This document shows positions 1 through 64,000 of a DNA stretch of 64,000 nucleotides, one piece after another. Source of the stretch: Siphonodentalium dalli. Its lineage: Eukaryota; Mollusca; Scaphopoda; Gadilida; Siphonodentaliidae. The stretch's first letter is position 1. Every line of letters begins with the position of its first letter. The notes beneath the pieces were generated by a model that saw only the letters and a program-made list of their open reading frames with translations, made no database searches and had not been told where the DNA came from. The stretch is taken from contig CP136066.1 in the NCBI GenBank assembly GCA_032622095.1, positions 104,243,319-104,307,318 of the forward strand, written 5' to 3'. The translations under genes and the position numbers were made by a program.

Positions 1-91
1 CGTTTTTCTAAATATTTTTTTTCTCTAAATACGTATTTCAGAAAAAACACATAATCTGCGAAATGTTATATTAACGAAATAACGGAGATGT

Positions 92-241
92 TTGTGGAAT
101 AAAACAGTTAGGAGAAAAAAAAGAGTTAATTTCATCGCACCCCACAAGTACGCTCTCGTGAGAGCGGACGAACGGACGGACGGACGGACGGACCCCGTTT
201 CTATAGTCCCCCAAAAATATTTTTTTCGGGGGACAATTAAC
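92..241. repeat. GGAC microsatellite plus short hairpin repeat
   Basis: About six GGAC tetranucleotides (roughly 165-194) are followed by an inverted repeat at 206-234, GTCCCCC, an A/T-rich loop and GGGGGAC. The same plan, a C/G-rich hairpin beside CCGTCC runs, recurs at 31.3 kb, which suggests a terminal module shared by related dispersed repeats. The short open frames on both strands here are products of the simple repeat and are not treated as genes. Confidence 0.7.
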
Positions 242-512
242 AATAAACACCGTCATTCTTATATATTAATTAAACGAAGTGACTCTCAATGGCGAAATCA
301 TTTTCGTCAGTTTATCGCAGATTGATGCGTCCCGAATCGAGTTGTATATATTTACAATTGAGCGTTGTTCAGACAATGTTTTCTATGGAGTGGTACTTTC
401 GATTTGCTTCAGATTTACGGTGATGTTAGTAGAATGCTGAATTCCTACAGTTGGCATAGCGCCTGGACACTATCTTATCAGTTTCACGTACCCGAATAAG
501 TACATAATATGT
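240..512 (+). repeat. Dispersed repeat R1, copy 1 (partial)
   Basis: This stretch aligns by eye over about 260 bp with 17524-17783, sharing blocks such as GTCATTCTTATATATTAATT, TTCTATGG, GTTGGCATAGCGCCTGGA and AAGTACATAATATG. A third copy lies in reverse orientation at 22600-22962. The first ~110 bp of the longer copies (from an AAGTGATGTGAAACAC block) is missing here. No coding potential or terminal inverted repeat was seen. Confidence 0.75.
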
Positions 513-2637
513 CTTTAATATAACACATAATCATCAACATCCTCAACATATTTGAGCTAAACGAAAAGCAATTAATCTCAACGACAAGGCCATTTCAGGT
601 TTTCCATTCATGGAAATAACCTCTCCCATAAATAGACAAAATGTCTGCCGGACTATTTCAATCACGTGATTGATCACGTGCATAGATACCACAGGGAAAT
701 TACTTTGTTCACATGAACTAATTATTATGCATTTTGTCACTATTTATAGATATTTATTTATGTATATATTTATCAGCTGAAAGCCTCTGCGTTCTCACAT
801 ATTGCGCATTAAATAATAATGAGTCAATGCCATCGCATTTTAATCATGCATAGCCGTATATTGTAGCATTACGCACATATTTATGGGAGAAGTTATTTCC
901 ATGCGAAAGCAGAAATAGCCCAGCTGTTGAGATTGGAAAAGCAATATTAAAAAGCCCAGCGTTATACCATAGCCATGGCATAGCACGACGTCGATAGCGG
1001 CGGTGGACGTATCCTAGGAGAATGCTGTACAAAATCATCCACGTGTGTCCATCGTCTCACATATTTCGAACTCATGAGAGGATAGCCACCCTGATAGACC
1101 TTGAAGCTGTACACGGAGTAGAATGTACACGAATATCGGCGGCCTGCGGTAGTAATAACCAACACTCACTCCCTTCCAGAAAGCTGCCTTCTGGTGGCAG
1201 AATGCAGGATACTTGACATACACCACTCGAGCTGCCGACAATATAAGTCACGTGATGTTATCAAAGTTTTATTGTGGTTGTCAAGGCAAGACGTAAGCAA
1301 CGTGTTCCGTATGTCACGAGATTATTCCGTTGTTGCTTTTATCGCCTTCAATTCCAGTTACCATTTCCTGGAGAATGAAGTCTATTGCTTTTATGTATAT
1401 GGTGCGCATATTTTCCGAAAAACGATCCTCCAGAGTTTGTTTTACTGATTTCATAAACGGCTCACGTATTTTCTGCAAATATAGAAAAGAAAGACATAGA
1501 TGCAAAAGAAAACAGTAACATAATTGAGCTAAACATCAATCGTATGGCCAAGGCATCGCGGAAATCCACACAATCATACATCGGAAACAATCACAAATCA
1601 ACTGTTTCTTTGGACAAGTATGGTCGCTCTATATAATAGACGCCGATCGTTCAAATTTTGGATAGGCTGACAATAATTCAAAACGTGTTACTGGGATTAT
1701 GGTCCGATCTAATAACTTCCTGCACAGTATATACAACTTCAAGATAATGGTTAGTGTGATGTCAAATTGGACATGGTATCTTTAAGCTTAAATTTATTCT
1801 CGCTCTTATATCCAGGTCGGGTACCGGGGGATCTAGTAGACACACATCAACCCATTCGTGATGGGAGCTGCACTGATTGACCACTTGACCTTCAATTTGG
1901 CGATGGAGTCTCAATTGCATAAGGGTTAATATTATCTAAGGAAACATCGCTGTGCATCGGTACAAAATCGATCGAATATTGGTCGAACTTGACCCTATAT
2001 TTGGACGATTTTTGTAAGGATTATTAAGAAGATTCTCCACCCAGTAGTGCTTACGAAGAATGTGTAGGTCCGAGCAGGAAAGTTGGTGAATGTAACAAGT
2101 CTCATTCCCTGTGATATTGGTTGATACCGTCTGACGTGGTTTGGTCACGGAATCTCTAGATGATACAAGATCATAAATGGAACGGAAGCCGGATAGAATA
2201 AAGCCCATCTCGACAGAGGGTTGACCATATCTCAAAAGAAGCACTTCGATTATCACGCCCATGATAAGCTGAGAAATAAAGTATTAAGATGTCCGCATTC
2301 AGCCGCTTTTGGGTCTTCCTATATCAGAGCGTAACCGTATAGTGCACACGTTGTGCCCGAGGGCCCAACTGTGCTTCGGTGGTCATGTTAAGTATCGTAT
2401 TATCCTGTTATAAGCCGCCCACCGGACGCAAAGCTGAGACACAAGTTCTTAATATGTCTTCATTCATGAGCGTTTGGAGTTCCTTATCTGAAAGTGTACA
2501 ATATAGTGCATCACCCGCTATGTCTCTATGGTGACCGATGTGGTTCTGCGGACATGTTTTACGATGTCACGTACCGTATTAGTCTGATATGATCAATTCA
2601 GCAGGACCATGTTGAAAATACAGGATGCGTGGCGTGA
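513..2637. other. No recognisable gene
   Basis: Only short open frames occur. The longest is a 108-codon minus frame at 1936-2262 that matches no family I recognise and has no convincing splice or start context. No repeat structure was noticed beyond unique AT-rich DNA. Confidence 0.5.
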
Positions 2638-2659
2638 TTGTTATGGTGGCGCGCACGTG

Positions 2660-2757
2660 ATGGATATATAGTGTTTTTGTTCATTGTATATTTTTGTCTT
2701 GTATATCATTTGTTGGCGAAGGCAATAAATCTATTGATTGATTTATTGATTGACTGG
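2660..2757 (+). repeat. Possible retroposon 3' tail, AATAAA plus TTGA repeats
   Basis: An AATAAA at 2724-2729 is followed immediately by imperfect ATTGATTGATTTATTGATTGA repeats to about 2756. Several LINE and SINE groups end in a polyadenylation-like signal and a short tandem repeat of this kind. No coding relic adjoins it directly; the LINE relic at 3.2 kb starts about 450 bp further on. The assignment is weak. Confidence 0.3.
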
Positions 2758-3224
2758 GGTTCAAATCAACTACTCTTTCACATTGTTCAAAACCATTCAG
2801 TCACCAGCTTAAGATTGCAAGGCAACATAATGAGGTTTGTAACCATACTTCCACCACGGTCTCAATCGTCAATCAGATATAAGGAAAAAGGAATATCGTT
2901 TGCAACCCGCCTGGTTCCCATGCAAACTAATCTTTACTAACACATATGATTAATACGGATGATGCTATTTCCGACGCCGTCTCTTTACACATTATTGCTG
3001 GAATTCAGATTAGATATTCTTCGGGCTGTTACGAACATGGAGCAATCACAAAGTAACGAAACCCACACATCAATTAGCTGAGAAAGTGGCCCACAGCATG
3101 GCGAAATACCATCCCATCCACCGCGGCAAATTAAAGGCCCGTTCACCTAATTTCTTATCCTCAAGGTGAACCTAGTAACGCATCGCTTTTGAGAAATTCC
3201 GTCGACCACAACAATACTTCAAGG

Positions 3225-4085
3225 ATTATATATAAAACAATCCATAATCGGGGTTAACGATTAGTTATATAATACAAAAGTCAACACAAATGAACCTGGT
3301 CTCACTTGCCGATGATACAACGGTGTATAATTCGGGCGTCGATGTTAAGAAATTAGAGCGCGACGTCAATTTTAAACTACATAAACTATTCCAGTGCTAT
3401 TATGCGAACCGTCTAATACAAACAAAACACGATATATTGTATTTGACTTATACCGAAAAGTACACCAATTAATGTGTCAATCAACAATATACCAATATAG
3501 CGCGAGTAGGCGAGGACTCTAGCGAAATGACCGATAGATGTTTGGGCATATGGATGCAAATCTCAGTTATAATGCTCATATTTCCAAACTCCATAATAGC
3601 CTATCCAAAATTTGCATTTAATACGGCAAAGAAATTGCTTAGCTCTTAGAACTCTGTGGTACACTCTTGTTCAAAGTCGTTCACAATATGGCATTGAATT
3701 ATGGGGCCACAGCAAACATGTTCATAAACTCTTTCTGCTTCAGCAGACAATTATAATTATCAACAATAAGCGCCATATATAATTTACCCACATTTAGCCA
3801 AAATTAAATTTTAAAAGTTAGATATCTAATTAAATTTTAAAAGTTAGTGATCTGTATGAACTGTATGAACTGTATGAACGCAATTTTACACTTTTATGTT
3901 AGAATGGAGGAACGGTGGTCTCCCAACTTCCTTTATTGCATATTTTAAAATAAATACGGCCAACACCTGCCAAAGCCAAAATGGTCTCTTTAAATTCTCG
4001 AAATCACATATAAGGTTCCTCAATTCATTCCCGACATTTATATTCTCCGCTAATTGTAACCTACAGAAAAAACTTCCATCTTAAC
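3225..4085 (+). pseudogene. LINE reverse-transcriptase relic (C-terminal half)
   Basis: This is a decayed non-LTR retrotransposon reverse transcriptase. The catalytic motif C reads SLADDTTVYNSG in the frame opening at 3290, continuing to 3472 through a helix with the usual KKLERDVN spacing. Conserved downstream blocks then appear in shifted frames: a CLGIWMD-type thumb motif with SYNAH near 3535-3580, a YGIELWGHS block near 3690-3715, and a LKVSDLYELYE...NGG...TSF block at about 3830-3925, followed by a degenerate C terminus to 4085. A VND block just upstream of motif C is in yet another frame and is followed by a stop. Stops and frameshifts separate every block, so it is a dead copy. The style is Jockey/CR1/L2-like; the clade cannot be fixed by eye. 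A triple ATGAACTGT duplication near 3855-3880 lies inside the coding relic. Confidence 0.75.
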
Positions 4086-5036
4086 TGATATTAACACGTT
4101 TAAACGGGGATCTATCAGTAAATGCGTCGGTTCCTACCTCACAGATGTTACTTGTAATAACCCATACTGCTCAGAATCAGTACGTTCATGATGTACTCTT
4201 AATTCTCAACTTCATGATTATAGTATTCGTTTTGAATTTGATGTTGACGTTTTGCCATCTAGCATATATGTGAGACGCTCCTTCGTATGCATCTTACACA
4301 TGCAGTCGAGCTGACAAACTACATTGTTCTAACTGGATCTCATCTCACTTGTTTCGCGGGTTATCCTGAAAACGAGGAAACCGTAATAATTTATGTATGT
4401 ATAAGAAGTCCGGGAGACCTGCAAATGCCACACTCCCTCGGATCCGATATAGATGCATATATAAATGTTTTGACATTTGATGTACACTAACACAAACATC
4501 TCATCTTTGTCAGTACTGGAGATGATCCAAAATATATGATGGGGTGGGCAGGAAGACAGTCAATAACGGCAGGCAAAGTGCACCCATTTGAGAGTCAGCG
4601 TGGTGTAGTTTTCTATATCTCGCCGACCCTCAACTGGGAATATAATTGATCTTGGATCTTATACACTGTAAAAATCCATTTTAGTTACAATCGTGCGTGT
4701 ATTCCTGTATTCGTGTACATGTATAATGGATGCACTTTTGCAAATAATCATCATCATCTTTCTCCCAAGGTACTCGCAGTGGGTTAGTGTGAAACATATA
4801 AGTCTGTAAAGACATTCAACACTAAGAAAAACATGGAGAACTAGATTTTTTTAAAATTTATTATTGCTCGTTCTCCAATAACAAATTTCGCGCCTTGAAA
4901 CAATTTTTTATGTAACATAACTATCATAGTGATCTGTCAACAAAAATCGCTAATCGTGTAGTGAGTTTCAACTATTTTCAACTATTTTAGTGTGAATATG
5001 ATTTTCAGAATATTTTTCAAATGCTTTGACCTTTTT
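4086..5036. other. No recognisable gene
   Basis: The stretch is AT-rich. Short open frames such as 4287-4490 (+) show no family resemblance, and no repeat was recognised. Confidence 0.5.
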
Positions 5037-5116
5037 GAATTCCGACTAAATCCTGAAAAGTTACCCATAATTCTGCTCTGGTCAAGGAGTCTATTTCTTA
5101 GGGCATTGCTGTATTT
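5037..5116 (+). repeat. TA-flanked foldback element (CAGTAATGCCC family), 3' half
   Basis: The block TTCCGACTAAATCCTGAAAA, then GTTACCCATAATTCTGCT, ending in GGGCATTGCTGTA, matches the right half of the complete element at 23417-23604. The left inverted repeat is absent, so this copy is truncated. Confidence 0.7.
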
Positions 5117-6060
5117 CAAACACTCAATAACTAGCAATTAGAATACCAGGCATGCTTGCATCGCTCTGAAGCTTGCGCTGTGTTCCGTTCGCTTGTATTG
5201 CAATAACACATTAACAGAGAACTGATTAGCACCGCATATCAAAAGGATATAAATGAGTTTTCTCGTATTATGTCAAATATAAAAAAGCCACCAAACCGAT
5301 TTCATCTTGATAAAGAGTGCATAACGTAGTGACTGGTAGCCCATCAAAGCTATTTGCCATTTCAGCGTGAACTGAAAATCCTCGAACGCCTCATTTCAGG
5401 ATACACTTAGCTAATTATGTGAAGGGCGATAAATCAGTCACACCCTGACGTTAACTGGACACGTTATCAATTGTGACTCACAGCATATGTGCGGAACTTG
5501 TCTACAGTCACGTAGCACCTGTCACATCATTCTACAAGTTCACTTGGTCGTCCCTCGAAGCTGAGGCATTCACCACATAGAAACCACATCAATCCTTGGG
5601 AACGGACTTTTTCCGCGGTACAAATAAAACTTAAGTATAGAGGATAGTTTCAGTCGCCATGCTATTTCATGACGTCCGCCTCAGACAGCCGCACGTAGAT
5701 CATGCGATGATATAAGCCACATGTAGATACACAAACGTCTGGGATGCAACTTACAAACACAATGAGATACTCGAATCAACGTACATTTAACATCTTATCG
5801 TGGATTACAAACCCCTGTTTATCGGAAATCAAACCAGTTTTGCCATGGACTACACGTGGGCAGATGTACGCCATCAAAGTGCGCTAAATTATTATCGAGT
5901 GTGCAGCAATGTTATCGAAATGATAGGTGTATAATGAAATTGACAATTTTATTGTTCATCTGAACCGTCAAAGTATATGAACATAATTTGGAAGAGGCAT
6001 ACATGTGTAATATAACACTTACATGACTGGAGTATCCTGAAATTTTGCGAAAACCCTGTG
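5117..6060. other. No recognisable gene
   Basis: Only short open frames were found, with no motifs. Nothing repetitive was noticed. Confidence 0.45.
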
Positions 6061-6135
6061 CCAATGCATTCTCTTATACATGTATATGCGATTCGCCTAT
6101 AGGGCGTCTGGCATACATATAAGAGAATGCACTGG
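6061..6135. repeat. Palindromic hairpin 1
   Basis: The arms CCAATGCATTCTCTTATAC and its near reverse complement TATAAGAGAATGCACTGG flank a centre that is itself palindromic (CGCCTATAGGGCG). A related hairpin follows 30 bp downstream. The minus open frame across it is forced by the symmetry. Confidence 0.8.
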
Positions 6136-6163
6136 CCTAACAATATTTACCTTGCCCTTTTAA

Positions 6164-6236
6164 GCCATGCATTTTCTTATATATGTGAAGCTCCCTATGG
6201 GAGACTCGCACATCATGCATAAGAGCATACACTGGC
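6164..6236. repeat. Palindromic hairpin 2
   Basis: The arms GCCATGCATTTTCTTATATA and a diverged complement ending GCATACACTGGC flank a central CTCCCTATGGGAG palindrome. The layout is that of hairpin 1 with a changed central stem, so the two are diverged tandem copies of one foldback unit. Confidence 0.75.
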
Positions 6237-6248
6237 ATATGTTTTAAT

Positions 6249-6296
6249 GCTGCACCAGCGCATCTCCATTCATCAAAGGGATAAATACACATGTGC
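6249..6296 (+). repeat. Short shared block AATGCTGCACCAGC
   Basis: AATGCTGCACCAGC, a degenerate CTCC...AAAGGG stem and a GGATAAATA block follow the two hairpins. The same order, AATGCTGCACCAGC...CTCCCGTTATGAAAGGG, recurs at about 16207-16250, just after the 384-bp satellite, so the block is a mobile or dispersed piece. Confidence 0.5.
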
Positions 6297-6299
6297 ATT

Positions 6300-7180
6300 A
6301 TTTATGTAAAAAATCGTCAGTTTCGAGCTGTTTTTAGTCTTTCGCCCAGAAATGAAGTGAACACTCCGTATATTTACCATATAAGAAATAGGCTAATAGA
6401 AACAGTTATCCATAGAAAATGAGGAAGCCTACACAACATGCGTGTCTCCAGATATAAAGACAACGGAAAACACTCCGGCCAAATTATGTAAGGCATGCAC
6501 AGTCGACTGGATTCGTGGGCTACTGTCAGATACGTTGCATTAAGTGTGTATAGTTGTATTACGTCTGACACAGACAAAAACTGTGACAGTCGTGATGTTT
6601 TGCATTCCATTTGATCTTAGAATCTTCCTAGTGGGCGCAGCATAGGCCATGGGTGTCAGACCGAGCGATGACGCACATAGTGTCAAATTTCGGCAAACCA
6701 TCTATTCAACGAATTGGCCTATAATAACACAATGCAACGAATGTATAGGACACAACTATCAATTTAAGTATTTGGGTGATTTATATATAAGGATGCAAAT
6801 ATAATTCGCCGTGATTTACAGAATTTGTAGTAACCTGTCCAAATTCCATACAAGGGACTGTTTTTGCAATGGTATAAATAACGACACACACCTTCTCGAA
6901 CGAAAAGGTTTATCTTCATTTATATCCACTTGCACTTTAGCATTTATACATGTTTTCTGCTAAAACATGTCACACAATACAACAGTCACATAGGTACGAA
7001 GAGTTGTGAAGTCATGCAAATCAGCGGCCTCAAATCATTTGAATGTCGGGTTCTGAGAAACTAACATTTCTACGAGGACGAAGAACAAATAGTCATCTAT
7101 GCGCCAGCTCAAACACTCTTTGCTTAATTTTATGTATGAGTATCATAAACATCATAACATAGCTTGAATTGTTAACTTAC
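6300..7180. other. Intergenic or intronic, no recognisable gene
   Basis: Open frames such as 6374-6610 (minus) show no motif. This stretch lies directly downstream of the globin exon's donor site on the minus strand, so at least its right end should be globin intron. I looked for the third globin exon here and did not find it. Confidence 0.5.
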
Positions 7181-7409
7181 TTGAAAGAAACACTTGTTGA
7201 AACCAGAAAACGCCCGATGTGAAGCTCCAGTTTTATGTATCAGGTTCACCACGTAGGCGTAATCATCAAAATGCATTATGGCATCGTCCAGTGTAGTCAT
7301 GACAAACATGGCGTGTCCTTCTAACATTTCATTTTCTCGCAGGTCCGCTTCTGAGACGTTTTTGGAAAACGTAAATAGATTCAACAAATCATCGTTGGTC
7401 CTGAACAAT
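7181..7409 (-). CDS. Globin gene, central (haem-pocket) exon, neuroglobin-like
   Basis: The exon encodes 76 codons of a haem-binding globin, covering helices B-end to G. The minus-strand acceptor is TTCTATTTCAG just above 7409 and the donor is CAA|GTAAGT at 7181/7180. Exon length is 229 nt, one base plus 76 codons, so the introns fall at B12.2 and G7.0, the two ancestral globin intron positions. Visible landmarks are the CD-corner Phe in LLNLFTF (residue 12), the distal E7 His in EGHAMFVM (residue 32) and the proximal F8 His in TGASHRAF (residue 64). The E7-F8 spacing of 32 is the same as in neuroglobin, and the ADLRENEML block also fits neuroglobin or globin X types. Globins of this class bind oxygen or NO and are usually intracellular. 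The first and third exons were not found in the window; the first would lie at higher coordinates, beyond or across the Gypsy insertion. The frame is open with clean splice sites, so the gene may well be functional. Confidence 0.88.
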
Positions 7410-7888
7410 CTGAAATAGAATCGTACAATGACTGAATGCACACGTATGGTATATGGCTAAACGTTTATGATTATATATATGCAAACATATATATTCGAGA
7501 TTTCTTCGTTGAATACTTCGCGCCCAAATTATGTGAACTGAAATCTGGTCTTGTTCTATATTCCGTCAGTTCGATGTTTTCAGGAAATGGGTGGATGTAG
7601 TCTGGCTGTGTTTGAACAAGTATGCAGCGCGGTGGTGGTTGGACACACTATAGTCACATTAAATAAATCACCTGCATTCATTTCGCATATTTACAAAACT
7701 ACGCTAATTAATTCAATAAAATCAACCGAACTAATTATTATTTCTAGTTACGAAATCTGTCCTCATTAATTGAACCAAGTTTATATTTTGATCCAGTGAG
7801 ACCAGTTCGTGTTATCGTATGTTTCATTGGGGTAACTGGATAACGTTTCTGGTGAATGAGCTCTCTTAGGTTAGGTTGTAGGATAATC
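7410..7888. other. Presumed globin intron 1 sequence
   Basis: This lies upstream of the globin exon on the minus strand. It contains no recognisable exon. The plus open frame at 7551-7769 shows no motif. Confidence 0.4.
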
Positions 7889-7910
7889 CAACATATCCTG
7901 GCGCAAATAC
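7889..7910 (+). repeat. 22-bp stump of the 7-bp-TSD foldback family
   Basis: CAACATATCCTGGCGCAAAT matches the left terminus (CAACATATCCTCGCGCAAAT) of the foldback elements at 55868 and 56966. The remainder of that element is missing and Gypsy pol begins directly at its edge, marking a recombinant or deletion junction. Confidence 0.65.
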
Positions 7911-9027
7911 ATTTGAGCGAATGATGGAGATGGTGTTGGCTGGGTTGCAGTGGCACACCTGTGTCCTCTATATAGATGACGTATTGGTATTTTCAAAGAA
8001 TTTTGAAGAGCATTGTTCAAGGTTGGATGAGGTGTTGGAAAGGATTAGTGATGCAGGTCTTAAAGTGTCGCCCAAGAAATGCCACCTTTTCCAAGACAAA
8101 TGCCATTTTCTTGGGCACATAGTGTCGGAGAAAGGAGTAGAGCCGGACCAAGCAAAGGTGAAGGATGTACGGAGTTTCTTAGGGACGTGTTCCTATTATA
8201 GGAAGTTCATAAAGAACTTCGCCAAAATCGCCAAGCCACTTCACAAGTTGACGGAGAAGAAAAACCCATTTGTGTGGTCCGACGAATGCCAAGATGCATT
8301 CATGAAATTGAAAGAAGCATTAATGAAAGATCCTGTCCTGAAATATCCGGATTTTCAGAAGTCCTTTATCCTGGACACGGATGCGAGTCATAATAGTTTG
8401 GGGGCCGTGTTGACGCAGAAATTTTATGATGGGGAGCATGCCATAGCCTACTTTAGTAGAACGCTATCAAAACCAGAACGCAATTACTGCATCACACGGA
8501 AGGAATTGCTGGCAGTAGTTGAATCAGTTAAACACTTCCATACATACCTGTTCAACACCAAGTTCCTTGTGAGAAGTGATCACGGAGCACTGACCTGGCT
8601 CCATCGATTTAAGAACCAAGCAGGCCAACTTCCTCGATGGATAAACTTATTGGAAATGTATGACTTTAAGATCGAGCATAGACCAGGAAGGCTTCATAAT
8701 AATGCAGATGGGCTATCGAGGAGACCGTGTGAAGAATGTGACCACTGCGATAGACAACAGGCTAAGGTAGATTTAGAGAAAGAACCTCCATGTGATCTGT
8801 CAGATGTAGCAGCAATGACTGTGGCTGAAGTTAAGACGATGGAACCGAGTACAACTGAGACGAATGATGAACCAGTGAGCTTACAATGGATTATCCCGAG
8901 AAGTAAAACAGAAATCCGAGAAGCCCAACGAAAGGACAAGGATATCAGCAGCATCATCATCAAATTTTTAGAGGAATCCCAGGAAAAGCCTCGATGGAGC
9001 ACCTATCTGAGTACTCCAGTAAAGTGA
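7909..9027 (+). pseudogene. pol: Gypsy pol fragment: reverse transcriptase C-part and RNase H
   Basis: The frame enters inside reverse transcriptase just before YIDDVLVFSKNF, the catalytic YIDD box, and runs through FLGHIV, SFLGTCSYYRKFI and IAKPLHKLT into RNase H. RNase H shows DTDASHNSLGAVL, a RKELLAVVE glutamate and a SDHGALTWL aspartate, and the HNNADGLSRR linker block follows. The usual stretch of about a dozen residues between the post-FLGH loop and VRSFLG (normally carrying a WP.P motif) is missing, which looks like an in-frame deletion. An acidic linker follows. The frame stops at 9025-9027, and the integrase continues in another frame overlapping from 8994. In related elements pol is one frame, so a frameshift close to 9000-9025 is inferred. 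The first ATG at 7921 is not a true start, because the homology extends upstream of it. Confidence 0.93.
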
Positions 9028-10268
9028 AAACGTATTGGGCTCAGTGGGACAGATTACATATGAAAGAGGAACTCCTTTACAGGAAGTGGATAAACCCAGA
9101 TACTGATTTGGAGGTTTGGCAGTTGGTGCTACCTGGGTGCTGGCAAAAGGAAGCCCTCAAGATGCTTCATAGCAGCCCTGGCGGCGGTCATATGGGAGTG
9201 AATTGGCTAATAGACCAAGTGAGAGCTCGGTTCTATTGGACCGGGTACTATACATCAGCCTACATCTTCGTGCAACAATGTCCAGAATGTCAGAAACAGA
9301 GACCTTCACCTAAGAAGACAGGGCTCATGCAACAATACTTGGTGGGAGCTCCACTGGAAAGAGTAGGAATAGATATAACTGGGCCATTGCCAAAGTCACA
9401 TGATGGGAACCGATATATCTTGGTTGTGGTCGACTACTTCATCCGTTGGGTGGAAGCTTTCCCTATGCCAAACCAAGAGGCTGAAACAGTTGTAGGTGTC
9501 TTGGCAAGAGAGTATATAACACAATGGGGAGTCCCACTTCAGATTCATACGGACCAAGGTCGACAGTTCGAGAGTAAACTGTTTCAGTCTCTGTGTGAAA
9601 CTTTTAGTATAGATAAGACCAGGACGACTGCCTTTCATCCACAGAGTGACGGTTTAGCAGAGAGAATGATGAGATCGATAAAGGAGATGCTGCGTAAACA
9701 CATCGAAAGGTCACAGAAAAACTGGGATGATTGGCTGCCTATGATGATGTGGGCATACCGATCAACTGTTCACGACAGCACAGGTTTCTCACCGAGTCTA
9801 ATGATGCTTGGTCGCGAAATGAACCTTCCTATTGATTGCATGTACTCTTACCTTGAGCGTGAACGAGAAAGCGGAGAGTCTGAGAAAATAGCGAGATATG
9901 TTGGGGACCTGTTGGAAAAGTTTCTGAAAGTACATGAGGTAGCGAGGGCGAGAACGAAAGCCGCAAGTAATAGGCAGAAGAGAAATTACGATGTTAAAGT
10001 GCGAAAGACAGAGGAAATGAATGTGGGGGATGCAGTGCTGCTGCGAGTCACAAGTGTGGGTAAATGCTTGTCCAGGAAGCTAGTTCCAAAATTTGAGGGC
10101 CCTTATATCGTGACCGACAGATTGTCAACTGTTTTAGTTCGTATAAAGAGAGGTCCAAAGAAATTATCCAAAGTGGTTCACATAGACCGTCTCAAGCCCT
10201 ACTCTGGCAAAGTCAAGAGATGGTTCGTACCTGCGGGCGTGACCACGAGAAGTAAGGATCGAGATTAA
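8994..10268 (+). pseudogene. pol: Gypsy integrase portion of pol
   Basis: The 424-codon frame holds a complete retroviral-type integrase, which inserts the DNA copy into the host genome. The zinc-binding HHCC module is seen as LHSSPGGGH followed by CPECQ. The catalytic core shows the first Asp in RVGIDITGPLP, the second in IHTDQGRQFES and the Glu in HPQSDGLAERMMR. The C terminus has the GPY/F module (KFEGPYIV) and a HIDRLKPY block. The reading is open throughout. Its start is artificial: the KTYWAQWD block normally continues from the RNase H linker, and the ATG at 8994 overlaps the end of the upstream frame by 34 nt. This portion is pol continued after a frameshift. Confidence 0.93.
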
Positions 10269-10343
10269 AGATAAAAATATGTAAACCTCCGAGAATGGTA
10301 GACTATGTCCATTACTTAGTGTCCTCTATTTCTGTCACTTCAG

Positions 10344-11534
10344 ATGGCGGATCGAAACTTCAAAGACGGCAGATTTCACTGCCATGATTGTTTCAAAGTC
10401 TTTGACACCAAGACACGACGAAATCGACATGAACGGGAGGTACATGAGGAGAAGAAATACAATTGTGATTCATGCAGGTATGAGGCTGGACGACGGGAGC
10501 ATCTAGATCTCCATATAAAAAGGAGACATTCATCAGGAGAGTCAGTTCCCACAGTGAAATCAAAAGTGGTCAAGGTCATGAGAGGATGTGATAATGTTCA
10601 AAAAGCAAAAGTCAAGGATACAGTCAGGTGTGATATATTCGATCTGCCGGCGGCTGACTGGCTGTCAGTGGAACCAGTTCTCGAGTTACCCCCCGGTGAC
10701 ATATTCGAGGAGGCCTCACCCATTGTTCGTTATGGAGATCATGATATTCTAGCAGAAATAGTGGCGGAAGTGATGCCTGAGTTAGTGGTTTGTGGTTCGG
10801 AAGTTCAGGCTGATGAGTCAGAGGTGAAGGAGTCTCTAGTGGATACAGAGATGCAGACGGACGGGGTAGAGGTGAAGGATTCAGAGATGCAGACAGATGC
10901 TATGGTAACGAAGGAATCGTCCACGAACACGGTGGAAGAGTATGTGCCAGGTTATAAAGTCGATCGGCTGAGATCGCTGGACATCGCTGGCATGCTTAAA
11001 TTGCCACATCCTATCACCCACCTGCGACAGCTATCTGCTGACCCACGGTTTTTTCTGATGGGTGCACCTTCGGAATACATTGAGAGTCACCGAGGTGAAA
11101 TTTTCAGAGCAGGTTTGAGAGAGGCGAGGGAGCACCTGCAATATTATCGACGAAGATTCGTCCCAGACGGTTTCGAAGGTCTCACTCGGATTGAGAGGTT
11201 GACGCTGCCTAATGGAAAAATATATGAGCTTATCGATCACTGGAGGCGTGCACCTCAGCTCAAGGAAGGACAACATCGAGGAATCCAGACGGAGGATAGA
11301 ACCACGAGGGTTCTTGATAAGGGGACGGAGACAGAGATGGTTACCAAGATGGATCAGGAGACGCAGACAAAGAACCAGGTTCAGAGTACGGAGGCCAGTA
11401 CTCATACAGAAGAGAAGATGATACAGACAGTAGACGCCAGTACGTCCACCGAGGAATCTGAAGAGGTCATCAAGGACATGGACGATGGTCCCTTGGACTT
11501 ATGCTTGCCCAATCGGAGGAGAGCAGAAGAATAG
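10344..11534 (+). CDS. Gypsy ORF3: C2H2 zinc-finger protein with QT-motif ladder
   Basis: An intact 396-codon frame starts 75 nt after the integrase stop and ends 130 nt before the polypurine tract, so it sits where envelope genes lie in some relatives, but nothing in it looks like an envelope (no signal peptide or membrane span). Residues 13-34 and 41-62 form two C2H2 zinc fingers (C13, C16, H29, H34; C41, C44, H57, H62). An acidic region follows. At residues 171, 183, 315, 341 and 361 there are QT dipeptides in contexts EMQTD, EMQTD, RGIQTE, ETQTK and MIQTV, resembling the dynein light chain LC8 recognition motif, with further T-x-T variants (STNT, STHTEE, STSTEE). Residues 200-305 look globular, with a basic YYRRRF stretch. 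The C terminus has GPLDLCLP (382-389), resembling the PxDLS motif bound by the corepressor CtBP. Fingers plus an LC8-type ladder is the plan of ASCIZ/ATMIN. The function is inferred, not shown; there is no stop or frameshift despite decay in pol. Confidence 0.85.
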   Translation: MADRNFKDGRFHCHDCFKVFDTKTRRNRHEREVHEEKKYNCDSCRYEAGRREHLDLHIKRRHSSGESVPTVKSKVVKVMRGCDNVQKAKVKDTVRCDIFDLPAADWLSVEPVLELPPGDIFEEASPIVRYGDHDILAEIVAEVMPELVVCGSEVQADESEVKESLVDTEMQTDGVEVKDSEMQTDAMVTKESSTNTVEEYVPGYKVDRLRSLDIAGMLKLPHPITHLRQLSADPRFFLMGAPSEYIESHRGEIFRAGLREAREHLQYYRRRFVPDGFEGLTRIERLTLPNGKIYELIDHWRRAPQLKEGQHRGIQTEDRTTRVLDKGTETEMVTKMDQETQTKNQVQSTEASTHTEEKMIQTVDASTSTEESEEVIKDMDDGPLDLCLPNRRRAEE

Positions 11535-11656
11535 TAGAAGATTATATTGTTGATAACTTACCTTGCAAATTTTTGTTATATAGTTTCATAAGGTTGAATT
11601 TACTATGGTAGTTGTTGGATTAAGGTTAACGGATCCGGTGATCCGATGTTTTCTTT

Positions 11657-11666
11657 AGGAGGGGGG
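11657..11666 (+). promoter_or_regulatory. Polypurine tract (plus-strand primer)
   Basis: AGGAGGGGGG directly precedes the LTR start (TGATGTAGC). In LTR retrotransposons this RNase H-resistant purine run primes second-strand synthesis, and its 3' edge defines the LTR start. Confidence 0.85.
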
Positions 11667-12142
11667 TGATGTAGCATAGCTACAGGCACTCTCTTTGGTT
11701 ATTATGCATTAAGTATTATTGTATTTCTCATGTTTTAACATTGATTCGTTCCATACTTTTCTTTATATCATTCATCGGTACATTCGCGGCTTTCCGTACA
11801 TTTGTAAAAGTTCGTCCACTTCATTCGCGTCAAAACATACATTAGTCCGTAAATATCATAAATTAAATCACTTCTATGTTTGTATCATCTCATAACCCAT
11901 CCGTGCTATGTATAAATTTCATTTCATGTAATTAATAGCACGATATCGCGATATTTATTCATTGTTTTCATCACTTCATTCACCTCATTTGTTTACATGT
12001 CAGCGAGCACTGTTGCGCGATTCGTAGCCCCGCCCATCTCTGGCAACAGCGCTCGTCAAAATACCTTGTAGTTAGCAGTTGTAGGTAAGGTATGATTTGT
12101 GGGTAGCACTGCACGTTCACTTGTGGGTATTTTGTAGGTAGT

Positions 12143-12177
12143 TGTGGGTAGTAGTATTTAAGCCACTACTACCCACA
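12143..12177 (+). promoter_or_regulatory. LTR promoter: TATA box in a perfect 13-bp inverted repeat
   Basis: TGTGGGTAGTAGT (12143-12155) and ACTACTACCCACA (12165-12177) are exact reverse complements around ATTTAAGCC. GTGGGTA also occurs upstream near 12101 and 12123, so the same word is repeated in U3 and probably marks factor-binding sites. Confidence 0.65.
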
Positions 12178-12294
12178 TTTGGGGATCAGTCAACCGGAAG
12201 TAATCTTTGAATAGACGTTGGTGACCGTGATACGGAATTACAATCTAAGGAGCTAGACTAGAGTAGAAAGGTGATGAATTACAGAGATTAATTA

Positions 12295-12300
12295 AATAAA
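12295..12300 (+). terminator. LTR polyadenylation signal AATAAA
   Basis: AATAAA lies about 140 nt downstream of the TATA-like box and about 50 nt before the LTR end, the expected place for the R-region polyadenylation signal. Confidence 0.65.
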
Positions 12301-12352
12301 CAAGCCAAGACTCAAGTGAACGCCCAGTCTATCCAGAGGCATACCTCCAACA

Positions 12353-12623
12353 GATGCAATAACTACAATACTTATACCAATGGCCTATGAATATGATACT
12401 ACAATTCGACATGTTATTGTTATCCAATAAATTGGAGCATTTCATTTGCATATCTAGTCACGTTGATTGATCACGCCCCGACAAGAACTCAAGACAAGTC
12501 CGGATCTAGTACCCAAGAATGGTCAATTAAGGCGCTCTATTAAATTTGTAACAGGTTGGGAACGTCATAAATCCGCTCGACCTATATCAATTATCAGTCT
12601 TAAATATCATTTAAGACCCCCTA
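12353..12623. other. Flank between LTR and AAGAAA arm, no gene
   Basis: Unique-looking AT-rich DNA with no recognised coding block on either strand. Confidence 0.4.
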
Positions 12624-12935
12624 CACTGCCAAAAATAATTTCTTAATAAGATAAAATATCTTGAAACAAGAAAAACTATTTCCTGAAACAGGAAAATAAA
12701 TCTTATTTTGAGAAATATACCCCCAAAGTCTGCTACATCAAGAAAATTTAAGAAACTCCCACCAGACAAAAGATAGTTTTCTCAAAAAAGATAGATTTTA
12801 GTCTTGAAACAAGAAAAAATTTCCTTACTAAGAAAATGGCTTCAAAAATTAAATATATATTTCTTGTTTCAAGATTTTTTTTCTAAGTTAAGAAATACTT
12901 AAAGAAAATATTTCTAAACCAAGAATTAATTGTTA
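12622..12935 (+). repeat. AAGAAA-rich inverted arm, left (TACACTGCCAAAAATA end)
   Basis: Starts TACACTGCCAAAAATAATTT and continues for about 310 bp of irregular AAGAAA/TTTCTT alternation (AAACAAGAAAA, TTTCTTGTTTC). The right arm at 25300-25856 ends with the reverse complement TATTTTTGGCAGTGTA. Terminal TA on both sides would fit a TA target site with CACTGCC termini. Confidence 0.7.
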
Positions 12936-12989
12936 TGTACAAATTACTGCTGTAATAGAATAACTGTAAAAGCCCAACGATAGCAAAAT

Positions 12990-13285
12990 TGTGATCAAAA
13001 TTTTATGGTAAACATTGAAAAAGGTCCAACCTGTTGATTAAATATTCTGAAATTCATATTCATACTTAAATATTTGAACTACATGTAATACTACAGCTAT
13101 AGGATTATATAATTGTTGACAAGTCACTCACTGTAACAGTTTTGTTTACATAACATTGGAAAAGGTCCAACCTGTTGATTAAATATTCTGAAAATGTTAT
13201 TCATAGTTAAATATTTGAACTAATAATACAGCTAGAATTATATATTTGTTGACAAATTACTGTAACAGTTTTGTTTACATAACAA
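12990..13285 (+). repeat. Two tandem copies of a ~141-bp unit
   Basis: AAGGTCCAACCTGTTGATTA occurs at 13021 and 13162, each followed by AAATATTCTGA, a TTAAATATTTGAACTA block, ACAGCTA and then TGTAACAGTTTTGTTTACAT. The second copy is a little shorter. It is non-coding. Confidence 0.8.
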
Positions 13286-13589
13286 TAGTTTCAACAGCTG
13301 TAATTTTGTTATTGGCAATCTGTCAGTAAGTGTTTTTATCTATTTCTCAATGCGCTTAGGGCATGCTGACCTTTATACAATTTTAATAAAATTTTGTTTG
13401 CACAATATAGTGGGTCGCCATTGAGGAGGCCTCCCTTGAAATCTCCAGTTGGTGGTTTGCCACACCATCCCGAAGTAGACAAACCTCTATGGTGGCCCCT
13501 TGCATTGAACCTATTAATTAAACCGGTACTTCAAGCTGGTATATACCTCTCTTATATAAGGATGGAAGATGCTACCAATTTCAAACCGA

Positions 13590-16190
13590 TGGTATTTCTT
13601 CAGAGTTGACTCTCTTGTATTATGAAAGCAAGCCCAATGAGGCCATGCACCTATTGTATGTTTATAACACACAAAAGACTATATCTTAGCAAAATGGATG
13701 TCTCTGATGATACAAACAATAAAATATCCAATTTATCCATAGTTGAATTTCATTTGGCTATATAGGAAAGCATACAATGTGGCTTTTATTTAGTTTCCAC
13801 AAAGTATTTTAAGTAAAATATCCATCAAGTGATGTATTCTGCCTTGTCCTATATATTAAAATGCATGCAATGGCCATGAGAAATGCTTAATTTATTGGTA
13901 GAGATGTCAATCAGATAAGAAATACTGACATTTTAGGTTTGATACACCATTTCAGCTGGCTTGGCATCTTTTAAATTTGAAACCTAAGGGAATTTATTCA
14001 GCTTTGACTCTCTAAATTATGGAAGAAAGCCCTAATGAAGCCACTATTTGCATGTTAGTAACATGTATAAGGCTATATCTCAACAGAATACATGTCTCTG
14101 ATAAAATGCACAATAAAATATCAATAGTTCAATTGCATTTGGCTATAGAGGGATGCATACAATATTGGTTTTATGTAGTTTCCACAGACTATTTTAAGTA
14201 AAATATCCATCAATTGATGTTTTCTACATAGCCTTGTATATTAAAATGCATGTAATGACCATGGGAAATGTTTAATTCATTAGTTGATATGTCCATCTGA
14301 TAAGAAATACTGACAATTGAGGTTTAAAATACCATTTCATGGGATTATGGGATCATAAATATCAAACTAAGGGAATTTCTTCAGATTTGACTCTCTAAAT
14401 AATGGAAGAAAGCCCAAATGAAACCACTATTTGCATGTTAATGACATGTATAAGGCTATATCTCAACAGAATACATGTCGCTGATAAAATACACCATAAC
14501 ATATCCATAGTTTAATTGCATTTGGCTATAGAGGGATGCATACAATATTGCTTTTAAGTAGTTTCCACAGACTATTTTAAGTAAGATATCCATCAAATAA
14601 TGTTTTCTACCTTGCCCTATATAGCATAATGCACGCAGTGACCATGAGAAATGTTTAATTTATTGGTAGAGATGTCCATCTGATAAGAAATACTGCCATT
14701 TGAGGTTTGATACACCATTTCAGCTGGCTTGGCATCTTACAAATTTGAAATAAGGGAATTTATTCAGCTTTGACCCTCTAAATTATGGGGAAAAATCCTA
14801 AATTATGCCATTATTGGCATGTTTATAACATATATAAGGCTATATCTGAACAGAATACATGTCTCTGATGAAATCAACAATAAAATATCCATAGTTTAAT
14901 TTGTTTTGGCTATACAGGGATGCATACAACATGGCTTTTAGGTTGTTTCCACAGACTATTATAAGTAAAATATCCATCAAATGATGTTTTCTGCCTTGTC
15001 CTGTATATTAAAATGCATGCAATGACCATGAAAAATGTTTAATTTATTGGTAGAGATGTCCATCTGATAAGAAATACTGCCATTTGAGGTTTGATACACC
15101 ATTTCAGCTGGCTTGGCATCTTACAAATTTGAAATAAGGGAATTTATTCAGCTTTGACCCTCTAAATTATGGGGAAAAAGCCTAAATTATGCCATTATTG
15201 GCATGTTTATAACATATATAATGCTATATCTGAACAGAATACATGTCTCAGGTGAAATAAACAATACAACATCCATAGTTTAATTTGATTTGGCTATACA
15301 GGGATGCATACAACATGGCTTTTAGGTTGTTTCCACAGACTATTTTAAGTAAAATATCCATCAAATGATGTTTTCGGCCTTGTCCTGTATATTAAAATGC
15401 ATGCAATGACCATGAAAAATGTTTAATTTATTGGTAGAGATGTCCATCTGATAAGAAATACTGCCATTTGAGGTTTGATACACCATTTCAGCTGGCTTGG
15501 CATCTTACAAATTTGAAATAAGGGAATTTATTCAGCTTTGACCCTCTAAATTATGGGAAAAAAGCCTAAATTATGCCATTATTGGCATGTTTATAACATA
15601 TATAAGGATCTGAACAGAATACATGTCTCAGGTGAAATAAACAATACAACATCCATAGTTTAATTTGATTTGGCTATACAGGGATGCATAAAATATTGCT
15701 TTTATGTAGTTTCCACTGATTATTTTAAGTAAAATATCCATCAAATGATGTTTTCTACATTGCCTTGTATATTAAAATGCATGTACTGACCATGGGAAAT
15801 GTTTAATTTATTAGTTGATATGTCCATCTGATAGGAAATACTGACATTTGAGGTTTTAAATACCATTTCATGGGATTATGGGATCATAAATATCAAACTA
15901 AGGGAATTTCTTCAGATTTGACTCTCTAAATGATGGAAGAAAGGCCAAATGAAGCCACTATTTGCATGTTTATAACATGTATAAGGCCATATCTTTGCAG
16001 AATGCTTTTCTCTGATAATAAAACAAATAACATATCTATATTTCATAGTTTAGTTGGCTAAACAGGGTGCATAACATGTGGTTTTAAAGTAGTTTCACAG
16101 ACTATTTTAACTAGAATATCAATTAAATGATGTAATCTAACTTGTCCTGTGTTTTAAAATGCATACACTGACCATGATAAATGTTTAATA
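13590..16190 (+). repeat. 384-bp satellite, about seven tandem copies
   Basis: The anchor TCCATC(A) recurs at 13821, 14206, 14589, 14973, 15357, 15737 and, mutated, at 16119, giving spacings of 385, 383, 384, 384, 380 and 382. Each unit carries the same order of blocks: TGACTCTCTAAATTATGG, TATAAGGCTATATCT, GAATACATGTCTCTGATGAA, TTTCCACAGACTATT, AAAATGCATGCAATGACCAT, TTGGTAGAGATGTCCATCTG, ATTTCAGCTGGCTTGGCATC. The central copies are nearly identical while both edges are diverged, as expected for an array growing by unequal exchange. There is no conserved open frame. Confidence 0.93.
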
Positions 16191-16206
16191 CAAACAGCGT
16201 CCTTAA

Positions 16207-16250
16207 TGCTGCACCAGCCTAACTCCCGTTATGAAAGGGTTAAATTAATA
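16207..16250 (+). repeat. AATGCTGCACCAGC block, second copy
   Basis: Matches 6249-6296 at AATGCTGCACCAGC and has a CTCCCGTTATGAAAGGG stem. It begins where the satellite ends. Confidence 0.45.
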
Positions 16251-16318
16251 AACAAAGGTTACACAGACATCCCCCCTTCAACAGCGCGGTGAGTGTGTTT
16301 TTTATGTAATATATGTCA

Positions 16319-16690
16319 TATCCGGTATAAGAGCCCCCCCCCCATTTCGTACGCTGTATTCCATGCCCTGTTATGAGGTACGCCATATTCCGGCCCCTCT
16401 GTTAGGAGGTATTCGGTATTCCAAAAATACCGGTATTCGTATACCAACCTTCCAATAAAACGATCATAAGAATAATACAAATGCGATGTTTGTCACAATA
16501 AATGCACGGTTTGACATACAGATCGTCGATCATCAATTTATATCAATTTAGACATGGACATGATGACCGGCGTTCGTACGGCAATAGAGAATTTATCCAT
16601 ATGGCTGTTAACTGGTATTTCGTATTCCACCCTCTGTGTTAAGTGGTATTATTCCGTATTCCAAGGGGTGGGGTGCTCTTATATGGTGTA
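16319..16690. repeat. Foldback element with GTATAAGAGCCCC ends
   Basis: The left end CCGGTATAAGAGCCCCCCCC and the right end GGGGTGGGGTGCTCTTATAT are inverted copies. The interior repeats GGTATTCGGTATTCC-type words in both orientations. About 370 bp, non-coding, probably a non-autonomous inverted-repeat transposon. Confidence 0.65.
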
Positions 16691-17413
16691 CAGTTTACAA
16701 CTAATGTGGCAGTCATGAAATTTTTAATTATTAGAACTGTTTGTGATATATACACCCCAATAACCCTGTCTTCACGCTCCTGTTGGTGATGGCCTTATCA
16801 ATCTATTGCTTCGTTGAACTTTTATTATTGCAAATTTGAGGTAAAAGTTCTTGAAGCGTGTAATTTCGTTCCACTTTACAACAGCGCACAATGATTCCTA
16901 TTTTTTTAACCTACCGGCGCAGATCGAGGCTGGACGTACATCTTACGTTTTCATAGGATACAAATTGATCGGATTTTAGGTAAGTGAAACTAATTAGTCA
17001 TCAATTGAAGTGATTTCTCATTATGAACAGACTGTTACTAGTAAAATACTTAATCGAACTACAATTAAAAATGCACGACTTATCCTGTTTTATTCAAATG
17101 AAATTTGATAGTAAATCGGCCTAATTTTGTTTCCGTTAAATATTTCAGAAAATGGAATCCGTCATTGATAAATGAACATTTTTTTGGTCAAAATAGTAAC
17201 TTCTGACGGACTATGATTATATGGCATTTATGAATCATATATAAAGGTAGCCCTACACAATATTCCCAACTGTGTTCCCAACTGCAAAAACGATTTTTAA
17301 TGAATTATAAATTGGCCTAAATTTGATGCTTCATAAAAGGAAAAACTGTCCGGGAATGGCTATTTTCGTCTGCAAAATCAAATTCTGCCATAAATGCAGT
17401 GTATTATCGGTCG
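16691..17413. other. No recognisable gene
   Basis: AT-rich, with no motif-bearing frame and no repeat recognised. Confidence 0.4.
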
Positions 17414-17783
17414 ACATTAAAGTGATGTGAAACACTCAGGTTGTGTGACCAAACATATATTGAGAATAATCTTGCTCAAGTAGTTATTTTTATGAATATT
17501 AATCCAAATTTACAACACACACTGTCATTCTTATATATTAATTAAATGCAGTGACTCTCGATTGCGAAATCGTTTTCATTAGTTTATCGCAGATAGATGC
17601 GTCCCGATTGGAGTAGTAAATATTTACATTTGAGCGTAGTTCAGACGATGTTTTCTATGGAATGGTATGGTCGATTTGCTTCAGATTTTCGGCGATGTTA
17701 GTAGAATGGTACATTCCTCCAGTTGGCATAGCGCCTGGATAGTAACTGATCAGTTTCACACACCCAAACAAGTACATAATATG
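17414..17783 (+). repeat. Dispersed repeat R1, copy 2 (most complete)
   Basis: About 370 bp, from CATTAAAGTGATGTGAAACA to AAGTACATAATATG. It is the sense counterpart of 22600-22962 and contains the whole of the copy at 240-512. Confidence 0.75.
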
Positions 17784-17981
17784 ACAATAGTTGGAATATT
17801 AAAAGGTCCCAGTTATTGAAAATATACATGTAGCGTATAAGGAAATTGTCAGTTATGATCAGTTATACCGGTACTTCATACCATTATTCTAACAAATGTC
17901 AACCTGATAGAATTCCCACAATCTCTTTAATATTGTCATGCCATGGCCAATTTAACACTAAGTGAACGTTCAGATTACCAC

Positions 17982-18297
17982 GATACAATCGTAAGTGGAA
18001 ATATTTCTGTCGTAGGAAGTAACCGCTCAACTGTGCATGCTCACCTCAAAATCGTAGGTAAAAAATAATATCATGCACTGTTTTATTTAAAAGCGAAATT
18101 GTGGCGTATCCTTGGTTATCCCCATTTGCGACGTAATCACTAATCAGTCATGTGTATGTAAAAATTGTGGCCTGAAGGATCGCATGATAGTCAATCACAT
18201 GCTTTACAAAAAAACTGTGATTTCATCATGTACGACATCGTAATCATGTGAACAAACTATCCACGTCGATCCCGGTTCCTCCACTTAAGATTGTATC
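17982..18297. repeat. Foldback element GATACAATCGTAAGTGG, unit 1
   Basis: The termini GATACAATCGTAAGTGG and CCACTTAAGATTGTATC are inverted repeats matching at 16 of 17 positions. The interior holds GCATGCTCAC, a TGTGGCGTATCCTTGGTTA block and AACAAACTATCCA. It is a 316-bp MITE-like unit with no coding. Confidence 0.8.
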
Positions 18298-18345
18298 TTT
18301 CATCTGTACGTTCACTGAGTGAACATTCATGATTCATATGACTAC

Positions 18346-18643
18346 GATTCAATTGTAAGTGGACAGATTCCCTTCTTGGGTAATAACCGATAGTTGGACT
18401 GCGCATGCTCACGACATGATCACGAGTTATATCAATGCAGAATTGCAAAATTGTGACGTATCCTTGGTTACCTCCACTTGGTGAAATTTGCGTGTACGTA
18501 AAAATCGTACAAAGTAAATGGAAATATCATAGGATAGTTAATCACGTGGTTAACCACCGATATTAAATATACTCATCTGCGATGACATCGTAACAAACTA
18601 TCCATGATTTTGTCAGGCCCGATTCCTCCACTTACGATTGAAT
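18346..18643. repeat. Foldback element GATACAATCGTAAGTGG, unit 2
   Basis: A second copy in the same orientation, 48 bp after unit 1, with termini GATTCAATTGTAAGTGG and CCACTTACGATTGAATT. It shares the GCATGCTCAC, TGTGACGTATCCTTGGTTA and AACAAACTATCCA blocks in the same order. Confidence 0.8.
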
Positions 18644-19059
18644 TATGGTCTTCTGACATCTGAATCGCCGAAAATGCTAATATTGTTGGAAGAATGAACT
18701 TTACACTTGTTTTTTGAATATGTTTGCAAATTATGAAAATACATGCATCCATATCACATATATATGTACATGTATTTTTTCTTCAATTACAGAAATACCA
18801 GATTCATTAGCCATGGTGGATGCGGCATCATGCCCTCTCATCTTCAACATATGAAGATTGATTTCGCCCATGATTAGTCTTAAGCGTCGGTCCTGTCTAG
18901 CTAGACACGTGGCAATGAACAAATGACAGGTGAAATATCACTGGAAGTCTGTTCGCCAAAATACCAGTGGTGAGTTTATATCTATAGCTACCATGCAGAT
19001 GAATATTTGTACATTGTCACCAATACATGTATATACCGCTATCCTCAAAATTATGGACC
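18644..19059. other. No recognisable gene
   Basis: Contains TACATGTA-type palindromes but no coding motif. Confidence 0.4.
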
Positions 19060-19215
19060 TTAAAAATGGGGGGGGGGGCCGGAAAAAAACTGCAGACACA
19101 GGGTGGAAAAAACTGTTTTCTTCGGTTTGGGTACCCCCCCCCCCCCCCCCCCCCCACAGAAAAAACTGCAGTTTTTTTCCACTGACCATTTGCCCCCCCC
19201 CCCAGAAAAATCAAA
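19060..19215. repeat. Poly-G/poly-C composite with GGAAAAAACTG modules
   Basis: A G run near 19069 and C runs near 19133-19155 and 19193-19203 alternate with near-palindromic AAAAAACTGCAGTTTTTTTCC blocks. Similar C-run plus CGGAAAAAAACTG modules occur at 19870-19935, 45480-45570 and 47255-47340. The open frames across it (poly-Pro, poly-Gly) are artefacts. Confidence 0.7.
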
Positions 19216-19869
19216 TCTACCCCAGCCGGACAACAACTCGGTTTGACCGGAAACCGAAACAAACACCTGAGCATACAATTCACGAGAAGGTGCTTGGTAA
19301 CTTAGTTTAGATTATTATGACTAAAATGGTCATTGTCTACCAGTAGAACGCAGATTTGTACCTCGTGATGTCATGACATGTACAAACATGTATATTGGTG
19401 ATCGCAACGCTATGTATGCACTTTAAAAAATGACAACTAGTCATTACCTCGACTTTGAAAAATCTGATGCAAATGAGATGAGTGAGATACCAGCATATAA
19501 CTGTTTTCTGATACCATTGGAGGAGAAATTGTTTAATACATGGGATAGTTCTGCAGTAAAAATTTGCCATATAAGCGATCGCAGGGTAGAATTCTGCAAT
19601 CGACTGGTAGACACTGACATAGTTGGCATTATTAAGAGGGTTAATGGGGTCAATATCACATGTAAACCAAGACAGTGGTTATCCAAAATTGTTTTATGTG
19701 GATTGTACTACTCATGTATATATGATTTGGATATTAAGGTTAATCCATATTCTATAAAATGAGAGAAAATTGAAGTTGTGAGTCTGAAAATACATATTTG
19801 GAATTTGTTTTACATGCAACCCCCCCTAAATGAATAAGGACAAAATTTACGTGTAAATTTTTTACGCCC
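19216..19869. other. No recognisable gene
   Basis: A plus open frame at 19430-19762 (110 codons) has ordinary composition but no family resemblance and no splice context I would trust. Confidence 0.4.
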
Positions 19870-19935
19870 AGGTACCCCCCCCCCCACCCCCGGTACGTTG
19901 TGTCCCGCAGTTTTTTTTCCGCGGGGGGGGGGGGA
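19870..19935. repeat. Poly-C / poly-G inverted pair
   Basis: A run of about ten C, CACCCCCGGTACGTTGTG, CCGCAGTTTTTTTTCCGC and a run of about twelve G. It is the same module type as 19060-19215. Confidence 0.65.
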
Positions 19936-20378
19936 TACCTGGTAATGATCGCAGTATATGATATCCACCACGGTATCAAGTCGATTACTGTTGTGGAGCA
20001 CCATGCAGTTATGATACACCAACAAATATCACACCAAAAGTTGAAAATTAAAACAGCCACATGGATCTTGTTCAATGAACTTATATATGCATGAATAAGA
20101 TGAATCACTAAATTATATTTTCATGCTTGTTTGTGTAATGCCAATCAATGCAGCCTGACAACATGGATGGGTGGAGTTTATAAATTGACAGCCGAAACAA
20201 TGTTGGCAACTTCAAAGTTCATTATGTGCTACATTTAACCCCCGTATATACAATACAATTTTTCTATCAGCGTTCCCATGTCCTATATTTGGAGTACTAT
20301 ATACATGTACATGTAACGAAGGCCATCCGTTCCACAGATATGAGGAAAAACACTGCATTTTATTTTCATGCATGCGAA
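19936..20378. other. No recognisable gene
   Basis: Nothing beyond short open frames and ACATGTACATGTA words. Confidence 0.4.
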
Positions 20379-20508
20379 ACATGACAACATGCATATGGGG
20401 TGTAACATGACAACATGCATATGGGGTGTAACATGACAACATGCATATGGGGTGTAACATGACAACATGCATATAGGGTGTAACATGACAACATGCATAT
20501 GGGGTGTA
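20379..20508 (+). repeat. 26-bp minisatellite, five copies
   Basis: Five head-to-tail copies of a 26-bp unit (ACATGACAACATGCATATGG then GGTGTA) start at 20379, 20405, 20431, 20457 and 20483, with a single G-to-A change in copy 4. There are no spacers. Repetitive minus-strand peptides (CHVTPHMHVV and similar) arise only from the periodicity. Confidence 0.95.
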
Positions 20509-20849
20509 ACTGCGGTATATGCAGCGTTGAAACTGTACTAGTAACCATAATGAGGTGTTGGAGGTTACTGTGCTTTATATCTTTAATACTGCAGTATTAA
20601 CGGGGGGGGGGGGGGTACTATACTAAGAGGTGGCCAATTACTTTGAGTATACATGTAGCCATACCTCACACATGGAACAGGGCTTGACTTATTCTTAGGT
20701 ACATGGAAAAATAGGTACGCGGAGCAATACATAACACCTTGTCTGCTTAGTATATTTTACATAAATATCAACCGATTTTGTGCAGTGTTGAAGCGGTAAC
20801 CTTCTAGTACTGCTGTGTTAGAAGTTTCTGGTGTGAGACCACACAAGCC
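20509..20849. other. No recognisable gene
   Basis: Contains a poly-G run near 20601-20615 and a GGCCAATTACTTTGAGTATA block that weakly recalls a terminus of the CAGTAATGCCC family. Confidence 0.35.
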
Positions 20850-20932
20850 ATATTTCTGAATAAATCCTGAAAAATTACCCACAATCCTGAGGTTAAGTGG
20901 TCACTTACTTTGGGCATTACTGTAATTCCCTG
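20850..20932 (+). repeat. CAGTAATGCCC foldback family, 3' half
   Basis: ATATTTCTGAATAAATCCTG, then AAAAATTACCCACAAT, GGTTAAGTGG and GGGCATTACTGTA follow the right half of 23417-23604. Confidence 0.7.
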
Positions 20933-21183
20933 ACATTCCCCCAATATATGACTAAAAGAAAATTCACCCTTTTGAAGTTTTGATATCGTTTAACCATGAA
21001 ATGGCTCGAAAAAGATGTTTTATGAGATTTACGTTTGTTTTTTATTTAATTTTGTTTGTTCAAGTAGCATATCAAATGAGTGAAATTTTATTTTAGTCAT
21101 TCATGTGGGTATCGTGAGTGGGGAGATATTTAAGGGGAGGTATCCTGTTACAACGGTATATGCTACTAGTACATGTACATAAT
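20933..21183. other. No recognisable gene
   Basis: AT-rich spacer. Confidence 0.35.
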
Positions 21184-21326
21184 TATTAACTGTCATGTGG
21201 ACTGTTTTTATGGAGATGTAACCGTGAGGTAAGTGGACATAACTTGTGTAAAACCCTTTACATACAAGTTATGACCACTTACCCCACGGTTACATCTCCA
21301 TTAAAATAGTCTACATGACAGTTAAT
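21184..21326. repeat. Long near-perfect hairpin (~65-bp arms)
   Basis: The left arm runs from ATTAACTGTCATGTGGACTG through GGAGATGTAACCGTGAGGTA to AGTGG and CATAACTTGT. The right arm is its reverse complement, ACAAGTTATGACCACTTACC through GTTACATCTCC to CATGACAGTTAAT, with a few mismatches and a short loop. A transcript would fold into a long double strand. Confidence 0.9.
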
Positions 21327-22599
21327 CCTTATATTTATATATATTTAGCGAAAAAGCCACTTTTGTAAATGTATTTAAATTGAATAGTGTATCGTGACAA
21401 AAACAGCCCAAAGTACCCAATAGCACCCTTGGCAAAAGTTAATAGGAACAATTTCTCTTCATATTGCAACCAGGTGATGTATTAAGTCAATCCTGCGCGA
21501 GTCCAAATGCGCCCAAAACATTACGCGTTCGTCTTTCCAAACCCAATGGATGGTGTTGTGAGCTTGGTGTTATGAGCCGTTGCGCATTCACCGAGAAATA
21601 ACTGCAACTAGCCACGTGGGCGCGGACCAATCAGTATGCTGGATTTAGTGATGACAACACTTAGTATGTAAATATATGTATTTGTAGCTGATTCTGACCA
21701 ACATGCAGCGTTTGAATGGATAACAATACTGTTATAACTGCCCCCCCCCCCCCCCCCGGGTGATTAATTTGGACCGTACATCTTAATAATATGTACATGA
21801 TTAGTCATTCCGCTTTTCTGATGTCATTACAAGCATTCAAATCTTATTTTTCAGACAGGAGGAGCTGCCTGATTGGATTGAGACATACAAATTTCATTCA
21901 AGGCCTGATATCTGATAACCAATCATAGAATCATGTTTCCTGAGTGTTTCTTGCAGATAATGATTACACTTGATACCAATATTATTAATTCTGTCCAAGA
22001 CTGGATGAGGAAGGATTTCAAATGTTATTCAGTGTACATGTAACGGATACATGTAATCTAGATGTTATCGGTATTCGTCCATGCATGACATAATGTGAGT
22101 TGTTGCTTTGTGACAGTCCTGGCTATATACATGTACCATATGTATACCAATGAATGGTATGCACTGAATCCAGTACTGTGCAGTGTGCAGCGAAGGGGAG
22201 GCTTTAATATATAACCAAATGATGACCAATGTCTTCATCAAAGGCAAAAATGACACATCCATTCCTTCCTTGATGGAGACCGATCAGTGACGTCTACATT
22301 TTATCAGACTTAGTGGTGAAAATCTTGGCAAGTGAAGTTAGTGAATTCAATTCTACAACATACATGTACATGTACCTGTATGCTTCTGTATGTACCTGTA
22401 TGAGTCTCAGAAAATGTGCACTATGGCATCCAGTGTATGCATAACCTTTGTTATACCGTACTTCATACTACATTGACCAGAATTTGGAGGTGTACCAGTT
22501 TCATATCTCTACACAAAGCACAACAGTACCCATGGATCAGTCTCAAGCCTTGTTTCTGAGCTTGTCTGAAGGATATGAACTTTTAAAGATATATGATGC
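21327..22599. other. No recognisable gene
   Basis: Includes a 17-base C run near 21741 and several TACATGTA palindromes. No coding block was identified. Confidence 0.4.
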
Positions 22600-22962
22600 A
22601 CTTGTTCTGGTGCGTGAAACTGATCAGTTAGTACCAAGGCGCTATGCCAACTGGAAGAAGGTAGCATTCTACTAACATAGCCGAAAATCGAAAGCAAATC
22701 AACCGTATCACTCCATAGAACACATTGCCTGAGCTACGCTCATTTGTGAATATTTACTACTCGATTCGGGGCGCATCTATCGGCGATAATATAACGAAAA
22801 CGAGTTCGCCTTTGATAGTTACTGCATTTAATTATGTATACGAATGATGGTGTGTGTTGTTAATTTGGATATAATATTTGTAAAAAGTACTACTTTGAAC
22901 AAGATTATTCTCCATTTATATTTTATCACCCTATTGGAGTGTTTCACATCACTTTAAGTGAC
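22600..22962 (-). repeat. Dispersed repeat R1, copy 3 (reverse)
   Basis: Reverse complement of 17414-17783: GTGAAACTGATCAGTTA, GGCGCTATGCCAACTGG, TTTACTACTCGATTCGGGGC, then a GTGTTTCACATCACTTTAA end. The plus open frame at 22448-22675 overlaps it and is not a gene. Confidence 0.75.
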
Positions 22963-23416
22963 AAATTATTGCAGCATGTCAATATAATCAGATTCATGTA
23001 CATGTACACACATACAGGCCTTAAAATCCATCACAGAATAAAAATATTCTGATGTTCCTTTATCTTTGTCAACCTGCTGTATCACCAAGTAATATGTACA
23101 AGGAGCTTAATGTGGCTTAGACATGTACCATACATGTACATTTAAAGACAGATAATCCGAGTTCACGCTCCTCAATTACCATTTCTTTGGCTTCAGGGGT
23201 AAAAATAACTTATTCGAGTTGAGGAACACACCCTTTAAAGTTCTGAGTTAAAAAATATAATTTTTTGAAATCTGTTATTTTTCACCACCATGAATATTTC
23301 CCGGCCTAGCAAATATTCAATGAGTCGATTGACATAATCTTGATACCAAGTTGCGATGAACAAAATGTTGATTTATAACACGTTTTGGAAAATGTTACAC
23401 TAGAGTTGACAGTAGT
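22963..23416. other. No recognisable gene
   Basis: AT-rich spacer with several ACATGTAC words. Confidence 0.35.
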
Positions 23417-23604
23417 TACAGTAATGCCCAAAGTAATTGACCACTTAACCACAGCAGAATTAAATGGCTTGTTGCCATTCATCGGAAAGCTCTTGGGGAG
23501 AGCTTTCCGATGAATGGCAACAAGTCATATTTCCGACTAAATCCTGAAAAATTTCCCATAATTCAGCTGTGGTTAAGTGGTCGATTACTTTGGCCATTAC
23601 TGTA
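23417..23604. repeat. Complete TA-flanked foldback element (CAGTAATGCCC family)
   Basis: TACAGTAATGCCCAAAGTAA at the left and TTACTTTGGCCATTACTGTA at the right are inverted repeats extending about 45 bp (GACCACTTAACCACAGC on both arms). The centre (23466-23526) is a second hairpin with 28-bp arms, GGCTTGTTGCCATTCATCGG plus AAAGCTCT. The TA on each side fits a Tc1/mariner-type TA duplication. 188 bp, non-autonomous. Confidence 0.88.
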
Positions 23605-23877
23605 GCATTATGTTTTGGTAATTAATTGATTAAGAAATGTTGTTCTTAGAATCTGATGATATGGAGACCATGGAGAGATTGTTTACCTTTAATTGTCAAT
23701 GTTGACTTTAAAGCATACTAGTAACATATGTTATGTTTATTTTATGTATCCCTGCATAAAATGGGGTGATAAATTTATATTATACTCACATCTGGTCTTT
23801 TGATATTTTGTGAGTAATTTATATGAAAGAATGGCATTGCATGCTAGCAATTCTGATAAACATCACTGTTAAAATGA
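23605..23877. other. Spacer between two family copies
   Basis: AT-rich, without coding motif. Confidence 0.35.
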
Positions 23878-24016
23878 GGCTTGTTGCCATTCATCGGAAA
23901 GCTCTCAGAGAGCTTTCCGATGAATGGCAACAAGCCATATTTCCGACTAAATCCTGAAAAGTTACCCATAATTCTACTGTGTTTAAGGAGTCGATTATAC
24001 TCGGGGGCATTACTGT
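23878..24016. repeat. CAGTAATGCCC family copy with perfect 59-bp palindrome
   Basis: 23878-23936 is a perfect palindrome of two 29-base arms around a single A, the same GGCTTGTTGCCATTCATCGG core as the neighbour at 23417-23604. Its right half continues to GGGGCATTACTGTA. The left outer terminus is missing. Retention of a perfect palindrome beside an imperfect sister copy suggests recent origin or repair by template switching. Confidence 0.85.
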
Positions 24017-24684
24017 ATTCGATATCTCAAGCTGTTGCATACCGAAAAGACTTGGGCTAGTACCTGAACAGTAAACCTGCAATCTGCATGATTCATGAAA
24101 CAGCTATTGAAAACATGCTGTATATACACAGAATTACACAATTTTGTTTATGGGTTTGTTGATATGACACGAGTGCTAGCGCACAATGACGGAATGAACA
24201 GCACACCCTAGAGTTCTATCTCTCCTCAATGGCACAAGTGCCGTATCAACAAATCCATTAATACAAGTGTCTTTCTGTGTTTATTACACATCACCCGTCC
24301 TAGAATATGTGCATTTAAAAATACAGGGTTACGATGTTTATTAAGGCACATACAGTGCTTGTTTTGTCATGTGTGATGATTTTTTTTCCTATCGTTTGAA
24401 CTGGATACTCAAATAACAGAAATTGTTATATATTTTTTTAGCAACCGACAGATTTGAGGTAACTCTTTCTATAAATATATTGAAAATCATGTGTCGGGAT
24501 GTAATTATTAGCAATCAATATATTTTTTGTTGCATATATAGGTTTATACAATTTTAAGAGGCAGAACAAGATACAGGTACTTTGTATAGTTTCATTTCGC
24601 GAATGTACACAGTATCTTGTTTGGCCTCTTGCAATTTTAGAAACCCATAACTGTAACGAGAAATTGTTGATTGTATATTTAAAG
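24017..24684. other. No recognisable gene
   Basis: AT-rich, with short open frames only. Confidence 0.35.
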
Positions 24685-25187
24685 TTTAAAGGTACGGGAG
24701 GCCTTGGCGGTGGGTATGCTGTGAAAATATTTCCACCGGTCAAAAACCGCCACAAACAGAAAGAATATTAAAATGTAGACAGACTTTGTCCGTATACAAA
24801 TAAGAAATATCGCATAAACAGTATGTTATTGTCATATGTTTGACCATTCTTATGTAAACAAAAGCATAAAAAGGTACTTTCCTGGTGTTTGTTTATATTA
24901 TGATGGTAAACATAAAGAGCGTTCATTGTTGCTGAATTTTGATATGGAACGAATAAAGAGCATTTATATGATTTGTGTGTGATTAGCCAGTAACACTGTG
25001 CTGCCTTCTGTAACACAATCAGGCTCCTGCTTAGGTAAAATATAGTAGGTCTTTATGATAGCATGCTGTTTACGCGATGGTCATGGTATATATGAACAAA
25101 ACTGTATGCGTTTTAATGTTTTTCTGTTTACGGTGATTGAAACAAATATGAATATTTTCGACAACTAAGGCCTCCCGTGCCTTTAAG
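24685..25187. repeat. Foldback element TTAAAGGTACGGGAGGC, copy 1
   Basis: The left end TTAAAGGTACGGGAGGCCTT and the right end AAGGCCTCCCGTGCCTTTAA are inverted repeats with one mismatch. Internal landmarks are GCGGTGGGTATGCTGT, AAACCGCCA...ACAGAAAGAATATTAAAAT, AACAGTATGTTATTGTCA and a pair of ATAAAGAGC words at 24912 and 24953. A second copy lies inverted at 58181-58706. About 500 bp, without a transposase frame. Confidence 0.85.
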
Positions 25188-25299
25188 CCCCCTTATTGTC
25201 TCCATTATACATTTAACAATGATATTTACAAAGAAGTTTTTATATTCAGAATAAATGTCAATTGTATATTTTAAAACACAATTGAAATTATATATTAAT
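25188..25299. other. AT-rich spacer
   Basis: Grades into the AAGAAA-rich arm; nothing else was seen. Confidence 0.3.
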
Positions 25300-25856
25300 T
25301 TAAAATTAAATGTTTTTCTTAATTAAGAATTGTTTTCTAATGTATCTTTCCTAATTGGGGAAAATATTCCTAGTTAAGAAAACTTGTTTTCCTTACTTAG
25401 ATTTATTTTCCTGCTTGAGAAAATCTCATTCTAGAAAAAATTGGCATCACTTAAGAAAAAATATCTTGACGATATTTCTAACTATAGAAAATATAATTTC
25501 TTGTTCTAGATTAATTGTATAGCTTTCTTAAATTTCTAGCTATTCTCCCAAGATAATCGCAGTATCTTAAACTTATCTTATTTCAAGAAAAATAAACTTA
25601 TGTGAGAAAAACAATCTTTCCTACATTAAGAAAAAAAATCTATACTAAGATTTTTTTACTAGGATTTTCTTACTAAGATTATTGTGTTTTCTTAAAGAAA
25701 TTTTCTCAGACAAGAAATTTTCCCACCCTTTCATTTCTTGACCTAGAAAATATGTTTTTCTTATTTTTCTAGCTATTCTCCCAAGATAATATCTCATTTC
25801 AAGATTTTTTTTTTCCTGAATTGAGAAAATATTTTTGGCAGTGTACCCTTCCACGT
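25300..25856 (-). repeat. AAGAAA-rich inverted arm, right
   Basis: About 550 bp of AAGAAA/TTTCTT alternation, with an internal repeat (TAGCTATTCTCCCAAGATAA at about 25537 and 25770), ends in AATATTTTTGGCAGTGTA, the reverse complement of the start at 12622. It abuts a LINE relic immediately to the right. The minus open frame at 25645-25854 is low complexity and not a gene. Confidence 0.7.
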
Positions 25857-25929
25857 TACAGTGTGTTGTGAATCTAAACAGACATTTAGCATAAAGTCGG
25901 GATTTCTAAATTCCTATTTATTATTGATA

Positions 25930-26300
25930 ATCTTCCCAGTCGTATGGGTTACATTTTCCAAAATAAATGTTTGGGCGGGTTTTTATTGTCATTATGCGAT
26001 ATGTGAGGCGAAGCTTGTGCTAATCATTGCGTTGTTGAGGAGTACTCCAACCGAGTTCCTGTGGTGGCTTTAGATCGGTTAATACACTAACAATTCGTGA
26101 TGAGTCTTATGAAACAGCTCAGGCTATCGGAGTACGTATATCGGTGCATTATCCAGATGACATCGCCATGATCCATTAGACGTGTGACAGATATGTTGTT
26201 CATCAAATCTAAGGTATCTATATTTAATACACATTTTAACGTTCGTAGTCGGCTTAGTCTAGCTGCGACGCGTTTGTTCAATACCAGAGATGTTTGTCTT
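25930..26300 (-). pseudogene. LINE reverse-transcriptase thumb/C-terminal relic
   Basis: The frame at 26087-26281 reads SRLRTLKCVLNIDTLDLM followed by a MDHGDVIW block, matching the conserved thumb region after reverse transcriptase in Jockey/RTE/CR1-type LINEs. After about 60 unreadable bases the homology resumes with ELGWSTPQQRND, a stop, and HKLRLTYRIM. Stops and shifts show decay. It is truncated at both ends and its distal end lies next to the AAGAAA arm. Confidence 0.7.
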
Positions 26301-26618
26301 TAAGTACAAAGGATTAGGGGAATATTGTTTCCGTCAATGTAAGAAGACATCATTGATTTTGTTTCGTTGGAATAAATTTCACGAGCTATTGGTTTTGCAC
26401 ATGTCGTGATGTGATCAAGGTGGTTAACGGCTTTGATCAAGTGAAGTATTGGCATTTGTTAAACATGTACCATCGACGTACATCCGTGTAAATGAAGAAA
26501 TAGCATCAACCAGATAATCGATGTACACACAAAATAAAAATGGCCGGACGATAAACTAGTACTAATGCACTTATAATCAGATGTAATGATATGACCACAC
26601 GTTGTTTCCGGTTCGAGA
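26301..26618. other. No recognisable gene
   Basis: Nothing beyond short open frames. Confidence 0.35.
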
Positions 26619-26625
26619 TATAGTC

Positions 26626-26985
26626 CAACACTTTCTCGCAGAAATACGCACGTAATCGACATATGTGAAATATGTACATAATGTGATTATCTGGCTCTGC
26701 AATAAGCAGATAATGGACTCTTACCCATTATTTCGTTGTATGACGCGGGCCAGTGAAGACACCTGTTAAATCGCGTACACCTGAAAAGTCGTGAGTTGGC
26801 TTATTTATGTAATTGTAGGCACATAATCTGATTAGAATCGCCTCATTATGAGTCGACGATGTGACTAAATGTTCTCATTCCCAGCATATTATCGACTCAA
26901 AATGTTGCGATTCTAAGCAGATTATCTACCTAAAACAAGTTCTATTATAAGCAGATAATGTTCGGGTTTTCGGGAGAACAGGCTG
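26626..26985. repeat. 7-bp-TSD foldback element, copy 1
   Basis: Begins CAACACTTTCTCGCAGAAAT and ends CGGGAGAACAGGCTG, flanked by TATAGTC on both sides (26619-26625 and 26986-26992). The interior alternates GCAGATAATG and CATTATCTGC-like words and GCCTCATTATGAGTCGA palindromes. 360 bp, no coding. Confidence 0.85.
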
Positions 26986-26992
26986 TATAGTC

Positions 26993-29900
26993 ACTGATCC
27001 AAATGATAAGATCACCATCAGTTCCATATTGTCTAAGTTTGTGCATCAAGCCATTGTGCCAGACTCTTTCGTACGGTCATGAAATATCACAAACAATATA
27101 ACATGTCACTAATGTTGCAGAGAGAACGGCACCGTGAATGATACAAGTAAATAAGGTAGTCTACTACTAGACACACACAATGGAGACCTTATAGCCACGT
27201 TCTTGACCATTATGTCAACACAGCAGCAAATTCTTTCCCCATGGTGTCCTGATGAAACTCCGATAACGCATAACTGTCGGGGTTGCCCGTATTGATATCA
27301 GGTATCAGTCCAATTCCGCCCACAACTACAAGGATGTTAATACTGTAACGGAGACGCGAATTAATCTGTACTGCTACTGTATTGAGGAATACAATTCATC
27401 CTAATACGGCCAATATGATCCAACATGTTGAACACTGCTATCGGCTATATGGCTGACTGTAAATAGCACGATTAGATAGTTACATGCCAAATTGTTCGAG
27501 AATATATACTGTACAGATAAGCATCTGGAGATTAAGAAACATATTCTAGTTTTTGCCAACCATTGGCAAATGACTTATCGAGAAATCAATGTATGCGACA
27601 TTATGCATACACGCCAAGAAAAATCTAAATCAAATAATGTTGAGTATCCCAAAAGTATCCTGCCAAAATTGACTTTGATGATGGGGTGGGTCATCAGGCG
27701 CATTATCATTAACAAAAATAACGTTTTTTTAAAGATGGAAATTCATATTTGTATGAGATGGCTTACGCTAAGTACTACTTACTGCGGAGTCCAATCATGA
27801 CCATTCATTCCACCTTCATAAACTGGGAGCAATATGCACAATTTGTGTCATTAATTAAATATGTTTAAACCAATCAAGCGCCACATACTCGACAGGTCTC
27901 AGTCAGTACGCTTGGGCGATCAAGATTGTTAGATAAATGTATAACACTGAAATACTACATAGGCCGACGGCTACATAGGCCCACGGAAATCTTATGGAAG
28001 CAATATGCACCATACGACCAAAAAAAAAAGGCTCCCCATTTCTACAATATCTAACAATAAATAATGTCCATGAGCCACGACCACAGATAATTTGACGACG
28101 AGTCTCGACCGGTATAAACCACATGGACTGTATTATTACATCGTCTGGTGAATATTCCGTTGTGTCCCGTAAGTGATTCATGTATAAACAACAAACTGAA
28201 CACATGACCACGGTATTAAAATGAGTCGTTTTAAACGACGCTACTGATACTGGAATTCCTTTATTATTTCATCTACAAAATCTCTAGCTGTTTTAGTAAT
28301 AATTACTATTATTACGTAAGAGTCTCGATGAGTATACTATTGACATTTTTCATAACCGATCATAACAATTAGTAGTTGACCTCTGATTTATGACAGTTTT
28401 AGGGCAACTGCCCTTATTCCACCCGCAAACAAATTAAGCTGGAACACGGACATATTAGAAAATATAACTTATTTTGTTCACGTTACAACAACCCTCTTAT
28501 ATAACGGACATGGCTCAATCGGGCTTCCTAGATGGAAGGGCAAGACAGTGTGGCCAATGGTATTCGAATATAAAGTAAAGACACAACCCCACTCCACTCT
28601 ACATAGAAATAACAAACCGTTAGTGGGTAACTGTCATATAATATAGTAGATGTATTATCCAGGTTCATCATTTTATTATTTATAATAACGTCCGGTGTTA
28701 TATTTGAGTCAAGGTTACAACCTGGTCAGTTCCGCCATTCACATGATCAGTTGATAGACCATTTACTACCACATTAGCTCCTGTGAACCAATGATACTAG
28801 TGAATACGACACGTTGTTTTGCGTTTTATCCAACTCCAAAAAAAACAAGATACAGCTGGCGTGAGGTTTGATGGATAGTATAAACCATGTCGACACAGGT
28901 GAATACTTTAAAGTGATGTGGAACACATCGCTCGCTTTAGCAGACACTATATATGATTTGTGGATAACTGGACTTTAAAGCTGCACAAGCACTAGCCAGA
29001 ATCAAAAGTTGATATATCTTTGTCCTACTGGTTCTCACACCGCTAGTTTGTGGTGCATTCAAGTAATGAAAAGAATACCAGAATTATCCTAACCTAATTG
29101 CTAAAGGGGCTTAGGGCCCGGTCATTTTGGGAAACATAAACCAATAACTGTCAAATTGGGAATTTTCAAGCAGCTGAACCACTGAACATATACAACCGAT
29201 ATATAAGGTATCATAGCTATACCAACTGTCATTAACATATGAATATCAGTTTGTGAGAGATGTGTACTTTACTAACGCATCAACGAATCACTACCAACTG
29301 TCAAAATTTAAAGTCGATTTTGATGACCTGCATACTGAAATGAATCACCTTGGTAAATTGCGAAATTTTATAATAGAAATTGGGAAAACTAGGGTAATTT
29401 TTACGAGATGGGCCTGAATTCGATATTAAGCATCATCCCTGAGCAATGTCATAATATGACAATGCGGCTGAAAACACTCGTGTGTCTGCCACAAACTAGT
29501 GTGAACACAAGTATTGCGCATTCATTTCCTGGCTGCCTGCCACATTATTAGGGATGTTTTGGAATGAAATGGTGGGTTTATGACACTCAATCAGTTTGTA
29601 ACGAAATCACATTTAAATGTCAAAAACGTCAGCGGCAAAAGTTAATGTTCAAATATATATGTATGGGGTAAGGCATGTATACTGTTTATGCATATTTGCC
29701 AAGATACCAAAATGTATGACCATTGGGTACAGGTGCTCAGTTTTCCATCAAAGAAATGGCATTATGAGTTTGCCATCCCACCGTTGTATGTTGGCTTTAC
29801 CAGCATGTCTTGGGTTCAAGTTAAGTAACTGGTGACTGTATATAGTTCTAATCTGTTTATTTATGTCACGAAACTAGTTGCAATTGCACCGTTGTTCCTA

Positions 29901-31299
29901 TACATAAAACAGCCACTGGCTGTTGTGTGCACATACTTTTTTGTGAAGGTTTGTGTATCTATAGTGAAGCAACATTACTTTCAACTGGAAGTTCAATTTC
30001 GATTTGAGCAATTACAAAATGTTAAGAACCTCCGGAACCATCGTCATAAAACAGTTAACTACACTACTGGTTATTTGCTAATTCGACAGTTGTAATGTCA
30101 CGCTGATAAGACAATGACAAATGTTGAACATGTTTGACACATCTTATATATTTAGTCGGTTAGGGCCGATATTTTCAATCAGTGACATGTTGACTGAGTT
30201 CAAAATGTTTGCAACATCCTGAATGTCTATATACCCAAACATAATAATAGAGACTGAGTGGTCAAAATTTCTTTTATTGAAATTTGTGATTTTTTTCGTA
30301 AGAAATTGCACACAAATTCTTTGTTTGTCCCCAAATTAATTATAGGCTATAAATAATCAACTATAGATAACATATAGTTGACTGATAAACAGTTACCGCC
30401 CCGACCAATATTCGTAGTTTTTATTTCATTGACATATGCACCCTCTGGGAAATTGCTATAGCAAAAAATTTTCCCTCGGATTCCTGTGTACTTTTAGTAT
30501 GTTGTTCTAAACATGTCGGACTACAAATTCTGAACAAATCTATTTCCCCTTAGTTTCCCTTATGTTCTAGACTAATTGGTGATGTTACTGACCCGATAAT
30601 GGTTTAAGCACTAGCGCGTAACGGACGGCATTGCCACATAATTGATTTCTGTCGAAATGGTATAAGAGGAAAATAATGGGTTGGTGGTCGCAGCAGTATA
30701 TGCCTTGATGCTGCTTGAATTATTATAAGCCTTGTTGAGTCCGGATAATTCGGTTGTGTCTAGTTAAGTATGCCACTGATGGTGGTCTCAATTGACAGAA
30801 GAGCCAACTCTGTACTAAGGTTGGTTACGATAATTTGCAATTGTAGACGTCACCAAAGATATTTCCGTTAGTAACTCGAGAGTAGGACAGACGTTCAAGC
30901 GGACAATTCATGTAGTCGCATGGAACATGCGCGACAGTTTATGTACAGATCGAAGTTTGTTTGGTTACCCTCCCCATGGCACAATGACCCAAATTTGATA
31001 GAAAATGATAATACATGTACTTGATGTAAAATGTGCACATTATCACACATTTTCTGTTTCATGGGTAATAATAGCAAACACCAAGGGCAATTATACCTAA
31101 GGCATGTGAATGACGTCACATAATTTGTTCTATATCCATCGGTGATTTTTCAAGATCGCGGGTATAGATTTTGGAGAAATTGTCACGTGACTTCCGGTTA
31201 GCAACCGTGTGGAGATTGCCAAAAAAACGCGGAATTGGAAATGAAGCATCGCGATAAAAATGAAAGTAACTACTTCACAACTTACAAAGAATTCACATC
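26993..31299. other. Long stretch without a recognisable gene
   Basis: AT-rich DNA with only short open frames (for example 27492-27800 plus and 27903-28211 minus), none with a recognised motif. A block around 28080-28160 (CCACATGGACTGTATTATTA region) weakly resembles 57550-57640, suggesting a diverged dispersed repeat. AAGTGATGTGGAACAC at about 28912 resembles the edge of repeat R1. Confidence 0.45.
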
Positions 31300-31304
31300 T
31301 GATT

Positions 31305-31760
31305 ATACCCCCGCAACGAAGTTGTGGGGGGTATACTGGAATCAGCTTGTCCATCCGTCGTCCATCTAGCCGTCCGTCCGTCGTCCGTCCTGTGGACACA
31401 CATTTGTCCGGAGTTTTTCTCAGTCGTTTTTTTTATCAATTTCCATGAAACTTGGCACAGACATCAACCATCATGAGAACCTGTGCACCTGCTATTATGA
31501 TGTCTGTCCGACTTTTTTTTGTGGAGTTATTCCCCTTTATCGACTTAGAACATTTTCGCAACATGCATAATTTTGTCCGAGCTTTTATTTCTACATTGTT
31601 TCGGTCAATATGTTTAAGATTAGGGTTAGGGTTGTGCACCTGCAATGGGAACTGTTATTTTATTATTTTAACTAAATGTTTACTGACATGTGAAACATCT
31701 TAGTATTTTAAAAAACACGGGGGTATCCTTACCCATTGGGACAGTCAAACCTCTAGTTTA
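31305..31760 (+). repeat. CCGTCC-run dispersed repeat, copy 1
   Basis: Opens with the inverted repeat ACCCCCGCAACGAAGTTGTG then GGGGGT, then CCGTCCGTCGTCCGTCC runs, AAACTTGGCACAGACATCAA, GAACCTGTGCACCTGC, ATGATGTCTGTCCGAC, a TTAGGGTTAGGGTTG stretch and an end near TATCCTTACCCATTGGGACA. The inverted counterpart is 39440-40170. The short frames on both strands are not genes. Confidence 0.8.
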
Positions 31761-32977
31761 AGTCTATTAATTTCATTTAGACCAATTCCGTTGGTCAGCT
31801 GAATGAAAACGAAAAATAAAGAAGTCATGACGATAATCCAGACAAGATTTTACAATCAACGACACGTCTTGTCAATTTGGCATGCCGTCTCCGTCGTGAC
31901 CACTGCATGATGTTACATAAATTATTCTTAGCGTTATGTCGCCGAAAAAAGGCAAATTTGAGGCACATCATGTGTGGTTGCTCCACTACGTGTCACGTAC
32001 GATTCATATTTAAAATGATCATTTGTTAGTGATAAATTTAGGTGTAGTCGAATCCTTGTCCTTAAGCTTGTGTGTTCGCGAACGGTAGACCACAAAGACG
32101 TGATCAGCGAGTGACGATTGGAACACCAAGAACGTGTTCGCGGGTTACCATTATCACCAATTGGTTGTCGGGGAGTGAAATGACTAACCAGCGAACGTGA
32201 CGGCACGGTATTCCCGGACCATTTATTGTTGTTAGAGTCGTCAATAACCTGTTCTCGGTCACAGGGTTCCGGGAATTGTTTGTTACTATTATTATTTGTT
32301 ATTAGATATTAGATTCTCGAGGAAATCAAAAAGTCTGGGGAAAATGGCTTTAAATATAGTTTTCAAAATACAATTTTAAAATAACAGCAATTCCCATTCC
32401 TTTGACATTATTCGCCGAAACCGAAACCAGTTTGAAAACATCTAAACCCAAATTCAAAACCTGTGGTATTTCTTGACCCACACAATACGCCATTCCTAGC
32501 AATTTCACAATGCCACGTGTTAGTTTATTCTAACGAACTGCATAGATATACCTATAGCACAACTTGCCAAGAACAACTACATGTTTGGGTAACTCGATAA
32601 GTATCCATGAGCTTCCACTTTGAAGCACATTTTCACCACGATTGTTGTAATTCGATTGGTGCAAATCAGCTGCATGTACTTTCTGTTCATATGCCTGCGT
32701 ATCCTTATCGGCCGCATTACACAGCTGACAGATGTAACGGAAGCACTCACATATCATAGTCCCCGTCAATTTCTCCGAAAGCTGAGTCGTCCGATGACTT
32801 GGAGTTATTGGTCGGGCCTCTGTGGACAATGGATTAATCTATAATCACAAACGGAAGCATTTCACGCGCTGAGTGCGTTCCAATCATATCCTTATTTGAT
32901 ATCTTCGCTTGTGTAAATATTTAGGGTCCTAATTTGATCTTCCTGGGTTTAACCTTTGTTATTTCGCTCTGGCAACA
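31761..32977. other. No assigned gene; one unassigned minus frame
   Basis: A 99-codon minus frame (32530-32829) contains ICQLCNAADKDTQAYEQKV and SSWILIELPKHVVVLGKL. An acceptor-like TCTGTCAG lies in front of the CNAADK part and a donor-like AG|GTATAT after KLCY. It could be a host exon, but I recognise no family. Confidence 0.3.
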
Positions 32978-33195
32978 CAGTAGTCATGCCGATGAACATG
33001 TTAGTGATGACGAAGACCTGGTCGTAATTAAGAATAAGATGCAATCGATCCGGTTCGAAAAACAGAAGGTTGATGCGGCAGAAGGAGAATGAATTTCTTC
33101 GCAACAGCATTGACAATGAAACGAGAGTTGGAAGAGTTGCGCACGTCTGGGATTGTGACAGATAATGAATCATATCGTTCAACCTAAAATGTTGA
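32978..33195 (+). pseudogene. Decayed coiled-coil coding fragment, unknown origin
   Basis: Coding-like blocks in three frames succeed each other: HADEHVSDDEDLVVIKNKM up to FEKQ, then RLMRQKENEFLRN, then MKRELEELRTSGIVTDNE ending in a TAA. Charge pattern and Leu spacing suggest a coiled coil near the C terminus of a protein. Frameshifts separate the blocks, so it looks like a dead gene or a transposon-protein remnant. No family is recognised. Confidence 0.35.
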
Positions 33196-36045
33196 AGACG
33201 AAAAATGAAATTCTTCATAAGAATATTAAGAATAATTCAGAATGTTTAGAAATACAAGAATTCTTTGTTTAATATTGACAAAAGCTCGACCTAATCAGAC
33301 AACACTAGTACTAACGATGAACAGGAAAAAGTAAGCCCACTGCATGATCTGAGGTGTTATTTGTGATATACGTGCATGTACGTACTTTGTATGTTTGATA
33401 GGCAAAAGGTGGACTGTCAGATGTTTGTAACCATTATATCGCTTCCACCTGTCGTTTAAAAATAAGTGATGTACATTTCATTGTCAATAAAGGTAACGCA
33501 TTGCACGAATGTCAATGGAGTTAAAATGAATGTCTACTGTATTGGACACTGGCTTTTGATTTTGGCATACTGTTGAACGCTACATTATAACTATATCTAT
33601 GTTATTTTCTTCTTATATCATGAAGGAAACATTAAATATCAATTTGCCAACCATGTTGTTGGCGTTTTGGCATGGACTCCGCCGATAAGAGGAATGGCAC
33701 ATTAGTACATGGCAGCGATGGCGAATCGTGTTGATGCCCTCATTTCGTTTCTCAATCATGTCAAAATAATTTGCTCGCACCAACAATCTATCACGGCTGC
33801 GACCTCATTGCAATGTGCAACTGCCGCCTGTCAGCGATACGATCACACGTATATTCGACGAATTGCGGTGGAATTAATATGACGGATGAAGAGAATCGTA
33901 GAAATGATATTTTAAATCCAATTTAAACTCAAATATCGTTTCTGCCCGAGGCACGGTTATATTACGCGGTGTGAAATCGCTGAAATAAATTCCATGACAG
34001 TTATTAATGCATGAATAATTTCCGTTAAGTTATCTCCGTCGGATAAACACGGAACATTAATATAATGTGATGTCAAATAGTCCATTGCTGAGTGCTTTCA
34101 TCATCGCTTCATTGGTAGTTGTTTTCAACGTGAAATGTGCAATGCACGTGTTAGGATGCGCATCCGGTTTGATTAAACTACATACGATGAGTGTGTCTCA
34201 GGCACCACAACATTATACACCATAACAGAAATGCATCAAAATACATGTTAAAAGGTTATTTATGAAACTTACAAACGAAAGCATTATATGTACCCATGTA
34301 ACATCGTGCATCATCCATAAATTCGTATCATTCTATACCTATATTATATGTCACCAGCAAGCTTTTAGCTTACTACCAAATCCGATTCTCATTTATTAAT
34401 AGTCATGGATGTGCATTGTGAATTGCATGTCTATTGAGAATACATAAGCTTAAACTCAATTAGTGAAGTTACACTTGCGCTCGATGTTGCTGACCTCCGG
34501 AAATTTGAGGTCCGCCGATTCTAATGTACCAACATTAATTTGGTATCTGTCCAATCACCCATAGCGACCAGGCTGACTCAACTATGCACCCAATAGATTG
34601 GAAAATTTGTCACATGCTTTCATTTCACCATATAAATATTGTTTCCAAATTGCAAATACTAAACCAGGTTAATGGCAGATAAGATACTGTACCTACAAGA
34701 AGTTAAGGTCCATGATAGTTTTATAGACTCGACACTCAAACCATATTTTTTAAACAAGCCGAAAAGAAATTATTATCCATTCTACAATTCGCAACGGTTG
34801 ATGTAAACTCCACTTATATATGTATGATAACTATATAGTATAACGCCGATGTGGTAATTGTGGCACATATGTGGTGGGTGCCTTACAATTCTTTTTCGAA
34901 TGACCATTATCTCGACAGCACGGAACCAATTTATATGACATAATATTAGATGAGTATGATTTACCCAATTGTTATCGCCAACCATCATCAGAGGTGCCCC
35001 AAATATTCAAACGTCGAAACCAACAACTATTTACATTGTTTAAAATACATTTCAGATATCAAATGTTTCACTTAAACGATAATCATTCGTAACTATTCAA
35101 GGCATAGCATGACGTCTATAGGAGATGATCTTGGGAACGATAATCATATTTTCATCATTCACAAATCAGCAGTCATCAACAACATTCTTATTTCATGTAA
35201 ATATATCTCTTATTCATGTTTTCTTGTTTAAACATAAGTGTTTTACATTGACGGGAGAGGGGCCATATTAAGTTGATATAACGTGTGTCCCAATTCCTCG
35301 TAACATTTGTTACAAAAAATAATTTTAAACCAAGTTACTGTGCATGCACTACCCACGCTTGGGGTAACCGGGTCGATATTTTGTAACATTGTACACGTCA
35401 AAGTATCCGCGAATATCTGGAGAACCTCTTTAAAATGTATGACTTGCTTCAAACTGTGACAACCAAAAAAAAATCACGGTAAATTGACTGAAATTTCATA
35501 TCGAGCGACGCTAGAATCACGGTGAATTAGATAATTTGACGTTAAGTGAGTCAAATCCGCGACCTCAATAATTTCGATGCAACACACGTACTAGTTGATC
35601 CAAATATCTCAGGCAGCCGGTCTTCTAAATTATAGGCTCGTGACAGTTAAACACCCTCGATTATATGACAAGAACATCTTCCCTTGTTCAATCGATGGGC
35701 ATCTGTCTACGACAAGTCAATTTAACATGGCCCAAAGTACCGAGTGGTTTTGTTAGCCACATGGTTGATTGGGTCACGTCTTGGGTTGTCTTTGGTCCGA
35801 TGATCATCGTGTTATATAATGTTTTAATGCGTAAAGCCACCAGTAGTAGAGTATAGGCTGTGGCATCCTCGTTCTACCAGGACTAGGTCGACGGCCGAAC
35901 AGGCCGCGACCGTGTCTTCGTTCTAGCTGTTATTCCGCCGAGATAGTCAATCGTAGTATTGGTTCTTAGCGTTAGAAAATAACTCGTTTAATTTAATTTC
36001 GGTAACAGTAAAGGGCGGTCCTAATAAAAACCCGACCGTACCGTC
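33196..36045. other. Long stretch without a recognisable gene
   Basis: Only short open frames. A 57-codon plus frame at 33709-33882 (MAAMANRVDALISFLNH start) has protein-like composition but no family match or promoter signal. Confidence 0.4.
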
Positions 36046-36775
36046 CAGAGTGCAGAACATTCCTATATGTACCACAGTTCAACCCTCAAGTCGATATCTC
36101 AGGCGGAAACGGCACTGTTAACATCATGCCATGCAGCGAATACCCCTCTGCATCCATGGCCGATCGAGCAAGTTGCTAGCTATACCGGAAGTGAATATAT
36201 TAACCCATACGCTGCGGTCGAATTCCCTATTCATGTACACAAAAACACAGAAAATAACTCCCGCGTACCGTACAGCCACCAGGGGACCGAGTGAGATGGG
36301 CATATACTATCGTGCAGAATGGACATGTGGGTACCAAAGTTCCAATCCCCAAGTCGATATCTCAAGCGGAAACAACACTGTTAACCCCTAAATTGCGGCC
36401 GATTCCGCCAGGTACGCATGATCAAAAAAGGCACCGACCGCACATAACCTAGCTGTCTAACCACCGAATGGGACATCATCTGCATCCATGGCCGAGCAGG
36501 CAAGTTGCTAACTATACCGGAAGTTAATATATTAACCCATACGCTGTGGTCGAATTCGCTATTCATGTACGCACCAACACAGACAAAAAACACCCGCCGA
36601 CCGTATCGCCACCAGGGGACCGAGCGAGATGGGGTATGTACTATCGTGCAGAATCGACCTATATGTACCAAAGTTCCAATCCCCCAAGTCGATATATCAA
36701 GTGGGAACGGCACTGTTAACTCCTAACTTGCGACAGATTCCGCCAGGTATGTAAAATAAAAAAAAGACACCGACC
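36046..36775 (+). repeat. Two tandem copies of a ~334-bp GC-richer unit
   Basis: GCATCCATGGCCGA recurs at about 36150 and 36484, and TATCGTGCAGAATNGAC at about 36308 and 36642, giving a period near 333-335 bp. A partial third copy is seen at the left edge (GCAGAACATTCCTATATGTA). Shared blocks include GTCGATATCTCA, GGAACGGCACTGTTAAC, ATATTAACCCATACGCTG and GCCACCAGGGGACCGAG. It ends immediately upstream of the MULE-like relic, so it may be that element's 5' non-coding region. The long frames on both strands follow from the duplication. Confidence 0.8.
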
Positions 36776-36859
36776 GCACCTCTCCTAGCTGCCTGACCAC
36801 TTTGTGTATTTATATTCTCTGTGCATATTTTTAATCTTATTCATTTTCTATTTCCAGGT

Positions 36860-38002
36860 CCAAAACCTAAAGTATGTTGAAGAAAGCACGGGTGACTGTT
36901 GTCGGAAAAATCGGCGGATGGCGTGCAGTCACTCATGGACGACATACATGAGCATCCATATATTCAAGAGTTAATCGAGTCGAAAGGCAAATCGAAGACT
37001 TGAAAACATGCAAAACGTCAGCAAATGAACCAAGTGTAATCGGTGCAGATATGACGTTTAATCTGGGTCCTTGCTTCGTTACGTTACTGGTGTATCGGAA
37101 TAGAAACTTGATAAGAAAATCAACCCAGGATGTTCCCATACTTCTCGGACCCGTATTTCTTCATTGGGATGCAACCTACCACAAATACCACAGGTTATTT
37201 TCCCCACATCCTATCAAAACTGGATCTGGATCTTTTCGGTGTTGAGCTAGGTTGACAGAATCCTGTTTTCAGGTCGGACGAAGAGAAAGCATTAACTAAG
37301 GCTCTCCGTGTGTTCCTACTTCGACTCATCTCCATTGCTCTCGACATATAACGAAAAACATCAGATGTCATCTTGTTGACGACGTTGGTGCCGATAGTAA
37401 AATGTTAAGCGCGTTATCCACGATATATTCTCAAAGGATGGCCTACTTTCAAGTGTAGACGAACACGAATTTCAGCTGAGGACAATAGAACTAACTATGC
37501 GACCAATTTGACAATCTTGTTCCCGGATTTTCAAGTTATTTTAATATAATGGTCCCTTCAATCGAATATTACATTTTCGAAAGGGAAGTTCTTCAATCGA
37601 TTGGACAAATAACTCGTGTGAATCAATCAATCATATACTGAAACTGTCGACGAACTGGCGTAGTCTTAAACTCCCCGATCTCATCGAGATGATGCATTGT
37701 ATTGTTAGAATTCAGCATGCTGATGTCCTTAGAGCAATACACGGTCAGGGCAACATCGATCTTCGTCACACGTGAACAAATTTTGCGTCCAACACTCAAA
37801 ATGGCTCATGGTGAACGACGACGACAAAGATCGCGCAGTAATAGACATTTTAAGGGGCCCACCCAGAAATACAATAACCGTAACATCCACAGACGGAAAT
37901 CTGAAAATTCCTCGTTTCGCTCCAACTGCAAAAAAGCAATCACAAACAAAGCGCAACAATTCAGCAAAAACAACAAGTGCTTCAAAGAAGATGAAAATAT
38001 GA
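36860..38002 (+). pseudogene. Decayed MULE-like DNA transposase
   Basis: Blocks of a Mutator-like transposase follow one another in shifting frames. SADGVQSLMDDIHEHPYIQE lies at about 36911-36975. RQIEDLKTCKTSANEPS is next, then GADMTFNLGPCF with the first catalytic Asp near 37048, a LLVYRNRNL block and DVPILLGPVFLHWDATYHKY. SDEEKALTKAL carries the second Asp near 37277. THLHCSRHI gives the CxxH motif typical of MULE catalytic cores near 37336. HDIFSKDGLLSS lies near 37411-37480, and NNSCESINHILKL...LPDLIEMMHCIV near 37608-37730. The tail runs from NKFCVQHSKWL to the stop at 38002. At least four frameshifts or stops interrupt it. MULE transposases cut and paste DNA by DDE chemistry. The two overlapping 120-137-codon frames at 37.7-38.1 kb on other frames are shadows. 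Confidence 0.8.
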
Positions 38003-38582
38003 GATATTATAAATTCCAATATCGATATGTTGTAACAGACCATATAGTCAAACATTCGAAACCTTCTGACCAAAATAGTTTTATGTTCAATCATAAAGCC
38101 GTACGAATTATGTAATTCCTGTTTGAAAATTCATTCGAATCGACGTTAGTTGTTAAGACGAACGTATTTCACTCCAGCTAAACCCTTAATACATGTATAT
38201 GACATTAACACAAATTTAATATAAATCTAATTCCTGCAAACGAATTATTCTCGGATCGATGTATACAATTTCAATATGAATTATATATTTTGACCAGAAG
38301 GTTTTGGCGATTTGACAATTACACTATCGCAATGTGCTGATCATGAAATTGTGAATGGCCGGAAAAGGCTATCTATATTATATCACATTTATTTGCGAAT
38401 CCGACCCTAAAACTATTTTTGCCTTCCGGGTGTTTATATATCATTTTTTAAATTATAATTTACCAGGAGTATAAACCTAACAAAAAGTTATTATATTTGT
38501 TGGGCAGTTCACGATTACCACGAAAGTGCATGCTTCTACCTTAAACATTTTACATTTATTTTCTCTGTCGAGTTCCAAGCTG
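38003..38582. other. Flank, no recognisable gene
   Basis: AT-rich; possibly the 3' part of the MULE-like element, but no terminal inverted repeat was identified. Confidence 0.35.
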
Positions 38583-38589
38583 TATAAAA
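38583..38589 (+). promoter_or_regulatory. TATA box (TATAAAA)
   Basis: TATAAAA lies 44 bp before the ATG of a signal-peptide-like ORF. A start site about 30 bp downstream would give a 5' leader of roughly 20 nt. Confidence 0.45.
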
Positions 38590-38632
38590 ACAGAGTTCAC
38601 TCCGCTCGCGTGCTTGACTGACCACTGCCATC

Positions 38633-38752
38633 ATGAGTATGCGCGTAATTAAATATAGCATGTTCTATTTAAGTGTTTTGTCATTTGCAATTCATTCTGG
38701 CTTGTCCAAAGAATATGGACAGTTCGCGGTTTCTCAGAATAACGCAAAATGA
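38633..38752 (+). CDS. Candidate short secreted peptide or first exon
   Basis: A 39-codon frame begins MSMRVIKYSMFYLSVLSFAI and ends in TGA. It has a basic n-region (R4, K7), a hydrophobic core (residues 9-20) and a short polar stretch (HSG), as expected of a signal peptide. A TATAAAA box is correctly placed upstream. From 38749 a different frame continues for 77 codons and ends with a Cys-bearing RVCLSGDCRLVLSCHS, so either a splice or a one-base shift could join them, or both are chance. No family is recognised; the call rests on promoter plus signal-peptide shape only. Confidence 0.33.
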   Translation: MSMRVIKYSMFYLSVLSFAIHSGLSKEYGQFAVSQNNAK

Positions 38753-39439
38753 CAAAAGTTATAAATAAAATTAAAAACATGAGTGATTATACGTTTAAAC
38801 CGGTAACTAAACCATCTAATTCAACGGTCCAGCCAAACCGGCTTACCGAAGCTAAACTTGAGACAACAAATCTGTATTTTCTTCATCGCGGTTTAGAATT
38901 GTCAAACAATCAGCCAAAGGGTGGAGCTGTGAGGGTGTGTCTAAGTGGCGACTGCCGACTGGTTTTATCATGTCACAGTTGATTCATTCGCACTCGAGCT
39001 TTGCTCAGATATGGACATTTTACTTCAATATGATTTTAACAACTATCTTGTGGGTGTTTTCTTGGCTTGTGGCAATCACAAATACAGGTGTTTTCTACGA
39101 ATTCATTTGCACACTTCCAACAGTTCAGATGCCGCTTCTGGTGTGCACTCATAAGCAAATTGCCTTTACTTGACTGACCTGTTGGTCCAGGATTGACTCA
39201 ATTACGGAGCCTTTATTCAGAGTCGGACGGGCCTGCTGCAGGAGCCTGTTTCTTGTTTGATTAAACTCCTTACTCGATTTAACAACACAATTTTTTCATT
39301 TTTTAAAATTAAATTTTTCTTATTTTTAAATCAAGCCTAACGCCGTTATACCATCCGAGTCGGTCCAGGGGTATGAGAAAACATTTTCGAACAAGCATAC
39401 GGACTTCTCCTATACCCTTTGATATACACATATATACAT
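38753..39439. other. Unassigned, with a 77-codon frame
   Basis: The frame at 38749-38982 is discussed with the preceding ORF. The remainder is AT-rich and ends near an ACATGTAGCTAG block. Confidence 0.35.
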
Positions 39440-40170
39440 GTAGCTAGAGGTGTGACTGTCCCATAGGGACTAAGGATACCTCCGTGTTTTTAAAACACTA
39501 AGGTGTTTCACATGTCAGTAAACATTAAAGTTAAAATAATAAAATAACAGATTCCATTGCAGGTGCACAACCCTAACCCTAAACCTATTGACTGAAAATG
39601 TAGGAATAAAAGCTGGAACAAAATTATGCACGTTGCCAAAATATTCTAAGTCGAAAATGGGGAATAACTCCTTTAAAAAGTCGGACAGACGTCATAATCG
39701 CAGGTGAACAGGTCACCGTGGTACTTAATATATGTGCCAAGTTTCAAAACAATGACCTAAAAATGTAGGAATACAAGCTCGGACAAAATTATGCATGTTG
39801 CAAAAAAAAACAGAACATTCTAAGTTGAAAAGGGGGATAACTCCACAAAAAAATCTGACAGATGTCATAATCGCAGGTGCACAGGCTCCCATGGCTCTCT
39901 GCCAAGTTAAAAATAATTGACCTAAAACTGTAGGAATAAAAATTATACATATCGCGAAAAGTTTCTAAGTCAAAAAAGGGATAACTCCAACAAAAAAGGT
40001 CAGAGAGACGTCATACTCGCAGGTGCACAGGTTCCCATGGTGGTTGATGTCTGTGCCAAGTTTCACGGAAAATGATTAAGAAACGACGGTGAAAATTTGT
40101 GCCCACGGAAGGACGGACGACGGACTGACAAGTTGATTCCATTATACCCCCACCCCACAACTTTGTCTTT
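39440..40170 (-). repeat. CCGTCC-run dispersed repeat, copy 2 (inverted, longer)
   Basis: Reverse-orientation relative of 31305-31760. It opens with GACTGTCCCATAGGGACTAA, carries CAACCCTAACCCTAAACC, and ends CGGACGACGGAC then TATACCCCCACCCCACAACT. Its interior holds about three degenerate tandem copies of a 145-175-bp unit, marked by GTCATAATCGCAGGTG at about 39690, 39866 and 40010, so it is expanded compared with copy 1. Confidence 0.8.
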
Positions 40171-40935
40171 TCGAATTGAGAAATATATATTACATTATTT
40201 GCTTTTTTCAATGGCATAAATTTCCCGTCAAATAAAAAAGTTTCCAGGTTTTGAACTGGTAGAACATTATGGGAACTTATGGGCGTAGCCAGAGTAGACC
40301 TTTGTGGCATGATCTACATCAAAATAGGTTATCAAATTTGACTCATGTAGCAAGTTAAATTTAAAATTTAAATTACACCAAATTTTCTCTTTGCGAGTAA
40401 ATCATCTTACAGAAAATCTATCACAAACAAAGTGATGAACAGCGCGTGAAACCCTTTGTCAGATTGATTTAAACCCAGAATGAGATCGGATTAATGGTCC
40501 ATGAGCGATACTTGTTTCTCAATGATTAAATCCAATGAGCATGCACGCGTTCGCGATAATTTATGACGTGTAAATAACCATTATATCGGCCTGTCTTTTA
40601 GTCCGATTGGTGAGAGGGTAGATTGGTAAGAGGGTAGTTTGACTACATGCTCATATCACGGAAAAACGCCCCTTAGACCCGGTTTGGCTGGACCGACAAT
40701 GTAGGTTTAAACCAGGTTTAAACCGGAGATGACGAATCCGGCCAGCGTGTATGATAATCTTCTAATTAATCGACCAAATGAGATTAGTTGTCCCAGGCTT
40801 GATAAGTGGTGGCTACACAATTAATTGGCAGTTTCTGTTTCAATAAATGAAGTTTTGATACAAACTGAAGGAATTGACACCACATCTGTTGTTACGGTTA
40901 GGACATCAACGATGTAGTTAGGTGCGCATAATAGT
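40171..40935. other. No recognisable gene
   Basis: Nothing beyond short open frames. Confidence 0.35.
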
Positions 40936-40942
40936 AATCTAA

Positions 40943-41298
40943 CAACATATCCTCGTGCAAATAGGTTCATATTGGACCTAAATATGCACATGTGTTCATA
41001 TGAAACATATTTGATTCAGAAATAAGCCCATATAGGACTTGTACCAGTCACTTCGCTGAATGGCGCGGGTCGCAGTGAAAACACATTATAAAGAGCGTTA
41101 ATCTAGTACGTCGTGTCGATGAAAAAAGTAGATTAGATAGTGCCTATATGAGCTTATTTCGAATTAAATAAGCTCATATATGATCGTGTCCAATTTAGGT
41201 TCCTATAGAGCTTTTAAAAATTAAAATACTCCCTATATGGGCTTATTTCGTCTGTTTTAAATAAGCTATATATGAGCTTATTTAGGGAGAACAGCCTG
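40943..41298. repeat. 7-bp-TSD foldback element, variant with different core words
   Basis: The same ends as the family (CAACATATCCTCGTGCAAAT at the left, GGGAGAACAGCCTG at the right) are flanked by AATCTAA / ATTCTAA (6 of 7). The interior replaces the AGATAATG words of the other copies with ATGAGCTTATTT / AAATAAGCTCAT and CATATAGG palindromes, while keeping the middle CACATTATAAAGAGCGTT block. Confidence 0.8.
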
Positions 41299-42524
41299 AT
41301 TCTAAACGTATAACATTATACTGTAAACGTAGTCGTAATTATATCCGTGAGTTTTTCGAAACCTCTCTATTTCCAAAGTGTGTCATAAAACAAGTGTTAG
41401 CTATATAATATACTAGCAGGTTAGCCCGCCACTGGCGTGGTTGGTCAGAAACATGACATTTTTAAATTTAATTGAATTTTTAATTGAATTTTTTTTGTTT
41501 TTCAATGAGTTAATTGTGCCTTTTTCTGGCCGAACAAATTTTTAATTGAATTTTTTGTTTTTCAATGAGTTAATTGTGCCTTTTTCTGGCGGAAAAATTG
41601 ACCCGATGAAATCCCCCCCCCTTCCTAGGAACGACAGACAACGCATACTTTGTTTTTCAATGAGTTAATTCATGGTACCCGTCCTAAACTTATCCGTTCC
41701 TAGGAACGACAGACTTTTAATGAAAATAAATTATGATACCCGTCCATAAAAGAGGTATTTTTTTTTTAACATGCCCGTGGCCATTCAGCAGCCCCTGACA
41801 GAGGTTGTCCACCCTTACGAGATGGTCAATAGTCCCCGCAAAGAGCGGAGAGTCAATTAACCCCGCCGTGAACCCCATCACCAACGCGACGTAATTTTGT
41901 TTGGTATCATGTGTTGCGTTCTAAAAATAGGTCGATTACAGTGGATTCGTTCATGACGAAATATGAGTGCGACAGAGAATATTGTTGACTCGATCTAAAA
42001 CAACTCAAACGAATGGCAGTCCAGCTATTCACAAAGAATTGTAAATCAACTGCGTCTAAAAGTACTATGACATCCAATAAATCTCTCCGCATAGGAAACC
42101 ACTCAAAAGTATTGTTCCCGTATATCTCTCTGCAGATGTTAAATTTCGAGCGATAACGTTGAATTGTAAACAAACGCTCTTTTATAGCGATGCGTCAAAA
42201 ACAAACGCTCATTAAATTATCACTTAATTAACCACCGCAGTGCCGTTTTTTGTGATTGGGAGTGGAGAATGAGTTGTCAAAGCTTGTCCAAAATGCGACA
42301 ACTACGGTGTCCGTGGTTTTTTACCCTTAGATGGGAAGTTTGAACTCAATCGAGCCAGCCGTTTTCGATTCTATAAAGTACACATATACGGAAGTCTCAA
42401 AATATATAGTACTAGCATGTTAGCCCGCCACCGGCGGCTTGTCCGAAACATGACATTTTTTTTAATATTGTTTTTTAATTTTTAGCTCCACGCGTTTCAA
42501 TAAGAAATTTTTTTACCCGGTAGC

Positions 42525-42830
42525 TCCACCCGTTTCCGAGATCTGGTCTTCGCATGCGCGAAGCTGGAGTCGCACGGACTCGGCGACCCGATAAAATTTG
42601 TACCCGGCGCAAGATACATTCACATAGCAAATTTCAAGTCGATAGCTCCACCCGTTTCCGAGATCTCGTCTGCGCATGCGCTGCACGGGCGTCGCACGGG
42701 GCTCGGCGACCCGATAAAATTTGTACCCGGCGCAAGATACATTCACATAGCAAATTTCAAGTCGATAGCTCCACCCGTTTCCGAGATCTCGTCTGCGCAT
42801 GCGCTGCACGGGCTCGCCAATACGACAGCG
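42525..42830 (+). repeat. 122-bp GC-rich tandem repeats, cluster 1
   Basis: Two and a half units contain CTCCACCCGTTTCCGAGATC, CTGCGCATGCGC and CGGCGACCCGATAAAAT. The period is 122 bp, not a multiple of three, so the repetitive open frames on both strands cannot encode a periodic protein. Confidence 0.9.
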
Positions 42831-44829
42831 ACGACCACCTGGTCAAACTACACTCACGTACCAAGTTTCGTCCCGATCGGTCGAGGTGTTGGTATCTGAT
42901 GCAAAAGACGAAATTGTGAGTGTTGGTCAATAGTCCCCGCCGTGAACCTCATCGTCGCAAAGAGCGGACAGTCAATTAATCCCGTTGTGAACCTCAATCA
43001 CCAACGCGACGTAAACATGTGTAGCGTTCTAAAAATAGGAAAGCACTTTCTCTCTGCATAATTCTGCAGATGCCAATAACGTTGCTCCCCGTAGGTAGCA
43101 ATATCGTTGTTGTTGATATTTACGGCTTGGGGGCTATTTTCTTATTTAGCAAGTTTGAGCTCAATCGGTTAGAGTCTATAAAGGACACACTCATATATAT
43201 ATATGACACTTCCCGTAGGTAGCAAGTTTGAGCTCAATCGGCATTCCCGGGAATTTCCCGTAGATTGGCAGATTCCAGTAGCTTTATAACGGTATATCTG
43301 GGGAGAAATCTGATGCTATAGTCGTGATTATGTGGGATGATTTCGGTATATACTGTAAAAACAAAGCGCGCCATCCGTGCTCGCAGGGAATAAATTTCGA
43401 GCGATAACGTTTGCGTTCCCGTATAACTCTGCAGATGCGAATAACGTTGAATGGGAAACAGACGCTCTTTATAGAGATGCGTCAAAAACAAACGCTCATT
43501 AAATAATCACTTGATTAACCCCCGCCGTGCCTTTGTGGTGATTTGAGATTGGAGAACGGGTGCTCTGAGCTTCTCTAAACCGCGACCACGGTCGTGTCGG
43601 TGGTATTTGACACTTACATAGGAAGTTTGAGCTCAATCTTTACACGCGTTTTGGATTCTATGAAGTACACACATACGGAAGTCTCAAAATATATAGTATA
43701 GACTAGCAGGTTAGCCCGCCACTGGCGTGCTTGGTCAGAAACATGGCAATGTTTTATGTTTTGTTTGTGTTTTTCAATGAGTTAATATTGGGTTTTTCAA
43801 TATTTTACCCGATTTGACCTTGAATTGATCACTTTCAAGGTCAAGGTCATGTCGGGGTCAGGTTAAGACTGACCCGATGAAAAATTCCCCCGTTCCTAGG
43901 AACGACAGACATAAGAATGTTTCACACAATGCGACGTCGACGATCCCCGTGTGTTTTTACACTTATATACGAAGTTTGAGCTCACCTAGGGCGGAAAAAC
44001 TTACCCGATCCGCGTTCTTAGGAACAAAACACGCTCCGCGTTCTTAGGAACACAACACGCTCATGTCTATACACGCCCAGACCCAGAAGAGGTATGATTT
44101 TTTTTAACCTGCCCGTGGCCATCGAGCAGCCCATGACAGAGGTTGTCCACCCTTACGAGATGGTCAATAGTCCCCCGCAAAGTTAATCCCGTCGTGAACC
44201 CCAACCTCGCAAAGAGCGGACAGTCAATTAATCCCGTCGTGAACGCCATCACCAACGCGACGTAAATTTGTTTGGTATCATGTGTTGCGTTCTAAAAATA
44301 GGAAAGCACTTGTTCCCGTATATCTCTCTGCATAATAAATTTCGAGCGATAACGTTGCGTTTGCGTAAATACGAAATTGTGAGTGTTGGTTTGTAACCGG
44401 GATTTCTGAGAAGCAGTATACCTATAACTACCCCCTAAGCCCTGACCTAAGTGTCATACATACTATAACAATGATGTTGTAAGAGTACTATGGCATCCAA
44501 TAAATCTCCCCGCATAGGAAACCACTCAATGTTCCCGTATATCTCTCTGCAGATGCTAATAACGTTGAATGGTAAACAGACGCTCTTTATAGCGATGCGT
44601 CAAAAACAAACGCTCATTAAATTATCACTTGATTAACCCACGCCGTGCCTTTGCGGTGATTTGGGAGTGGATAAAGGGTGCTCAGAGCTTCTCCAAAACG
44701 CGACAACCACGGTGTTCGTGGGTTTTTACACTTAGATGGGAAGTTTGAACTCAATCGAGCCAGCCGTTTTCGATTCTATAAAGTACAAACACACATATAT
44801 ACGGAAGTCTCAAAATATATAGTATAGTA

Positions 44830-45150
44830 TAAATTTCAAGTCGATAGCTCCACCCGTTTCCGAGATCTGGTCTGCGCATGCGCGAAGCTGGCGTCGCACG
44901 GGCTCGGCGACCCGATAAAATTCGTATCCGGGGCAAGATACATTCACATACCAAATTTCAAGTCGATAGCTCCACCCATTTCCGAGATCTGGTCTGCTCA
45001 TGCGCGAAGCTGGCGTCGCACGTGCTCGGCTACCCGATAAAATTCGTATCCGGGGCAAGATACATTCACATACCAAATTTCAAGTCGATAGCTCCACCCG
45101 TTTCCGAGATCTCGTCTGCGCATGCACGAAGCGGGCGCCGCACGGGATCG
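44830..45150 (+). repeat. 122-bp GC-rich tandem repeats, cluster 2
   Basis: Two to three units follow the ACGGAAGTCTC end block without a new ACTAGC start, then an ACCAAGTTTCGTCCCGATCG block and a CAGACAAA tail close the unit. Confidence 0.9.
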
Positions 45151-45439
45151 CCAATACGACAACGTCGACCGCCTGGTCAAACTACACACACTTACCAAGT
45201 TTCGTCCCGATCGGTCGAGAATTGTAGATTTGTATAAATGACAAACAAACATACAGACAAACAGACAAACAGAGGTCTTCAAAATATATATGAGACTAGC
45301 AGGTTAGCCCGCCACTGGCGGCGTTGATCGGAAACATGACATTTTTTTCGCTTTTCAATGAGTTAATCGTGCCTTTTTAAGATAAATTAGTGTACCCTCC
45401 TTAAAAGAGGTATGATTTAAGGTACATCGGGCAGGGGGA

Positions 45440-45570
45440 GGGCCAGGAAAAAATTTGCATACACAACGCTGAATTTGTTTTTGCAGAACTTTGGACCACC
45501 ACCCCCCCCCCTCTTTGTGCAAAAAAAATATTTTTTCCACTCATGGTTTTGGGACCCCCCCCCCTTTCCA
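45440..45570. repeat. Poly-C module with AAAAAATATTTTTTCC
   Basis: C runs near 45499 and 45554 alternate with A/T tracts, the same module class as 19060-19215 and 47255-47340. Confidence 0.6.
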
Positions 45571-45599
45571 GTCACATTTGAATGAAATTTATCAAGCTG

Positions 45600-47200
45600 G
45601 AGAGCCATTATAGGCAAAAACATCAGGGTGTAGAATGTCCAGTGAAGGTGGCTGATGTTGAGAAACAGAGAATGGTTAAATTAGAATGAACATATATAAT
45701 AATTATCAGTCATTCGTAATTTGACCATTCTGTTTTTTCAAGCATCATCGAACTTTGGTGTACTTTCGCCACCAGTTAAACTCAAATACTAATAAATTAT
45801 AACTATGAGCACAAGCAATACGCTCATGAGATTAAAAACATTTATCATGAAAAACTCAATACAACCAGCCGACACAACCAGTGAAACAACATAAACATTT
45901 TTTTTATCTAATTATTTATTCCAGACTTTGCACTGGACTTTGTGTAATGTGCATTTATCCATGAAATGCACTCGTGTTTACTTTCTATATTTTTTTAAGT
46001 TGCTAGTTAAATTGAAGTTGTAAACACACAACACACCGGAAAATGATATGCTGCCCAGGTTGAGATGGGGTTTTCTAGATAAATGTTTTAAATCTCATAT
46101 GAGTCTATTGCTTGTGCTGAGACAGTTCAGCTCTTTTTGTTATGCAGTATTTCATAAAGTGTATGTCCTATATATTTCCATTGGAAGTGTGTCCTTATAA
46201 GTGTTTTAACTGGTGGTATTAATATAGTTTCCTATGAACGATCCACTCCGATCTCATTGGATTTAATGGAGGCAGATGTAGCAGTGACTTTCTATGCAAA
46301 ATGTATCAGATATATTCATTTTCATTTTATCATCGATGTCGTTCAACTAACATTTCTAAATTGAATTTTGAAAAACGTTGAAGCCGATGGAAGAATTATT
46401 TAAGTTACTTTAAACTCAGGTGAAGTTTCAATTATCGTTGTGCAAAGTGACTTACAAAATCTCTATCTAATCTGGATTAAGAAATGAATGAGTTTAACAA
46501 GAAACTTTGGTTACATTTTCTGGTACAAAACTGTTTCTTGCATGTTTTACAATATGCAGTGTATGTGGTTAGATGGATCATTTTAATATTAACAATAGCT
46601 AAATGGTTGTAGAATAGCGCATATAAATAAATAATATCTCATTATTTCACAAGTGAAAGACAGTCATGTTTTACTAAGAAAATGCTATTGAGACTGATAG
46701 AGATCCATGTGAATGTCTGTTCATTAATAATTGGGTATGTAACACTGTAGCACTTTTGTCTTTTATAGTATTAGTAACTTTGTGCCAGAAACATGTTTAT
46801 AGATTAGAGAACAGGCATGTTCTACATTTATTTTACACATTATTTCAGTTTCATATCAGACTTAATTGAAGAGTTGAATTTCAGTTTGATACCAAAGATA
46901 GTGGTAATGTGATATTTTATTTTACTTACTGAAGTATATGTGGTTTATTTGTCTTTAGAGTTCATTATAATATATTTACCCAACCCAGGTGGGCCAGCGC
47001 AGTTAAAAATTTCACGAAGGTTTACTTAGTATTAGAAGGGACCAAATAATCAAAACATTCTGAGGCCAACCTGACCACAGATAACTGTACCTAGTATCTT
47101 GTGTGTACACTACAGGTGTTATTTAGATCATAACAAATCAAAACAATCAGTATATAGGATATAGGCTAAACAGCTTGTAATTAGGTCAAAAAAGGGCAAA
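45600..47200. other. AT-rich stretch inside the array, no gene
   Basis: About 1.6 kb of apparently unique AT-rich DNA interrupts the array between C-run modules. No coding motif was found. Confidence 0.45.
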
Positions 47201-47254
47201 AGGAAAAAAATTGCAAGCTCAAGAAAACACCGGACAAAACGTGTTTTCAGGAAC

Positions 47255-48415
47255 TGCGACCCCCCCCCACCCCCGACCTTGTGTCGGAATTATTTTGCAC
47301 GACCACCCCCCCCCTGCATCGGGCGGAAAAAAACTGACCGATGATGTCGTTGTTGTTGGCATTCAGGGCTTCGGGTCGTTGTTGTTGGCATCACGGCTCG
47401 GGGCTACCCGAAAAATCTCACATTGCCGTATAGGAAAAATAGGATTGCGTGTATTTAGTAATTTTAAGTAATTATTTTCTCGCCAACAATGTCGTTGTTG
47501 TTGATATTTACGGCTTGGGGGCTATTTTGTCGCCAACAATGTCGTTGGCGTTCACGGTTTGGGGCAGTGGAAGTACCGTCAGATTCGGGACGTATCGCGG
47601 TGCCTCGGATTCACTTAAAAAACTGACCCGATGATGTCGTTGTTGTTGGCATTCAGGGCTTCGGGTCGTTGTTGTTGGCATCACGGCTCGAGGCTACCCG
47701 AAAAATCTCACATTGCCGTATAGGGAAAATAGGATTGCGTGTATTTAGTAATTTTAACTAATTATTTTCTCGCCAACACAGTCGTTGTTGTTGATATTTA
47801 CGGCTTGGGGGCTATTTTGTCGCCAACAATGTCGTTGGCGTTCACGGTTTGGGGCAGTGGAAGTCCCGTCAGATTCGGGACGTATCGCAGTGCCTCGGAT
47901 TCACTTAAAAAACTGACCCGATGATGTCGTTGTTTTTGGCATTCAGGGCTTCGGGTCGTTGTTGTTGGCATCAGGGCTCCCCGAAAAATCTCACATTGCC
48001 GTATAGGGAAAATAGGATTGCGGGTATTTAGTAATTTTAACTAATTATTTTCTTGCCAACAATGTCGTTAGCGTTCACGGTTTGGGGCAGTGGAAGTCCA
48101 GTCAGATTCGGGACGTATCGCCGTGCCTCGGATCCACTTAAAAACTGACCCGATGATGTTGTTGTCATTCAGGGCTTCGGGTCGTTGTGTTGGCATCACA
48201 GCTCGGGGCTACCCGAAAAATCTCACATTGCCGTATAGGGAAAATAGGATTGCGTGTATTTAGTAATTTTATCTAATTATTTTCTCGCCAACAATGTCGT
48301 TGTTGTTGATATTTACGGCTTGGGGGTTATTTTGTCGCCAACAATGTCGTTGGCGTTCACGGTTTGGGGCAGTGGAAGTCCGTCAGATTCGGGACGTATC
48401 GCAGTGCCTCGGATT
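47255..48415 (+). repeat. 290-bp tandem repeats, array A
   Basis: ATGATGTCGTTGTTGTTGGC anchors lie at 47341, 47631 and 47921 (period 290), followed by a shortened copy at about 48152. Each unit has GGCTTCGGGTCGTTGTTG, AAAAATCTCACATTGCCGTA, TAGTAATTTTAACTAATTAT, GTTCACGGTTTGGGGCAGTG and GATTCGGGACGTATCGC. The 61-codon plus frames starting MYLVILSNYFLANN recur once per unit, but the period is not a multiple of three and there is no start context. Confidence 0.93.
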
Positions 48416-48913
48416 CACATAAATTTCAGCAGCCATATAGCTGCGTCAGTTAGCAGGAATTGTGGTGTGTAAGTTTATACTTTAAAATCTGAATGTTTCG
48501 GAAATAGACTAAGATTTTCAGCCGTATATGTATATATCAGAAAATGTAAATTCTATATTTTGCGAAGTATTAGCAAGTTTTGGCTCAACAGGTTTAGCAG
48601 TTTGAAGTGAATACGGATATAAAAATATACATATACAGTTACTCCTCTTGGGTCGCGAGCGAATATCAACCCGATTAACCCCCGCCGTGTTTGCGGTGAT
48701 TTTATATATTGGGAGTGTAGAATGAGTTATCAGAGCTTGTCCAAAATGCGACGTCGGCGATCCCCGTGAGTTTTTACCCTTATATACGAAATTTGACCTC
48801 GATCCGCGCAGCCGTTTTCGATTCCATGAAGTACCCACATACATATATATACACACACACATATAATATATATATATATATATATATACCGAAGTCTTAA
48901 AATATATATATAG
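48416..48913 (+). repeat. Duplicated downstream block, copy 1
   Basis: From TTTCAGCAGCCATATAGC to the ATATAT microsatellite and ACTAGC. It is nearly identical to 50094-50608, so array A and its flank form one duplicated cassette. Confidence 0.88.
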
Positions 48914-49051
48914 ACTAGCATGTTAGCCCGCCACTGGCGGCGTTGGTCGGAAACATGACATTTTTTTCGCTTTTCAATGAGTTAATCGTGCCTTTTTAAG
49001 AGAAATTATTGTACCCTCCCTAGGTATGATTTAAGGTACATCGGGCGGAAA

Positions 49052-50096
49052 AAACTGACCCGATGATGTCGTTGTTGTTGGCATTCAGGGCTTCGGGTCG
49101 TTGTTGTTGGCATCACGGCTCGAGGCTACCCGAAAAATCTCACATTGCCGTATAGGGAAAATAGGATTGCGTGTATTTAGTAATTTTAACTAATTATTTT
49201 CTCGCCAACAATGTCGTTGTTGTTGATATTTACGGCTTGGGGGCTATTTTGTCGCCAACAATGTCGTTGGCGTTCACGGTTTGGGGCAGTGGAAGTCCCG
49301 TCAGATTCGGGACGTATCGCAGTGCCTCGGATTCACTTAAAAAACTGACCCGATGATGTCGTTGTTGTTTTGTTGGCATTCAGGGCTTCGTGTCGTTGTT
49401 GTTGGCATCACGGCTGGGGGCTACCCGAAATATCTCACATTGCCGTATAGGGAAAATAGGATTGCGGGTATTTAGTAATTTTAACTAATTATTTTCTTGC
49501 CAACAATGTCGTTATTGTTGATATTTACGGCTTGGGGGCTATTGTTGTCATTCAGGGCTTCGGGTCGTTGTGTTGGCATCACAGCTCGGGGCTACCCGAA
49601 AAATCTCACATTGCCGTATAGGGAAAATAGGATTGCGTGTATTTAGTAATTTTATCTAATTATTTTCTCGCCAACAATGTCGTTGTTGTTGATATTTTAC
49701 GGGTTGGGGGTTATTTTGTCGCCAACAATGTCGTTGGCGTTCACGGTTTGGGACAGTGGAAGTCCCGTCAGATTCGGGACGTATCGCAGTGCCTCGGATT
49801 CACTTAAAAACTGACCCGATGATGTCGTTGTTGTTGGCATTCAGGGTTTCGGGTCGTTGTGTTGGCATCACAGCTCGGGGCTACCCGAAAAATCTCACAT
49901 TGCCTTATAGGGAAAATAGGATTGCGTGTATTTAGTAATTTTAACTAATTACTTTCTCGCCAACAATGTCGTTGTTGTTGATATTTACGGCTTGGGGGCT
50001 ATTTTGTCGCCAACAATATCGTTGGCGTTCACGGTTTGGGGCAGTGGAAGTACCGTCAGATTCGGGACGTATCGCAGTGCCTCGGATTCACTTAAA
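49052..50096 (+). repeat. 290-bp tandem repeats, array B
   Basis: Anchors at about 49062, 49352 and 49818. One unit is a fusion lacking about 115 bp. Otherwise the units match array A almost base for base. Confidence 0.93.
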
Positions 50097-50530
50097 TTTC
50101 AGCAGCCATATAGCCGCGTCAGTTAGCAGGAATTGTGGTGTGTAAGTTTATACTTTAAAATCTGAATGTTTCGGAAATAGACTAAGATTTTCAGCCGTAT
50201 ATGTATATATCAGAAAATGTAAATTCTATATTTTGCGAGGTATTAGCAAGTTTTGGCTCAACGGGTTTAGCAGTTTGAAGTGAATATGGATATAAAAATA
50301 TACATATACAGATATAAAAAAAATGTAGAGTTACTCCTCTTGGATCGCGAGCGAATATCGACCCGATTAACCCCCGCCGTGTTTGCGGTGATTTTATTGC
50401 TTGGGAGTGGAGAATGAGTGATCCAAAATGCGACGTCGGCGATCCCCGTGGCTTTTTACCCTTATATACGAAATTTGACCTCGATCCGCGCAGCCGTTTT
50501 CGATTCTATGAAGTACCCACATACATATAT

Positions 50531-50584
<54 letters not shown>

Positions 50585-50608
50585 GGAAGTCTCAAAATAT
50601 ATATATAG
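50094..50608 (+). repeat. Duplicated downstream block, copy 2, with AT microsatellite
   Basis: Second copy of 48416-48913, ending in a longer (AT)n tract (about 50540-50581) and the ACGGAAGTCTC block. The 64- and 106-codon frames across it run through the microsatellite and are not genes. Confidence 0.88.
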
Positions 50609-50639
50609 ACTAGCCGATGAGCCCGACGTTGTCCGGGCT

Positions 50640-50840
50640 ATTCAAAAACCAAATTTCAAGTCGATAGCTCAACCCGTTTCCGAGATCTGGTCTGCGCATG
50701 CGCGAAGCTGGCGTCGCACGGGCTCGGCGACCCGATAAAATTCGTATCCGGGGCAAGGTACATTCACATAGCAAATTTCAAGTCGATAGCTCCACCCGTT
50801 TCCGAGATCTCGTCTGCGCATGCGCTGCACGGGCGTCGCC
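50640..50840 (+). repeat. 122-bp GC-rich tandem repeats, cluster 3
   Basis: Short cluster after an ACTAGCCGATGAGCCCG start, followed by the ACCAAGTTTCGTCCCGATCG block and a CAGACAAA tail. Confidence 0.88.
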
Positions 50841-51029
50841 GGGCTCGCCAATACGACAACGACGACCGCCTGGTCAAACTACACACACGTACCAAGTTTC
50901 GTCCCGATCGGTCGAGAATTGTAGATTTGTATAATGACAGACAAACAAACATACAGACAAACAAACAGAGGTCTTCAAAATATATATGATACTAGCCGAT
51001 GAGCCCGATGTTGTCCGGGCTATTCAAAA

Positions 51030-51600
51030 ACCAAATTTCAAGTCGATAGCTCCACCCGTTTCCTAGATCTGGTATGCGCATGCGCGAAGCTGGCGTCGCT
51101 CGGGCTCGGCGACCCGATAAAATTCGTATCCGGGGCAAGATACATTCACATACCAAATTTCAAGTCGATAGCTCCACCCGTTTCCGAGATCTCGTCTGCG
51201 CATGCGCGAGGCTGGCGTCGCACGGGCTCGGCGACCCGATAAAATTCGTATCCGGGGCAAGATACATTCACATAGAAAATTTCAAGTCGATAGCTCCACC
51301 CGTTTCCTAGATCTGGTATGCGCATGCGCGAAGCTGGCGTCGCACGGGCTCGGCGACCCGATAAAATTCGTATCCGGGGAAAGATACATTCACATACCAA
51401 ATTTCAAGTCGATAGCTCCACCCGTTTCCGAGATCTCGTCTGCGCATGCGCGAGGCGGGCGTCGCACGGTCTCGGCGACCCGATAAAATTCGTATCCGGG
51501 GCAAGATATATTCACATAGAAAATTTCAAGTCGATAGCTCCATCCGTTTCCGAGATCTCGTCTGTGCATGCGCTGCACGGGCGTCGCACGGGCTCGCCAA
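51030..51600 (+). repeat. 122-bp GC-rich tandem repeats, cluster 4 (longest)
   Basis: The CATGCGC anchor lies at 51079, 51201, 51323, 51445 and 51567, exactly 122 bp apart. Alternate units share private variants (CCTAGATCTGGTATG versus CGAGATCTCGTCTG), a two-unit higher-order pattern. A (GACA)-rich tail follows at 51685-51722. Confidence 0.95.
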
Positions 51601-51749
51601 TACGACAACGACGACCGCCTGGTCAAACTACACACACGTACCAAGTTTCGTCCCGATCGGTCGAGAATGGTAGATTTGTATTAATGACAGACAGACAGAC
51701 AAACAAACAGACAGACAGACAGAGGTCTTCAAAATATATATGAGATAGA

Positions 51750-52540
51750 TAAGCAACAACAACTGTACATGCAGTCACCTTAATAGTATCATAAACGAAA
51801 TCCAATTGTTCCGTAATACAGAGACTGATAATAGCGAGAAAATAGATGTTGATAGATGCACATGACGGTACAATTAACTCACATGAGAACCCAAGTACGA
51901 ACACATACATTGTGATTAACTAAATCAAACGTTTGTGATATAGAAATCTGGGCACACACCACGAAACAGTCTATTAAATTGGTGTATATAGCAACGGAAG
52001 TGGAGGATATTCGACATAAGTTAATGGCTGTTAACCCTTCAAGTTCTGAATGGCTTATTCTAGTGAGTGATATAACTATGGAAGTTTTCATTGTAAAAGT
52101 CACTAATTCAGTTGTAGGGCTAATTACATTTTATACGCACACAGAAACGAGTTATAACTCATAACCTTAATCGAAACAAGAGTTATTTCTGATAATTGAA
52201 TCCTTCATTCCACAGGAGAACCACCATAAGACAGTAGAAGTATAACGAGCGTACCAATTTTATATTATTTCCAACGGAAAATACGCGTGAGTTGAAATGG
52301 ACACCTGTCACTCAAAACACGCCCTTATCCATTGATCATGTGGCGTCAGCAATTCGGCGTGTTTGATTGGTTATTCGCAACTGAACACGTAACGCGTAGC
52401 TGTGTGGCGCACGTGGGATTGATATATTCGACCGCGGTGACACTAAGCATTGTCTGTTTTAATTGCCGTTTTTCAATTCTTTGCAAATGTTCAGTCTTGT
52501 TTATTTGTCTGGTTACTTGTGCACTGGTAATTAGCAACCA
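51750..52540. other. No recognisable gene
   Basis: Short open frames only. Confidence 0.4.
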
Positions 52541-52544
52541 GTCT

Positions 52545-52604
52545 AATTAGAACTGGACCATGTTACGTAAGTTGATAGAAATGAAACATGGTCCAGTTTT
52601 AATT
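52545..52604. repeat. Hairpin, 20-bp arms
   Basis: AATTAGAACTGGACCATGTT (52545-52564) and AACATGGTCCAGTTTTAATT (52585-52604) pair at 19 of 20 positions around a 20-nt loop. Further diverged complementarity extends outward (TAATTAG on both sides). Confidence 0.85.
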
Positions 52605-52612
52605 GGACTAAT

Positions 52613-54370
52613 TAGTACCGTTATTGCCAAGGCAGTCCCAGCCGAAGAAATTATTGACGCAGCATCGATTTCATTGTAAATCGTAGGAAGTATAGAATAG
52701 TTTCCATGTACATTTTAAGCGCACGGCATATAGACGTGGTCACTCGACGCTACTGTCATTTTTGTAGAGGGAAAGTGATCAAGATATTTGGGTTATCGAG
52801 AAAAAACCTTAATGAAAAAATGTGCCAGCCAATTATTTTACAATATTCCCTGGATTGACAGATAATATGATTAAATTATAAAAAATATGCATTGTAATGT
52901 CTGGAGGGATGTTCAGGAAGTGCAGAATAATTAATATTTAATTGTGGGAAATAAGTGTATGGCCGTGTGTTGAACATATTTTTTAATGTCCTCAGGGGGA
53001 CTATAATCGTCAACGAACATTTAGTAAGAAAGGGTTGTGATTGATTGATTACTATGCATTTCCTTTTCGTCTCTCTGTTCATGTCTCAGAGTTATTGTCG
53101 GAACGCCAATAATTTTACCACACTGTTAATTAAACCAGTATCCGGATAATGCTCATCTTTACGGAAAGACAACTCATGTTGCTATTGATTACCCATAAAA
53201 CAACCACTCACACTTAATCAATAATATCATTACAGGGATTAATTAGGCTGCCAATGAAATCGCAAGGTTATTAGCCTCTTGTCAATCACGATGCATGCAT
53301 ATTGTCTGTGGCTTGCTGACTTGTGTCAGTATTTCACAGCTCACTATTATGCTATAGGGGCGATATTATTAAAGATGGTGTATATATTTCAAAAATATTC
53401 TATATAGATGTAAGGTTATATATAGTTATAATGCATATTTTGAGAGAACTAGAGAAATATAGAGATAAAGCGCAGTTAACTCTAATCCAGACAACAGACA
53501 CTTAATAAATAATGGCACATATCAACATGACTCGAGGTTAAGAAATAGAACTGTTGATTAATGAAGTGGACCCAATTCACCAGCAGTGAACCTATTTATT
53601 GCGGCTTGAAAACCAATTTGTGCCTATTTATATAACCATCAAATGAAGCAGGTGGGATATAACTTAGGCCAAATAAAAAAGATAATATGTTTCCGATAAC
53701 GGAGAGAAAAAATTAGGGTAGGTAGGTAGGGAAATGTTTTTTTTTTTTTAAATTTTCCAGCTGCAGAAATATTGAACTACCTCGACCGAAATGACATAAA
53801 ATGCCTACTTGTGTTGTAGGGAAAGTATTACTTGTGGAAATATACATTAACATTGAACAAGATATCAAACTTGCTGTTATTCTTAATAGTGTGTTTCAGT
53901 ATTCACATACTGATTTTGGCCATAAACTCAGAGGGATGGGGCTCGGAATTTATGTCCGAAAATATTATAGAACCTATATATTTGAATTGTTCATATGGGA
54001 TATTCTGCCTGATTGTTGAAGATGTCAGTTGGGCTGAAGGGGGTCACTCACCAAATAAAAGTGCTGAATGGTATTTTACGGTACACAGGTTTTGAAAATC
54101 TGCTGAAGGGTACACAGGGTTTGTGATCAGCACTAATGCAGTTACTAATGCACTAAGTGTGTTCCCGAAAGTCTGGCAGCCACCAGCAGTTCGTCTTCAG
54201 TTAATTTTAAATTTCCTTGCAACCTATACAAAGATCCTCTAACAGAAATCATGACAAGACACGAATATACTGTTCAGCACATTTTCAAAACCTGTGTAGC
54301 ATTAGTTGGTATCAATTATAAAAGCAAGTTTATCAAAACAAAACATTTATTTTGAACAAAATAATATATT
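52613..54370. other. No recognisable gene
   Basis: AT-rich with short frames. A GTAGGTAGGTAGG microsatellite and poly-T run lie near 53717-53748. Confidence 0.4.
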
Positions 54371-54700
54371 AAAGAGGTACTGTACCCTGAATCCGGTTAT
54401 TTGTAGGACTATCTCCTTGTATACTCAACAGAATATATGCAACAAATGAAAGAATTTGAGGCATGTATTAATGCCAAATACACTTATGTGCTCTATGAAT
54501 GGTGCAAACAACATGGTAAGTATATTGAAAATGAATTTATGACTCCAGTCATATAAATTACCATGTTGTTTGCATCGTTCTCATAGAACACATCAGTGTA
54601 TTTGGCACTAATCCATGGCTCAAATGCATTAATTTGCTGCATATATTCTCTTGAGTATTAAAGGAGATGGTCCCATAATTGGCAGATTCAGTACCCCTTT
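54371..54700. repeat. Foldback element with ~145-bp arms
   Basis: The left arm starts AAAGAGGTACTG and the right arm ends CAGTACCCCTTT. Both contain matched blocks such as AGAATATATGCA/TGCATATATTCT, GCCAAATACAC/GTGTATTTGGC and GCAAACAACATGGTAA/TTACCATGTTGTTTGC. The loop is about 40 bp. Probably a single-copy MITE. Confidence 0.85.
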
Positions 54701-55109
54701 AGATAGCACCCAGCATTTTTAAATGTGTGCAAAAGAAACATGGTGGGTGAAGCAATGAAGTGTACCAGTAAAATGTTGTTTGAATATTAAGTGTCAAACG
54801 AAATGTAAATGTACATTTCTCATGCTGTCAAGAAAATAATAAATGGGCATGCATGTTTATTTGGAACTCATGAATATGTTCCATAAGTCCCAAACAAGGC
54901 ATAATGGTAAAGCAGGCATGAGATCCACTCTCTTGAAATTAAAATTGCAAGATTCATGCCTATCAATCCACAACCCATCACACACCTGTGGCTTTTGAGA
55001 CAACTGTCACACTTCATGTCACTTATCACAGGCTTATGTTAGAAACCATGTGTTTTGCACCTAATGATTATCAATATTTATGAGCATTGGCGGAAACATA
55101 TTATCTTTT
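54701..55109. other. No recognisable gene
   Basis: AT-rich spacer. Confidence 0.35.
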
Positions 55110-55490
55110 TTATTTGGCCTTATTTTAAAACTACATAGCGGTTTGCGCTCCAAAATACAAATAATATTATACGCTTTTGAATTTTTCCTGGTATCGAAAT
55201 AGGTCGAATAAATATCTCAATTACCTTTCTACGAGCATTCTGTAACCCAAAAGGACGCATTGAAGTAATGAAAAATGCAACTATGAACAAGGTGTTTGGG
55301 TCCCAAACAAAAACAGCCATTTGCACGGCATGGGACAGAAAAGAGCGTTCCCTGTTATTCTATTCCTGATATGGTAGCAATAAAGAGCGTTTGTCTGACT
55401 TCGGGCGAAAAATTCAATATTTCGTGTATTTATCGACCTATCGTATCCGTCCCTCCAAATTACGCAGAACAAAAATGGAGATTCAAATGA
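55110..55490 (+). repeat. Dispersed repeat R3, copy 1
   Basis: Reverse complement of 62530-62840 by blocks: GCGGTTTGCGCTCCAAAATA, AATAATATTATACGCTTTTG, GAATTTTTCC, GCATTGAAGTAATGAAAAAT, GTTTGGGTCCCAAACAAAAA and CGACCTATCGTA near 55435. This copy keeps two AAAGAGCGTT words (55340, 55382) that the partner has lost. The frames at 55281-55634 (minus) and 55296-55490 (plus) are not genes. Confidence 0.75.
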
Positions 55491-55659
55491 GCCATCTCCA
55501 TTTAATAAATGTAGTATATTACTTTTATAAATATTGTATTTGTATTCAAAGATATCAACTGGAAAAAGTAGTTGTATTTGTATATAAATAATTATAAAAT
55601 TTAAAAGTATTTTGGCGAGATTCTGGTAGCCCATTTATTGTATACACTCTAATATTCAT

Positions 55660-55857
55660 AAAATATAAACAATAAAAAGATCCGTTCCTTTTGTCAGCGT
55701 ATTTAGCCACTTGTGTGCCTGTGGTTGGTGTAATCTGCTGCAACGCTGCAATATATTGTGGGGGAATCATGTTATCCTGTGGTTGTTGGTTAGGCAATGG
55801 GATTAGCGGTTTTGATGTCTTGTGAAGGGTCGATGGTGCTTTTGGAATATTTGATCT
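55660..55857 (-). CDS. Possible host exon, unassigned
   Basis: On the minus strand an acceptor GGGTTTATTTTCAG is followed by an open frame reading SNIPKAPSTLHKTSKPLIPL, then NQQPQDNMIPPQYIAALQQI and TGTQVAKYADKRN. The Pro/Gln-rich, low-complexity composition is protein-like and the frame stays open about 100 codons. No donor was identified, and an AATAAA near 55664 could make it a 3' exon. The 7-bp-TSD foldback element begins only 11 bp beyond the splice site. No family is recognised. Confidence 0.3.
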
Positions 55858-55867
55858 GAAAATAAAC

Positions 55868-56215
55868 CCTACATATCCTCGCGCAAATACGCACAATCGA
55901 CCTATAATGTGAAATAAGTACATAATGTGATTATATTATTTCGAAATAAGCAGATAACTGACGCATACCCGTTATTTCGTTTGTGAAAGAAAGTGTTAAA
56001 GAGCGTACAACTGCAAAGTCGTGAGTTAGCTTCTGTGTGTCATTGTCCACGCATAATATGCTTAGAATCGCCTCATTATGAGTCGATAGTGTGAATAAAA
56101 CGCTCTGATTTTCAGCAGATTATCAACTCAAAATGTGGCTATTCTAAGCACATTATCTACCTAAATCAAGTTATGTTATAAGGAGATAATGTGCGGGTTT
56201 TTAGAGGACATGCTG
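55868..56215. repeat. 7-bp-TSD foldback element, copy 2
   Basis: 348 bp, with AATAAAC at both edges (55861-55867 and 56216-56222). The left end contains ACATATCCTCGCGCAAATAC and the right end GAGGACATGCTG. The interior has the AGATAATG, GCCTCATTATGAGTCGA and TTAAAGAGCGTAC landmarks. Confidence 0.85.
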
Positions 56216-56222
56216 AATAAAC

Positions 56223-56958
56223 TGTTCACTTCTCCGCTATGTGAAACTTACATACACACACGGTAAACGTTAACGTCGTGCATCTCAACACGCCAATAAT
56301 TGTGTTGTCGAACTGACACGGACGACCGATCGTTCAACCAAGCGATATCAGAATACACAGCGCATGGTTTGTCGATACAAATAATGGAACAACTTTTACT
56401 TGTGTAAATATCACATACATCCAGGTGTAAAAATACACCGGCTATCGGTATATGGTCGCTTGTAGGTTAATAAAATACTTTAGACACTTAATTCCCTCAT
56501 CTCTGTTTAACAGTAGCTCTTGTCGAGATGTCGTGAAACCAAGATTGCGATATTAATTTCTGCCACATAAGACATTTGGGTCCAGGAAAACCTCACCAAG
56601 GAACGCGTGAATCTAGCATGGATAAGAATTCCAGGTCTCGTATTCACCAACTGGGTTCATTTTAAACTGGGTATAGCTTATTTGGTATAGTGTCTGAAAG
56701 CACAAGTTACCTCTTCTATACCAAGCGTTTACGACAAACATGGTCGTCGAAATTATTGACGCAATCAATCAGATTTGCCATTCGTCAACAGACTCCGCCT
56801 CACCGCGACTAAATCATGAACGTTAACCGGATACAATCCACATATTTCTCACACATAGCGGTATAGAGACTCAAACTGAATATTTCTGCGGAATGAGTTC
56901 TTGAAGATATACTTGGGACCATCAAGGACGAAGGCAACGTCTCAGTTGGATTATATGA
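56223..56958. other. No recognisable gene
   Basis: No motif-bearing frame. Confidence 0.35.
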
Positions 56959-56965
56959 GATTGGT

Positions 56966-57348
56966 CAACATATCCTCGCGCAAATACGCACATAATCGAC
57001 ATATAAAGTGAAATAGGTAGATGTGATTATCTGATTCCGTAATAAGCAGATAATGGAGTCACATCCGTTATTTCGTTTTATGGTATGGGCCACAGCGAAA
57101 ACACATTTTAAAGAGCGTACACATGAAAAGTCGTCAGTGGGCTGATTTGTGTCGTGAGTGGGCTTATTTGTGTCATTATCCGCACTAATCTTCTTACAAT
57201 CGTATCATTGTGAGTCGATAATGTGACTAAAACGCTCTCATTTTCAGCACATTATAGACACAAATGAGGCGATTCTGAACAGATTATCTACTTAAAACTA
57301 AGTTCTATTATAAGCAGATAATGTGCGGATTTTCGGGAGAACAGGCTG
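56966..57348. repeat. 7-bp-TSD foldback element, copy 3 (most intact ends)
   Basis: 383 bp, with GATTGGT at 56959-56965 and 57349-57355. Left CAACATATCCTCGCGCAAAT; right TTTTCGGGAGAACAGGCTG. A GTCGTCAGTGGGCTGATTTGTGT block is locally duplicated, which explains the extra length. Confidence 0.9.
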
Positions 57349-57355
57349 GATTGGT

Positions 57356-58180
57356 CCAATCCTTTAGACGAGTAAAGGGGAGGGTTGTAGACGATTCCAA
57401 TGGTTGTCAATAATTTAATTGAACCATACATTTAATGGTATGAGTACGTTTTTATGAAACCGGCGATCAACAATGGTAAACAATCTATGATCACCTTCAA
57501 AGCCCTTGATTGGATACTCATTTACCGCGGCAATGTCTGTCCGATCGACTGTCACAGATAGCTTTGCGTTGATCCTCGCCCGTTATAATCCACATGGACT
57601 ATATATAAACACAGTTGGTGAACACCTGCCATGTGGTCAAAACAACAGCTTGGTGGATTAGATCTGGGACACGTCTCTTGTCATGATTTGTTATGCACGA
57701 CCTTTCGGGAAAAGGACACTAACAGTCATACTCCAGTATAGGTCAACCATGGTTCGTTGTGTTCAAGCATGTCTACATCGCTTTCGCGAGGCTTATTCTC
57801 CCTTCTGTGAGACGTATGTCTAGTGCGAGTATTGCGTGTTTCTGTACCAGATGCGTGTCGTAGGCTCTGGCGTTCATGACGAAATCGTTAGCGTTAGACG
57901 TAGCCGTGATTAGCCAGTTGATATCAATCTTGAACTATCTATCACCGCAAATAGAAGTAAGATTAATGGAATTTCTGTGTTATCTAATTGCGGGACGTAT
58001 CATTTTCATTAAGCAACATTTACGATTCTCGGATCGCGTTGTGTCTGACTTCCGGTGGCCTTGTTTACTTAACTTCGTTCATGAACACCAGGAAAAGCTG
58101 CTTGGGTTGATAATAAACATAATTGTAATCGAGCGGCATTGAAAGGAAGTAAATAAGACATGCAACGCCCCCAAACGTAT
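57356..58180. other. No assigned gene
   Basis: An 88-codon plus frame at 57876-58142 has ordinary protein-like composition, but no family or splice evidence. Confidence 0.35.
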
Positions 58181-58706
58181 TTAAAGGTACGGGCGGCGTT
58201 CGTTGCAGAAATATTCATATTTGTTCAAATCGCCATCAACAGAAGAAATATTAAAATATATATAGTATTGTTCATATGCCAAACATAATCAGCGCGCAAA
58301 TAGTATATTGTCGTCAAGACGTACGATGGTGTACGTAAACAAGAGCCTGCTCGTGTTACAGATGTTTTGCTTCTGTTTACATTACACAGCTCAATTATAT
58401 TGGTTAATCACACACAAATGATATAAACGCTCTTTATTATTTCCATATCAGGAAAACAGTAACAAATAACGCTCTTTATGTTTACAATATCCGGATCTAA
58501 ACAAAAGCCAGGTTCTGTAACGTTTTTTGCTTTTGTTTACATAACAAAGGAAAACATTTGACAATAACATACTGTTTATGCCATATTTCTGATTGGTATA
58601 AGAACAAGGTCTGTCTAAATTTTACTATTCTTTCTGTTTATGGCGGTTTTTGACGGAGGAGAATATGTTAACAGCATACCCACCACCAACACCGCCCGTA
58701 TCTTTA
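58181..58706. repeat. Foldback element TTAAAGGTACGGGAGGC, copy 2 (inverted)
   Basis: TTAAAGGTACGGGCGGCGTT at the left and ACACCGCCCGTATCTTTA at the right. Its interior is in reverse orientation relative to 24685-25187 and shares CGGTTTTTGACGG, ATTTTACTATTCTTTCTGTT, GACAATAACATACTGTTTAT and the paired AACGCTCTTTAT words at 58426 and 58468. Confidence 0.85.
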
Positions 58707-59770
58707 TTGCCTTCGCTGTTGGTAAATGGGCAAAAAATATTATAGTGTGTAAAAACATCACCACCAAGAAGAACATGGAGCAATATATAAAAGTTGTTCT
58801 TATATAAATTATTGATAGCTATCCAATAACTAAAGTTCGTGTGTTGAAACTGTTACTGTGCGTTTTCAACAAACATCGCTAATTGCGTATTAAGTTGAAA
58901 TAGTTTAGTCTAAAAATAATTTTCAAAATATTGTGCAATGCATGCCCTGACATTTTCCAATGTTTGCCACCGAATTTTGACTAAACTTATTGGACTTGGG
59001 CATAATGCCAATGTGAGAGCAATGTTTACATAATTGTCGAGTTATTAATAACGAAAATAAGAACAAATCTATCTACTTTTACTTGTTGACGATAGTTCAG
59101 TGTTTTGCACACTTTTATAAAATATATTTTCGAATGCATTGCGCCCCTTTATACGAATTCCGTGGGAGTAATATCGGCATATACACATCCGTTTCATCGA
59201 TACAGTAATTCGCTCCTTACCACGTAAGTCGATTTGAGGTGAAACCCCTGATGATACAGCGATTACTGCTGTGTTGGTTAAGTAGGGTGTCTCACGCACA
59301 GTAGTTAAACAGTTATAAATTTCATGCTTGAGTAAATAGCAGTTCGAAAATCAGACGTGAAATTAGATTGAACTTGTTCAGCCTGTACTATCACAGAAGA
59401 TGCATGGCGTTGTTGATACAAGGTCAGGTGAATGCTTAACGTGTTCAGTCTTCTATAGCTATACTTTATATGATGGCACGGGGGCGACTTCTTCGTTGAA
59501 ACAGAAAAAACATGCCTTCGCAACAACCACAAACCAGCTACTCGTGGAACAAACAGAGGCTAATTCGTTGAATTGTGTATCTGCAGATAGTGGAGTCGCT
59601 CCAATTATTGGCTCTGGCTAAATTTGACACTTTAATTAGAGACTATTCCTGTTTTTGTGGACACATTTGTCGGCGCATGGCGTATGATTTGACAAGATAG
59701 TATACGTGAACATATGATTTGGCAGATTGACAGGTTCCCAACCTGGTCCGTCCGTTTGCTAGCGGCAGGA
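58707..59770. other. No recognisable gene
   Basis: Short frames only; the 73-76-codon frames at 59.07-59.62 kb show no motifs. Confidence 0.4.
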
Positions 59771-59779
59771 GATGTCCCA

Positions 59780-60065
59780 ACGGTCTGTTGAGTGGATTTC
59801 AGGAAGCGACAAGTTCCTTTCATGACTGGTGGTAGAGAATTCTGTAAAATTGTTCTCAGTTTCAATAACGAATAACGTGATGTATTAATAATCGGAAATA
59901 GAGCCTCGCGTTCTGTTTCAAATGTATTACATTCTATGAGGCAATGCAGTTCATAGCCCAACTTGCATTGATTACAAAGGGTCTTTCTTCTTCATGCCAA
60001 GGTCCGCTCTCAATCGGAATGGTTCTGAATCGACCTATATGTAGTAAGAAGACAAACGTTTGATT
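59780..60065 (-). pseudogene. LINE C-terminal relic with zinc-knuckle block
   Basis: Read on the minus strand, TFVFLLHIGRFRTIPIESGP then WHEEERPF is followed, after a one-base shift, by CNQCKLGYELHCLIEC. This is the GRF/GRY...R.C..C...(G/D)E.H.L..C block found at the C terminus of many LINE polyproteins. It continues as NTFETEREALFPIINT to about KGTCRFLKST. The upstream end stops at about 60065, where the unrelated plus-strand LINE begins, so the two fragments meet head to head. Confidence 0.72.
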
Positions 60066-60072
60066 TTAGACG

Positions 60073-61846
60073 ATGAATACTTATTATAAAAGACTTTACT
60101 TGCTCGTATCGAAAGGAATTGCCCACTTATCAACGCATCCATTGCAACACGGGTTTCAGAAACATATCAGTTGTCTCATGTCTTCCTATGTAATACAGGA
60201 GAGCATCTCTTATGCTGATGAACAAAATTCACGCATGTTCGCCTGTTTTTTAGATGTACACAAAGCATTCGACACTGTATGGACGAACGGACTACTTATG
60301 AAACTAATTTTGCGTGGTTTCACTGGCAATATACTTAAATTATGTAACGAATTTTTGACCGGCGTAACTTGCACAGTGCGTCATGGTAATCTATCGTCCA
60401 GAATAATATATATAAAACAAGGCGCAAGACAAGGAGGTACCCTTTCGCCGATTTTATATGCAATATTCATTGATGATTTGCTTCACGAACTTGAGCTGTC
60501 AGGCTTTGGCCTCATGCTACACGAAATAAATTGCTCGTCACCGACCCAAGCCGATGATATGACCTTACTTTCTCTATCATCTTATGGTCTTCAAAAGCTA
60601 TGTGATATATGTAGCTCATATAGTAGGAAATGGCGGTTTATTTACAATCAACAGAAATGTAAAGTTATCGTATTCGATGGAAAACCACTCAATCCAGCTA
60701 ATTCGCGATCTTGGTTAATTAACAATGTTCCTATTCTAGAAACAGACGTGATCGTCCATCTTGGAATACCTTTGGAGAAAACTAACCGTCAAAACACACT
60801 CACAGATTCCATGTGCTCAAAACTTCGTTCAACATTCCTAATGCTCAGTAATGCTGGACTATATGCGGGTGGAATCACACCCATTAGCTCCTTGATGATT
60901 TACAAGTCAATTGTACTTTCATGTGGCCTCTATGGGTCGGAGTTTTTGTACAACACGTCAGTTTGTAATGCAACCAAGCTGGAAAGAATCCATCGCTTCT
61001 GTTTAAAACGTATCCAAGGCCTATCGCCGATATGCAGAATAAATATTGTCCTTGGTCTGTTGGGAACTTCGTCTTTGGAGTCAATCATTGAAGCCAGGAT
61101 GCTTTCTCTGTTCGGTGGCTTGTGTCGTGTTCCTACGGGAAAGGCATGCAAAAACGTCTTTCTCAGGCGCCTTTATGAGTGCATCTACACACCACCACAT
61201 GACAAAAATTCGTCAGTGTTATGTAATATTATTTCGATCATTGAAAAGCACGACATGACGGATGCCCTAACTGCATATGTCCAATTTGGCACATTCATTT
61301 CGAAATTATCATGGAAAAGACGAATAAGATGTACTATACATAATGCAGACGAATTCGCTTGGAAATCAAGAATAAGTACTGACCCATCATTCAATCGATT
61401 TGTAAAATTACATGACACGCTGCAAGTCTCACCTATTTGGTACCTTTGTAGAAAATTCCCAAACAACATGCGATCATACCACACACTAGCAAGTGTTATT
61501 GAAGCAACCACTTCCTCAGATGCTGGATTCTGCACTGTCTGTGAACTTTCATACACCGATATCGTAGAACATATACTCATCGATTGCTAGTATCTTGTAA
61601 ATATAATGAAACGACATGTTCTATGGTATCATTAACCAGTTTGGGGTACACCCATTCATTCTTGTTGATCGGCTATCTTCCACCAATATGGCCTTACTTC
61701 ATTTATCACTCATCAATGATGAACTTAAGTCTGTGCTGATTGATATTGACTCCTTCCTGAACTTCATGATATCGGCTACATCTCGATTGTGTCATGCATA
61801 CTTTCTTATGAAAAAGCGTGGTGTTGATGTTACGGATCAGTTGTGA
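60073..61846 (+). pseudogene. LINE reverse transcriptase, 5'-truncated and interrupted
   Basis: A long frame (505 codons, 60073-61590) carries reverse transcriptase from the HPLQHGFQK block onward. Motif A is FLDVHKAFDTVW with Asp 61, motif B QGARQGGTLSPIL at 116-128, and motif C QADDMTLL with Asp 161/162. The thumb has VHLGIPL and a SCGLYGSEFL block. The C terminus has a CTVC...H...C zinc-knuckle (Cys 487, 490, His 500, Cys 505), after which a TAG stops the frame. Homologous-looking coding resumes one frame over, 61616-61846 (INQFGVHPFILVDRL...), ending at a natural-looking stop. One stop and one frameshift therefore inactivate it. Endonuclease and N-terminal regions are absent, as in a typical 5' truncation. 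The first ATG is not a true start. Copying the mRNA at a nicked target is the known role of the family. Confidence 0.88.
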
Positions 61847-62325
61847 TTCGTCTGCGTCTGACATGCTTATCTTTTAAACCAGTGGCACGGGCATATCGCA
61901 ACTGCTTCGATTTCGATGGAGTCGCGCTTGGGCAGGATCTATCTCGATTTCTTGGATAGACTCTCATGCAATAACTGACAATATATATGTTTACACATTG
62001 ATTTTTTCTACAGATACATGCCACATGAGTTCACTTGGAGTCAACTTATTGTATTATAAATGTCTTATTTTCAGGTAGCGTGTACCACACATTGTGGTTC
62101 CATTGTATATAATTATAATGTAATATTCATGTTTGTCATTTATGTCAATCTTCATTTATGGATACAAATTCATGTGCTTTGTCAGGGTTCCATTTATCAT
62201 TTATTGATGGCATTTTCATCAAATGTTAAGAGCGGTGTATGCTTATCATATGGAGTTTCTCTCGTAGTCAGTTTCAACGACAAGCGGTGATGGGCTGAAT
62301 GAAACTGAACTGAAACTAAACACTT
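61847..62325 (+). repeat. LINE 3' untranslated region and tail
   Basis: After the coding relic the sequence is AT-rich and ends in GAATGAAACTGAACTGAAAC at about 62300-62319, a short TGAAAC-type repeat of the sort that ends several LINE groups. The boundary is inferred. Confidence 0.45.
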
Positions 62326-62529
62326 CAAAATCGGTTACAAGACCGAGCGTTTTTAAATTATAAAGAGCATAGACCACGACTAATGCATTCTTTCATTATA
62401 TTTGCAGAAATCTAAGAGTTTCTTTCAATAAACGTTTTTCATCATATCCATGCTACTCCGCTCTGCGGCATGTCCATATTCAACAAGTTCTTAAAAATTA
62501 TTGTCATTAAACGGACATGGCCCATTCGA

Positions 62530-62840
62530 AACTCCAATTTGTTTACTTACTAATTTGTAGCGACGGGTACGATAGGTCGATAATTACACGAAATATTGAT
62601 ATACTGGCTTCATATGCTCTGAAAATCACTTTCCATAAAAAATCACATGGCTGTTTTGTGTTTGGGACCCAAAGACCGTATTGACAGTGGTATTTTTCGT
62701 TACTTCAATGCGTCTTTTTTTGTTACATAATGCTTGTAGAAAGGTAGTTCAGATATGTATCGACCTATTTTGATGCTGAGAAAAATTCAAAAGCGAATAA
62801 TATTATGTGTATTTTGGAGCGCAAACCGCCATGTGGCTTT
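62530..62840 (-). repeat. Dispersed repeat R3, copy 2 (inverted)
   Basis: Partner of 55110-55490: GTACGATAGGTCG, GTTTGGGACCCAAA, CGTTACTTCAATGCGTC, TATTTTGGAGCGCAAACCGC. The segment holding the paired AAAGAGCGTT words is degenerate here. Confidence 0.75.
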
Positions 62841-63266
62841 CATCGATTTTTAAAGAATCCATATCAGTTGCATTGAACTCGCCTGTTAATATAACATTTC
62901 GCTAAACATTCTTGCTAATTCAAGATATTCGCATTGAAGCTGCCGATAAGGATCATTTACAGAATTCTGGAACTGTGTGGTGGGATATATAGGCAATGCC
63001 AAATATCAAATCCTCATTCATTTTAGTTAACTGGCGGTTTATCTTTACCCACGTCACGTATTTGCAATCGGTTTTAATAATTTCCACAAACTCGCTTCTG
63101 AATTGTCAGTAACCAACAAAAATGCCACCGGATTTTCTGTTTTAACAATTATATTCAAAGTGTCACAATCATCTGTCTTTGATTCAGAAAAACACAATAT
63201 GTCAAATTCATTACACAACTCATGCAATTCTGCACACCTGAGAAGTGAAACAAGGCCGCCCATATG
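62841..63266. other. No recognisable gene
   Basis: Short minus frames without convincing motifs. Confidence 0.35.
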
Positions 63267-63349
63267 TAGAGTAATGCCCTAAATAATCCTGAAAAAATAC
63301 CCGCAATTATGCTGTGGTTAAGGAGTCGATTATTTAGGGCATTACTGTA
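63267..63349. repeat. Miniature complete copy of the CAGTAATGCCC family
   Basis: TAGAGTAATGCCCTAAATAA and TTATTTAGGGCATTACTGTA are inverted repeats (TA-flanked) enclosing the AATCCTGAAAAAATACCCGC core. At 83 bp it lacks the internal hairpin of 23417-23604. Confidence 0.85.
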
Positions 63350-64000
63350 GTTTGGTATGATGTGTCTGCGCTTATCAGGAATCGCCTCACATATATTGCA
63401 GTATAATATGCTATACACCTTATCATATGAGCCACCAAGGGCCCCTCAATCGTCGTGTTCCTGTATCGACAGATGCATATAGTCTGATAGATAGCTGCAT
63501 GTACACGGTGGATATCGACAGATGGCAACTAATGCAGCCAACATAAAAGGATAAATGTCAATTCAACGAGCGTTTCTGCATCTCTGATGTGCATAATTGC
63601 ATACATTCTTGGCATTTTTCTGCGTGTGTAACAGAATTGGAAGCTACGATGATCATAATGACTTGCCCTATGGAATTTCATGGCATTTAGATTTCTGCCT
63701 ATACGTTAGTGTTCGTGATAGAATCGGTGACATGTTCATATAATCATTGCATACTATAAGCAATTAAACCACTCAGTGCATCGCGAACCTTGCAACCTTG
63801 CACAGCGTTTCCTTAGCCATCTGTGAGATATGACACGTGCCTGCCATATTATAGTCAGTATTAAACAAGACAACATTGGACGCGATCTCCGGCCTCACCT
63901 TATTATTGGTCCGTTGCTGCTTGGCGGGCGATGGTATAGTTGTTCCCATCTAAACATGTTAAATATTACAATTAGTACATATTTTGTTTATGTTGTTGTT
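63350..64000. other. No recognisable gene
   Basis: AT-rich end of the window with short open frames only. Confidence 0.4.

Follow-up and report, generated by a model that had tools for sequence, protein, structure and literature searches.

Between the integrase and the 3' LTR of the retrotransposon copy described here lies a real gene of a kind bound to one clade of Ty3/Gypsy elements. This gene, ORF3 (10344..11534, on the + strand like all of the element's features given below), was found in a window of 64,000 nucleotides of Siphonodentalium dalli DNA, the whole stretch that was analyzed. As the preliminary description had it, ORF3 is intact over 396 codons, with no internal stop; its standing as a gene is supported by the open frame, by matches in the host genome and by its dN/dS. 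Its motifs and the splice acceptor ahead of it recur across diverged families, and its product is, with good confidence, an accessory regulator of a transcription-factor-like kind. The explanation that we favor on balance is that of a spliced, clade-specific accessory gene encoding a zinc-finger adaptor that would recruit the host proteins CtBP and LC8, and its rivals are in part compatible with it.

The assignment to Ty3/Gypsy follows from the order of reverse transcriptase (RT), RNase H and integrase together with a polypurine tract and a 3' LTR, all of them present in a copy truncated at its 5' end. What is left begins with the 3' part of RT and RNase H (7908..9027; Pfam RVT_1 tail, RT_RNaseH_2 and RT_RNaseH; ORF 7921-9027), the first RT residues being read in the sequence at about 7908, where the copy breaks off inside RT and upstream of which nothing is recognizably element. 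The integrase ORF (8994..10268; Pfam rve, H2C2 and p58_C) stands in a different frame from that of RT/RNase H and overlaps it by 34 bases at 8994-9027. This split may reflect either damage or a programmed frameshift site. Among near copies, two have integrase frames open over 1,019 and 1,282 aa, and three tandem copies have one of only 434 aa. Behind ORF3, sequence reading places the polypurine tract (AGGAGGGGGG, 11657..11666) and the 3' LTR (TGTAG...CTACA, 11670..12625, with an alternative start at 11667); similarity to the near copies L012 and L013 stops at 12631. No second LTR copy was found in window positions 1-20000. Given the 5' truncation inside RT and the lack of a second LTR, the window copy is dead as an element, though its ORF3 is open.

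A search of the host genome (2.23 Gb in 9 contigs) with ORF3 yielded at least 104 matches (E<=1e-3); 105 of 2,339 candidates were scored, so that much-diverged ORF3s may be missed. Of the near copies, seven (L011-L017, counting that of the window) are intact, with lengths of 392-396 aa; others are damaged, L018 by one stop and L019 and L020 by a frame break. The diverged families L025, L030, L043, L041, L021 and L038 have open frames at 23-35% identity to the window's protein, and together with it they make up the alignment (A2) of seven family representatives. Partial ORFs (L023, L024, L028, L033, L037 and L039) stand outside the count of seven and were used only in scans of motif position, namely those for the anchor at W+15/16 and, in some cases, for the EY pattern, both taken up below. 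Two curiosities of copy structure may be recorded here. In L040 (793-2877, ORF-oriented), a 695-aa frame contains internal repeats of finger, motif and domain parts, which looks like a partial duplication of ORF3 in one family. On host-genome contig C6, L015, L014 and L016 (at 61714657, 61723707 and 61732757) stand in tandem with an exact spacing of 9,050 bp; they differ by one or two codons and form a head-to-tail element array, probably sharing LTRs.

That ORF3 is clade-bound, gained once or lost outside, follows from its distribution. Of 43 elements with an integrase identity of at least 44%, 34 have an ORF3 within 4.5 kb downstream of the integrase and on its strand; of 55 elements below 43%, none has. 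By identity class, ORF3 is present in 9/9 at 90-100%, 19/25 at 53-69%, 6/9 at 44-52% and 0/55 at 34-42%, and the counts are unchanged with a limit of 8 kb. The count pairs all 104 ORF3 matches with 98 of 100 integrase matches, two second fragments being left out; the integrase search of the genome had scored 99 of 5,005 candidates. For the other nine integrases of the clade, no match to ORF3 lies in the vicinity. Behind the integrase of L083, a single element taken from six with the same score (39% identity), 1.9 kb hold no finger ORF. An integrase tree with 24 rows unites the 11 that come from the host genome (97/93) and places them as sister to bivalve elements, Sinanodonta and Mytilus among them, with a bootstrap that is not fully settled; four of these 11 rows (L062, L072, L075 and L079) are without an ORF3 match nearby, and host elements of the 39% type are outside the tree.

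Of the 21 pairs within the window family, 18 have a dS above 0, and for 17 of these, including every pair with dS >0.02, dN/dS is 0.18-0.34; the damaged copies L018, L019 and L020 were excluded. The exception is L011-L012, the closest informative pair (dS 0.011), at 0.90; the remaining three pairs show no synonymous change. When pN/pS is pooled over nine chosen pairs, the central domain (residues 201-312) stands at 0.09, the N-terminal QT cluster (156-200) at 0.13, the fingers at 0.29, residues 65-155 at 0.45 and the C-terminal QT tail at 0.69, the last 16 residues being without synonymous change. Purifying selection thus acts on the window family, and it is weakest in the C-terminal tail, where three of the five QT sites lie. 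Ratios in other families are higher (0.29-1.59 in the L025 family, 0.49 for L043-L044, 1.04 for L030-L031, undefined for L041-L042).

Two C2H2 zinc fingers had been read at the N-terminus, and they are there (residues 13-34 and 41-62; 10380..10529), identified by PDB and profile matches. They score below the Pfam gathering cut-offs; residues 11-62 match solved C2H2 pairs (E 2.9e-5), and a profile of the seven ORF3 families matches the fingers of CTCF (E 1.6e-8). C13, C16, F20, H29 and H34 of finger 1 and Y46 and H57 of finger 2 are invariant across the seven families, with finger 2 degenerate in L041. Directly before the ATG stands a 3' splice acceptor, a polypyrimidine tract plus CAG (10322..10343), which ranks seventh among the window's 3,150 AGs by a generic acceptor score. 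An AG adjoins the ATG in the same way in five of seven families (window, L025, L030, L041 and L043); L021 and L040 have a strong acceptor without an adjoining ATG, and in L038 no acceptor is evident. We infer that the ORF3 mRNA would be produced by splicing onto this predicted acceptor.

Common to the seven families are finger 1 and an orphan central domain of ~90 residues (about 216-304, including DPRFFxxGAPSxY; 10989..11255), which is delimited by conserved columns and low pN/pS. Twenty-one columns from P221 to W300 are invariant in 7/7, as are Y200 and P202 just before the domain. Further upstream, a PAxxW-type motif (residues 101-107; 10644..10664) keeps P102 and W106 in all seven. The central domain has no PDB match, and no Pfam family beyond the fingers is common to the members; a protein search with residues 196-318 gave 0 of 159 candidates at E<=10, and one with the whole of ORF3 gave 0 of 4,918 at E<=0.01. 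Viral contigs searched with ORF3, with the integrase alignment (A1) and with A2 held no relative, so that neither these nor the protein searches placed an ORF3 relative outside the host genome. Single-sequence structure prediction reached a mean pLDDT of 35 for ORF3 and 39 for the central domain. The domain is thus a conserved module for which the Pfam, PDB and protein-database searches found no relative.

The five QT sites reported earlier (Q171, Q183, Q315, Q341 and Q361) are all in place and exceed expectation: in a protein with 14 Q and 27 T, whole-protein shuffles average 0.96 QT and reach five in 37 of 20,000 trials, and shuffles of the two tails only average 1.38 and reach five in 75 of 20,000. 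The T-x-T variants noted with them hold up less well. Six are present, one being the TQT at Q341, and whole-protein shuffles reach six in 101 of 20,000 trials, but tail-only shuffles do so in 2,416 of 20,000; there is thus no excess over the tails, and T-x-T alone is weak evidence. Among 120 integrase-bearing proteins used as a real-protein control, the mean is 1.14 QT, with two proteins having five, and LC8-scored sites above 8 bits average 0.2 with a maximum of 2, as against 3 in the window ORF3, a comparison that flatters ORF3 in that the controls are enzymes and not disordered tails. The C-terminal tail of ORF3 is predicted to be unfolded by charge-hydropathy.

Number of sites is one matter and their likeness to known LC8 ligands another. 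Sites were scored with a matrix derived from peptides given in two published sources (22 binders and 27 non-binders, weak, viral, duplicate and anchorless peptides being left out; leave-one-out AUC 0.81; PMC6607443, PMC5963919). With the non-binder correction, binders have a median of 13.7 and a 10th percentile of 8.2, and non-binders a median of 10.1 and a 90th percentile of 13.4. The best window site, QHRGIQTE (Q315; 11271..11294), scores 11.2, between the non-binder and binder medians and below the latter, and MDQETQTK (Q341; 11349..11372) is borderline at 8.3, at the 10th percentile of binders. LDKGTETE, which has no Q, reaches 7.5. The N-terminal cluster (residues 166-202; 10839..10949), in which EMQTD (Q171), EMQTD (Q183) and STNT (N195) follow one another 12 aa apart and are succeeded by EEYVP, is weak by this measure (KDSEMQTD 6.0, VDTEMQTD 2.4). 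Weak too is EEKMIQTV (Q361; 11409..11432), which falls outside the 15 best by uncorrected score and has a valine at +2, where hydrophobic residues are described as disfavored (PMC6607443). The reading of the QT sites as LC8 targets thus survives in part: at best two of the five would be LC8 anchors, one possible to likely and the other borderline. For ASCIZ, too, single sites are reported to bind LC8 no more tightly than 7-20 uM and to become stronger when several act together (PMC5963919).

Elsewhere in the gene family there are stronger candidates, CDKEVQTK in L030 (16.3) and QTEETQTT in L041 (20.6). Sites above 8 bits number 3 in the window ORF3 (reached by 0 of 1,000 shuffles), 3 in L025 (9), 3 in L030 (0) and 2 in L043 (13); L041 has two, not significant (99 of 1,000 shuffles reach two), and L021 and L038 have none. 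The number of QT sites is above shuffles in the window (5 of 5,000), L025 (46) and L030 (36) and at chance in L043 (1,388), L041 (2,508) and L021 (3,519, with a single QT); L038 is without QT. The QHRGIQTE site stands at W300+15, and a Q[T/V] anchor at W+15/16 behind the central domain is common to five of seven families (V in L021); control offsets of 5-14 and 17-25 behind the last Trp have Q[T/V] in 3/7 at most. On the other side of the domain, the window, L025 and L030 agree in a spacing of exactly 17 residues from the Q of a QT[D/E] site to the Tyr of EEY[V/T]P, between which stand STNT, STNT and GMAT, respectively; looser forms of this spacing occur in L021 and L043 and none in L041, and L038 has no match to the EY pattern. 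All five QT sites are retained in 7/7 intact near copies, which is not significant as an argument for LC8 conservation, as 0 hits in 12 variable sites has a chance probability of P 0.31. The preliminary description had named a lack of both fingers and QT sites in related ORF3s as something that would refute its reading; instead, the fingers recur in the diverged families, and the fixed anchor does so in five of seven.

The preliminary description overlooked a motif at the end of the C-terminal tail, as it did the central domain and the splice acceptor. Here, 14 residues from the C-terminus, begins a CtBP-dock-like PLDLC (residues 383-387; 11490..11504). PLDL[S/T/C] occurs within the last 20 residues in five of seven families, the fifth residue being S or T in four of the five (PLDLT in L025 and L041, PLDLS in L030 and L043) and C in the window; L025 and L043 have a second, internal PLDL copy. 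L021 has ALDLT instead, L038 has no such motif, and in near copy L013 the P of PLDLC is replaced by S. Shuffles with PLDL[STC] anywhere number 13-41 of 20,000 across families (13 for the window ORF). Six of the seven proteins end in EE, and basic residues follow PLDL[S/T] in several families. CtBP was discovered via the C-terminus of E1A, and PLDLS is described as its binding motif in cellular factors (PMC9907507). For EVI1 it is reported that PLDLS binds CtBP and PFDLT does not (PMC11095456), so the letters of the dock and its flanks matter; the PLDLC form was not found in a limited literature search. Docking of CtBP by the PLDL tail is probable.

How does ORF3 compare with known systems? The adenovirus E1A protein and cellular PLDLS factors such as EVI1 share with it a PLDL[S/T] near the C-terminus. 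ZEB, FOG and Ikaros are likewise cellular PLDLS factors, and the cellular ones carry fingers. ORF3 differs from all of these in being retrotransposon-borne and in having a central domain of its own, and the window copy ends its dock in C rather than S or T. The other comparison, with ASCIZ/ATMIN (ZNF822), had been put forward as a family resemblance. The likeness is architectural only: N-terminal C2H2 fingers and a disordered C-terminal part with several QT sites (PMC5963919). ORF3 has two fingers as against four, ASCIZ being described with four predicted fingers in Drosophila and with 7 (fly) to 11 (human) LC8 sites (PMC5963919) as opposed to ORF3's two possible ones; ORF3 has, besides, its conserved central domain and its PLDL tail, is encoded by a retrotransposon and in one family (L038) has no QT. 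Kinship is not borne out by the Pfam and PDB searches, which gave no match beyond generic fingers, nor by the protein search, which gave none.

Neither the use of LC8 by retroelements nor extra ORF3s are new in themselves. An interaction of Sirevirus Gag with LC8-family proteins of plants has been reported (PMC2829016), as has one between LC8 and the Gag of foamy virus, in which a coiled-coil region is involved (PMC3705263). These are retroelement products that use LC8, as ORF3 may do, but the partner in those cases is Gag, and ORF3 is a finger protein of its own, encoded behind integrase. LTR retrotransposons of bdelloids and of plants are also described as having an extra ORF between pol and the 3' LTR (that for the nuclear protein of Grande is one), often with a spliced mRNA and in some cases with a nuclear product (PMC5408684, PMC7264820). 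The bdelloid products described are, in contrast to ORF3, esterases, exonucleases, coiled-coil or membrane proteins, and the term 'zinc finger' is absent from the main text of both sources. Among the open-access papers listed in the literature searches, none showed a retrotransposon protein that combines fingers with a PLDL tail and QT anchors. The function of the extra ORF3s of LTR retrotransposons is often unclear, and here a clade keeps one with recognizable hooks for two host hubs.

In the mechanism that we favor, splicing onto the acceptor at the ATG would yield an ORF3 mRNA and from it a transcription-factor-like adaptor, predicted to be soluble because it has no membrane segment. Its two fingers would contact nucleic acid, its PLDL[S/T/C] tail would dock the host co-repressor CtBP, and one to three LC8-type QT anchors around the central domain could engage LC8, whose dimer would pair two chains and so raise avidity; LC8 binding at one or more sites is an even bet. 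The most likely site of action would be the nucleus, at the element's own LTR and chromatin or at host chromatin and genes, and we infer this target as well as the sign of the effect. If CtBP and LC8 do bind, ORF3 opens a direct way to study how LTR retrotransposons of animals deal with the transcription or silencing machinery of their hosts, and it would be a case of a retroelement converging with adaptors of the E1A and ASCIZ types.

Should recruitment of LC8 instead be the main job, for dynein transport of particles or for dimerization of ORF3, the CtBP dock would be incidental. Dynein transport of particles has been proposed for the Gag proteins of Sireviruses and foamy viruses, and the reported interactions of these proteins with LC8 (PMC2829016, PMC3705263), together with the excess of QT sites over shuffles and the fixed Q[T/V] anchor in 5/7 families, speak for such a role. 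Yet no more than two of the five sites reach or approach the scores of binders, four of seven families have no more QT than chance would give, the three-site tail is weakly constrained and the PLDL dock is found in as many families as the fixed anchor (5/7 each), and we consider it unlikely that LC8 is the protein's chief business. A nucleic-acid chaperone or packaging factor, with fingers that bind element RNA and tails that only solubilize, appears rather improbable. C2H2 fingers can bind RNA, and the fingers are the most widely shared recognizable part of ORF3, but such a role leaves the C-terminal PLDL[S/T/C] and the fixed Q[T/V] anchor unexplained. Least credible by far is the reading of ORF3 as the counterpart of errantiviral env, an envelope-like third gene. 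The place behind integrase fits, as does the splice acceptor at the start of the gene, which env genes also have. We reject this reading because no segment of the protein is hydrophobic (19-residue means peak at 1.29 in the window ORF and at 0.43-1.29 over the seven families) and because it has fingers and charged, probably unfolded tails instead.

A special form of the favored explanation is that ORF3 counters silencing by soaking up or re-routing LC8 or CtBP, so that piRNA-guided transcriptional silencing fails on the element. That a QT cluster, finger targeting and a PLDL dock are joined in one element protein agrees with it, but LC8 is an abundant protein and would be hard to titrate. In the fly, LC8/Ctp is reported to bind two TQT motifs of Panoramix and to dimerize it, and transposon silencing needs LC8 (PMC7861614), a precedent that is weakened by the implication in the same source that Panoramix has not been identified outside insects. 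All told, we think counter-silencing of this kind quite unlikely. Going beyond the favored adaptor, one may picture a two-handed chromatin adaptor evolved by this LTR clade, with fingers for DNA, an E1A-like PLDLS tail for CtBP and LC8-type anchors that would dimerize the protein and compete for a silencing hub, by which the element would steer or block its own silencing. This is a speculative and rather doubtful proposal.

Finger ORFs near integrase were met with outside the host genome as well. L001 and L002, in a like position and, for L002, with a like acceptor, were not counted as members: their finger ORFs have no QT and no PLDL, and their BLASTP E values are 2.2 and 0.045. L001 (2310-3182 and 3262-5376) is on a planctomycete MAG contig, probably through eukaryote contamination, and has a related integrase; a TATA-box-like sequence stands ahead of the two-finger ORF, which is followed by a 704-aa ORF without a Pfam match and then by a Gag-like ORF. 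L002 (5462-6382) is on a Bathymodiolus symbiont contig, probably through host contamination, and has its two-finger ORF behind integrase with no ATG before the fingers and with a good splice acceptor just ahead (rank 7 of 511). In the window itself, a globin exon (7172-7441, - strand; Pfam PF00042, E 1.9e-11) lies on the opposite strand to the element, some 470 bp away from where the latter is cut off at its 5' end, and a satellite-like array (13734-16189; 384-bp unit, 6.4 copies) begins about 1.1 kb past the LTR. Farther along are a 122-123-bp tandem repeat family (42521-42817, 44831-45150 and 51022-51596), whose short frames stay open, and a 505-aa ORF with a reverse transcriptase domain (60073-61590, + strand; Pfam RVT_1, E 2.6e-21).
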